Shown here: one piece after another, positions 1 through 28,408 of the stretch
Layout: every line of letters starts with the position of its first letter
Numbering within the stretch: the stretch's first letter is position 1
IMG/VR virus record: IMGVR_UViG_3300027631_000101
Coordinates: 1 to 28,408 of that record
Reading direction: 5' to 3' (one strand)
Length of the DNA: 28,408 nucleotides
Source: a virus
Made by a program: the position numbers and the translations under genes
Notes under the pieces: model-generated
Seen by the model: only the letters and a program-made list of their open reading frames with translations
Told to the model about the DNA's origin: nothing
The model's database searches: none

Positions 1-15
1 TATCGCCTTTTGCTA

Positions 16-44
16 TGTACTTTATTTGGGTTTTAGGGTATAAC
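16..44 (+). promoter_or_regulatory. Early-type promoter before DNA polymerase
   Basis: A -35-like TGTACT (16-21), a 17-bp spacer and a -10-like TATAAC (39-44) match the promoter family seen repeatedly in this window. The predicted RNA start near 51 lies upstream of the SD (65-68) of the polymerase gene. The assignment rests on pattern only. Confidence 0.55.
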
Positions 45-73
45 TAATAATGCGGCCAGATACTGGAGATCCA

Positions 74-2581
74 ATGAATTTTTATACCAATGTTACTCGT
101 CATCGAAATCAAATTTTAGTTCGCGGAATATCTGACGGCAAACCTGTCAAGTTTTCTGTGAAATACAAACCTTATTTATTCGTTCAAGCAAGTGCACAAA
201 CTGAACATAAGAACCTCAAAGGTGAATATGTCGGCAAGATGCAGTTCGATTCCATGTCTGAAACACGAGAGTTTCTGCAAAGTTATGAGAACGTGGCAGG
301 CATGAACATCTACGGCCTCTCTGATTGGCCTTACATGTATATTTATGACAAGTATAAAGGTGAGATCAAGTATGATCCTGCCCTTGTTTCAGTTTGTTCG
401 ATCGATATCGAGACCAGCATCGAAGGCGGCTTTCCTGATATCGAGAAAGCTGACAACGAAATCACAGCGATTACCATCGGCCGCAATGGTAGGAAGACTA
501 CGTTTGGTTGCGGTGAATACAAGGAGCATCAAGACAATGTACAATATTACAAATGCGCAGACGAATCTGCACTCTTACTCGCCTTTCTCGAAGTCTGGAA
601 CGGATCACTCTATTCGCCTGACGTTGTCACGGGCTGGAACATCGAGTTCTTCGATATCCCATATCTTGTCAACAGGATTCGAAAAGTTCTTGGATCTGAT
701 CACGCTGAACGTCTCTCTCCCTGGAAAATGCTCCGTGAATACAAAGTTAACAGCCGTGGACGAGAATGCATTTGCTATGCCCCTATCGGCATCGCAGTCC
801 TTGATTACATCCAGCTTTATCGGAAGTTTACGTACACAGAGCAGGAATCTTACCGACTTGACTACATCGCTCAAGTTGAACTGAACGAAGGTAAGATTGA
901 CTATCGTGACGAAGGTTATACCGACCTCGACGACCTTCGTCTCAGGAACTTCCAACGTTACATCGAATATAACGTTCGTGACGTTGAGATCGTTGAGAGG
1001 CTCGAAGATAAGCTGAAGCTCATCGAGTTGGTCTATGCTTTGGCTTATGACGCCAAGGTTAACTATGAAGATACTATGACAACCGTGAAACAGTGGGACG
1101 TGATCACTCACAACTACCTACTCGATCGAAACATCGTAGTGCCTCTCAACGATAAGAATAAACCCGACCGAGCCTTCGTAGGCGGATATGTCAAAGATCC
1201 AAAGGTCGGTATGAGTAAATGGGTTGTGTCGTTCGATTTGAATTCCCTTTATCCCCACCTTATCATGCAGTACAACATCTCCCCCGAGACGCTTGTTACT
1301 CGCTTAAAAGATAAGGTGTCAATCGACGACCTACTTGTTGGTGGCGCTAGTCAGTTCGGTGGCTATCTTGATAAAACGAACTGTACTATCGCCGCCAACC
1401 TTTGTATCTATACGAAAGAAAAACGAGGCTTCTTGCCATCGATTATGGATCGTATGTATGACGATCGTACTCGTTACAAAAAGCAGATGATCGAGTGCAA
1501 GAAGGAATACGAGAAGACGAAAGATCCTCGTCTTGTCAAGGAAATTGCACGACTCGATAACATGCAGATGGCCAAGAAGATTCAGCTGAACTCGGCTTAT
1601 GGTGCTCTCGGTAATAAGTGGTTCCGTTGGTTTGACGTGAACAATGCCGAAGCCATCACCACATCTGGTCAGCTCAGCATTCGTTGGATCGAGAACAAGC
1701 TCAACGACTATCTCAACAAACTGTTGAAGACAGAAAACTTTGACTATGTGTTGGCTTCCGATACCGACTCGGTTTATGTGACTCTCGAATACCTCGTCAA
1801 GAATGTATTCGGTGATGATGTGCCTGAAACCAAGAAGGTGATTCAGTATATCGACAAGATCTGTAAGGAACGTATCGAACCATTCATCGATCGTTCTTAT
1901 CAAGAACTTGCCGAATATATGCACGCATATGCTCAGAAGATGCAAATGAAGCGAGAGAACATCGCAGACAAAGGCATCTGGAAAGCCAAGAAGATGTACA
2001 TTCTCAATGTATGGAACTCTGAAGGCGTTGAGTATGAGAAGCCGAAGTTGAAGATGACAGGCATCGAAGCGGTTCGATCCTCGACTCCGACTGCATGCCG
2101 TGATGCCATTAAGAAGTCTCTCGAGATTATCATGGCTGGATCTGAATCGGATCTTCAGAAGTATGTCGCCAACTTCAAGGAAAAGTTTTCATCTCTTGGG
2201 TTTGACGACGTGGCTTTCACTCGCGGTGTCAAGGACATCGAGAAATATTGGGTAGGTGGTAGGTTCCAAAGCCAGACTCCTATCCATGTTCGTGGTTCTG
2301 TGGTCTACAACGAAATGTTGAAGAAGAAGAAACTTACAAATAAATATCAATCCATTACCAGCGGTGAGAAAATTAAGTTTGCATACTTGAAAAACCCAAA
2401 TCCGACACAAGACTATGTTATCTCGTGTCCGAATGGTCTACCGAAAGAATTGAAGATGGAAACTTACATCGACTATGCGGTGCAGTTCGAGAAAGGCTAT
2501 CTCAGCCCTATCGAGTCGATCACTAACACCATGGGATGGCAAGCAGAAAAACGCGCAACACTGGAGGATTGGTTCTCATGA
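74..2581 (+). CDS. 43: T4-type family B DNA polymerase (gp43)
   Basis: This is the replicative DNA polymerase with 3'-5' proofreading, 835 aa from the ATG at 74. Exonuclease motifs are DIETS (D111 and E113, almost the T4 positions 112/114), GWNIEFFDIPYL and YNVRDVEIVE. Polymerase motifs are DLNSLYPHLI (A), KIQLNSAYGALGNKWF (B) and ASDTDSVYV (C). An upstream ATG at 50 is in frame, but GGAG at 65-68 is correctly placed only for the ATG at 74, and the T4 residue numbering agrees. It is shorter than T4 gp43 (about 900 aa) but has every catalytic block. It leads the replication block 43-uvsX-41 and has an early-type promoter just upstream. Function is certain by family; the start is inferred. Confidence 0.97.
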   Translation: MNFYTNVTRHRNQILVRGISDGKPVKFSVKYKPYLFVQASAQTEHKNLKGEYVGKMQFDSMSETREFLQSYENVAGMNIYGLSDWPYMYIYDKYKGEIKYDPALVSVCSIDIETSIEGGFPDIEKADNEITAITIGRNGRKTTFGCGEYKEHQDNVQYYKCADESALLLAFLEVWNGSLYSPDVVTGWNIEFFDIPYLVNRIRKVLGSDHAERLSPWKMLREYKVNSRGRECICYAPIGIAVLDYIQLYRKFTYTEQESYRLDYIAQVELNEGKIDYRDEGYTDLDDLRLRNFQRYIEYNVRDVEIVERLEDKLKLIELVYALAYDAKVNYEDTMTTVKQWDVITHNYLLDRNIVVPLNDKNKPDRAFVGGYVKDPKVGMSKWVVSFDLNSLYPHLIMQYNISPETLVTRLKDKVSIDDLLVGGASQFGGYLDKTNCTIAANLCIYTKEKRGFLPSIMDRMYDDRTRYKKQMIECKKEYEKTKDPRLVKEIARLDNMQMAKKIQLNSAYGALGNKWFRWFDVNNAEAITTSGQLSIRWIENKLNDYLNKLLKTENFDYVLASDTDSVYVTLEYLVKNVFGDDVPETKKVIQYIDKICKERIEPFIDRSYQELAEYMHAYAQKMQMKRENIADKGIWKAKKMYILNVWNSEGVEYEKPKLKMTGIEAVRSSTPTACRDAIKKSLEIIMAGSESDLQKYVANFKEKFSSLGFDDVAFTRGVKDIEKYWVGGRFQSQTPIHVRGSVVYNEMLKKKKLTNKYQSITSGEKIKFAYLKNPNPTQDYVISCPNGLPKELKMETYIDYAVQFEKGYLSPIESITNTMGWQAEKRATLEDWFS

Positions 2582-2778
2582 TGGTAACAGAATACAATGG
2601 CAATGGAAAATATGCAAATCGCCGAGCTGAATTGCATAAGCAAATCTATGATGATTATTACTATGTCAAGTTTTTTGAAAATGATGAGCATATTGAAACG
2701 CGAGTTTTAAAAGACAAAACATTACGATACGCAGAAGATTGCGCTGAAAACTGGACAATAGGAGTTATTAATGGCTAA
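2578..2778 (+). CDS. Small hypothetical phage protein
   Basis: A 66-aa protein rich in charged and tyrosine residues, with no recognised domain or membrane segment. Two adjacent ATGs (2578 and 2581) overlap the polymerase stop codon. GGAGG at 2562-2566 serves either one, so translational coupling to gp43 is likely. An in-frame ATG at 2536 would read deep inside the polymerase gene and is less likely. The gene is more AT-rich than its neighbours. Function unknown; the tight packing between polymerase and uvsX suggests an early small accessory protein. Confidence 0.7.
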   Translation: MMVTEYNGNGKYANRRAELHKQIYDDYYYVKFFENDEHIETRVLKDKTLRYAEDCAENWTIGVING

Positions 2779-3001
2779 ACTAGATATAGACTTAGACTTT
2801 GATTTTGGTTTCACGACTTCATCTGAAGAAGAAATCAAACAAGAAGGCAACGATAAGGCACGTTACATGTACGATGCCATCATGCCTTTACTTACAAACT
2901 TAAAGAAAGATGCAGACAAAAACCCGATCATCAACTGGCCTAATCGTGCCGAGAAAATCGATCTCTTCATTACTAAATTAAATAAGATTCTCGCATCTTA
3001 A
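2771..3001 (+). CDS. Small acidic conserved phage protein
   Basis: A 76-aa protein with an unusual aspartate-rich start (MAKLDIDLDFDFGF) followed by a helical charged region. It overlaps the previous gene by 8 bases and has AGGAG (2759-2763) upstream of its ATG, so it is co-translated with it. Proteins with this kind of acidic N-terminus occur beside uvsX in other T4-like phages (from memory). An acidic peptide at this position could contact a replication or recombination protein, but nothing in the sequence shows that. Function unknown. Confidence 0.75.
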   Translation: MAKLDIDLDFDFGFTTSSEEEIKQEGNDKARYMYDAIMPLLTNLKKDADKNPIINWPNRAEKIDLFITKLNKILAS

Positions 3002-3004
3002 TGG

Positions 3005-3033
3005 TGTACAAATAAAGATATATCGTATATACT
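3005..3033 (+). promoter_or_regulatory. Early-type promoter for uvsX
   Basis: TGTACA (3005-3010), a 17-bp spacer and TATACT (3028-3033) lie in the gap just before uvsX. The predicted start near 3040 leaves the uvsX SD (AGGAG, 3048-3052) inside the RNA. It is one of the best members of the promoter family described in the findings. Confidence 0.65.
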
Positions 3034-3057
3034 GGGACAATCAGACAAGGAGAAGTT

Positions 3058-4128
3058 ATGTCAGACCTATTAAATAAATTGCGTAAGAATACCACAATCA
3101 AGGATTCAGATATTTTGTCTGATTCCAAGTTCTTCAATGCCAAGGACATGATCCGCACGACAGTGCCTGCAATCAACATTGCATTGAGTGGTAAAATTAA
3201 CGGTGGCTTCGTTCCTGGTCTGACCATTTGGGCAGGTCCATCGAAGCACTTCAAAACTTCTTTTAGTCTTCTCATGGCGAAAGCATACATGGACACGTAT
3301 CCAGATGCAGTCATGCTTTTCTATGACTCAGAATTTGGTACTCCTCAATCTTACTTCGACTCGTTCGGCATCGACACATCTCGAGTTCTCCATACTCCCA
3401 TCACAGATGTCGAACAGTTGAAGTTTGATATTATGCATCAGTTCGAAGAGATCAAGCGCGGCGATCGTGTCATCGTTGTGATCGACTCGGTCGGCAATCT
3501 CGCTTCGAAGAAGGAAGTCGAAGATGCACTCAAGCAGAACTCAGCCGCCGATATGACTCGCGCAAAACAGTTGAAGTCGCTCTTCCGCATGGTTACGCCC
3601 CATCTTAACCTCAAGGATATTCCTCTGATCGTGGTCAACCACACTTATCAGACTCAAGAGATGTACTCGAAGGCCGTCGTATCTGGTGGCACTGGCATCT
3701 ATTATTCGGCTGACAACATCTTCATTCTTGGTCGTCAACAAGAGAAAGATGGCAAGGAAGTCACTGGCTACAACTTCATCATCAACGTTGAGAAGTCTCG
3801 CTTTGTAAAAGAAAAGAGCAAGATTCCAATCGAAGTATCATGGGAAGAAGGCATCAGCAAATGGTCTGGTCTACTTGACATGGCTCTCGAGTCTGGTCAC
3901 GTGATCAAGCCAAAGGTTGGTTGGTTCCAAAAGGTTGATATGACTACTGGAGAAATCTCCGATAAGTCGTATCGCCTGAATGATACTTATAACTTCAACT
4001 TCTGGCATCCTATTCTACAGTGTCCTAAGTTCAATGAGTTCGTTGAAAAGAAGTACGCTGCAGCAAACGGTGCCATTATGCAAAGTGAAGACGAAGTGGC
4101 AGATGTCTATGAGATGGAGGATGAATGA
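3058..4128 (+). CDS. uvsX: UvsX RecA-like recombinase
   Basis: This is the T4 UvsX homologue, 356 aa. It is an ATP-dependent strand-exchange protein for recombination-dependent replication and repair. Walker A is GPSKHFKTS (K66, T67), very close to the T4 form. Walker B is VIVVIDSV (D143). The acidic C-terminal tail (EDEVADVYEMEDE) resembles the regulatory acidic tail of RecA-family proteins. Its own promoter (3005-3033) and a good SD, AGGAG at 3048-3052, precede the start. The stop overlaps the gp41 start (ATGA), so recombinase and helicase are translationally coupled. Confidence 0.96.
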   Translation: MSDLLNKLRKNTTIKDSDILSDSKFFNAKDMIRTTVPAINIALSGKINGGFVPGLTIWAGPSKHFKTSFSLLMAKAYMDTYPDAVMLFYDSEFGTPQSYFDSFGIDTSRVLHTPITDVEQLKFDIMHQFEEIKRGDRVIVVIDSVGNLASKKEVEDALKQNSAADMTRAKQLKSLFRMVTPHLNLKDIPLIVVNHTYQTQEMYSKAVVSGGTGIYYSADNIFILGRQQEKDGKEVTGYNFIINVEKSRFVKEKSKIPIEVSWEEGISKWSGLLDMALESGHVIKPKVGWFQKVDMTTGEISDKSYRLNDTYNFNFWHPILQCPKFNEFVEKKYAAANGAIMQSEDEVADVYEMEDE

Positions 4129-5540
4129 GAATTGAACACATCATATTTGGAAATCTTATTGAAAACGAGGATTATGCCCGCAAGGTCATTCCATTCCTCA
4201 AAGAAGAATACTTTACAGACACTGTAGATCGTAAGATCTTCTCTATCATTCATGAATACGTGGGAAAGTATAACAACTTTCCTACAAAATCTGCTGTCGA
4301 GATTGATCTTAACGAGGTAGGTGGTCTGTCTGACGATCAGTTCAAGCTTGCCAAAGAAGTTGTCTCTGGACTTGACAAGTCTGAAGATCGTGATGTGGCA
4401 TGGCTCGTAGATAATACCGAGAAGTTTTGTAAAGACAAGGCATTGTATAATGCTTTGATGAAGTCTATTCAGTTGGTAGACGACAGCAAGAAGGATAGCA
4501 TCTCAGTCGGTGCTATTCCTCAGATCTTGACTGACGCACTCGGTGTTTCTTTCGATAGCCATATCGGCCACGACTTCTTGAATGATGCAGCAGAACGCTA
4601 TGAGTTCTATCATCGTAAGGAAGTTCGTATCGGTTTCGACCTTGATTTCTTTAACAAGATTACTCAAGGCGGTCTGCCTCGTAAGACACTGAACATTGCT
4701 CTTGCTGGTACTGGTGTCGGTAAGTCATTGTTCATGTGTCATAACGCGGCTCAAAACTTGATGTCGGGTCAGAATGTCTTGTATATCACTTTGGAAATGG
4801 CAGAAGAAAGAATCGCCGAGCGTATCGATGCCAATCTCCTCGGTGTAACACTCGACGATCTGAAGGATCTACCTCAAGCCATCTACTACAAGTTGGTAGG
4901 CAAAGTCAAGGAACGAGCAAAAGGCAAGCTCATTGTGAAGGAGTATCCAACAGCATGCGCAGGATCCGCAAACTTTCGACATCTCTTGAACGAATTGAAG
5001 ATCAAGAAGAACTTTATCCCCGACATTATTTACATCGATTATCTGAACATCTGTGCGTCGTCGAGGATCAAGCCGGGATCGAACGTGAACTCGTACACCT
5101 ACATCAAGGCGATCGCCGAAGAACTTCGCGGCCTCGCCGTCGAGTTCAACGTGCCAATCGTTTCTGCTACTCAGACTAATCGTTCTGGTTTCAGCAACTC
5201 TGATGTCGGTCTCGAAGATACATCTGAATCGTTCGGTCTGCCAGCAACGGCCGACTTTATGTTTGCCTTGATTACGAGTGAAGAGCTACGTCAACTCAAT
5301 CAGATCATGGTAAAGCAGTTGAAGAATCGTTACGGCGATCCTTCAGTACACAAGCGATTCGTGATTGGTGTCGACTATTCGAAAATGCGTCTGTATAATG
5401 TAGAAGCATCTGCTCAAGAAGATCTTGTGCAAGACGAAGATCGACCAGTCTTCGACAACTCCGCCTCTGGTTATCGACTCGAGAATGAATCGAAACCAGT
5501 CAGTAAGTTTGAGAAAATTAAATTTGCAGGTTTCAAATGA
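4125..5540 (+). CDS. 41: DnaB-type replicative helicase (gp41)
   Basis: A 471-aa protein, close to the 475 aa of T4 gp41. It is the hexameric 5'-3' helicase that works with primase gp61 on the lagging strand. The N-terminal ~150 residues form the helical domain. The RecA-like core starts with Walker A AGTGVGKS (about 194-201), then LYITLEMAEERIAERI and the Walker B strand DIIYIDYLNIC. It starts inside the uvsX stop (ATGA), and its own stop overlaps the next gene. The DNA coding the core at about 5041-5160 is markedly richer in G+C (68 of 120 bases) than the next 60 bases (26 of 60), which hints at a recombined patch. Confidence 0.95.
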   Translation: MRIEHIIFGNLIENEDYARKVIPFLKEEYFTDTVDRKIFSIIHEYVGKYNNFPTKSAVEIDLNEVGGLSDDQFKLAKEVVSGLDKSEDRDVAWLVDNTEKFCKDKALYNALMKSIQLVDDSKKDSISVGAIPQILTDALGVSFDSHIGHDFLNDAAERYEFYHRKEVRIGFDLDFFNKITQGGLPRKTLNIALAGTGVGKSLFMCHNAAQNLMSGQNVLYITLEMAEERIAERIDANLLGVTLDDLKDLPQAIYYKLVGKVKERAKGKLIVKEYPTACAGSANFRHLLNELKIKKNFIPDIIYIDYLNICASSRIKPGSNVNSYTYIKAIAEELRGLAVEFNVPIVSATQTNRSGFSNSDVGLEDTSESFGLPATADFMFALITSEELRQLNQIMVKQLKNRYGDPSVHKRFVIGVDYSKMRLYNVEASAQEDLVQDEDRPVFDNSASGYRLENESKPVSKFEKIKFAGFK

Positions 5541-5719
5541 TCGATAATCTCAGACGTGACTGGATAGTCAATACAGTCAAAAATCCTAAATACAGATGGA
5601 AGTGCCAGATACTAAAGAATACTTGGTGGATGGTCGAGGAAGGCAATGAGCCTAATTGGTTTCATCGCAAGATGCAAGAACTTTGTTTTGGTTTTAAATG
5701 GGAGAAGATTGATGGTTAA
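5537..5719 (+). CDS. Small hypothetical protein, tryptophan-rich
   Basis: A 60-aa basic protein with six tryptophans, including a WW pair (TWWMVEEG). Its start overlaps the gp41 stop (ATGA), so it is probably translated by coupling. No domain is recognised. The short aromatic, basic sequence could fold as a small nucleic-acid or protein binding unit, but that is speculation. The neighbouring replication genes suggest early expression. Confidence 0.65.
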   Translation: MIDNLRRDWIVNTVKNPKYRWKCQILKNTWWMVEEGNEPNWFHRKMQELCFGFKWEKIDG

Positions 5720-5954
5720 CTATAAGATCGTAAATACTGGAAAGATCGTCGATGTCGGTGGCGGATTTGGCGAAAACAGCGGTGATATCCTTGAGACCAA
5801 GACAGATCAGGTTGTAATCAAGGGTGTGCGTATGTCCAAAGTCAAAGAAATGGTTCGACATCTGAACTTTGGCGGTGGGTTTGACGGCCACACACCAGCA
5901 TTTTTTTTAGCCGAACGCGAAAAAACTTTAGAATTGACTGTAGAACTTGTATAA
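5712..5954 (+). CDS. Small hypothetical phage protein
   Basis: An 80-aa protein starting at the ATG at 5712, preceded by GGGAGA (5700-5705). A longer in-frame reading from 5646 lies inside the previous gene and lacks this SD. It has a glycine-rich segment (VDVGGGFGENSGD), a beta-like middle and LNFGGGFDGH. No domain is recognised. It overlaps the preceding gene by 8 bases. Its stop codon lies within the late-promoter motif at 5950-5957, so it closes the first replication operon. Confidence 0.7.
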   Translation: MVNYKIVNTGKIVDVGGGFGENSGDILETKTDQVVIKGVRMSKVKEMVRHLNFGGGFDGHTPAFFLAEREKTLELTVELV

Positions 5955-5957
5955 ATA
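5950..5957 (+). promoter_or_regulatory. T4-type late promoter TATAAATA
   Basis: An exact TATAAATA, the T4 late promoter core, overlaps the stop codon of the preceding gene. The expected start is near 5963. The only thing downstream before a strong terminator is the RNA candidate at about 5994-6102. Confidence 0.5.
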
Positions 5958-5959
5958 GA

Positions 5960-5987
5960 TGTACACTATGTGGTGCGTGGATATACA
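5960..5987 (+). promoter_or_regulatory. Early-type promoter for a possible small RNA
   Basis: TGTACA (5960-5965), a 16-bp spacer and TATACA (5982-5987) match the early promoter family. The site directly follows the late promoter core. The -10 is overlapped by a perfect inverted repeat, ACAGTT-TT-AACTGT (5985-5998), which could be an operator. The predicted start is near 5994. Confidence 0.45.
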
Positions 5988-5993
5988 GTTTTA

Positions 5994-6102
5994 ACTGTGT
6001 AAGAGGCAAGTGTCTTAATTGACGACTGGAATAGGCAGGGTCACAGGTGGGGTTCCTCCTGCTACACGCATGATGGGCGGCTTTCGGGTCGCCCATTTTT
6101 TT
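5994..6102 (+). ncRNA. Candidate intergenic small RNA
   Basis: A non-coding interval of about 110 nt is bounded by tandem late and early-type promoters and a strong intrinsic terminator. Three hairpins can be drawn. First, AGTGTC (6009-6014) pairs with GAC-g-ACT (6021-6027). Second, GCAGG (6035-6039) pairs with CCTGC (6058-6062), with AGG/CCT pairing inside. Third comes the terminator. The second hairpin carries UUCCUCCU, complementary to Shine-Dalgarno sequences. The longest + strand frame from an ATG here is eight codons, and no tRNA fold is seen. It may be an sRNA or simply a leader/terminator region. Confidence 0.4.
6072..6102 (+). terminator. Intrinsic terminator
   Basis: GATGGGCGGC and GTCGCCCATT form a nearly perfect GC-rich stem with a small UUCG-containing loop, followed by a run of seven T. 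It ends transcription from the replication operon and from the promoters at 5950-5987. Confidence 0.9.
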
Positions 6103-6115
6103 GCTCTTTTTTTGA

Positions 6116-6170
6116 AATAAACATGTACATTTTATCAAAACTTTGGTAAGGTGGACCTATAATCAAGAAG
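6116..6170 (+). repeat. Duplicated promoter/leader, copy 1
   Basis: This block contains AATAAACATGTACATTTTAT, GGTAAGGTGGA, CTATAAT and AAGAAGGA. The same blocks, in the same order and spacing, recur at 6434-6489. Each copy precedes a different small gene. Confidence 0.75.
6124..6152 (+). promoter_or_regulatory. Early-type promoter, leader copy 1
   Basis: TGTACA (6124-6129), a 17-bp spacer and TAAGGT (6147-6152) are followed by GGACCTATAAT and an AAGAAGGA SD. The block is repeated almost exactly at 6442-6490. It drives the gene at 6181. Confidence 0.5.
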
Positions 6171-6180
6171 GAAAAAACAC

Positions 6181-6432
6181 ATGTACTCCATTCAATATTT
6201 CGATCGTCTTAACAACAACCTCGACACCTCTTCGCCAAAATTCCCTACCATTCAACTTCTCGTCGATTTTATCAATCAAAATCCCGACCTCGAATATTCT
6301 ATCGTCCTCTACAAAAACTTCTTCGTCGCACCAACCGTCGACGATATTATCCTTAACCAAAAACCTCGTCCAAAATTTGTCAAACTTATGACTAAAGTTT
6401 CTACCACTCTCGACAATTACGTATCTTCATAA
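6181..6432 (+). CDS. Small hypothetical protein
   Basis: An 83-aa protein of unknown function with mixed hydrophobic and polar composition and no membrane segment or motif. It begins 10 bases after an AAGAAGGA SD and behind its own early-type promoter, which picks this frame over the overlapping ones on both strands (6143-6391 on +, 6163-6360 on -). Its codons favour C at third positions (CTC, ACC, GAC), unlike the AT-rich flanks. That asymmetry also creates the open antisense frames. Early expression is inferred from the promoter. Confidence 0.7.
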   Translation: MYSIQYFDRLNNNLDTSSPKFPTIQLLVDFINQNPDLEYSIVLYKNFFVAPTVDDIILNQKPRPKFVKLMTKVSTTLDNYVSS

Positions 6433-6433
6433 A

Positions 6434-6489
6434 AATAAACATGTACATTTTATTGCAGATTTGGTAAGGTGGATCTATAATGAAGAAGG
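6434..6489 (+). repeat. Duplicated promoter/leader, copy 2
   Basis: Second copy of the leader at 6116-6170, with a few changes in the spacer (TTGCAGA for CAAAACT) and at single sites. In both copies AAGAAGGA acts as the SD, and this settles the start of the small gene that follows at 6498. Confidence 0.75.
6442..6470 (+). promoter_or_regulatory. Early-type promoter, leader copy 2
   Basis: TGTACA (6442-6447), a 17-bp spacer and TAAGGT (6465-6470). The predicted start near 6477 leaves the SD (AAGAAGGA, 6483-6490) in the RNA. It drives the small gene at 6498 and the metallophosphoesterase. Confidence 0.5.
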
Positions 6490-6497
6490 ATATGATG

Positions 6498-6593
6498 ATG
6501 TCTGCTGAAGAACAAGAATTCTGGGAAGGTTATGAAGCTTGGCTCGATGAGCAAGCCGATCGTGCTGCATACGAACGTATGGTGGAAATGTGA
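6498..6593 (+). CDS. Very small acidic protein
   Basis: A 31-aa acidic peptide beginning MSAEEQEFWEGYEAWLDEQ, probably one helix. Four ATGs are in frame (6480, 6492, 6495, 6498). The SD copied from the duplicated leader lies at 6483-6490, so 6498 is best placed; starting at 6480 would give 37 aa. Its stop overlaps the GTG start of the metallophosphoesterase, which implies translational coupling. Function unknown. Confidence 0.55.
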   Translation: MSAEEQEFWEGYEAWLDEQADRAAYERMVEM

Positions 6594-7228
6594 CTCGATT
6601 TGTAAACAGATTCGTTATCTCTGACCATCATCTTGGTCATACGAACTCGTGGGAAAAGTTCAAACTATCTGACGGCAGTCCGCTGCGTCCGTTCACCTCG
6701 ACTGAAGAGATGAACGAGACCATGATTGAACGCCACAATGCCAAAGTGAAAGAGCAGGACACTGTCTACTTTCTTGGCGACGTAGTAATCAATAAGAAGT
6801 ATCTCGAACTGGTAAAGCGTATGAACGGCCGTAAGATCCTGATTCGTGGTAACCATGACATCTTTAAGGATGAAGACTATCGTGCAGTTGGCTTTGAGCA
6901 GATGCACGGTGTTCGTGTGTTTGTGGATAAGTTCATTCTGAGCCATATCCCACTGCACCCTGACTGTGTGACAGAACGTTTCAAGGTCAACGTCCATGGA
7001 CATCTTCATGCGAATGAGGTCAAAATGCCGTGGGGAGTTAATGCTGATAGAAACGAAATCATATATGCTGACTTCCCGGATCCTCGCTATCTGTGTGTCT
7101 CGGTTGAGCATACGAACTATGAGCCTCTGCACTTCGATGAAGTTCAAGCTCGCATCGATAAGCGTTGGGCAGATACTGGTTACACCGGTCCTGCCAAGGC
7201 TTGGGGTAATGGAAGTGGACCTGGTTGA
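6590..7228 (+). CDS. Calcineurin-like metallophosphoesterase
   Basis: A 212-aa metal-dependent phosphoesterase. The five family motifs appear in order: SDHHLGH (D12, H14), LGDVV (G63, D64), RGNHD (88-90), SH (H119) and HGHLH (H136, H138, H140). Such enzymes hydrolyse phosphomono- or phosphodiesters, and phage members are often annotated as phosphatases or nucleases; the substrate here is unknown. The start is a GTG that overlaps the stop of the preceding peptide, with GGTGGA upstream. It overlaps the next gene by one base (TGATG). It is early by its promoter at 6442. Confidence 0.88.
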   Translation: MTRFVNRFVISDHHLGHTNSWEKFKLSDGSPLRPFTSTEEMNETMIERHNAKVKEQDTVYFLGDVVINKKYLELVKRMNGRKILIRGNHDIFKDEDYRAVGFEQMHGVRVFVDKFILSHIPLHPDCVTERFKVNVHGHLHANEVKMPWGVNADRNEIIYADFPDPRYLCVSVEHTNYEPLHFDEVQARIDKRWADTGYTGPAKAWGNGSGPG

Positions 7229-7602
7229 TGAGTAAACTAGTACAAGCAGTTGAGGCATCAGCTGGTCGCAATTATCAGCGCCGTATGAAGCCTGAGGGGC
7301 TCCTTTCTTCTATGATTAATGTAGAAGCCACGATGAATAAGGACGTGGTGCGCTACACACAGACGCGGTATAGTATCCGAGCCAAGCTCGGCGCTGATGC
7401 GTGGGTAGATGATCACCGCCCCGAAGCACTTCCTAAGGCCATCGTGCAAACGCAGCGAGCTATTACGGAAGCTGTGTTCGGGGAATTCAGACCATACTTT
7501 CGTGAGTTGAATCTGGCAGTGTTAGATGGTAAGTATGACGATCTTTATGAGATTCTAGATCGGTTTGAGAAGCAGATGTTTAAGGCAGATAGTTTCGAAT
7601 AG
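7228..7602 (+). CDS. Conserved hypothetical phage protein
   Basis: A 124-aa soluble, helix-rich protein with no recognised motif. The ATG at 7228 overlaps the stop of the phosphoesterase (TGATG), so the two are probably co-translated. A TTG one codon earlier is also possible. The C-terminal part (YDDLYEILDRFEKQMF) looks like an amphipathic helix. Function unknown. Confidence 0.75.
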   Translation: MSKLVQAVEASAGRNYQRRMKPEGLLSSMINVEATMNKDVVRYTQTRYSIRAKLGADAWVDDHRPEALPKAIVQTQRAITEAVFGEFRPYFRELNLAVLDGKYDDLYEILDRFEKQMFKADSFE

Positions 7603-7644
7603 CTGTTGCCATTATCTAATAAGTGATGTATAAGGAGATATAGA

Positions 7645-7821
7645 ATGAGTAAAATGATTTTCGCGTTTCTGGCTATCTTCGCAGTCGTGTTCCTTGCGAT
7701 CCAAGGTTTCACTGCTGCAAGTGGTCGTGAAAAACTTCAGCTCGCCAAGGTGCTGGGGTATAGTTTGGCTTGTGCCACCTTGGCGACTGTGATTGCAGTT
7801 TCAATCGTTGTATTGTTTTAA
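7645..7821 (+). CDS. Small membrane protein, two TM segments
   Basis: A 58-aa protein with two hydrophobic helices (about residues 4-20 and 36-58) joined by a charged loop (SGREKLQLAK). A strong SD, AAGGAG (7632-7637), is 7 bases before the ATG. It ends 11 bases before the SPFH lipoprotein gene, so the two probably form one unit and may act together in the envelope. The size and topology would also suit a holin-like or superinfection-related protein, but no family is recognised. Confidence 0.75.
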   Translation: MSKMIFAFLAIFAVVFLAIQGFTAASGREKLQLAKVLGYSLACATLATVIAVSIVVLF

Positions 7822-7832
7822 AGGAATATATT

Positions 7833-8630
7833 ATGAAAAATGTTACTAAGGTTGCTGTTCTCGCTGGTCTGATGGCCACGACTGCTGCATGTACTCGTAT
7901 CGAAACAGGTGAAGTTGGTGTTCGTCGTTCGTTCGACAAGACTATTGAAACCACTGAGTTGATGCCTGGTTCTGTTAATCAGACCATCTTCGGTGATGTC
8001 ATGACATTCCCAACGAAGGACGTTCAGGTTGATGTGTCTGACTTGACTCCATTGGCTTCGGACAACTCGACTGTTGCCGACTTCGATATGGCAGTGATCT
8101 ACTCGATCAATCCAGGTTCTGTCGCAGAACTCTACATCGAGAAGAACCGTGGTTTTCACGCTGACACCGAAGAAGGTGATACTCTTCTGATGTACAACTA
8201 CATCCGTCAGCTTGGTCGTAATGCTGCCTATAAGGTTGCTCGTCGTTACGAGTCATTGAAGATGGCTGATAACCGTGCTGAGATGGAACAGTTGATTCGT
8301 CAGGAAGTTGTAGCACAGCTCGCTTCTGAGAAGCTTGACGGTGCAATTTCAATCTCACAGGTTCTTGTTCGTCAGGTAAAGCCTGCTGCAAACATCGTAG
8401 CCTCGGCTAATGCGCTTGTTCAAGCTCAGAATGCTGAGAAGCAGAAGCAAGTCGAAGTTCGTACTGCTAAGCTTGAAGCACAACGTATTGCTGCTCTGAA
8501 TGCCAACGCTGGTGCAACGAAGTACATGGAAGCAACTGCTATCGTTACTATTGCCGAAGCTGTCAAGGACGGTAAGGTCAACACGATCGTTATCCCTTAC
8601 GACTTCAAGGGTATCGTCAACGTAAAGTAA
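7833..8630 (+). CDS. SPFH/band 7 lipoprotein (prohibitin/HflK-like)
   Basis: A 265-aa protein from the ATG at 7833 (AAAGGAAT upstream). Residues 1-20 form a lipoprotein signal with a lipobox-like TAAC at C20. The rest is a band 7 (SPFH) fold: an N-terminal beta domain (GEVGVRRSF, PTKDVQVDVSD), a helix starting ALVQAQNAEKQKQ of stomatin/prohibitin type, and a hydrophobic end (VNTIVIPYDF). SPFH proteins form ring scaffolds at membranes; HflK/HflC restrain the FtsH protease. A role in shielding phage proteins or remodelling the host envelope is inferred. The threonine at -3 of the lipobox is slightly unusual. Confidence 0.85.
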   Translation: MKNVTKVAVLAGLMATTAACTRIETGEVGVRRSFDKTIETTELMPGSVNQTIFGDVMTFPTKDVQVDVSDLTPLASDNSTVADFDMAVIYSINPGSVAELYIEKNRGFHADTEEGDTLLMYNYIRQLGRNAAYKVARRYESLKMADNRAEMEQLIRQEVVAQLASEKLDGAISISQVLVRQVKPAANIVASANALVQAQNAEKQKQVEVRTAKLEAQRIAALNANAGATKYMEATAIVTIAEAVKDGKVNTIVIPYDFKGIVNVK

Positions 8631-8633
8631 GCA

Positions 8634-8662
8634 TGTACAATTAATGCGTGGTAGTGTATACC
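8634..8662 (+). promoter_or_regulatory. Early-type promoter
   Basis: TGTACA (8634-8639), a 17-bp spacer and TATACC (8657-8662). The predicted start near 8669 falls at the SD AGGAGG (8669-8674) of the gene at 8685, so the leader would be very short. Confidence 0.5.
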
Positions 8663-8684
8663 AGAATCAGGAGGAAATTATATT

Positions 8685-9104
8685 ATGACAATGCATCTTC
8701 TTGGTCCTGCTTACACTACCACTCATCATGGCAAGCGTAAGTCTAAAATGACGACGTCGAAGTACACCAAAATTGGTTTGGCTTGGCTCGAAGACTGTAA
8801 GTTTTGCAAGCGTATTGGCGTCAAGCCAAAGACGTTCGAAGAATATCAGCAATACCGTGCAGGCAACTACAAGCCGAAGCTTCGTGGCACGCCGATGCCT
8901 GATTACAACGTATCAGATCATCGTAAGAAGTACCCATCTCAGAACGAGATCGGTGTACACTACGCAAAGAATTCTTCTTACGAGAAAGAAAAGCTTGCCG
9001 TCAGTGGCAATTATATCATCGGCCAAGCCTATAACAAAGGCGGACTTGTTGTCCTTTCCAAGTCTGAAGCGGCCGATCCGGCAACTGGTAAGAGACGCGG
9101 TTGA
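8685..9104 (+). CDS. Conserved T4-like phage protein
   Basis: A 139-aa basic protein starting MTMHLLGPAYTTTHHGKRK. Proteins with this start occur in several T4-like phages as conserved proteins of unknown role (from memory). It has a central LEDCKFCKRIGVKPKTFEEY and a basic end (TGKRRG). There is no membrane segment or catalytic motif. AGGAGG lies 10 bases before the ATG, and an early-type promoter lies just upstream. A long-stem terminator follows 31 bases after the stop, so it appears to be a single-gene unit. Confidence 0.8.
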   Translation: MTMHLLGPAYTTTHHGKRKSKMTTSKYTKIGLAWLEDCKFCKRIGVKPKTFEEYQQYRAGNYKPKLRGTPMPDYNVSDHRKKYPSQNEIGVHYAKNSSYEKEKLAVSGNYIIGQAYNKGGLVVLSKSEAADPATGKRRG

Positions 9105-9262
9105 GCATCGTGTTCCTCCTCTCATCGTTGCCGTTCTTGGCGATCTTAGGCTTCTTCCTTTGGGTCGGGTTTAAGGTCGCCAAGATTTTTTTGCGATTTG
9201 CCCTCTATGGTTTTCTTTTTATTATTTTGATTCTTCTCGCTTTAGGGGGTTTACAAAATTAG
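9101..9262 (+). CDS. Possible small membrane protein overlapping a terminator
   Basis: A 53-codon frame starts with TTG in the preceding stop (GGTTGA), or with GTG at 9110. It reads as two hydrophobic helices (IVFLLSSLPFLAILGFFLW and FALYGFLFIILILLALGG) joined by a basic loop (KVAKIFLR). The topology is convincing, but the SD is poor and a strong intrinsic terminator lies in the middle of the frame. It may be a real co-translated membrane protein, or a chance frame in T-rich terminator DNA. Confidence 0.4.
   Translation: MSIVFLLSSLPFLAILGFFLWVGFKVAKIFLRFALYGFLFIILILLALGGLQN
9136..9192 (+). terminator. Long-stem intrinsic terminator
   Basis: CTTGGCGATCTTA (9136-9148) pairs with TAAGGTCGCCAAG (9172-9184) over 13 bp with one G-U pair. 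The loop is 23 bases and a run of seven T follows at 9186-9192. It ends the transcript of the gene at 8685 but lies within a possible membrane ORF. Confidence 0.75.
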
Positions 9263-9278
9263 TTTTTTGTAGTAAGGT
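9250..9278 (+). promoter_or_regulatory. Early-type promoter for the accessory operon
   Basis: TTTACA (9250-9255), a 17-bp spacer and TAAGGT (9273-9278). The ATG of the next gene is at 9285, so this promoter would give a leaderless or nearly leaderless RNA. The TAAGGTG can instead be read as the SD. Confidence 0.4.
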
Positions 9279-9284
9279 GAACCT

Positions 9285-9518
9285 ATGATTGACCATACAC
9301 CAACTTATTCCGCCTTTCGTACACCACTCGCAATGGCTGGCATCAATTTTCACGACCATCATTTGGTCGGTCTGACATGGCCATATATAAACTGTAAAGG
9401 CAAACAGTATCACGTCACGATGCTCGATCAAGGTTGGGTGTGTGACTGTCCTGGTTTTAACTTCTATAATAAATGTAAGCACATTACACAAGTGCACGAA
9501 AAGGTGATAGCAGAATGA
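9285..9518 (+). CDS. SWIM-type zinc-finger protein
   Basis: A 77-aa protein that is little more than a SWIM zinc finger: WVCDCPGFNFYNKCKHI gives C53-x-C55 and C64-x-H66, the CxC...CxH pattern. SWIM domains bind nucleic acids or proteins and usually sit in larger proteins such as helicases or transposases; here one stands alone. It is preceded by AAGGTGA (SD or -10). Its stop overlaps the next gene (ATGA), another zinc-binding protein. Target unknown. Confidence 0.8.
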   Translation: MIDHTPTYSAFRTPLAMAGINFHDHHLVGLTWPYINCKGKQYHVTMLDQGWVCDCPGFNFYNKCKHITQVHEKVIAE

Positions 9519-9910
9519 TTGTTCAGAACGCAGTAAATTGTTTGTCATGTGGAGATCTCATCATCTCTAAACATCGTCATGACTTTGTAAATTGCACTTG
9601 CGGTGCTGTATGGGTAGATGGCGGTCAGGACTACCTGCGTCGTGTAGGTGACTTTGAAAACGCCGTCGACTTGTCTTGGTCACTGCCAGACAAGTTATAT
9701 TTTGATTGTGCTGATGCTGCTGGCCTTGCTATGGATAGCGGTCGTAATACTAAAGGCATCGCCAATGCAGTGATGCGTACTCTTCGTGAAGCTGGTCGAG
9801 TGATCGCCGAAGGTGAACAAAGAATTCTAGCTCATAATCCTCGTATGGATGAGATTATGGTCGAAGAAGCCGATGGCACCATCAATCGTTATAAGAAAGT
9901 TGTAGAATGA
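9515..9910 (+). CDS. Zinc-ribbon protein (DUF7695-like)
   Basis: A 131-aa protein. Residues 9-45 form a zinc ribbon, CLSCG...CTCG (C9, C12, C27, C29), followed by VDGGQDYLRRVG. This ribbon plus the DGGxDYLRR signature recurs in small phage and bacterial proteins (DUF7695-like, from memory). The C-terminal ~70 residues are helical (NAVMRTLREAGRVIAEGEQ) and have no recognised match. Start and stop both overlap neighbours by ATGA, so it sits between the SWIM protein and the ketoacyl synthase in one coupled operon. Confidence 0.75.
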   Translation: MIVQNAVNCLSCGDLIISKHRHDFVNCTCGAVWVDGGQDYLRRVGDFENAVDLSWSLPDKLYFDCADAAGLAMDSGRNTKGIANAVMRTLREAGRVIAEGEQRILAHNPRMDEIMVEEADGTINRYKKVVE

Positions 9911-11016
9911 AAGAAGCATGCATCGTCGGCTTTGGAATGATCGATGCGTTAGGTGATAATCCCATCGATTGTTGGGAGAATATGCTTAATGATCGAGACT
10001 TCCATAAACCTATCGATCCTCATGTTCATGAAGGCCACAATCTTAAAGTTAAGTACGGGTTTTATCCTGAAATTGATATCGATGAAGAATTACAACCTCG
10101 AGCAGTAGCTTATGGTATGCATGCGGTTGAGCAAGCTTTACACATGGCAAATTTGCCGCATTCATCGAATGTAGGTGTCATCTTCTCGACTCTTTTAGGC
10201 GGCAACTCGACAAAAGCAAAGTTAGATGCCGAAGGTCGAAAGATGAAACCAAAACAGATCCTTCGCTCAACGATGGATTATCTCTGCAGTCAAATCTCAA
10301 TTAAGTATGGATATACTGGTATCAATACCATGGTGTATTCTGCTTGTGCTACAGGTTTGGTAAGCATCGAATATGCTATGCGAATGCTCGATGAGTATGA
10401 CTATGTGATCGTAGGCGGTTCTGATGCTGGCGTAAATCACATGGATCTCTACTTCTTCTCGATTATCAAGGCGATCGGTTCGAAGTCGATGCCATTCGAT
10501 AAGAATCGCGACGGTTTTATTATGGGTGAAGGTGCAGGTTGCATCATCCTTCAGTCGAGAGAAAAGGCCGAAGCGATGGGTTCGAAGGTATATGCTCGCA
10601 TCACTGGAGTTTCGAATGCTTCAGATGCACACGATCCGACTGCACCTTCTGGAGCCGGAGCTCGTCTTTGCTTGGAGAAGCTGGATCTCGAAGGAGTCGA
10701 CTCAGTCAACTCGCATGGAACCAGCACTCCACTCGGAGATGTGGTAGAGTATGACGTGGTTCGCGAGTTTACTGATGCACCGATCTATTCCAATAAAGGA
10801 AAAATTGGACATACTTTCGCTGCAGCAGGTGTACTTGAAACAATTTACAGTGTACTGTCTATTCAGAACGGTGTGATTCCTCATACCGCTGGTTGTCAAG
10901 ACACTGATATGGATGTGGTGATGGAGAACATCGAGACAGATGTCAAGAAAGTTCTTGTCAATTCATTTGGATTTGGTGGTAAGTGTTGTTCAATTATTGT
11001 TGAAAAGGAAAAGTAA
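9907..11016 (+). CDS. Beta-ketoacyl-ACP synthase (FabF-like)
   Basis: A 369-aa thiolase-fold condensing enzyme of the KAS I/II type, which extends acyl-ACP with malonyl-ACP. All catalytic parts are present: nucleophile C147 in SACATG, H270 in SHGTSTPLGD, K297 and H302 in SNKGKIGHTF, and the FGFGG loop near 355. The FabF marker FDKNRDGFIMGEGAG is also intact. It is about 40 residues shorter than typical FabF (~412 aa), with the shortfall spread out rather than a deletion. No ACP or other fatty-acid gene is near, so it would use host acyl-ACP. It could change membrane lipids or make a specific acyl product. Its start overlaps the zinc-ribbon gene. Confidence 0.93.
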   Translation: MKEACIVGFGMIDALGDNPIDCWENMLNDRDFHKPIDPHVHEGHNLKVKYGFYPEIDIDEELQPRAVAYGMHAVEQALHMANLPHSSNVGVIFSTLLGGNSTKAKLDAEGRKMKPKQILRSTMDYLCSQISIKYGYTGINTMVYSACATGLVSIEYAMRMLDEYDYVIVGGSDAGVNHMDLYFFSIIKAIGSKSMPFDKNRDGFIMGEGAGCIILQSREKAEAMGSKVYARITGVSNASDAHDPTAPSGAGARLCLEKLDLEGVDSVNSHGTSTPLGDVVEYDVVREFTDAPIYSNKGKIGHTFAAAGVLETIYSVLSIQNGVIPHTAGCQDTDMDVVMENIETDVKKVLVNSFGFGGKCCSIIVEKEK

Positions 11017-11017
11017 A

Positions 11018-11263
11018 ATGTCTTCTGGATATACTGTAGAACTCGATTGGGAAACTGTAGACCACGTCGTGGTCGGTCAGCTGCGTAATACATGGGAAGC
11101 TTTAAAGGGCAATCTCGGCAATGGCGACTGGGTTTTTGTCTGGGGTGATCAAGAAGCCGATGATGCCGAGATCCAAAAGCACATCGACGCGCTCGAACTT
11201 CTCCTCAAGTGGTACTCCACTCCCGATGAGCTGGTAAAAATGGGACTCAAAGAAGGTGCCTAA
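11018..11263 (+). CDS. Small conserved T4-like phage protein
   Basis: An 81-aa acidic, helical protein from the ATG at 11018, with AAGGA upstream; an in-frame ATG at 10940 lies inside the synthase gene. The sequence resembles small T4-like phage proteins starting with a YTVELDWxTxD pattern (from memory). The last part is a long helix (AEIQKHIDALELLLKWY). It overlaps the next gene by 8 bases. Function unknown. Confidence 0.75.
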   Translation: MSSGYTVELDWETVDHVVVGQLRNTWEALKGNLGNGDWVFVWGDQEADDAEIQKHIDALELLLKWYSTPDELVKMGLKEGA

Positions 11264-11642
11264 GTATCTTGTAGAGACAATCGACTTCTTTCGCATGCGA
11301 TATGTCGTGGAATGCGAGAGCGCAGAACATGCCAAAGACGTCGTGACGATGAAAGAAGCTGAAGAGTTCAGTCAATTATATCTTGACGAGACTATCACTT
11401 CTACTCGCGTGATTGATGATGCAGAGTATCTTCGCATCTTCGACGAAGATAATGACTATCTCAAAGAGTGGTCAGAAGAAGAGAAATTTAAGTATGTGCA
11501 CGAAGTAGTCTATGATACTCCAAATCCAAGTATGAAAGAACTCGATCCGGATCAACGGGATTGGGAATATGATGGTTGTGGAGTAAAAGTCTGGAAAGGC
11601 ACGATGCAACGTTATGAGGTAGAAAACGATGGAACAGAATAA
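11256..11642 (+). CDS. Hypothetical protein, DpnD/PcfM-like start
   Basis: A 128-aa acidic protein with a GTG start. The N-terminal YLVETIDFFRMRYVVECESAEHAKDVV resembles the small DpnD/PcfM-like domain: a beta-strand followed by an EAxSxEHAxD helix. The rest is acidic and unrecognised. It overlaps the previous gene by 8 bases and the next by 14, so it is part of the same coupled string. The family match is tentative, and no activity is known for such domains. Confidence 0.7.
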   Translation: MPKYLVETIDFFRMRYVVECESAEHAKDVVTMKEAEEFSQLYLDETITSTRVIDDAEYLRIFDEDNDYLKEWSEEEKFKYVHEVVYDTPNPSMKELDPDQRDWEYDGCGVKVWKGTMQRYEVENDGTE

Positions 11643-11892
11643 AGTATATACAATTAAGCTTATGTCGGGCGAAGAACTCATTGCTCGTGTCAAGCAAGAA
11701 GGTGGTGTCACCGAACTGTTGAAGCCTCGTACAGTTGGTATGGGACCTCAGGGTTTTGCTATGATGCCATGGATGATGTCAGCTCCTGATAACAACGTCG
11801 TAATCTCTGACACAGTCATTGTCGGTGCTACTGAAACGAGTGCACAGGTTGCTACACAATATCTGAAACAAGTAACAGGAATACAAGTCTAA
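11629..11892 (+). CDS. Sm-like (LSm/Hfq-fold) phage protein
   Basis: An 87-aa protein whose first half reads like an Sm1 motif: YTIKLMSGEELIARVKQ, then LLKPRTVGM with a bent-strand pattern. LSm proteins form rings that bind RNA. Related small proteins occur in T4-like phages (from memory). The second half (MMPWMMSAPDNN) is a methionine-rich loop and then a strand and helix. Ring formation and RNA binding are inferred, not shown. Its start lies within the previous gene, and its stop overlaps the next start (TAATG). Confidence 0.6.
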   Translation: MEQNKVYTIKLMSGEELIARVKQEGGVTELLKPRTVGMGPQGFAMMPWMMSAPDNNVVISDTVIVGATETSAQVATQYLKQVTGIQV

Positions 11893-12308
11893 TGTTAGAA
11901 TGTTTGATTATGGGCGATTCGATCGCCGTTGGAACGAAGATGTTTGCTCCGAAAGAATGTGTATCATATTCGAAGGGCGGTTGGAATACTTGGCAATGGA
12001 ACAAGAAGTGGGGTAAAACTCCGCTTGAAGCCAAGACAATCGTAATCAGCCTCGGAACAAACGATCATAGCGGCGTTGATACGAAAAAAGAGTTGACAAA
12101 AATTAGAACTCGTGTTAAGGTAGGCAATGTAGTATGGATTATGCCTCCTTGTAACAAAGGCTTTTGTAAACCTAAGGTCAACGCCATAGTAAAAAGCATT
12201 GCCGTAAGCTACGGAGATCGTATCATTGCTACATCGTATGTTCAACCTGATGATATCCATCCATCGTGGCGTGGATATAAAGATCTCGTAAAGAAAGCTG
12301 GAATATGA
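11892..12308 (+). CDS. SGNH-fold hydrolase
   Basis: A 138-aa compact SGNH/GDSL hydrolase. The four blocks are present: GDSIA (S10 nucleophile), SKGG (G29/G30), GTND (N57) and DDIHP (D120, H123). These enzymes cleave esters or acetyl groups from lipids, sugars or peptidoglycan. There is no signal peptide, so it should act in the cytoplasm or be carried by the virion. At 138 aa it is smaller than typical family members (~200 aa) but keeps the triad. Its start and stop overlap both neighbours. Confidence 0.82.
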   Translation: MLECLIMGDSIAVGTKMFAPKECVSYSKGGWNTWQWNKKWGKTPLEAKTIVISLGTNDHSGVDTKKELTKIRTRVKVGNVVWIMPPCNKGFCKPKVNAIVKSIAVSYGDRIIATSYVQPDDIHPSWRGYKDLVKKAGI

Positions 12309-12862
12309 ATCTTTTCATTCTCGACAGTGATCCTGTAGTTGCTGCGCAGCTGCAGTGTGACAAGCATGTCGTGAAGATGATCGTCGAGAGTGCTCAAATG
12401 CTCTCGACTGTACATCGTATGCTCGACGGTGTAGAGACACGTGTGCCTTCAAAGTCTGGTAAGACAATGTCGAAGGCATGGACTCTACCTGACGAGCGCG
12501 AAGATACATTCTATCGTGCAGTGCATATGCACCATCCTTGTACGATTTGGACTGCACAAAGTAATAACAACTACAACTGGCATTACGTCCACTTTGTAGC
12601 TCTTTGTGACGAGTATACATATCGCTACGGCAAGGTTCATAGCACAGATACATTGCTTCGCGAAGCACTCAAGCAATTGCCTCGTAACATTCCTGTCGGT
12701 TACAAGACTCCTCAGCCGTTGGCAATGAAGGCCAATCCTGAGTGTATCGACTACAATGATATCGTAGGTTCATATCGTAAGTTCTATCAGACGAAGCAGG
12801 CTCGATTCAAGATGGCATGGACTAAACGTCCAATTCCAGAATGGTTTGCAGTCGCAGCCTAA
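12305..12862 (+). CDS. Conserved T4-like phage protein of unknown function
   Basis: A 185-aa protein with a pattern conserved among T4-like phages (from memory): NLFILDSDPVVAAQLQCDKH, then VVKMIVESAQML, HPCTIWTAQSNNNYNW and a C-terminal TKRPIPEWF. Its histidines, cysteine and aspartates suggest a metal or nucleic-acid enzyme, but no activity is established to my knowledge. It overlaps the SGNH gene by ATGA and is the last gene before the terminator at 12885. Confidence 0.78.
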   Translation: MNLFILDSDPVVAAQLQCDKHVVKMIVESAQMLSTVHRMLDGVETRVPSKSGKTMSKAWTLPDEREDTFYRAVHMHHPCTIWTAQSNNNYNWHYVHFVALCDEYTYRYGKVHSTDTLLREALKQLPRNIPVGYKTPQPLAMKANPECIDYNDIVGSYRKFYQTKQARFKMAWTKRPIPEWFAVAA

Positions 12863-12865
12863 CAA

Positions 12866-12873
12866 CATAAATA
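12866..12873 (+). promoter_or_regulatory. Possible late promoter CATAAATA
   Basis: CATAAATA, one base from the T4 core, lies four bases after the stop of the preceding gene. A strong terminator begins 11 bases downstream, so a transcript from here would end at once unless read through. Confidence 0.3.
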
Positions 12874-12884
12874 GAAGTAATACG

Positions 12885-12915
12885 ACCGCTCCAGTATACT
12901 GGGGCGGTTTTCTTT
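12885..12915 (+). terminator. Intrinsic terminator
   Basis: ACCGCTCCAG and CTGGGGCGGT form a 10-bp stem with one G-U pair around a TATA loop, followed by a T-rich run. It closes the accessory operon that starts at 9285. Confidence 0.92.
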
Positions 12916-12920
12916 TGTTT

Positions 12921-12928
12921 AATAAATA
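12921..12928 (+). promoter_or_regulatory. Possible late promoter AATAAATA
   Basis: AATAAATA lies between the terminator at 12885 and the gene at 12956, at a distance suited to a late start near 12934. It is a one-base variant of the T4 core, so the evidence is modest. Confidence 0.4.
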
Positions 12929-12955
12929 AGTTTAGAACTTAGAACGGTGCAACGA

Positions 12956-14230
12956 ATGCTTTCTACTGATGCAAAATCCCAATCTGCTATTATTTCAGAA
13001 TATGAAGCAGAGTTGGCAAAGAAAAACATCAAGATAGTAAAGTCATCTCGTGGAGGAAAGCATCTTCGATTCTCATATCCAGGAGATCATAAGAAACTCC
13101 TAAACGATATTATTAAATGTGAGCTTACGGATAGTACGTTTGTAATCTCAGGAAAATATCGTACAGAAGAACTTACTATCAAAGAAGCGGTAGATGGAGC
13201 CAAGGTCGGAGACAAGATCTATGTCGTCAATGCTGTGTCATCTCGTGGCGAACTTCGTACAAAAGAATTGACACCTGAACGTATCGGTGTGGCTACTGGC
13301 AAAAAGATCGGCAAGTTAGAATTTAAGAGAAAGGTGATGCAAGGCATCAACAGCCTCGGAGTTTCGGTTGTCGTCAAAGAGTTTATGAAAGATCTCATGG
13401 ATTCTGCCGAAACAATGGGTGGTAAAATCAGATCAGAATATATCGAACAGATATCGGATTCAGATATCAACATTATCGCCAAAGATTTCGGTGAAGTCAC
13501 AGGCGCATGGTGGTTTTTAAACGTATACGATAAGACTGCGGACGGGATCATATATCCTACTCAGAGCAATCTCAGACTGGTCGACTACTATGCCACATAT
13601 CCAAAGAAACCTAACCTTGCGATATCAGCCAAGGCTGGTAAAGGTGCACCTCCATCTATCGATGCGATCGCCGATATTTTAGATAAGATCAATTACACTG
13701 ACTCGAAGAAGAAGATAGCCAAGAACCTTATTATCGCCATTCGTAACAGCTCTGTGTTAGATGGCATCGTTCGTGGTTCTGCCGAGGTAAAAACTCCCGG
13801 CTGGAATGCACTCGTCAAACTGATGGGAAACAATATCACTCCAGCCTCGATTGAAATATTCTTATCAAAATATAAAACTGCAGAAGAACTCCTAAAAGTT
13901 TTAGATCCGCTATACAAGATTATGGGAAGAGCGGCTTCTATGGACATCACAAAACGGATCGTTGGAAATAGGGCAAAGAGAAACGGTTTGATACTGTCAC
14001 CGCTTGCATATCACCTCGTAGATATGATGAACGCAGACAAGACATATTCTAACGTTCTGAATGAAGCCACAAAGCAGATCAACGTGAGTCAGCTCTACAT
14101 CAATATCTACAAGACTCAGAAGCTGGTAAAATACAACATTCAGGAGTTTAAGGACATCGACTTCAAGTTCGAGTACAACGGAAACGCTGGCATGCCAGGC
14201 CTGAAAAAAATCTCATTCAAAGCGAAATAA
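12956..14230 (+). CDS. Unrecognised 424-aa phage protein
   Basis: I do not recognise this protein. It is lysine-rich and apparently soluble. The N-terminal 60 residues (IKIVKSSRGGKHLRFSYPGD) look like a small nucleic-acid or hairpin-type domain. The middle has ITGAWWFLNVYDKT-like strands and NLAISAKAGKGAPPSI, reminiscent of the strand-SxKxG segment in some nuclease folds. The C-terminal part is helical. ATG at 12956 is preferred over GTG at 12947; neither has a strong SD. It is a single-gene unit between a possible late promoter and the early-type promoter at 14234. It could be a nuclease-like or packaged protein, but that is a guess. Confidence 0.8.
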   Translation: MLSTDAKSQSAIISEYEAELAKKNIKIVKSSRGGKHLRFSYPGDHKKLLNDIIKCELTDSTFVISGKYRTEELTIKEAVDGAKVGDKIYVVNAVSSRGELRTKELTPERIGVATGKKIGKLEFKRKVMQGINSLGVSVVVKEFMKDLMDSAETMGGKIRSEYIEQISDSDINIIAKDFGEVTGAWWFLNVYDKTADGIIYPTQSNLRLVDYYATYPKKPNLAISAKAGKGAPPSIDAIADILDKINYTDSKKKIAKNLIIAIRNSSVLDGIVRGSAEVKTPGWNALVKLMGNNITPASIEIFLSKYKTAEELLKVLDPLYKIMGRAASMDITKRIVGNRAKRNGLILSPLAYHLVDMMNADKTYSNVLNEATKQINVSQLYINIYKTQKLVKYNIQEFKDIDFKFEYNGNAGMPGLKKISFKAK

Positions 14231-14233
14231 GCA

Positions 14234-14262
14234 TGTACATTATTTCGAAAACAATATAGAGT
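14234..14262 (+). promoter_or_regulatory. Early-type promoter for the HAD/nucleotidyltransferase trio
   Basis: TGTACA (14234-14239), a 17-bp spacer and TAGAGT (14257-14262). The ATG of the HAD gene is at 14269, where the RNA would start, so the transcript may be leaderless. Confidence 0.45.
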
Positions 14263-14268
14263 GTAACT

Positions 14269-14874
14269 ATGATAAAGAAACGATTTAGAGAGTTTGTTGG
14301 TAGTGGTACACTCACGATATTCGATATCGATGAGACGCTGTTCCATACATATGCAAAGGTTGCCGTTGTCAAAGATGGCAAGGTTGTTCGAATGCTAGAC
14401 AACCAAGAGTTCAACACTTACAAGCGTAAGAAGGGTGAAACCTACGACTTCGGAGAGTTTGCTAACGCAGAAGTATTCCGCAAGTCATCGAAGCCTATCA
14501 CTCGTATGGTTGCTAAAACGAAAGCTATCTTTGCCAACTCTCGTAAGAATCCTCATAGTCGAGTGATTATCTGTACAGCACGAGCTGACTTCGATAACAA
14601 GGATATCTTCCTTCAGACGTTTCGAGATCATGGTCTACCTATCGATAATATCCATGTAGAACGAGCTGGTAACCTGAAGATCGACTCTTCGGCAGAAGCC
14701 AAGAAGATCATCTTCCGTAAATATATAAATACTAAGAATTACGTAAAGCTTCGGTTGTTTGATGATGCTCCTAGCAATCTTCAGGCATTTCTTTCGTTGA
14801 AGAAAGAGTTTCCTGATATTACGTTCGAAGCCTTCTTTGTAAATCCTGATGGATCGGTAAAAACAGTACGATGA
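14269..14874 (+). CDS. HAD-superfamily phosphatase
   Basis: A 201-aa HAD phosphatase. Motif I is FDIDETL (D19, D21), motif II ICTAR (T103), motif III lysine lies in SAEAKK (145/146) and motif IV is LFDDAPSN (D165, D166). The family hydrolyses phosphate esters through an aspartyl-phosphate; relatives include the phosphatase half of T4 polynucleotide kinase. The short cap suggests a large or polymeric substrate, but this is inference. There is no obvious SD, and the early-type promoter would start RNA at the ATG. Its stop overlaps the next gene (ATGA), a nucleotidyltransferase-like protein, so end repair of nucleic acid is one possible role. Confidence 0.85.
   Translation: MIKKRFREFVGSGTLTIFDIDETLFHTYAKVAVVKDGKVVRMLDNQEFNTYKRKKGETYDFGEFANAEVFRKSSKPITRMVAKTKAIFANSRKNPHSRVIICTARADFDNKDIFLQTFRDHGLPIDNIHVERAGNLKIDSSAEAKKIIFRKYINTKNYVKLRLFDDAPSNLQAFLSLKKEFPDITFEAFFVNPDGSVKTVR
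14724..14731 (+). promoter_or_regulatory. Possible internal late promoter TATAAATA
   Basis: An exact TATAAATA followed by CTA, very close to the longer T4 late consensus, lies inside the HAD gene. It could give late transcripts for the next two genes only. Chance in AT-rich coding DNA is possible. Confidence 0.35.
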
Positions 14875-16040
14875 CAAGTTTTAGAAATTTCCTTGCAGAA
14901 GAGCTTGACGAAACTAAGCTGAAGCATCTTGAGCATGCCGAAGATCACGTGATCAATGCTGGCCATGAAGGCTTTTCTCATGCCTATCACAATCTCAAAG
15001 ATGTGCATGACAGGTTGACAGGCAAGAAGAACGACACAAGAATCACCATGAAGTATGATGGTTCTCCTTCTGTGGTATTCGGTCGTCATCCTGAAACTGG
15101 TCGTTTCTTTGTAGCATCGAAGTCTGCCTTTAACAAGAATCCAAAGATCAACTATACGCTAGAAGATATCGAGCGTAACCATGGTCATGCCCCTGGCCTC
15201 GTATCGAAGCTACGAGCTGCTTTACAGCATCTTCCAAAGGTAACACCAAAGAAGGGTGTTTTCCAAGGCGATATCATGCACACTGCTGAGGACGTGCATG
15301 AATCTGATGGGCGTGTACACTTTACACCTAACACCATCACTTACTCTGCTCCGAAAAATTCAGCACATGGTAAGGCTGCTCTCAACTCGAAGATTGGCGT
15401 AGCTATTCATACCAAGTATAATGGTAAGAACCTCGAGGATATGCAAGCCGAGCACGGCGCTCAGCTAAATGACTTTGGATTGCACAAAGACGTGCATCTG
15501 ATTTCGACAGAACATCATCTCGATAACATCAAGTTCACGCCTCAGAATCGCGAGCGCTTTGCAAAGGCTATGACTGCAGCTGCAGCACATAACAAAAAGG
15601 CAAAGCCTGAAACTTATGAAGCTATCAAAGGCCATGAGATTCCTTTGAAAACTTACATTAATCATACTGTTCGTACTGGTACTAAGCCTAGCGTAGAAGG
15701 TTTCATGAACCACTACATGAAGGCACATCAGAAGAAGATCGAAGGTGTGAAGATGGCAGCATCGAAGGCATCTAAGACTGCTGCGATGGAATCAGACATC
15801 GGTCACGTTCAACGTAATCGTGCTCACTTTGAAAACGTTCTGAACCAGCACAAGCATCTGCAAAAAGCAAAGGATATTCTTGCGCATACGCTGTCAAGCT
15901 CTGCGGAGTTTGATCACAGCATTAACGGCAAGAAGTCGAAGCCTGAAGGATTCGTAGTAGTCAGACATAATCGTCCTACTAAAATCGTAGATCGCGCTGA
16001 ATTCTCGGCTGCCAATTTCAATAAGGTTAAAGCTCAATGA
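14871..16040 (+). CDS. KxDG nucleotidyltransferase-like protein (DUF6267-like)
   Basis: A 389-aa protein with ligase-type nucleotidyltransferase signatures: K61-Y-D-G64 with SPSVVF (motif I), FQGDIM (131-136, motif III-like), PEGFVVV (E359, motif IV) and TKIVD (K371, motif V). This order fits covalent nucleotidyltransferases (DNA/RNA ligases, capping enzymes). T4-like phages carry relatives as DUF6267 (from memory). The N-terminus, MTSFRNFLAEELDE, looks like a T4 capsid-targeting sequence (MKTYQEFIAEA in T4 internal proteins), with a gp21-type site after LAE. A histidine-rich middle separates motifs III and IV. ATGA overlaps couple it to both neighbours. Ligase activity is inferred. Confidence 0.8.
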   Translation: MTSFRNFLAEELDETKLKHLEHAEDHVINAGHEGFSHAYHNLKDVHDRLTGKKNDTRITMKYDGSPSVVFGRHPETGRFFVASKSAFNKNPKINYTLEDIERNHGHAPGLVSKLRAALQHLPKVTPKKGVFQGDIMHTAEDVHESDGRVHFTPNTITYSAPKNSAHGKAALNSKIGVAIHTKYNGKNLEDMQAEHGAQLNDFGLHKDVHLISTEHHLDNIKFTPQNRERFAKAMTAAAAHNKKAKPETYEAIKGHEIPLKTYINHTVRTGTKPSVEGFMNHYMKAHQKKIEGVKMAASKASKTAAMESDIGHVQRNRAHFENVLNQHKHLQKAKDILAHTLSSSAEFDHSINGKKSKPEGFVVVRHNRPTKIVDRAEFSAANFNKVKAQ

Positions 16041-16648
16041 AATCGATTCATATCACACAAGGACGATTCAATCCTGTTCATGCAGGCCACGAGATGGTCG
16101 TCAAGCATGTGATGGCAGCTGCCAAGAAAGAAGGCGCAGATCATAAGATCTTGACGACTGGATCTCATGATGCCAAGAAGAATCCTCTGACACCTGAGCA
16201 GAAGGTCAAGCACCTTTCTCGTGCTGTCAAGGGTGCACATGTAGAGGCGATGACGAAGGAACATCCGACTCTGCTCCATCAGATGTCGAAGCTGCACAAA
16301 GCTGGTTACACACACGTGACTATGCATGTCGGTTCTGATCGTGTTAAAGAGTTTCATGATTTACTTCATAAGTATAACGGTGCAGATATGAAGCACGGTC
16401 ACTACAACTTCAAGAGCATTAAAGTCAAGTCAGTAGGCGGTGAACGTAAAGAAGGCGGAGGTGGAATTGAATCTGCTTCTGGTACGGCTATGCGTAAGCA
16501 CGTTACTGCAGGTGATAAGGAATCATTCCATAAGATGGCACCATCGGGAATGAGTAAAGCCCACAAAGATGAGTTATATCACGATGTCCGCAAAGGCATG
16601 GGTGTGAACGAATCATTCATTGTCAGATTTAAAAACTGGATTAGTTGA
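16037..16648 (+). CDS. HxGH-class nucleotidyltransferase
   Basis: A 203-aa protein of the cytidylyl-/adenylyltransferase superfamily. GRFNPVHAGHE carries the HxGH motif (H15, H18), and SGTAMR (148-153) is the second, ISSTxxR-like motif. Members join a nucleotide to phosphorylated small molecules: NMN (NadM), pantetheine phosphate or glycerol phosphate. NMN adenylyltransferases are known in T4-like phages such as KVP40. The substrate here is not readable from motifs. The C-terminal MGVNESFIVRFKNWIS is an unusual aromatic tail. It is coupled to the preceding KxDG gene by ATGA. Confidence 0.85.
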   Translation: MKSIHITQGRFNPVHAGHEMVVKHVMAAAKKEGADHKILTTGSHDAKKNPLTPEQKVKHLSRAVKGAHVEAMTKEHPTLLHQMSKLHKAGYTHVTMHVGSDRVKEFHDLLHKYNGADMKHGHYNFKSIKVKSVGGERKEGGGGIESASGTAMRKHVTAGDKESFHKMAPSGMSKAHKDELYHDVRKGMGVNESFIVRFKNWIS

Positions 16649-16656
16649 CCTGTTAA

Positions 16657-16733
16657 AGTTTCCTTGTTATAAATAGATTTGCGGTTAGGCTACGGCAATC
16701 CCGTTTGTTTAACAGATAAGCCCAAGGGAAACT
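16657..16733 (+). promoter_or_regulatory. SD-sequestering hairpin flanking a late promoter (gene 16737)
   Basis: AGTTTCCTTG (16657-16666) pairs with CAAGGGAAACT (16723-16733) over 10 bp with one bulged G. The right arm contains the SD AAGGGA of the gene at 16737. The late promoter TATAAATA lies between the arms. RNA read through from upstream should hide the SD; RNA started at the late promoter lacks the left arm and should be translated. Confidence 0.65.
16668..16675 (+). promoter_or_regulatory. Late promoter TATAAATA for the virion block
   Basis: An exact T4 late core in a gap with no other signals, upstream of the large virion-type gene. The expected start is near 16681, giving a leader of about 56 bases with SD AAGGGA at 16724-16729. 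Confidence 0.8.
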
Positions 16734-16736
16734 CTG

Positions 16737-18893
16737 ATGGAAGATAAGAAGAATAAACCGGTTGATACGAAGCAGTTAAAAAAGCCAACCGGCACGTCTG
16801 TAACTGGCAAACCACTTGATGGCATCGAGATCCGTCCTCAGCTCAAAGGTCTCGGCAATCGCCAGCACAACGAGGATACCGTAGTCCTAACTGACACTCT
16901 CGCTGAGAAGAAAGCACTGACACTCGTTCAGCGCCAACGCAGAGCGCGTGCTCTTCGAGCTAAAGAGCCGAAGATGCAGAGAGCCAAAGAAGTTGCTCAA
17001 CACAAACTCGCCTCGGACGAAAAGCTAAAGGCTCGAGCAATTGTCAAAGCAAGAAACATGGTCAAGATGAGGTTTGCAGCTCGGAAGGGAACTCCTTATA
17101 CCGAGCTCACCACATCTGAAAAAATTCAAGTCGATAAGGTAGTCGATAAGAAGGTCAAGCTGATCAGAAGATTAGCTGCTCGCCTTCTACCTGCTCTTCG
17201 TAAAGCAGAAGTCAATCGTCTCGCTTCATTCCAATCGGGATCAAAAATCCAGCACGCGACTGCTGCCCCGGTCAACGAAGAATTCAATACAATCGTAGAG
17301 AGTCTTGACAATAAGACTTCTATGCAACTCGTTGACATTATCAACGATTCTATCGATGCTCTCAACGAGAATAATAACTCGATGGGTATCACGCTGAAGA
17401 GACTGCTAAGCGCTGTCCTTCCAGAAGACGTAGCAACTTCTACACTTATGAAAAAAGCCGAGAAGACCGGCATACCGTTCTCGACCCTCAGAGAGGTGTT
17501 CGAGCGCGGTTCTTTTGCGTGGGAAGACGACGGCAAAACTACGCAAGAACAGTTCTCATTCTCAAGAGTGAATAGCTACATTGCCAAAGGCAGAGCGTGG
17601 ACACTCGATGCAGATCTTCGCGAAGAGAAGGAAGTCAACGACAAGCTCGATAAAATGTTCGAATCCGCTTATCATACTGGCTTGAGTGCTTCGACTGCTA
17701 AGGCACGCGAATCTCACTGGAAAAAGATGGAAAAGTATTCTGATCGAGATCCACGTGCATATCAAGATGCGCCAGGTGACAAGGCAGCTCGTAAGAAAAA
17801 TATGCCTCAATCTGTACATACGAAGAAGTATCATGCGATGTACGGCGAAGAGATCGAGCAGCTGGTCAATGAAGCCTCTGACGGTCTTGCTGCAAAGGCC
17901 AGCAAATCAGGTGTTTCCTTATCTACTCTGAAGAAAGTGTATGCTCGCGGTGTTGCTGCATGGAACAGCGGTCACCGTCCAGGAACTACACCACAACAGT
18001 GGGGTATGGCTCGCGTAAACTCTTACATCACAAAGGGCAAAGGCACTTATCACGGCGCTGATAAGGATCTGCATGAAGATGATGTAAATGAAGGCCTATG
18101 GGCTAACATTCATGCTAAGCGTAAGAGAATTAAAGCTGGATCTGGCGAACGTATGCGTAAGCCTGGATCGAAGGGCGCTCCGACTGCCGCGGGTTTTAGA
18201 TCAGCACAAGAAGCAGTCGAAGATCAAGTAGGCAATCAGATTGCTGATACAGGAAGACATGGTAAAGTAAGATATGTCGGTGTAAGAACTGCTGCTCATA
18301 AAGAAACTGGTACACAAGAGCGTCAAGAAGTTCAGTATATTAAGCGTCATAAGATGCATACGAAAAGAGAGACTGACGCCGATCCGCAACAGATTCGTAT
18401 CGCTCAGGATCAGATCAAAAAGAAAGTGATCGACGAGTCGAACAACACGCCATACGTCAAGCCTTTCACAGAAAAAGGTAGTACAGAACAACGTGGTTGG
18501 AAAGCTTCGAACAAGCATGGCAAGGTAAAGTACTTTGGCATGGACTTCAAGGCTTCTGCACATAAGCATGCTGGAATCAATGAAGATACATCAGCAGATC
18601 GCGAAGTTGGTACGAAATCGCTCGTCAAGAAGTATCAAAAGGAAACTCCTGGACAGAAAAAAGCAGATCTGAACGAGTCGTTCAATATCGAGTTCGCCGC
18701 TGGAATTGGTGTAGGTCTGACTGCTAACGAATGTGGTATCTTCATCAAGCCAGGGTTCGAGATGCATCCTGATGTCGTAGAAGAAGATATCGAAAGAAGA
18801 GGCGACTTCAAGATGGTTAAAGTTCGCACTCCAAAAGGATATGTTTGGAAAAAAGTTCGCCGCGAAGTTGATATCGAGAGGGACGCAGAATGA
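16737..18893 (+). CDS. Large basic repeat protein, probable internal virion protein (DUF5824-like)
   Basis: A 718-aa highly basic protein. Residues about 55-165 are a helical lysine/arginine-rich region (RRARALRAKEPKMQRAKEVA) typical of virion proteins of T4-like phages (from memory). Two copies of a DUF5824-like domain follow at about 238-285 and 384-434, each ending RVNSYI-KG. Another short repeat, HGKV(R/K)Y(V/F)G, is at 508 and 594. The C-terminus is acidic, then basic. LAE and LNES motifs could be sites for the prohead protease. It is expressed late, behind TATAAATA and the SD-hiding hairpin. Packaging in the head is inferred from charge, repeats and neighbours. Confidence 0.8.
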   Translation: MEDKKNKPVDTKQLKKPTGTSVTGKPLDGIEIRPQLKGLGNRQHNEDTVVLTDTLAEKKALTLVQRQRRARALRAKEPKMQRAKEVAQHKLASDEKLKARAIVKARNMVKMRFAARKGTPYTELTTSEKIQVDKVVDKKVKLIRRLAARLLPALRKAEVNRLASFQSGSKIQHATAAPVNEEFNTIVESLDNKTSMQLVDIINDSIDALNENNNSMGITLKRLLSAVLPEDVATSTLMKKAEKTGIPFSTLREVFERGSFAWEDDGKTTQEQFSFSRVNSYIAKGRAWTLDADLREEKEVNDKLDKMFESAYHTGLSASTAKARESHWKKMEKYSDRDPRAYQDAPGDKAARKKNMPQSVHTKKYHAMYGEEIEQLVNEASDGLAAKASKSGVSLSTLKKVYARGVAAWNSGHRPGTTPQQWGMARVNSYITKGKGTYHGADKDLHEDDVNEGLWANIHAKRKRIKAGSGERMRKPGSKGAPTAAGFRSAQEAVEDQVGNQIADTGRHGKVRYVGVRTAAHKETGTQERQEVQYIKRHKMHTKRETDADPQQIRIAQDQIKKKVIDESNNTPYVKPFTEKGSTEQRGWKASNKHGKVKYFGMDFKASAHKHAGINEDTSADREVGTKSLVKKYQKETPGQKKADLNESFNIEFAAGIGVGLTANECGIFIKPGFEMHPDVVEEDIERRGDFKMVKVRTPKGYVWKKVRREVDIERDAE

Positions 18894-19183
18894 TCGGATT
18901 TAAGGAATTCATCACTGAGCGTGGCGAAGATTCGAAAGGTCACTTCATCGCCACCGAGAAGGGTGCAGGTATGACAGCGAAAGGTGTAAAAGCCTATCGT
19001 GCCAAGAATCCTGGATCAAAGCTTCAGACAGCTGTCACTGGCAAAGTAAAGCCTGGATCTAAAGATGCAGGTAGACGTAAGTCTTTCTGCGCTCGTATGA
19101 GTGGAGTCAAAGGTCCGATGAAAGATGAAAAAGGTAGACCGACTCGTAAAGCAATGTCATTAAGAAGATGGAAGTGTAACTAA
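18890..19183 (+). CDS. DUF6321-like small basic protein with capsid-targeting-like N-terminus
   Basis: A 97-aa, very basic protein. GAGMTAKGVKAYRAKNPGSK and SFCARMSGVKGPMKDEKGRP are the signature of DUF6321, a small family common in phages (from memory). It starts MIGFKEFITERGED, which fits the capsid-targeting pattern of T4 internal proteins and has an ITE cleavage-like site. The basic core would suit DNA binding inside the head. It overlaps the preceding gene by ATGA, and its stop adjoins the dps start. Function of the family is not established to my knowledge. Confidence 0.85.
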   Translation: MIGFKEFITERGEDSKGHFIATEKGAGMTAKGVKAYRAKNPGSKLQTAVTGKVKPGSKDAGRRKSFCARMSGVKGPMKDEKGRPTRKAMSLRRWKCN

Positions 19184-19620
19184 TGGAAGAGATTACAAAC
19201 CCTTTAAAGGTCGCGTTTGCAGACACCTATGCACTTTACGTGAAGGCTCAGAACTATCATTGGAATGTCGAAGGACCGATGTTCCCGATGTATCATGAAT
19301 TTTTTGGTAATATCTATGAAGAAGTTGGTGGTGCTATTGATCGTTTTGCCGAAGAGATTCGAGCCCAAAAATCTTATGCTCCGGCATCGTTCGGAAGATT
19401 CAATGAACTATCAACAATTGAAGATGAATCTCTTATTCAGTTACTTCCAATAACCATGGTAACTAATCTTTTCGAAGATAATAATCGAGTTCTTGCTTCT
19501 CTTCAACTTGCAAGAGATGCAGCAGACAAATACAATCAAAACGGTCTTGTTAACTTCCTTGAAGAGAGACTCGATCAGCACAACAAACACGCATGGATGC
19601 TCCGCGCATCGATGAAATAA
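19183..19620 (+). CDS. dps: Dps-family ferritin-like protein
   Basis: A 145-aa four-helix protein of the Dps family, which forms 12-subunit shells that oxidise and store iron and protect DNA. NYHWNVEGPMFPMYHEFF gives H26 and H38, and IDRFAEEIRAQ gives D53 and E57. The spacing (12, 27 and 31 residues from H26) is the same as in E. coli Dps H51/H63/D78/E82, so the ferroxidase site is complete. The lysine-rich N-terminal DNA-binding tail of E. coli Dps is missing. It lies within late virion-type genes, so protection of phage DNA or packaging is possible. Start and stop are tight against its neighbours. Confidence 0.93.
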   Translation: MEEITNPLKVAFADTYALYVKAQNYHWNVEGPMFPMYHEFFGNIYEEVGGAIDRFAEEIRAQKSYAPASFGRFNELSTIEDESLIQLLPITMVTNLFEDNNRVLASLQLARDAADKYNQNGLVNFLEERLDQHNKHAWMLRASMK

Positions 19621-19650
19621 TTTCATAAATAGATTTAAATTTACGGAGCA
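19598..19650 (+). promoter_or_regulatory. SD-sequestering hairpin flanking a late promoter (gene 19655)
   Basis: TGCTCCG (19598-19604, inside the dps gene) pairs perfectly with CGGAGCA (19644-19650). CGGAG is the SD of the gene at 19655. The late promoter CATAAATA and an ATGAAA-TAA-TTTCAT palindrome lie between the arms. The arrangement matches the one at 16657-16733. Confidence 0.6.
19624..19631 (+). promoter_or_regulatory. Late promoter CATAAATA
   Basis: CATAAATA just after the dps stop, with an expected start near 19637, upstream of the SD CGGAG. It would drive the repeat protein at 19655. Confidence 0.7.
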
Positions 19651-19654
19651 AAAA

Positions 19655-21580
19655 ATGTTAACGAATAAAATCACAGGATTCAGTGCTGATCTTCTTAATA
19701 CTGTTCGTAGTATTCTCGGAGAAGCGAAGAAATGTCCAGCTGACTGCGAGTGCGAAAAGTGCGAAGCAGAAGAGATGGAAGAAGGCCATATGCCTACTGC
19801 CGACGAACCGACTGATGCAAATAAAAAGACAGCGCAGAAGATTCGCGACATGATGGCCAAAGAAAAGAAGCCAGTCAAGGAAGAGACTAAAGAAGATCTT
19901 CCTTTTGAAGGTCCTTATAGAAAAACTGGTGAACGCAAGGACGAATACGGCAACAAAGTAAAGAATGTTGCTAAGCATCTTGCGAAGAAGGCAATGAAGG
20001 CTAACGAAGATTTAGAACATACTAACTGTGGAACTCCCGAATGCTGTGGTCAATGCGATACGCCTGGACAGATCGATGAGATTTCTGCAAAGACTGCAGT
20101 AAATGCTTATGCCAAGCGTAATGCCAAAGCATTCAACGACGGTCAATACGATGATGAAGCTGAAAAAGACTATAACAAGTTAGACAAACAAGGTGATAGA
20201 ATTCAAAGAAAGTTTGGTGACAAAACTGTTCGTAAAGCACAGAGTGCCGCTTATAAGAAGATCTTTGGAGAAGAAGTCGAAAATCTCGATGAAACTGCAA
20301 AGATCGTTGCTCATCTTCAAAAGCGTTATGGTGATAACATTCGTAAGAGCCATGTTCGCTCGGCAGCTAGCGATTTCGGTGTTGATGCAGCGAAGTTAGC
20401 AAAAGCAGTACGTACTAAGTTGGGCAAGAATATGCTTGGTGAAGAAGAGCAGATCGATGAGATCTCGAAGGGAACACTTGGTCGTTACATCAACAAAGCC
20501 AAAGATTCTATTGATATGGCTTCTTATAGACAAGGCCACAAAGAAGCTCATGGCAGTTCTTCGAAGCCACTTGAAAAGAAGTTGACAAAGCGTCATAAAG
20601 GTATTTCAACTGCAGTCAATAAATTGACCAAGGAAGCTTCTGGCGACCAACACATTGAAGTAACACACGCCGTTACTGGTCAAAAGAAAAAGGTTCCTGT
20701 TCATCCTGATAATGCTTTTAAAGCTCTAAACCATTATAAGAGTCTTTCGTCAACGAAGTCGGCTCGTATTGTTTCAGAAGAATCCGAGCAGATCGATGAA
20801 CTCTCAAAGGGAACAATGGGTCGTTACATCAACAAGGCTGCTACAAAAATGGGTAGTCAAGGTGTTACTGCTGGTCTGAAGATTGCTGCAGACGAAAAGT
20901 CAAGCAAGAACTTTAAGGATATGGGCAAGCGCGAAAAGGGTATCAAACTCGCCGTCAATAAGCTGACAAAGGAAGAGCAAGACTTCATCGACTCGCTGAA
21001 CGATGCTGATATCGAACAGATCGATGAGATCTCAAAGGGTGCTGCATTGAAGTATCTTTCTGCCAATAAGAAAGACGATACTAAGGCTCGTGAAACTGGC
21101 GATTATGACAGAATGACTAAGCGTATGCGTGGTACTGATATGGCTGTTCGTAAGTATACTGCTAAGCCAGGTTCTAAGTCTGTTCGTGTTCCTGCCACCG
21201 AAGAAGTAGAAATCACTGAAGCGCGCGGGCGTCCAAGAAAGGCTGGCGCCAAGGATTTCACGATCCATCCGAAGACAAAAGAAAAGCTCATGCATAATAA
21301 TCCTGAGCACATGAAAAAGATCGAAGCTCTTCAGAAGAACAAAGTTCTTGAGAAGCCAAAGATTGAAGCTGGTCAGCATATCATGAACCAGCTACAGAAA
21401 GCTAAAACATCGATGCTAGGTGGTAGCACGATTCACTTTACACATGGTGACTCGAAGCACGTTTCTGGTACTCATGCTGCAAAGCTTCTGTCTAAATATG
21501 CGGGCATGAAACCGAATGAGAAAGAAGACTTCCAAAAGAAGATCGGCCACTCACACGAACAACTAATGAAGCACGTATAA
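19655..21580 (+). CDS. Repeat protein, possible internal head polyprotein
   Basis: A 641-aa, lysine/glutamate-rich, mostly helical protein. After a cysteine-rich stretch (CPADCECEKCEAEE) come repeats headed QIDE(I/L)SK: residues 139, 266, 379 and 455, with a related ENLDET near 209. The copies at 20450 and 20789 are nearly identical in DNA over ~50 bases, so duplication is recent. Each head contains I-D-E, which fits the (I/L)-x-E sites of the T4 prohead protease gp21, so processing into smaller internal peptides is possible. The C-terminal ~100 residues are a separate region (GRPRKAGAKDFTIHPK). It is late, from CATAAATA with a hidden SD. A virion role is inferred. Confidence 0.78.
   Translation: MLTNKITGFSADLLNTVRSILGEAKKCPADCECEKCEAEEMEEGHMPTADEPTDANKKTAQKIRDMMAKEKKPVKEETKEDLPFEGPYRKTGERKDEYGNKVKNVAKHLAKKAMKANEDLEHTNCGTPECCGQCDTPGQIDEISAKTAVNAYAKRNAKAFNDGQYDDEAEKDYNKLDKQGDRIQRKFGDKTVRKAQSAAYKKIFGEEVENLDETAKIVAHLQKRYGDNIRKSHVRSAASDFGVDAAKLAKAVRTKLGKNMLGEEEQIDEISKGTLGRYINKAKDSIDMASYRQGHKEAHGSSSKPLEKKLTKRHKGISTAVNKLTKEASGDQHIEVTHAVTGQKKKVPVHPDNAFKALNHYKSLSSTKSARIVSEESEQIDELSKGTMGRYINKAATKMGSQGVTAGLKIAADEKSSKNFKDMGKREKGIKLAVNKLTKEEQDFIDSLNDADIEQIDEISKGAALKYLSANKKDDTKARETGDYDRMTKRMRGTDMAVRKYTAKPGSKSVRVPATEEVEITEARGRPRKAGAKDFTIHPKTKEKLMHNNPEHMKKIEALQKNKVLEKPKIEAGQHIMNQLQKAKTSMLGGSTIHFTHGDSKHVSGTHAAKLLSKYAGMKPNEKEDFQKKIGHSHEQLMKHV
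20069..21070 (+). repeat. In-frame repeats headed QIDE(I/L)SK
   Basis: Heads at 20069, 20450, 20789 and 21017, spaced about 381, 339 and 228 bases. The 20450 and 20789 units share GAGCAGATCGATGA and GGTCGTTACATCAACAA. A fifth, diverged unit is in the gene at 23445 (head at 23784). Confidence 0.8.
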
Positions 21581-21588
21581 GGTGTAAT

Positions 21589-21891
21589 ATGACAATTCAT
21601 GTCGGAACTTTTATAGTAAAAAATACTACGCCTTCTATCGAAAGTGAAGAAGTTGCTGCGTTGCATGAAACTACAACTAATATCAAAGTTGGGAATTTTG
21701 TAGTAAAAAATAAACCGATTGTAACCGAGACTTTACCAGAAGTTGAAGTTGTTATTGAAAATGAAGAAGCTGTGCCTCTACCTCAAGTTGTGCAAATGGA
21801 AGAAGGTACTGTTATTCATAACGGCCAACCAAAAAAGTTTAATAAAAAAATGTCAGCATACATGATTGATATGCTTACATCCGAAGAATGA
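21589..21891 (+). CDS. Hypothetical protein with a short internal repeat
   Basis: A 100-aa acidic protein. VGTFIVKN (5-12) and VGNFVVKN (about 34-41) form an internal repeat of beta-type segments, followed by a valine/glutamate-rich stretch and a basic end (KKFNKKMSAYMIDML). No family is recognised. Its DNA is more AT-rich than neighbouring virion genes. AAGGTG lies 5 bases before the ATG. Position between two virion-type genes suggests late expression. Confidence 0.7.
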   Translation: MTIHVGTFIVKNTTPSIESEEVAALHETTTNIKVGNFVVKNKPIVTETLPEVEVVIENEEAVPLPQVVQMEEGTVIHNGQPKKFNKKMSAYMIDMLTSEE

Positions 21892-21897
21892 TAAATA
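21890..21897 (+). promoter_or_regulatory. Late promoter GATAAATA
   Basis: GATAAATA overlaps the stop of the preceding gene, with an expected start near 21903. The leader carries a strong SD (AGGAG, 21913-21917) before the ATG at 21926. No SD-hiding inverted repeat is seen here, unlike the sites at 16668 and 19624. Confidence 0.6.
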
Positions 21898-21925
21898 AAA
21901 CAAAGAATCTTTAGGAGAAACGAAG

Positions 21926-22795
21926 ATGGCTCAATGGGGCAATACAGACGATGCTGCAAACTCGGTCCTATGGGCCACAACTGCAGTGAATAAAACACCT
22001 AACACAGTAAACCAAACTGCACTGTTCGGTAACACTACTGTCGGCGCATTTACTGCTGGCGAAGCAGTCGGCCAATTCGGTCTTGATGTAAATGAAATTT
22101 CAATCGCCGTTGGTAATACGGCAGTTGCTCAGTATATCATTACGAATCCAGGTTCTGGATACAATGCAAATGCTGCTGTAACTGTTGCAAATACAACAGG
22201 CGGTGCAAACACACTCGCCGCTAACTCAACAGTTTCGGCAGGTAAAGTAACTGCACTCACGGCAAACGGCACGATTATTCGTGGTTACACCGCTGCACCG
22301 GCAGTTACAATCGCTGCACCAGCTCTTATTATCTTCAATGGTAATACTGCTGTTACACCAAACAATGATATTGGCGCGTTCATTGCTATTGCAACAGCAA
22401 ATTCGTTCTTAGCAGTTGGTGACAAAGTTACCTATGCCGGTAATGCTACGTCAACACCAGCAACTCTAACTGATACTCGTCCGTATTATGTTAGCTTTGC
22501 TAATACGTCGGGCATCAAACTTTCAGACGAGCCTAACACAGCAAACATCAACTTTGCAAAGGCAAGCGGCAATGGCACGACTGCTGGCGGTGCAACTCTT
22601 CGCGGTGAAACAGCTACAGCAACTGCTGTTCTAACAGGTCGTGGTTACATCGACGGTGCTGCTCATACTGGTTGGGTTCTTCGTACAGTTGGTACTGGTG
22701 GTCGCGCTGGTCGCGTACAGTTTGAAACACTCGTTGCAATGGGTGGAAACTTCTCGACTGACGCATCTGACGACGCAATCTTGCCAGACGCATAA
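21926..22795 (+). CDS. Probable virion structural protein
   Basis: A 289-aa protein rich in alanine, threonine, asparagine and glycine, of beta-structured type. The start MAQWGNTDDAANSVLWA and the end HTGWVLRTVGTGGRAGRVQ are typical of an abundant structural protein in T4-like phages of marine and soil bacteria (from memory). The middle (NTAVAQYIITNPGSGYNANA and similar repeats) is more variable and looks like surface-exposed beta domains. A good SD and its own late promoter suggest high late expression. The exact position in the particle is not known. Confidence 0.82.
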   Translation: MAQWGNTDDAANSVLWATTAVNKTPNTVNQTALFGNTTVGAFTAGEAVGQFGLDVNEISIAVGNTAVAQYIITNPGSGYNANAAVTVANTTGGANTLAANSTVSAGKVTALTANGTIIRGYTAAPAVTIAAPALIIFNGNTAVTPNNDIGAFIAIATANSFLAVGDKVTYAGNATSTPATLTDTRPYYVSFANTSGIKLSDEPNTANINFAKASGNGTTAGGATLRGETATATAVLTGRGYIDGAAHTGWVLRTVGTGGRAGRVQFETLVAMGGNFSTDASDDAILPDA

Positions 22796-22804
22796 GGATA
22801 ATAT

Positions 22805-23056
22805 ATGAGTGATCGTGCCAAGAAAATAACTGAACTGACTTCGATTGGCACGGCTAATACGTCGATCGCTAGCGGGGATATCTTTATTGTAGAGGATATC
22901 TCCGCTAATACGACCAAGTCTGCTACATTATCTACGTTGCGTAAAGCTATTGTACAAGGTCCCTTTGCTAATAACACTGCCGCAAATACAGGCGGTGTTG
23001 CACTCGGTCAACTATACTATACTGCGGCAGGGGATGTGAAAGTAAGAAATGCCTAA
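22805..23056 (+). CDS. Small structural-type phage protein
   Basis: An 83-aa protein with the pattern KITELTSIGTANTSIASGD, IFIVEDISANTTKSATLSTL and GGVALGQLYYTAAGDVKVR. This pattern occurs as separate small proteins and as N-terminal segments of fibre or tail proteins in T4-like phages (from memory). It follows the structural gene by 9 bases and its stop overlaps the next ATG, so it belongs to the same late operon. Virion role inferred. Confidence 0.75.
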   Translation: MSDRAKKITELTSIGTANTSIASGDIFIVEDISANTTKSATLSTLRKAIVQGPFANNTAANTGGVALGQLYYTAAGDVKVRNA

Positions 23057-23445
23057 TGATTGAAAAACTTGATGATTCGAATTTCTTGATATATGCTGCT
23101 AAGTGTTATGATAATCCACAATGTTTTGAGGATCTTGAATTTTACGAAGACTTAGCTCGATTCAAATATATTAAGAGATTACTTAATCGCTATGAAGAGT
23201 CCGGAGATTTAAAAGATAGATTAATCGTCAATCATCTCGTTGTTCTGTACAATGTGTTCGGTAACGAAGCTACCAGATTACTCTTCTTTAAGTTAGATGG
23301 CTATCATCATATGTTGAAGCCGTTCATTATTTTATTAGGAAGACTTCCTGAGAAGATACCGAATATAGGCATAGATAATAAAACACTTATTACTAACGAT
23401 ATTGTTGCAGACGAAGTCATAGTACAAAAACTAAGGAAGATTTAA
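23056..23445 (+). CDS. Conserved T4-like phage protein (DUF7207-like)
   Basis: A 129-aa helical protein. FLIYAAKCYDNPQCFEDLEF, then EDLARFKYIKRLLNRY and LIVNHLVVLYNVFG form a pattern conserved in T4-like phages (DUF7207-like, from memory). No catalytic motif is seen. The TAATGA junction overlaps the previous stop, and its own stop overlaps the next start, so it is co-translated with the structural genes. Function unknown. Confidence 0.8.
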   Translation: MIEKLDDSNFLIYAAKCYDNPQCFEDLEFYEDLARFKYIKRLLNRYEESGDLKDRLIVNHLVVLYNVFGNEATRLLFFKLDGYHHMLKPFIILLGRLPEKIPNIGIDNKTLITNDIVADEVIVQKLRKI

Positions 23446-24098
23446 TGGCCAACAAAGAAAAGCAAGAGTATGACTACGAAGGCGATATGGCCATGTCACA
23501 ACTCAAGTCTATCATTGCCAACGCTCAGCGTATGCATGACATGCTGAAGGTAGATACAAATCTTCCTGAATGGGTTCAGTCGAAGATCACATTAGCTGAA
23601 GACTACATCTCTACTGCTTCGAATTATATGCAAGGCGAGATGAGCGAAGCCGTAGACATGACTAAAAAGAATCAGGCGAAAGCGATGAAAGCTGGCGCCA
23701 ATCTAAAAATGGATTCGGATACTGGAACACCAGATCACTTCACTGCTGCGGCGCGCCGCAAAAAAGGTTTACCAGAAGAAGTTCAGATCAATGAGCTTTC
23801 TAAAAATACGGTAATTTCGTATCTAAATAAAAACAAAAAAGATGTTTTTAATAAAATATTACAAGTAGGTAAAGCTCGTAAAAAAGAAGATTCTGTAGAA
23901 GTCAAAAAAATATCTAATAAAATTGTTAAAAGACACAACGGCGAGCATTTAGCAAAAGACAAACTTAGAAAACTTGCTAAAGAAGAAGTTGCGGCGAATT
24001 CTGTTGGTGCTGGCAATGTAGCGGGTCTACAAGGTGAACCGCCGGTAAATAAGAAAAAGAAAAACGTGATGTCTTTCAATAGATTTATGAAGAAATAA
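23445..24098 (+). CDS. Conserved virion-type protein with inserted repeat module
   Basis: A 217-aa protein. Residues 1-70 (EYDYEGDMAMSQLKSIIANA, LPEWVQSKITLAEDYISTA) are a strongly conserved segment of T4-like phage proteins (from memory). Residues from about 114 carry the QINELSKNT head also found in the protein at 19655. The C-terminus (VGAGNVAGLQGEPPV, MSFNRFMKK) again looks like the conserved family. The DNA for the module, about 23800-23940, is very AT-rich (26 G+C in 23821-23940) against 27 of 60 at 23461-23520, which points to a transferred insert. Late and virion-associated by context. Confidence 0.8.
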   Translation: MANKEKQEYDYEGDMAMSQLKSIIANAQRMHDMLKVDTNLPEWVQSKITLAEDYISTASNYMQGEMSEAVDMTKKNQAKAMKAGANLKMDSDTGTPDHFTAAARRKKGLPEEVQINELSKNTVISYLNKNKKDVFNKILQVGKARKKEDSVEVKKISNKIVKRHNGEHLAKDKLRKLAKEEVAANSVGAGNVAGLQGEPPVNKKKKNVMSFNRFMKK

Positions 24099-24099
24099 T

Positions 24100-24612
24100 A
24101 TGTTAGGAATGATCCCACTGCCATATAAGTTGCTTGCAGGTGCTGCACTCATGGCAGGGATCTTCGTCTTTGGTTATATGAAAGGATCTGCTTATGCTGA
24201 AGCTGAATTGGCTCGTTTCTCTGCACAAAAGAGTGAGCAAATCGCGGAATTGGAGAGGAAGAATTCTGCAATTTCTACTGAGGTAGTTACTGAATATGTT
24301 GATCGAGTTAACACAATTAGAGAGAAAGAATATGTATATCGCGACGTCGTTAAAGACTCTGTTCCTACTCAGCACGATATGTCTAATGGCTGGGTGTACA
24401 CGCACGACCTTAGTGCCACATCCGGTGATGCCGACTCCGCCAGAGCTTCTGATGCGAGCCCCTCAGGAATTACAGACACTACAGCCCTCCTCGCCATCAT
24501 CGGCAACTACTCCAGATGCCAAGCCAACGCCGAGCAGCTAAGACAACTCCAGCAGTGGATAATTCAGAATAAAGAAGCTGTTGATGCCATGGCAAAAGAG
24601 AAGAAGAAATGA
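24100..24612 (+). CDS. i-spanin (Rz-like)
   Basis: A 170-aa inner-membrane spanin subunit. One N-terminal membrane helix (about residues 9-26) is followed by a periplasmic helix (AELARFSAQKSEQIAELERK), then the family pattern NGWVYTHDLSA...SPSG and NYSRCQANAEQLRQLQQWI. Spanins join inner and outer membranes and fuse them in the last step of lysis of Gram-negative hosts. The partner o-spanin is encoded inside this gene in another frame (24332-24541), the classical Rz/Rz1 layout. It opens the lysis/membrane block after the virion genes. Confidence 0.88.
   Translation: MLGMIPLPYKLLAGAALMAGIFVFGYMKGSAYAEAELARFSAQKSEQIAELERKNSAISTEVVTEYVDRVNTIREKEYVYRDVVKDSVPTQHDMSNGWVYTHDLSATSGDADSARASDASPSGITDTTALLAIIGNYSRCQANAEQLRQLQQWIIQNKEAVDAMAKEKKK
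24332..24541 (+). CDS. o-spanin lipoprotein (Rz1-like), embedded
   Basis: A 69-aa lipoprotein in the +1 frame inside the i-spanin gene. The start MYIATSLKTLFLLSTICL with lipobox LMAGC (C22) is a clear lipoprotein signal; the rest is proline-rich (PHPVMPTPPEL, PSSPSS), as in Rz1. ATG at 24332, preceded by AGAGAAAG, is favoured over the ATG at 24296, which would add 12 residues before the signal. The mature protein would sit in the outer membrane and pair with the i-spanin C-terminus. Confidence 0.85.
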   Translation: MYIATSLKTLFLLSTICLMAGCTRTTLVPHPVMPTPPELLMRAPQELQTLQPSSPSSATTPDAKPTPSS

Positions 24613-24821
24613 AAAAGTTTAAAGAAGTACCAGAAGAAGATTCGAACGACAGTTTGATTACCATTATTGCCAACTCTCTCAATAGAGCGAGCAGCGGCAA
24701 TAAAGATGATACGCGCGGTCTCCTACTTTTGATCGCCGCGCTGGGACTTCTTAATCTTTCAAAAGACGGGCTTCCTGCAAGCGTTGCAAGAAAACTCGCA
24801 TCAACATCAAATAGAAAATAA
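24609..24821 (+). CDS. Small protein with one hydrophobic helix
   Basis: A 70-aa protein with an acidic N-terminal third, a hydrophobic stretch (GLLLLIAALGLLNL, about residues 37-50) and a basic tail. The start overlaps the i-spanin stop (ATGA). It could be a small membrane protein of the lysis block, but no family is recognised. Short length and single helix would fit an antiholin- or regulator-like role, which is speculation. Confidence 0.65.
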   Translation: MKKFKEVPEEDSNDSLITIIANSLNRASSGNKDDTRGLLLLIAALGLLNLSKDGLPASVARKLASTSNRK

Positions 24822-24832
24822 CGGAGATTCTT

Positions 24833-25015
24833 ATGTGGGAAAAAATTAAAAAGTGGTTTGGTTTTCTTGATCTAAACAAAGACGGTAAAGTATCGGCCGA
24901 AGATCTTGAACTTGCTCGTGCTTTGGCTGATAAGAAAGCCAAAGAAGCAAATGAAACTATCAATGCAGTTGTTGAAGCCGCAGAGAAAATTAAGAAAGTT
25001 AGAAAAAAGAAATGA
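24833..25015 (+). CDS. EF-hand small protein
   Basis: A 60-aa protein. An amphipathic start (MWEKIKKWFGFL) leads into a canonical EF-hand/dockerin-type calcium loop, DLNKDGKVSAED, and then a long lysine-rich helix. The loop has aspartate and asparagine at positions 1, 3 and 5 and an acidic residue at 12, so calcium binding is plausible. ACGGAG lies upstream of the ATG, and the stop overlaps the next start. It sits among membrane/lysis genes. Role unknown; the amphipathic N-terminus might touch membrane. Confidence 0.78.
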   Translation: MWEKIKKWFGFLDLNKDGKVSAEDLELARALADKKAKEANETINAVVEAAEKIKKVRKKK

Positions 25016-25461
25016 GTCTAATGTCGTTTTTCTCATCACCGCCGATTACTAGTTTCGAGCAACTCGAGCTAGAAAAAGGTAAGATCCAACTAACTATCAT
25101 GAAGATGGTAACACTCGTCTTATCATCTATTATGTTAGCAGTTGTCGGTATCTTTCTGATTGGCCTCTTTTTGCCAAATCACGTGATCGATAATAACGAG
25201 ATCTTTAAGATCATCGGTCCTGCATTCTCTATGATTATTGGTGCCTTTGTCGGTGCATTCGCTACGATGATGGGAATGAAGACCGCAGAATTTGATCCGA
25301 ATGTTAAGACACAAGAACTCGGTAAGACAGATCATAAGCAACTCGCAGAAGCACATGTCATCAACGCACAAGCTGAAACAATTGAAACCGAAAATGAAAT
25401 TAAGATGATGGCAGCTATCGATAAATACAAAGATAGCGACGAGGATTTCGGTCCTTTCTAA
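25012..25461 (+). CDS. Membrane protein with two TM helices
   Basis: A 149-aa protein with hydrophobic helices at about residues 33-55 and 67-88, and a charged C-terminal tail (KTDHKQLAEAHVINAQAE) that should lie in the cytoplasm or form a coiled coil. A second ATG at 25021 is also possible. It overlaps the EF-hand gene by ATGA. The topology and the position between spanins and another small membrane protein suit a holin or holin partner. No family is recognised with certainty. Confidence 0.72.
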   Translation: MSLMSFFSSPPITSFEQLELEKGKIQLTIMKMVTLVLSSIMLAVVGIFLIGLFLPNHVIDNNEIFKIIGPAFSMIIGAFVGAFATMMGMKTAEFDPNVKTQELGKTDHKQLAEAHVINAQAETIETENEIKMMAAIDKYKDSDEDFGPF

Positions 25462-25495
25462 ATTATGATTTCGTTAACCTAACGGAGTCGAAGAA

Positions 25496-25735
25496 ATGTT
25501 TAAAAAAATAAAAGATCTGATTTTCCAAACATTCACTGGAAAAGATAATAAGACACTTGATCTTGGTAGAATTCTATGGGCCAAAGGCGTAATGCTTTTC
25601 TTTGGTCTATCGATCTACGACATCTATCGTGGTGCAGAATTTGATGCATCGACTTGGGGTGTAGGATTAGGTGCAGTACTCGCAGCAGGCGGTGCAGCTC
25701 TTGCACTCAAAGCTAGTACGGAACCAACAGAATAA
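25496..25735 (+). CDS. Holin-like small membrane protein
   Basis: A 79-aa protein with two hydrophobic helices (about 27-43 and 54-72), a basic N-terminus and a short charged end. The second helix (WGVGLGAVLAAGGAALALK) is glycine/alanine-rich, as in small phage holins. The SD CGGAG at about 25482-25486 is partly within a CGTTA-ACC-TAACG inverted repeat. It is coupled to the next gene (TAATGG). No endolysin lies in the window, so the holin call rests on size, topology and the neighbouring spanins. Confidence 0.65.
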   Translation: MFKKIKDLIFQTFTGKDNKTLDLGRILWAKGVMLFFGLSIYDIYRGAEFDASTWGVGLGAVLAAGGAALALKASTEPTE

Positions 25736-26217
25736 TGGCAACACCATCGGTCAACAAGTTAGCTGAAGATGTGTCGTATCTAAGTAGAGATATGGCAGTC
25801 GTCAATACGCTTGTTGGCCGTTTGGATACAACCATTGATAAGCTGACTGACATTTCAAGTAGCGTATCGAATCTTCTTGCTGTGCACGAAACCAAGTTGA
25901 CTTCCCAGGAAATCATAAGTAAACAACTATCAGATTTAGTGGAAGCACGCAGAGTGGAAACAGACGACAAGGTCCAGCTATTGCACGAAAGAATTTCTTC
26001 AGGCGAGCGCGAGCTCAAAGAAAGCATCGACGATCAGTACGACGAACTCATGAAAGAAATTAAAGAGATGCGTGCTGAGTCGACAGTACAGCATAATACG
26101 TTGAGCGATCGAATCACTGCCATGGAAAAATGGATGTGGACAGTCATCGGCGGTGCTGCTATCGTAGGTGGTATTATTACGTTGGTGCCATGGAGTACAA
26201 TATTCGGAATTGGATAA
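25735..26217 (+). CDS. Coiled-coil protein with C-terminal membrane anchor
   Basis: A 160-aa protein. Residues about 5-128 are long helices with heptad-like leucine/isoleucine spacing (DIKLTDISSSVSNLL-type regions, ELKESIDDQYDELMKEIKEM). A single C-terminal membrane helix follows (WMWTVIGGAAIVGGIITLV). This layout resembles XhlA-type proteins that accompany holins. It overlaps the stop of the holin-like gene, so the two are co-translated. A helper role in lysis is inferred. Confidence 0.72.
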   Translation: MATPSVNKLAEDVSYLSRDMAVVNTLVGRLDTTIDKLTDISSSVSNLLAVHETKLTSQEIISKQLSDLVEARRVETDDKVQLLHERISSGERELKESIDDQYDELMKEIKEMRAESTVQHNTLSDRITAMEKWMWTVIGGAAIVGGIITLVPWSTIFGIG

Positions 26218-26220
26218 ATT

Positions 26221-26763
26221 ATGAGACGTGTGATTGATGACTTCTTACCAAGAGGTTATTTTAATGAAATAAAACAGATGATCGAACATCCAGCATTTCG
26301 CTGGAACTTCTCATCGATACTTCCTGAAGGATATCACGACCAGACTGAAAAAGACTGGTACTTCATGAAGAGAATCTATACAGAAAATGAACACATCGAA
26401 GATGCATTCGGGTACTGGCAAACGATCAGGCCGATGTTCTATTTCTTTGAAGAAAAACTTAATTTCCTTACAGAACATGTCATCAGTGTGAATGTCAATA
26501 GCATGATGAATCAGGGTCGTAAGCGTGCCCATGGTTGGCACAACGATTGTCCGTATAAGCATTACGTAGCTCTGTTTTATATCAATACTTGTAATACTGC
26601 TCCAACATTATTTGAAGATGGATCAGAAGTCGAGCATATCGAGAATCGATTACTGTTCTTTGAAGGCGGAGATCATATTGATAATCGGCACAGTACTAAT
26701 CTTCCATTAGATGTCGAAAGAAGATTAGCGATTAATTTTAATCTTCAAGGCTCTTTATTCTAA
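26221..26763 (+). CDS. 2OG-Fe(II) oxygenase
   Basis: A 180-aa double-stranded beta-helix dioxygenase of the prolyl-4-hydroxylase-like class. Iron ligands are H107 and D109 (WHND) and H157 (NRHSTN); R168 (ERRLAINFNL) would bind 2-oxoglutarate. Such genes are common in T4-like phages of marine bacteria, where they are thought to hydroxylate proteins or other substrates; the target here is unknown. It starts three bases after the coiled-coil gene and is followed by the primase promoter, so it ends the preceding transcript. Confidence 0.88.
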   Translation: MRRVIDDFLPRGYFNEIKQMIEHPAFRWNFSSILPEGYHDQTEKDWYFMKRIYTENEHIEDAFGYWQTIRPMFYFFEEKLNFLTEHVISVNVNSMMNQGRKRAHGWHNDCPYKHYVALFYINTCNTAPTLFEDGSEVEHIENRLLFFEGGDHIDNRHSTNLPLDVERRLAINFNLQGSLF

Positions 26764-26771
26764 AATAAACA

Positions 26772-26799
26772 TGTACAATAATCACAATCTGTGTATAAT
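26772..26799 (+). promoter_or_regulatory. Early-type promoter for primase
   Basis: TGTACA (26772-26777), a 16-bp spacer and a perfect TATAAT (26794-26799). The expected start near 26806 leaves the SD GGAG (26814-26817) in the RNA. It is the best -10 of the family. Confidence 0.7.
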
Positions 26800-26822
26800 G
26801 AAGTTAACAGATTGGAGTTATA

Positions 26823-27842
26823 ATGCTTTGGATTGAACACAAATACATCAGCCTTCTCTCAGGTCGCCTCGAGAGATTTCAGCGGGTCAACAACACGGTC
26901 TATCGGTTCCGTTGCCCTATCTGCGGCGACTCAAAGAAAGATCGTCGTAAAACTCGTGGGCATTTGATCGAGAAGGGCGGCAAGGTCCGCTTTTATTGTC
27001 ACAACTGTAGCGCGAGCATGCAGTTCAGATATTTTATGAAAGAGATCGATCCGACTCTTTATCTCGAATACATCAAGGAACAGATGAAAGAATCTGGTAA
27101 TCAAAAAGATGTCGAGACTTTTGCCGAGAAAATGAAACCTCCAGTCTTTGTCAAGACCACAGCTCTGTCAAAGATAAAGAAGGTAAGTCAGCTCGATCCG
27201 AACCATCCTGTCAAGAAGTACGTGGATAGTCGGCAAATCCCTCCGCATTTGCATTATAAGTTATTCTATGCTCCAAAATTTGGCGCGTGGGTCAATACTA
27301 TGATTCCTGACAAGATCAAGATCGGAGAGAAGGACGAACCACGTCTGATCATACCATTTCTTGATAAGGAAAAGAATCTCTTTGGTTTTCAAGGCAGATC
27401 ATTCAAGAAAGATGGTGTTCGATATATCACCATCATGCTGGACGATTCGAAACCAAAAGTATTCGGTATGGATACTATCGATGAGGACAAAGATATATAT
27501 TTACTAGAGGGACCGATCGATTCGATGTTCTTGCCAAATGCCATGGCAGCGGCAGGTGGAGATCTTGCTGCACAAGTCGAACAAACCGGTTTACTTAAAG
27601 AGAAAATTGTGGTAGTATTTGATAATGAGCCGAGGCATTCGGATACTATCAAGAGAATGCAGAAGGCGATTGATGCTGGATATCGTGTAGTCATATGGCC
27701 TTCAGACATCGAGCATAAAGATGTCAACGATATGATTTTAGCTGGCTACACGCCAGAATATATTAAGGATGTTTTAGATGAATGCAATTACTCAGGACCA
27801 ACTGCAAAACTACACTTTGCGATATGGAGAAAAGACCGTTGA
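26823..27842 (+). CDS. 61: DNA primase (gp61)
   Basis: A 339-aa primase, close to the 342 aa of T4 gp61, which makes RNA primers with the gp41 helicase. The zinc ribbon is CPICGDSKK (C31, C34) with FYCHNC (C59, C62). The Toprim-like core has LLEGPIDSMFLPNA (E229), VVVFDNEP (D267) and KDVNDMI. It has its own early-type promoter. It lies 21 kb from gp41, whereas in T4 the two are near each other. The last 65 bases overlap the start of the next gene. Confidence 0.95.
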   Translation: MLWIEHKYISLLSGRLERFQRVNNTVYRFRCPICGDSKKDRRKTRGHLIEKGGKVRFYCHNCSASMQFRYFMKEIDPTLYLEYIKEQMKESGNQKDVETFAEKMKPPVFVKTTALSKIKKVSQLDPNHPVKKYVDSRQIPPHLHYKLFYAPKFGAWVNTMIPDKIKIGEKDEPRLIIPFLDKEKNLFGFQGRSFKKDGVRYITIMLDDSKPKVFGMDTIDEDKDIYLLEGPIDSMFLPNAMAAAGGDLAAQVEQTGLLKEKIVVVFDNEPRHSDTIKRMQKAIDAGYRVVIWPSDIEHKDVNDMILAGYTPEYIKDVLDECNYSGPTAKLHFAIWRKDR

Positions 27843-28056
27843 AGCGGTGCTAGCTCTACCTGAAGAGAAGCTTACGTGGGTAGTATATAATGCCAACATG
27901 GTGCAAACCGCAGTAACTCTGATTATTTCATTGCGTGGCATGGATTTCTTTGATGACTACGTGAAGGTTATTTCAAGAGAATGCGGTGACGGAGCTCAAG
28001 GTGCATTGTACTTTGATCCTAACATCTTCAATCTAATAGGAAACGGATATGACTGA
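27778..28056 (+). CDS. Hypothetical protein overlapping primase
   Basis: A 92-aa protein with mixed helices and no recognised motif. The ATG at 27778 lies inside the end of the primase gene (65-base overlap) and has AAGGATG upstream. The overlap is long for this phage, so a later start is possible, but no other in-frame start has a better SD. It overlaps the next gene by 8 bases. Function unknown; expected to be expressed with primase. Confidence 0.65.
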   Translation: MNAITQDQLQNYTLRYGEKTVEAVLALPEEKLTWVVYNANMVQTAVTLIISLRGMDFFDDYVKVISRECGDGAQGALYFDPNIFNLIGNGYD

Positions 28057-28321
28057 GTTAGTAGACAACGAGTTTGGGGTCGAGTACGAGCAGATCCCGA
28101 TAAAGAAACTTCGGATCTTCCGAGTTGGCAAGCAGTGGCTTGTCGAGTATCAACGTTATGTTCGTCTTTGGGCGCCATGGGACCATTTCTGGTGGTACAA
28201 TGACGGGCAGTATGTAGAGTACTATGATGCCCTTGCTCGTGTGAATGAACTCAAGGCCAACGGCTACGCTAATGTTCCACGGTTCCAAAAGGTGAAAACG
28301 TTCGATGTCTCATCTGAGTGA
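28049..28321 (+). CDS. Hypothetical phage protein
   Basis: A 90-aa protein rich in aromatic residues (LWAPWDHFWWYNDGQYVEYYD). It is probably a small beta-type domain: IPIKKLRIFRVGKQWLVEYQ reads as a strand pair, followed by a helix with ALARVNELKANGY. No family is recognised. It overlaps both neighbours (8 bases upstream, 17 downstream), so it is translationally coupled within the primase operon. Confidence 0.7.
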   Translation: MTELVDNEFGVEYEQIPIKKLRIFRVGKQWLVEYQRYVRLWAPWDHFWWYNDGQYVEYYDALARVNELKANGYANVPRFQKVKTFDVSSE

Positions 28322-28408
28322 TAATAACATAAGTTATTTTAAGCACATGTTGAGATCATGGCGCTGGGGAGCAATACTGTTTATTCATGGTTTATTTCCA
28401 AACGTATT
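28305..28408 (+). CDS. DUF6356-like membrane protein, cut by window end
   Basis: The frame from the ATG at 28305 is open to the end of the window and reads MSHLSDNNISYFKHMLRSWR, then WGAILFIHGLFPNV. The pattern HL...N-ISYF-KH...IHGLFP is that of DUF6356-like small membrane proteins found in phages and bacteria (from memory). AAGGTGAA lies about 10 bases before the start. It overlaps the preceding gene by 17 bases. Only about the first 34 residues are visible, so the C-terminus is unknown. Confidence 0.65.
   Translation, partial: MSHLSDNNISYFKHMLRSWRWGAILFIHGLFPNV

Follow-up and report, generated by a model that had tools for sequence, protein, structure and literature searches.

Lipid desaturases of cyanophages were reportedly described by Roitman et al. 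in 2018 (cited in PMC8224337). These belong to related T4-like phages and, as proposed for the enzyme studied here, modify fatty acids of the host, but they carry out desaturation only and come without a ketosynthase. Phage desaturases are known, and why T4-like phages should act on the fatty acids of their hosts is a question on which the viral β-ketoacyl-ACP synthases (KS) described below bear. The cellular enzymes with which these can be compared, FabF (KAS II) and FabB (KAS I), share with them the fold, the two-domain Pfam architecture, the Cys-His-Lys-His catalytic set, the GFGG loop 1 and the loop-2 Asp, and are ~30% identical over the full length to the KS analysed here; the latter is ~40 residues shorter than FabF.

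Phage genomes bearing a gene annotated as fabF have been reported before. The PMP-D fonsimyophages, T4-like phages of fresh water whose assigned host is SAR11 LD12, encode fabF and a stearoyl-CoA desaturase, together with speH and a 2OG oxygenase (2020 paper; PMC7029224). That paper gives gene names only, whereas the family assignment, phylogeny, active-site analysis and association analysis are presented here. In predicted prophage regions of Rhodobacteraceae, acpP, fabF and fabG are found in the E. coli order (PMC8224337); while also phage-associated, this fabF is not a lone KS of the viral clade, and the acpP-fabF-fabG stretch probably belongs to the host chromosome, where it borders on the prophage. 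The KS described here is a phage lipid auxiliary metabolic gene (AMG), apparently recorded before only under the annotation 'fabF' in SAR11 phages of fresh water, to which we add a well-separated viral clade, a diagnostic signature, its nature as an accessory cassette and a link to desaturases. No description of the clade was found in the literature searched, where absence is not proof, and both the clade and the desaturase association test appear to be new.

The phage genome and its likely host

The stretch of DNA analysed, hereafter the window, belongs to an aquatic T4-like phage; it makes up an IMG/VR record of 28.4 kb (28,408 nucleotides) and encodes a T4-type DNA polymerase, UvsX and a DnaB-like helicase. 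Among isolates, cyanomyoviruses have the polymerase closest to that of the window (~50%). A 129-kb contig (L005/G001) belongs to the same clade as the window and carries a KS that is 95% identical. Like the PMP-D fonsimyophages, this longer relative combines a KS, a desaturase and a speH-type AdoMet decarboxylase, and the PMP-D fonsimyophages may be the same kind of phage as that of the window, a likeness drawn from annotation. Since G001 also encodes a permuted tmRNA of the alphaproteobacterial type (L098 17325-17739; Rfam RF04321, RF01849; tag ANDNDSFADIRLAA), an alphaproteobacterial host is likely.

A complete ketosynthase gene in a phage operon

The sequence-only reading of this locus had proposed a complete β-ketoacyl-ACP synthase within a phage operon, and this is borne out. 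The KS gene occupies window positions 9907-11016 on the + strand (ATG at 9907, stop codon at 11014-11016) and forms an intact open reading frame of 369 aa, in which both halves of the enzyme are recognised by Pfam at scores well above the cut-off of 20.8 bits (PF00109, ketoacyl-synt N, 99.4 bits; PF02801, ketoacyl-synt C, 70.2 bits). Its top PDB matches are solved FabF enzymes (E ~1e-44), and an AlphaFold 2 model (pTM 0.87, pLDDT 79, from a 21-sequence alignment) superimposes on FabF 2rjt with a Z score of 44.6 and an rmsd of 2.7 over 366 residues (VIA-align). With both Pfam domains, the catalytic set and the thiolase fold, the protein is a member of the β-ketoacyl synthase (KAS I/II) superfamily and is of the elongating type. 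It does not, however, reach the curated cut-offs for FabF or FabB. The best NCBIfam model, FabF TIGR03150 (1.6e-68), is matched at 231 bits against an equivalog cut-off of 493.75, that is at under half the required score; the subfamily model NF005589 is also missed (228 vs 387 bits), as is the FabB equivalog NF005935 (158 vs 630 bits), and no PHROG family matched at E values up to 0.01.

The start codon of KS overlaps the stop codon of the upstream gene in an ATGA (9907..9910, +), the arrangement of an operon with possible translational coupling. This upstream gene (9515..9910, +) encodes a small zinc-ribbon-like protein of the DUF7695 type and is preceded by one for a SWIM-like zinc finger protein, which scored just under the cut-off (9285-9518). 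Directly downstream of KS lies a gene for an uncharacterised protein of 81 aa (11018..11263, +). The sequence-only reading had placed KS between small zinc-binding and Sm-like proteins: the zinc-binding-like proteins do stand upstream, but the small Sm-like protein (11629-11892) is encoded three genes downstream and is not adjacent. Two kilobases upstream of KS, the window encodes a lipoprotein-like protein of the SPFH/Band-7 group (7827-8630; PF01145; phrog_200); it was considered as a partner of KS and set aside, proximity being the sole evidence.

The catalytic residues are intact, while the gate tip and most ACP-contact residues differ from FabF

As had been read from the sequence, the catalytic set and the FGFGG loop are complete. 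Cys147 (10345..10347, in SACATG), His270 (10714..10716, in SHGTST), Lys297 (10795..10797, in NKGKIGH) and His302 (10810..10812, in GKIGHT), all on the + strand, align with FabF C163, H303, K335 and H340, and each of the four is kept in 47/47 of the family members checked. In the alignment the FGFGG gating loop (10966..10980, +) corresponds to FabF loop 1, and like the loop-2 Asp, D240, it is conserved throughout the viral family. D265, F400 and G310 are gate residues that have been studied in FabF, where D265 is important for gating (PMC7138838); they are conserved in the viral enzymes as D240, F356 and G277. The KS of the window is an intact elongating enzyme and is probably active. Because the model has low pLDDT at the active-site segments (residues 194-197, 300-302 and 355-358), it cannot reveal the geometry of the site.

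The surroundings of this conserved core differ from those of FabF. Immediately after the FGFGG loop, the viral enzymes have K359-C360 (10981..10986, +) in place of FabF T403-N404, a position at which 18/18 cellular KS have Asn. Most of the FabF residues that contact ACP (K65, R68, K69 and R206) are not retained and are variable in the viral family, whereas the basic pair at 127/128 (R127/K128 in FabF) is broadly retained. Since FabF K65E and K65A/K69A mutants show reduced cross-linking (PMC7138838), the affinity of the viral enzymes for ACP could be weak or different. The acyl-pocket positions I108 and F133 of FabF differ as well, in a region where the alignment is uncertain. Together, the lost ACP-patch lysines and the altered gate tip raise the possibility that the substrate or its carrier may differ from those of FabF.

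A divergent clade of viral ketosynthases

A search of IMG/VR with the window protein returned 34 loci, 32 of them at 85-100% identity, and a profile of the viral family (vKS) extended this to 73 loci on ~70 contigs of up to 333 kb, with identity down to ~39%. A phylogenetic analysis (IQ-TREE) was carried out on 54 sequences, including 32 viral KS, three from Deinococcota, and cellular FabF, FabB, NodE and PKS proteins. A single branch (support 100/100, stem length 1.7 substitutions per site) sets the 32 viral sequences, together with the three from Deinococcota, apart from cellular FabF, FabB, NodE and PKS. The nearest cellular group, though weakly supported as such, is FabB (84/76, both stems being long). 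The comparison with host FabF/FabB that the sequence-only reading had suggested thus places the window KS in the separate vKS clade, a divergent group found almost only in viruses, and not among recently captured host FabF or FabB genes.

The clade has a signature of its own, K-x-K-I-G-H and GFGG-K-C: compared with FabF/FabB, K-C stands for x-N after GFGG, and within the K-x-x-x-GH stretch a Lys (K299) stands for M/A, or, across cellular KS, for M, A, T or V. Further signature residues are D13, S94, Y164, Y166 and Y282, and the 203-220 loop has 11 residues in vKS as opposed to mostly 18-19 in cellular KS. This signature separates true viral KS from the host fabF contamination found in phage databases. 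Probable contamination of this kind was met when 50,697 phage records were searched by tblastn, which yielded only KS matches of <36% identity and no convincing relative in an isolated phage; the matches, from wastewater assemblies and from Acinetobacter and E. coli contigs, resemble FabF/FabB of hosts and were rejected as relatives.

In a phylum search, vKS was present in 3/111 Deinococcota genomes, with scores of 543-566 bits, all the others reaching ≤251; the three genomes also have an ordinary FabF. Their vKS genes (G044:C24, G045:C1 and G039:C147; L105, L107 and L108) occupy three unrelated chromosomal loci, whose gene surroundings gave no clue to a pathway. As these sequences nest inside the viral clade, Deinococcota look like recipients of the gene and were rejected as its donors; the nesting and the unrelated contexts suggest transfer from phage to cell. 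No cellular donor was found: a scan of cellular contigs with the viral profile, which used two short peptide patterns and was not exhaustive, returned one Deinococcales contig only.

The ketosynthase is an accessory cassette maintained by selection

A further record, G151, has a DNA polymerase gene 94% identical in DNA to that of the window and lacks KS. The two are syntenic on both sides of the gene: the nucleotide match ends at window position 9909 and restarts at 11257, small ORFs lie between, and the segment 9911..11256 has no nucleotide match in G151 (L299 9668-10446), which puts the left edge of the cassette at the DUF7695 gene. In two more records, with polymerases ~70% identical, KS is missing at the same place. 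As these three records all lack KS at the same site, the gene is an accessory cassette, and where present it is maintained by selection, dN/dS in the window clade having a median of ~0.09 (range 0.04-0.14, 53 pairs). In one sub-clade a gene for a 361-aa protein with a P-loop-like GEKGSGKT motif lies between the DUF7695 gene and KS (L037; G001 17571-18656), and for this reason the site may be a hot spot. Downstream of KS, the window encodes a small SGNH/GDSL hydrolase-like protein with GDS and GTND motifs that scored just under the Pfam cut-off (11892-12308); as a candidate partner thioesterase linked to KS it was rejected, being present in G151 too.

The absence of KS from a phage as nearly identical as G151 implies that it is dispensable in at least some settings, and many KS matches in 'phage' databases do resemble host contamination. 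One might accordingly regard the gene as a neutral passenger that has no function in infection, whether as a fabF taken from a host or as a contaminant of a viral contig. We consider this highly improbable: KS sits within a T4-like operon with a start/stop overlap, it recurs on ~70 viral contigs under purifying selection, and it belongs to a deep clade of its own and does not group with host FabF, so that both the clade and the selection results contradict such a reading. The E value of ~1e-44 to FabF, the 32 close IMG/VR loci and the low dN/dS likewise place the observation far beyond chance. Inside an undoubted phage genome, under selection and non-core, KS is a phage auxiliary metabolic gene with a predicted effect on the host. 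Nearly identical phages with and without KS occur in nature, which offers a concrete single-gene test.

Desaturases often accompany the ketosynthase, while the rest of the pathway is missing

The sequence-only reading had described KS as standing alone, with no ACP, reductase or dehydratase. The absence of these three is confirmed for the window and its 129-kb relative. Across the family, ACP (PF00550) was absent in 38/39 KS+ records, and neither a FabG-type SDR (PF13561) nor FabA/Z (PF07977) was found in any of the 19 KS+ records tested, which included G000 and G001. With FabG, FabA/Z and usually ACP absent, the remaining enzymes of the pathway must be supplied by the host. As for its isolation, KS is indeed alone locally, in its operon, but not in the wider genome, since the 129-kb relative has a desaturase (G001 109933-110658) and one vKS contig, G034, has an ACP, a desaturase and a ferredoxin.

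To gauge the desaturase link, KS+ records were compared with 49 related T4-like KS- records anchored on polymerase or UvsX; the records behind all the counts that follow lack independence, the L064 group being a single lineage, and many are fragments. A PF00487 desaturase above the cut-off was present in 7/39 KS+ records, one of them G001 from the window clade, vs 1/49 KS- records (Fisher p = 0.02, with non-independent records), and in records of ≥30 kb in 6/24 vs 1/18 (p = 0.21). Ten more KS+ records had desaturase candidates at first look. Among the candidates, those of L064, L071, L079, L083 and L084 are a BLAST-linked desaturase relative that Pfam does not call and that has three His boxes (in L064 HRTLSH, HRMHH and HEYHH). 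Counting any desaturase, part of them proteins below the Pfam threshold, the figures become 18/39 vs 1/49 (Fisher p = 3.5e-7). Desaturases occur in at least seven vKS lineages (the window clade, L047/48, L049/50, L054, L062, the L064 group and L082), while none was found in several vKS lineages represented by long contigs, such as those of 119 kb and 333 kb.

The clearest lipid module among vKS contigs is that of G034 (L135/L136), a 39-kb IMG/VR contig on which vKS has a gene for a ferritin-like acyl-ACP desaturase (PF03405, 177 bits) as its immediate neighbour. We rank it so because the contig also encodes an ACP with a DSL site and a ferredoxin, which could feed the desaturase; it has four 2OG-oxygenase-like genes as well.

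Proposed function of the viral ketosynthase

On balance we favour, with moderate confidence, the view that the viral KS is an ACP-dependent elongating enzyme of the thiolase fold, working as a homodimer, that acts as an AMG and, together with a phage desaturase, shifts the acyl composition of the host in both length and unsaturation. By the established KAS mechanism, an acyl chain would move from acyl-ACP onto Cys147, His270 and His302 with Lys297 would position and decarboxylate malonyl-ACP, and a single two-carbon condensation would yield a 3-ketoacyl-ACP longer by two carbons. ACP, malonyl-ACP and FabG/FabZ/FabI of the host would then complete the cycle, and with the desaturase encoded elsewhere in the same phage genome the outcome would be an altered length and unsaturation of host acyl-ACP or phospholipids during infection, for substrates of some preferred chain length and to the presumed benefit of the phage. 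A change of host membrane lipid chain length had been suggested from the sequence. Altered acyl chains are plausible, and because the same phages encode desaturases elsewhere, and one also an ACP and a ferredoxin, acyl composition is a better guess than length alone. That a dedicated clade exists, under strong selection and with a link to desaturases, points to phages that remodel the fatty acids of infected cells, some of them by two acyl-tailoring steps and not one.

A lone KS would also fit an inhibitor that needs no other pathway enzymes. In E. coli an excess of FabF is lethal and raises malonyl-CoA, and fabD partly rescues the cells (PMC3896788), so that a phage KS made in excess might serve as a dominant-negative tool, titrating host ACP or FabD and thereby unbalancing or stopping host fatty-acid synthesis. 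This seems to us quite improbable, since such a role would not require the whole catalytic set that is kept throughout the family, would leave the association with desaturases unexplained and, given the loss of most of the ACP-binding lysines of FabF, would have to rely on an enzyme ill suited to strong ACP sequestration.

The main alternative to a change in host acyl composition is that KS helps to build an acyl or polyketide-like compound specific to the phage, be it a small molecule, a modified lipid or a decoration. Its partners would be neighbouring 2OG-Fe(II) oxygenases and, in certain phages, the products of aminotransferase or amidinotransferase genes. Five divergent vKS lineages have a gene for a 2OG oxygenase, or for a protein resembling one, directly beside KS, downstream in L047 and L053/L085 and upstream in L054, L064 and L082, and the signature near the gate (K359-C360, K299 and the short 203-220 loop) fits a changed substrate. 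In the window clade, however, the genes adjoining KS are not oxygenases; since aquatic T4-like phages commonly carry 2OG oxygenases, some of this adjacency would be expected as background; genes for a partner ACP, SDR or dehydratase are lacking, the ACP of G034 excepted; and the link to desaturases favours fatty acids. We therefore hold this alternative to be unlikely. An acyl product for signalling or modification, also raised in the sequence-only reading, gains no positive support here, although the recurrent oxygenase neighbours in divergent vKS loci keep that option alive. A further proposal, which we put forward tentatively and regard as doubtful, is that vKS, with its origin or its diversification in viruses, forms a ketosynthase family of distinct function, has a changed gate and ACP interface and an acyl product that cellular FabF/FabB do not make, and moved from phages into Deinococcota chromosomes.

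Other features of vKS contigs

The oxygenase-like neighbours in L054 (7708-9997) and L064 (7864-9980) are tandem proteins of ~200 aa encoded directly upstream of KS, in up to four copies, which display an H-x-D...H...R pattern and have no Pfam match. G034 further encodes a PhyH protein, an AAA-type ATPase and a ThiF-like protein, and represents an unusual virus or a mobile element. Near the divergent vKS of L062, 24 phage tRNA genes are clustered (2459-7107). Further downstream in the window itself, this T4-like phage encodes a Dps/ferritin-like protein (19183-19620; PF00210, 71.7 bits) and a 641-aa protein (19655-21580) with internal repeats of a 'EQIDELSKGTMGRYINKA'-like motif.

Follow-up and report, generated by a model that had tools for sequence, protein, structure and literature searches.

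A capsid-targeting-like propeptide on a predicted RNA-ligase-like enzyme of a T4-like phage

The analysed stretch of viral DNA (IMG/VR virus record IMGVR_UViG_3300027631_000101, 28,408 nucleotides, in the following called the window) encodes a DUF6267 protein whose first ten residues follow the pattern of the capsid-targeting propeptides of T4 internal proteins, and this pattern is conserved among the relatives of the protein. We consider it probable, at roughly three chances in four, that the protein is a nucleic-acid-joining enzyme which is targeted to the capsid, trimmed by the prohead protease and injected, a reading that leans on analogy with T4. Of the steps in this proposed mechanism the tag has the firmest support; packaging would follow from it by analogy, and the substrate and the purpose of the enzyme are inferred.

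The window and the DUF6267 enzyme

The gene set of the window includes genes of the gp43, UvsX, gp41 and gp61 types, and the best matches of its polymerase are cyanophage proteins, e.g. from Bellamy with 49.6% identity. Judged by these genes and matches the phage is T4-like. No head genes were found within the window itself. The gene under study lies between the gp41 and gp61 homologues in a neighbourhood of replication type, and among 50,697 phage records no isolate of the clade was found, the best match of its product sharing 34.6% identity. The gene and the sequence motifs of its product are located as follows.

14871..16040, + strand: DUF6267 protein, predicted RNA-ligase-like covalent nucleotidyltransferase (389 aa ORF; assigned by PF19782, motifs, AlphaFold2 model and VIA)
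15051..15062, + strand: motif I, K61-Y-D-G64, with the lysine predicted to take AMP (K61, D63 and G64 invariant in 19/19)
15945..15956, + strand: motif IV, E359-G-F-V362 (E359, G360 and V362 invariant in 19/19)
15981..15995, + strand: motif V, K371-I-V-D-R375 (K371, V373, D374 and R375 invariant in 19/19)

The ATG of the gene shares bases with the stop codon of the gene before it (ATGA). Between this ATG and the previous in-frame stop there are just seven codons, none of which is ATG, GTG or TTG, so that the start can be regarded as certain. Bases 14871-14912 are thus the first 14 codons of the ORF and encode MTSFRNFLAEELDE.

The protein matches PF19782 with an E-value of 5.6e-99 (332.5 bits against a cut-off of 27). 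We assign the residues that are invariant across 19 aligned DUF6267 proteins to the covalent nucleotidyltransferase motifs I, IV and V (KxDG, EGxV, K). The AlphaFold2 model has a pLDDT of 87.9 and a pTM of 0.84, and among the matches listed by VIA for this model all 50 of 50 are ligases. The best one is a Naegleria RNA ligase (Z 9.3, 178 residues, 3.4 A), and T4 Rnl2 and the trypanosome editing ligase reach 8.1. Foldseek gave no PDB match to the model below 0.001, the best E-value being 0.12 and the top matches being ligases. The comparison with PDB sequences returned nothing meaningful (best E 0.08, a tRNA synthetase), and nothing useful for this protein came from NCBIfam and PADLOC. By its motifs and its predicted model the protein resembles covalent nucleotidyltransferases and appears to have an RNA-ligase-like adenylyltransferase fold. 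The nucleotidyltransferase identity had already been proposed in the initial annotation, and it is upheld by the three invariant motifs and the predicted fold.

A conserved tag pattern at the N-terminus

The pattern searched for was M-x(0-4)-[FYWLI]-xx-[FYW]-[LIVMF]-x-E. In the DUF6267 protein it falls on the following segment, which is succeeded by a second possible site.

14871..14900, + strand: capsid-targeting-like propeptide MTSFRNFLAE, residues 1-10 (F4 and F7 as targeting positions, L8-A9-E10 as predicted prohead-protease site; predicted cut after 14900)
14901..14912, + strand: ELDE, a second, overlapping L-x-E (L12-D13-E14) seen in the sequence, possible alternative cut

Taken alone, the match of MTSFRNFLAE is not remarkable and weakly significant at the level of sequence. 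After internal Met residues the pattern occurs in 12 of 2719 cases (ORFs of these phages and of T4), and one match among about 45 genes is expected by chance with P ~0.18. The window contains two matches, for which P is ~0.017. As a control, regex classes A and B were applied to 60-110 kb of T4 (50 kb), where they recovered ipII, ipIII and one non-annotated start; ipI, which has a longer propeptide, was missed.

It is the conservation that lifts the tag beyond chance. Among the relatives found in viral contigs, the best 80 of at least 596 were retained, reaching down to 52% identity. The pattern is present in 39 of their 40 distinct N-termini, corresponding to 77/80 loci, whereas shuffled N-termini match on average in 0.42 of 40 cases (1000 shuffles, maximum 4). 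The single positions were tabulated for 49 sequences distinct at the DNA level, taken from the 77/80 motif-bearing loci only. Position 4 is F in 47 and L in 2 of these sequences, position 7 is F in 44 and Y in 5, and position 8 is L, I or V (42/6/1), encoded by 10 different codons. Position 10 is E in 49/49. The residues between these held positions take 8 to 10 identities. The suggestion that the protein begins with a capsid-targeting sequence of the T4 type therefore stands as regards the pattern, with positions 4, 7, 8 and 10 held throughout. These are the same four positions that were mapped in T4 IPIII, where mutagenesis assigned residues 4 and 7 to targeting and residues 8 and 10 to processing, as summarized in section 2.6 of a review (PMC9026906).

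In the model the tag lies outside the folded domain, which begins at about residue 18. Residues 1-18 are of low confidence (block pLDDT 32 and 44) save for a short helix at residues 4-9.

The tag is not a general property of DUF6267 proteins. In a second set, the best 80 of 386 relatives of the HTVC008M protein, it was found in just 4 of 24 distinct N-termini, two loci being without anchor, and most N-termini read MELLNEDKNT, MLLVEDKNT or MDLLNEDKNT. It is also absent from the DUF6267 proteins of the cyanophages S-PM2, S-SZBM1, S-CRM01 and S-SM1, and the untagged protein of S-SZBM1 does not appear in the table of 30 virion proteins given for that phage (PMC9146016).

Tagged neighbours, virion proteins and the prohead protease

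Three further genes of the window are of interest here.

14269..14874, + strand: HAD phosphatase, similar to the T4 Pnkp 3'-phosphatase (201 aa; VIA match to T4 Pnkp phosphatase; phrog_415 polynucleotide kinase, E 4e-9)
16037..16648, + strand: cytidylyltransferase / NMN-adenylyltransferase-like protein (PF01467; NMNAT models below cut-off)
18890..19183, + strand: DUF6321 protein, the second tagged gene, MIGFKEFITE/RGED with the cut marked after E (PF19846, E 6.5e-21)

The HAD protein possesses the DxDxT motif with D19, D21 and T23 invariant. Its model (pLDDT 89.1) has as top VIA matches 5uj0, the T4 Pnkp phosphatase (Z 14.0, 133 residues, 2.5 A), and 1ltq (13.2); by Foldseek alone AphA-type acid phosphatases are best and T4 Pnkp is found at rank 22. 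The 201 aa make up one HAD domain, and a P-loop kinase domain is not present in the protein. On the strength of the model it is Pnkp-phosphatase-like only and not a Pnkp. Its N-terminus, MIKKRFREFVG, has the two aromatic targeting positions (RFREFVG) without the Glu, and the full tag occurs in two distant orthologues (MKSFKDYLIEE, MKTFKTFLTEA). The cytidylyltransferase of the window has no N-terminal tag; at 16604-16645 its C-terminal tail reads VNESFIVRFKNWIS, a shape that is conserved in most close loci and absent in L034-L036 and L042.

The N-terminus of the DUF6321 protein reads MIGFKEFITERGED, and the pattern is found in 23 of 36 usable loci of this gene and in 10 of 18 distinct N-termini. 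For the HAD protein it was seen in 3/55 usable loci and for the cytidylyltransferase in 8/79, and the controls from the same neighbourhood lack it (Dps 0/30, DUF5824 0/45, ORF19655 0/17); all these neighbour counts include overlapping pieces of three contigs, by which some phages are counted twice. We also considered a polyprotein for the ORFs 16737, 19655 and 23445. The density of the presumed cleavage sites does not support this idea, as LxE/IxE counts exceed those of shuffled sequences by z values of only 2.1, 1.1 and 2.0 and the gp61-type primase scores 2.6.

The gene following DUF6267 corresponds to T4-GC190 of cyanophages, and it adjoins DUF6267 in the window as well as in S-SM1 and S-SZBM1. 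In the cyanophages the tag sits on this cytidylyltransferase and not on DUF6267, and in the window it is the reverse. According to the published virion proteomes of four cyanophages, the tagged cytidylyltransferase was detected by mass spectrometry in 4/4: in S-SM1, with the tagged N-terminus MKKFSAFLNEAE (PMC3037559), in S-SZBM1, MRFRQFIIEA (Table 1 of PMC9146016), in S-SCSM1, MKSFLQFLKEA (PMC9602691 and the note of the genome record), and in S-CREM2, where gp154 begins with MKNFSSFLTEA (Table 3 of PMC10665884). The untagged cytidylyltransferase of S-PM2 is not among the virion proteins detected in the proteome of PMC3037559, an older one that also missed known structural proteins. The authors of the S-CREM2 study caution that detection in CsCl-purified particles may be due to carry-over (PMC10665884). 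No mention of the tag was found in these proteome papers, and our search found no virion proteome for the clade of the window phage.

The annotated starts of S-CREM2 and S-SZBM1 were compared with the published detection tables, the scan matches being paired with the annotated starts by eye. A strict regular expression was fixed before the scan of S-CREM2, at a time when S-SZBM1_140 and S-CRM01 had already been inspected. With it, 4/5 tagged proteins of S-CREM2 are listed as detected against 48/214 others (p 0.012). The detected ones are the SAM hydrolase gp6, the kinase gp14, gp136 and the cytidylyltransferase gp154, and gp199 is tagged and undetected. The tag predicts detection poorly in S-SZBM1, for which 1/3 tagged proteins is listed (p 0.36), SSZBM1_191 and _192 being tagged and not in the table. 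Both phages pooled give 5/8 against 77/429 (p 0.0073), which is the version we rely on. A class A expression, which was set after the results of the first scan, gives 5/5 in S-CREM2, 1/4 in S-SZBM1 and a pooled p of 0.0019 in the same tables, and the strict plus loose expressions give 6/12 (p 0.013). The S-CREM2 protein gp12, annotated as Cas9 and detected by mass spectrometry, contains FASFMAEA after an extension of 18 residues.

We also asked whether F..[FYW][LIVM], the core lacking the Glu, is a sign of packaging when it lies within the first 45 or the last 24 residues of a protein. The pooled detection is 8/34 against 68/406 (p 0.22; S-CREM2 5/14 against 45/203, S-SZBM1 3/20 against 23/203), in a test whose mechanical ORF caller missed six detected proteins (2/52 and 4/30). 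Because the core does not predict detection by mass spectrometry, it was not used as evidence of packaging.

A protease that could cut the tag is found in close relatives of the window phage. The S77 (gp21-type) prohead protease is encoded in 3 of 14 long relatives and gp23 in the same three, the other records possibly being fragments. One of the relatives with the protease is G002; its DUF6267 protein and that of the window share 93% identity. The gp23 proteins of these relatives have LxE-type sites (MLGE|GDG, ALFE|ATH and ALLE|YSG) at the place where T4 gp23 has FLTE|AEIGG. In the last 24 residues of gp21 itself a core [FYWLI]-x-x-[FYW]-[LIVM] is present in 12 of 15 proteins, always as F-x-x-[FY]-[LIM], e.g. 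FENFLNKISKI or FHEFLQSL. The set left out L211, in which gp21 is interrupted by a stop. None of 113 other windows of 24 residues contains this core, and 2000 shuffles gave a mean of 1.1 and a maximum of 5. It was not found in gp21 of T4, S-CREM2 or S-CRM01. Together with the tail of the cytidylyltransferase, the gp21 core suggests, as a hypothesis drawn from the sequences, a docking motif that may be usable at either end of a protein.

Proposed mechanism, alternatives and known systems

In the mechanism which we favor, residues 1-10 of the DUF6267 protein would act as a capsid-targeting propeptide like those of the T4 internal proteins. After its synthesis the enzyme would dock on the prohead scaffold core via F4 and F7, and the gp21-type protease would cut after LAE-10, or possibly LDE-14, and thereby free the RNA-ligase-like enzyme inside the head. 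It would then enter the host along with the DNA and join the ends of nucleic acids just as infection begins. The neighbours similar to the Pnkp 3'-phosphatase and to NMN-adenylyltransferases are probably part of the same cargo set, because the genes overlap, distant orthologues carry tags and the cytidylyltransferase was detected in virions of cyanophages. Packaging of the DUF6267 protein is supported by the gp21-type protease and the LxE-type sites of gp23 in close relatives and by the virion detection of the tagged cytidylyltransferase in four cyanophages. Against it speak the untagged DUF6267 proteins of cyanophages, the poor prediction of detection in S-SZBM1, the presence of gp21 in only 3 of 14 long relatives and the possible carry-over in purified particles.

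The nearest rival accepts that the tag loads the enzyme into the prohead and supposes that it acts there on the packaged DNA, sealing nicks during packaging or maturation and not for the next host. All evidence on the tag fits this equally, and the repair of DNA nicks would be a fitting task for a protein of ligase-like fold whose neighbour resembles a 3'-phosphatase. The tagged T4 proteins IPI-III and Alt are, however, described as injected and active in the host (PMC12373910, PMC9026906), and we regard action within the head as unlikely. Less likely still is that the N-terminal helix docks to another partner in the cell, e.g. the replisome, and that the Glu is incidental. The replication-type neighbourhood between gp41 and gp61 homologues would agree with such docking, and the short core, being common at protein ends, is uninformative by itself; yet Glu-10 is invariant and position 8 stays L, I or V, and the full pattern also occurs on unrelated proteins (DUF6321, HAD, cytidylyltransferase, kinase and SAM hydrolase), several of which are reported from virions by mass spectrometry. 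A functionless N-terminus that matches by chance or was merely inherited within one clade would agree with the P of ~0.18 for a single match and with the shared ancestry of the whole first set, but is very improbable, as sequences with identities down to 52% keep the four positions while the residues around them vary, and the codons of position 8 have changed synonymously.

Injection of a joining enzyme might be part of something larger. T4-like aquatic phages may inject a kit for healing and sealing ends, consisting of a 3'-phosphatase, an RNA-ligase-like enzyme and an NMN-adenylyltransferase-like enzyme, which is loaded into the head by a tag that moves between these proteins from lineage to lineage. 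With such a kit, RNA of the host or the phage that defence nucleases have cut, or else nicked DNA of the phage, might be mended before expression of the phage genes begins. We offer this wider reading tentatively and hold it to be rather doubtful. Nucleic-acid repair pairs such as T4 Pnkp/Rnl combine a 3'-phosphatase, which heals the ends, with a ligase, which seals them. The tag is placed on DUF6267 here, on the cytidylyltransferase in cyanophages and on the HAD protein in distant relatives, and is perhaps mirrored by the C-terminal tail of the window's cytidylyltransferase. The putative docking core of the tag, F-x-x-[FY]-[LIM], recurs near the C-terminal end of the prohead protease.

The loading of cargo by a capsid-targeting sequence (CTS) is already known, and it has been proposed that T4-like phages recruit various proteins with it (PMC9026906; PMC12373910 for Ip1-Ip3). 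CTS cargo was worked out in T4, and the open literature that we searched discusses the internal proteins of T-even phages. No paper linking a CTS to cyanophages, DUF6267 or a ligase was found in the open-access literature searched. The type of cargo and the spread of the tag outside the T-even phages look new; CTS-loaded cargo itself does not. If the address works in aquatic T4-like phages, their cargo could become readable from sequence; the proteins that bear the pattern so far are a ligase-like enzyme, a DUF6321 protein, a cytidylyltransferase, a SAM hydrolase and a Ser/Thr-type kinase. Were a ligase indeed carried in the head together with a 3'-phosphatase as its neighbour, the phage would be repairing nucleic acid from the moment it enters.

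With T4 Rnl2 and the Naegleria RNA ligase the DUF6267 protein shares motifs I, IV and V and the predicted fold, with VIA Z values of 8.1 for the former and 9.3 for the latter in alignments of 173-178 residues. It differs from them by a sequence identity of 9-15% and by a helical insert of about 120 residues before motif IV, and T4 Rnl2 is not known to carry a capsid tag. The ADP-ribosyltransferase Alt of T4 is likewise an enzyme loaded into the head with a short propeptide, MELITE, reported to be cut at ITE-6 (PMC5694885). Alt belongs to another enzyme class, and the propeptide of the window protein is of the IPIII type and not of the Alt type. The pelagiphage-type DUF6267 starts, MELLNEDKNT and MDLLNEDKNT, resemble MELITE, which is a resemblance only.

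The closest parallel is seen with T4 IPII and IPIII. The phages studied here stand outside the T-even group, and packaging of the tagged protein is a prediction for them. The tag is in both cases N-terminal and ten residues long, with aromatics at positions 4 and 7 and [LI]xE at 8-10; ipII and ipIII both begin with MKTYQEFIAE, which aligns without gaps with MTSFRNFLAE. A gp21-type protease is common to T4 and to some close relatives of the window phage. It is the cargo that differs, small anti-restriction proteins in T4 and a predicted nucleic-acid-joining enzyme of 389 aa in the window.

Tail of the cytidylyltransferase and other genes

Four features are listed here, the first three from the window and the last from a relative.
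9907-11016: FabF-type beta-ketoacyl synthase gene, both ketoacyl-synthase domains above cut-off
16604-16645: C-terminal tail of the cytidylyltransferase, VNESFIVRFKNWIS, an xxE site followed by F-x-x-W-I
19183-19620: Dps/ferritin-like protein without the cargo tag, adjoining tagged genes
G010:56842-57708 (locus L099): cytidylyltransferase-DUF6321 fusion, with GMKDFKTFLAED at the junction

The tail VNESFIVRFKNWIS resembles a mirrored targeting tag and its shape is conserved; a C-terminal tail of this type is missing from the related loci L034-L036 and L042.

Repeats with [IL]xE triplets

Repeats of the EQIDE[IL]SKGTLGRYINKA type are found in the window (19655-21580 and 23445-24098) and in the close relative G002 (124173-125495), and every one of them opens with an [IL]xE triplet. 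The LxE density itself is not significant in the repeat genes of the window (19655-21580, 23445-24098).

Tag-like motifs in prohead proteases and cyanophages

The core of the cargo tag, F-x-x-[FY]-[LIM], lies in the C-terminal tail of 12 of the 15 prohead proteases (gp21); the genes looked at include those of L083-L085, L203-L210, L212, S-SZBM1 (L109) and S-CREM2 (L113).

The cyanophage S-CRM01 contains a series of genes with tag-like starts (L088 10206-14784): a kinase with MISFDQFLSEKK and further starts reading MKKLDQFLTEKE, MKLFNQFFKEAE and MRQSRWAKWSRGTEVKLSLDSFIKEAA. S-CREM2 gp12 (L111 7704-10313), which is annotated as Cas9 and was detected in virions, carries FASFMAE close to its start and ends C-terminally with FRDFLN. 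The tag core is also contained in the C-terminus, RTFKEFLEYIE, of SSCSM1_93 (L197 3627-3836), a 69-aa protein of S-SCSM1 described as 'virion protein'.

Follow-up and report, generated by a model that had tools for sequence, protein, structure and literature searches.

Predicted tandem hairpins between a late promoter and the start codon of one gene in many T4-like phages

Results

The gene and its surroundings

The window analyzed here is the whole 28,408-nt stretch, a 28-kb fragment of a phage genome, and the parts of the locus under study all lie on its + strand. The gene under study encodes a protein of 718 amino acids (16737–18893, with its ATG at 16737 read from the sequence) that contains a basic N-terminal domain and two DUF5824 stretches. 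The basic domain (amino acids 60–169; 16914–17243) has a net charge of +21, is helical in its AlphaFold2 model (mean pLDDT 90), and is sometimes fused to a cytidyltransferase domain. PDB searches with the domain returned no significant match. A first-pass annotation of the window had described the gene as virion-type. This description is unsupported: the matches are to DUF5824, phrog_23027 and cytidyltransferase-linked families, there are no marks of a virion component among the family matches, and the phiM12 homologue is annotated as hypothetical only.

Just upstream is a cytidyltransferase-like gene (16037–16648), recognized by its family matches and followed in many relatives by a different extra gene. 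The interval between 16648 and 16668 is an insertion hot spot, occupied in relatives by different genes of ~0.7–1.5 kb (compare L003, L010, L030, L036 and L061). In the closest relatives, which we call clade i, the cytidyltransferase gene is directly followed by the promoter and leader described below. Elsewhere, this T4-like phage window carries a beta-ketoacyl synthase gene (9907–11016; Pfam ketoacyl-synt N and C domains) and a gene for a ferritin-like (Dps-type) protein (19183–19620) with the PHROGs annotation DNA-binding.

A T4-type late promoter octamer, TATAAATA, is found at 16668–16675, and the RNA is predicted to start near 16681. The octamer occurs three times in the window compared with 1.05 expected, and here it stands at the fixed distance from the predicted RNA start that marks a candidate late promoter of the T4 type. 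Stenotrophomonas phage DLP6, which also carries the leader described here, has gp55 and gp33 (PMC5349666). The Shine-Dalgarno (SD) sequence AAGGGA is at 16724–16729 and is conserved in relatives, where it shows small changes (TAGGGA, AAGGAA, AAGGUA).

A long helix over the start site

The first-pass annotation had proposed that AGTTTCCTTG (16657–16666) pairs with CAAGGGAAACT (16723–16733) over ten base pairs with one bulge, that the right arm contains the SD, and that the late promoter lies in the loop. On re-reading the sequence, the positions of both arms, the octamer, the SD and the ATG all proved exact, and checking the pairing recovered the ten pairs and the bulge, with the SD inside the right arm. 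The helix is longer than proposed. The left strand spans 16650–16666, with CTGTTA at 16650–16655 preceding AGTTTCCTTG, and its partner is 16723–16740. Since 16650–16655 pairs with 16735–16740, the AUG is covered as well as the SD. The left strand lies upstream of the late promoter and is thus present only in read-through RNA. An early-type promoter had been suggested at 14234, and the repeated motif CATGTACATT is indeed present there (14232–14243), as well as at 6122 and 6440; it is a possible source of the read-through RNA. We also observed that the intergenic motif AAATAARCATGTACATTWT is repeated at 6122, 6440 and 14232 and occurs more often in the window than expected (27 matches when up to two mismatches are allowed, 10.8 expected). 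This motif is probably part of an early-type promoter.

In T4, the genes e, soc, 49 and I-TevI carry a helix that hides the SD and has a late promoter inside it (PMC3014915, PMC2988022). The geometry seen here is identical to that of e, soc and I-TevI, as the first-pass annotation held, with the late promoter between the arms and the SD (here also the AUG) in the right arm. As in those cases the long RNA is closed and the short RNA open, here by prediction. However, the folding energy of the long helix is unexceptional (z −0.84, 36 of 200 shuffles as good; in a second test z −1.38, 17 of 200 shuffles as good), so the case must rest on a comparison of relatives.

Relatives were gathered in two scans of viral contigs, one for the upstream cytidyltransferase gene (112) and one for the 718-aa gene (39). 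The clade i helix has 16 bp and covers the SD and AUG. Five of the six left-strand substitutions at paired positions keep the pairing, being pyrimidine changes opposite G. Transitions are favored anyway, so these changes are only suggestive of a helix. A second lineage, clade ii, has the left strand AGAGTTTCYTT, which would pair over 11–12 bp. The pairing of both arms is retained in these two clades only. The left arm is missing from roughly half of the contexts, some of them in close relatives. In L090 and L098, for example, the N-termini are 94–96% identical and the promoter, SD and gene are the same, yet there is no left arm, and the same is true of many others. The first-pass annotation had suggested comparing the arms in relatives. 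In clade i most left-strand changes keep the pairing, but the arm itself is absent from many contexts, and the claim of a conserved timing switch is not supported.

Complementarity between the upstream flank and the SD is above chance overall in 21 independent upstream contexts (Fisher p 0.0012 against shuffles and 1e-5 against windows taken elsewhere on the same contigs), and few contexts are individually complementary (3/21 and 6/21 below 0.05). The predicted accessibility of the SD in the nearest relative is 0.24 in the long RNA and 0.40 in the short RNA, and in sampled members of clade ii it is 0.01–0.32 in the long RNA compared with 0.38–0.58 in the short RNA. To this extent modeling agrees with the earlier proposal that the SD is closed in the long RNA. 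In many other contexts there is no change in predicted accessibility between the two. When the folds were imposed, the left arm with hairpin 1 (−11.9 kcal/mol) was barely below hairpins 1 and 2 together (−11.4 kcal/mol), a figure that leaves out six extra pairs strengthening the long helix.

The long start-hiding hairpin is thus real but restricted to some relatives of this virus. Clades i and ii could plausibly have a switch of the proposed kind, but it is not general, and the left arm appears to be a lineage-specific lock like that of T4 genes e and soc rather than a conserved one. It could be argued that such a timing lock, of the type known from T4 e, soc and I-TevI, is all there is, and that the tandem hairpins described below have no role of their own. 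The helices of clades i and ii, the pairing kept by five of six changes, the lower predicted accessibility in their long RNAs and the overall excess of complementarity would all fit this reading. We nevertheless consider it unlikely, given the frequent absence of the left arm. It also explains neither the conservation of the leader where that arm is missing nor the covarying hairpins inside the late RNA.

Conservation of the late promoter and leader

Upstream of the homologues of the 718-aa gene, TATAAATA and the leader are nearly identical, whereas the sequence before TATAAATA varies with the upstream gene. The octamer is retained in 50 of 51 distinct combinations of upstream sequence and leader, and the remaining one has CATAAATA. 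Strong conservation begins ~6 nt downstream of TATAAATA. Across 53 representatives, mean column identity is 98.3% in the 26-nt block that contains hairpin 2 and forms the last 26 nt before the AUG, compared with 64% in the first 60 nt of the reading frame and 54% in the 26 nt before the promoter. The right arm of the long helix does not vary because it doubles as the 3' half of hairpin 2, a structure contained entirely within the late RNA.

This pattern could arise at the DNA level if the promoter and leader served as a recombination block for exchange of the upstream gene. Different genes are found between the cytidyltransferase gene and the promoter, and the junction lies just upstream of TATAAATA. 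However, compensating stem changes need RNA pairing, and the covariation reported in the next section already disfavors this explanation, which we regard as highly improbable.

In a separate set of relatives (group C: L181, L199 and L186), we observed hairpin 2 only, preceded by ACTAAATAG in place of TATAAATA. The leader in this group is flanked by a cytidyltransferase-like gene on one side and a domain-gene homologue on the other.

Predicted structure of the tandem hairpins

The late RNA from 16681 to the AUG contains two copies of one hairpin. The unit consists of a stem, UAAG, two base pairs, a YNMG-type tetraloop, AAAC, and the other strand of the stem. Hairpin 1 (16681–16704) reads GCGG-UUAG-GC-UACG-GC-AAUC-CCGU and is matched by our covariance model R1 at 16679–16706 (34.3 bits, E 2e-8). 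Hairpin 2 (16713–16736) reads CAGA-UAAG-CC-CAAG-GG-AAAC-UCUG and is matched at 16711–16738 (38.2 bits, E 1e-9). Hairpin 2 ends directly before the AUG and encloses the SD, which lies in its loop region, and CAAGGGAAACT forms its 3' part. The core of hairpin 1 is at a fixed spacing from TATAAATA in most of the 51 combinations.

The stems vary among relatives. For hairpin 1 the variants include CGG/CCG, UGG/CCA, CAG/CUG and UAG/CUA, among others. Hairpin 2 has the stems CAGA/UCUG, CGGA/UCCG and AAAGA/UCUUU, with CC/GG, UC/GA or AC/GU as apical pairs. Over 30 units, 90.6% of cells are paired, compared with 60.3% after shuffling and at most 48% with slid partners, and two-sided changes are found in all six pairs. 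The hairpin 1 class alone is 96.5% paired (76.2% shuffled; two-sided changes in 5/6 pairs) and the hairpin 2 class alone 98.3% (86.9% shuffled; 3/6 pairs). A further 23 units outside the model are 97.8% paired (70.7% shuffled; 6/6 pairs), although most were found with the model and hence lean towards it. These counts supersede a swap test of the hairpin 1 stem made before the full model (p 3.5e-4). The units were cut by hand from short alignments. To hold register in alignments A4 and A8, L061, L184, L197, L270, L295, L298, L299 and L329 were shortened by one or two unpaired letters of the internal loop, and one letter of L194 was mistyped outside the counted pairs; alignment A2, without such trimming, is still 90.6% paired.

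Taken singly, the hairpins have modest free energies (−3 to −10 kcal/mol). The predicted minimum-energy fold of hairpin 2 is the same as the model, and nested folding of the late RNA of the window favors a different pairing for hairpin 1. A candidate H-type pseudoknot between GGCU (16688–16691) and AGCC (16719–16722) was rejected, as substitutions in hairpin 2 are matched by compensating ones within that same hairpin (L209, L270, L272 and L280). Two unusual units were observed in L240 (2737–2799), the first with GG/CC apical pairs and the second with CGAG/CUCG and a long 5' loop like that of DLP6.

Hairpins with UNCG or YNMG tetraloops are a general RNA motif. The loops found here, C(UACG)G, C(UUCG)G, C(UAAG)G and C(CAAG)G, closed mostly by C-G, resemble them, but the leader unit differs in adding a conserved 4+4 internal loop and in its fixed genetic position. 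Because YNMG/UUCG-type loops are stable caps and hairpin 1 starts at or just past the predicted +1 in most contexts, the hairpins could be a structured 5' terminus that shields the late mRNA from decay. Stability alone would require neither the conserved UAAG and AAAC internal loop, nor a second copy around the SD, nor restriction to one gene per genome, and we think this role decidedly unlikely.

Distribution of the leader unit

Searched with model R1, the window has exactly two strong units. In the whole records of 14 phages, strong units occur solely at this gene in one or two copies, and the other matches are weak (E 0.14–0.49). More distant phages were brought in by pattern and domain searches, and the collections searched consist mostly of fragments of uncultured viruses. 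The unit is present in uncultured T4-like phages and in the cultured DLP6, which has one unit (21.1 bits, E 1e-4). The same hairpin was seen by eye in Sinorhizobium phages phiM12, phiM7 and phiN3, where its 5' internal loop is longer and the model misses it. Masking of the SD is not universal, since in DLP6 and further distant members a separate SD follows downstream of the hairpin. A recognizable unit is absent at some domain genes (L320, L354, Melnitz, OC and HTVC008M). No curated Rfam family matches at or near its gathering score, and nucleotide BLAST against isolate phages gave no match or chance matches only. A scan of a genome collection returned a single match, in a Bacteroidales MAG, which we take as chance.

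The leader unit is linked to the basic domain across phages. All 53 of the domain loci tested first have a unit upstream, although this count is partly circular, as the search seeds came from leader-bearing loci. Row 10 of the protein alignment A1, which went into one search seed and two of the domain scans, ran past the sequence available for it; each locus was confirmed against row 1, the window sequence, and row 10 was left out of alignment A9. In a more distant set of 34 domain loci, the model finds the unit in 24, and weaker matches and inspection bring this to about 28; several of the remaining loci are truncated.

In a set of relatives designated group B (L182, L184, L187, L188, L189, L191, L193, L194, L195, L197, L209, L270, L276 and L280), we observed that the leader is followed by a conserved reading frame of 33–40 codons, in most cases by a terminator-like hairpin and a T run, and then by the domain gene. 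The group-B RNA may form an H-type pseudoknot (GCGAC/GUUGC and ACAAC/GUUGU, in L182, L195 and L209, crossing UUCUCC/GGAGAA).

A conserved unpaired internal loop within a covarying frame, in front of genes linked to nucleotidyltransferase domains, is also what might be expected of a small element that binds a ligand or a host factor, either in the manner of a riboswitch or as the target of a host RNA-binding protein. However, the unit is very small and has no Rfam match, it is confined to one gene per phage, and the hosts differ (Stenotrophomonas, Sinorhizobium). We therefore consider such an element very unlikely.

Discussion

The lasting feature of this locus is a pair of small matching hairpins, predicted between a late promoter and the start codon of the same gene in many T4-like phages. 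The leader sequence, its conservation and covariation, its association with the domain gene and its low copy number are established. Judged from these comparisons, the element is old and specific, and it stands before a gene with one basic helical domain. The association falls short of proof that the domain binds the hairpin. With fixed unpaired letters, restriction to one gene and a basic domain in the product, a protein-binding operator is the simplest reading.

We propose that RNA from TATAAATA would start near 16681 and fold into the two tandem hairpins, the second enclosing the SD and ending at the AUG. A protein may recognize the hairpins, the simplest candidate being the gene's own product through its basic domain, and binding would then limit translation in the manner of an autogenous operator, as T4 gp32 and gp43 do on their own mRNAs. 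In the read-through RNA of clades i and ii, the long helix could form in place of hairpin 2, whose 3' half it uses. In the lineage of this virus, the left strand would pair with both the SD and the AUG and break hairpin 2, adding an early lock like that of T4 genes e and soc. The two layers of control are compatible, the operator being old and the early lock younger. The leader probably controls the timing and amount of protein made from this gene. That it is a translation-control element of tandem hairpins in the late mRNA, perhaps bound by its own basic product and here combined with an early-RNA lock, seems to us about an even prospect.

Two groups of T4 elements bear on this proposal. Compared with e, soc, 49 and I-TevI, the lock here is found in some lineages only, and its right arm is also part of a conserved late-RNA hairpin, whereas the T4 cases are described without one (PMC3014915, PMC2988022). 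The operator hairpin of T4 gene 43 and the leader pseudoknot of gene 32 are autogenous translational operators (PMC3014915). Like them, the element described here is a conserved structured mRNA leader, predicted close to where ribosomes bind the message of a single phage gene; that the gene product binds it is an analogy that we propose. It differs from both in its two tandem copies, YNMG-type loops, UAAG/AAAC internal loop and association with a late gene, and from gene 32 in that no pseudoknot is supported in this leader.

According to a review of T4, no riboswitch or trans-acting small RNA has been functionally characterized in that phage, and the autogenous operators covered are those of the replication genes 32 and 43 (PMC3014915). 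We tentatively suggest that the hairpins represent an undescribed family of phage RNA operators, possible though short of probable. In each member, a late mRNA would begin with one or two hairpins built as stem-UAAG-2 bp-YNMG-2 bp-AAAC-stem, which the encoded basic helical domain would recognize. The family would extend over T4-like phages of unrelated hosts, and in some lineages the operator hairpin would be invaded by an early-RNA lock. If true, this would be a widespread new case, a covarying leader that accompanies one late gene in T4-like phages, with DLP6, phiM12, phiM7 and phiN3 as cultured examples, and it would give a function to an uncharacterized basic domain. The locus also suggests that what looks like a conserved switch can be layered on top of a different conserved RNA structure.
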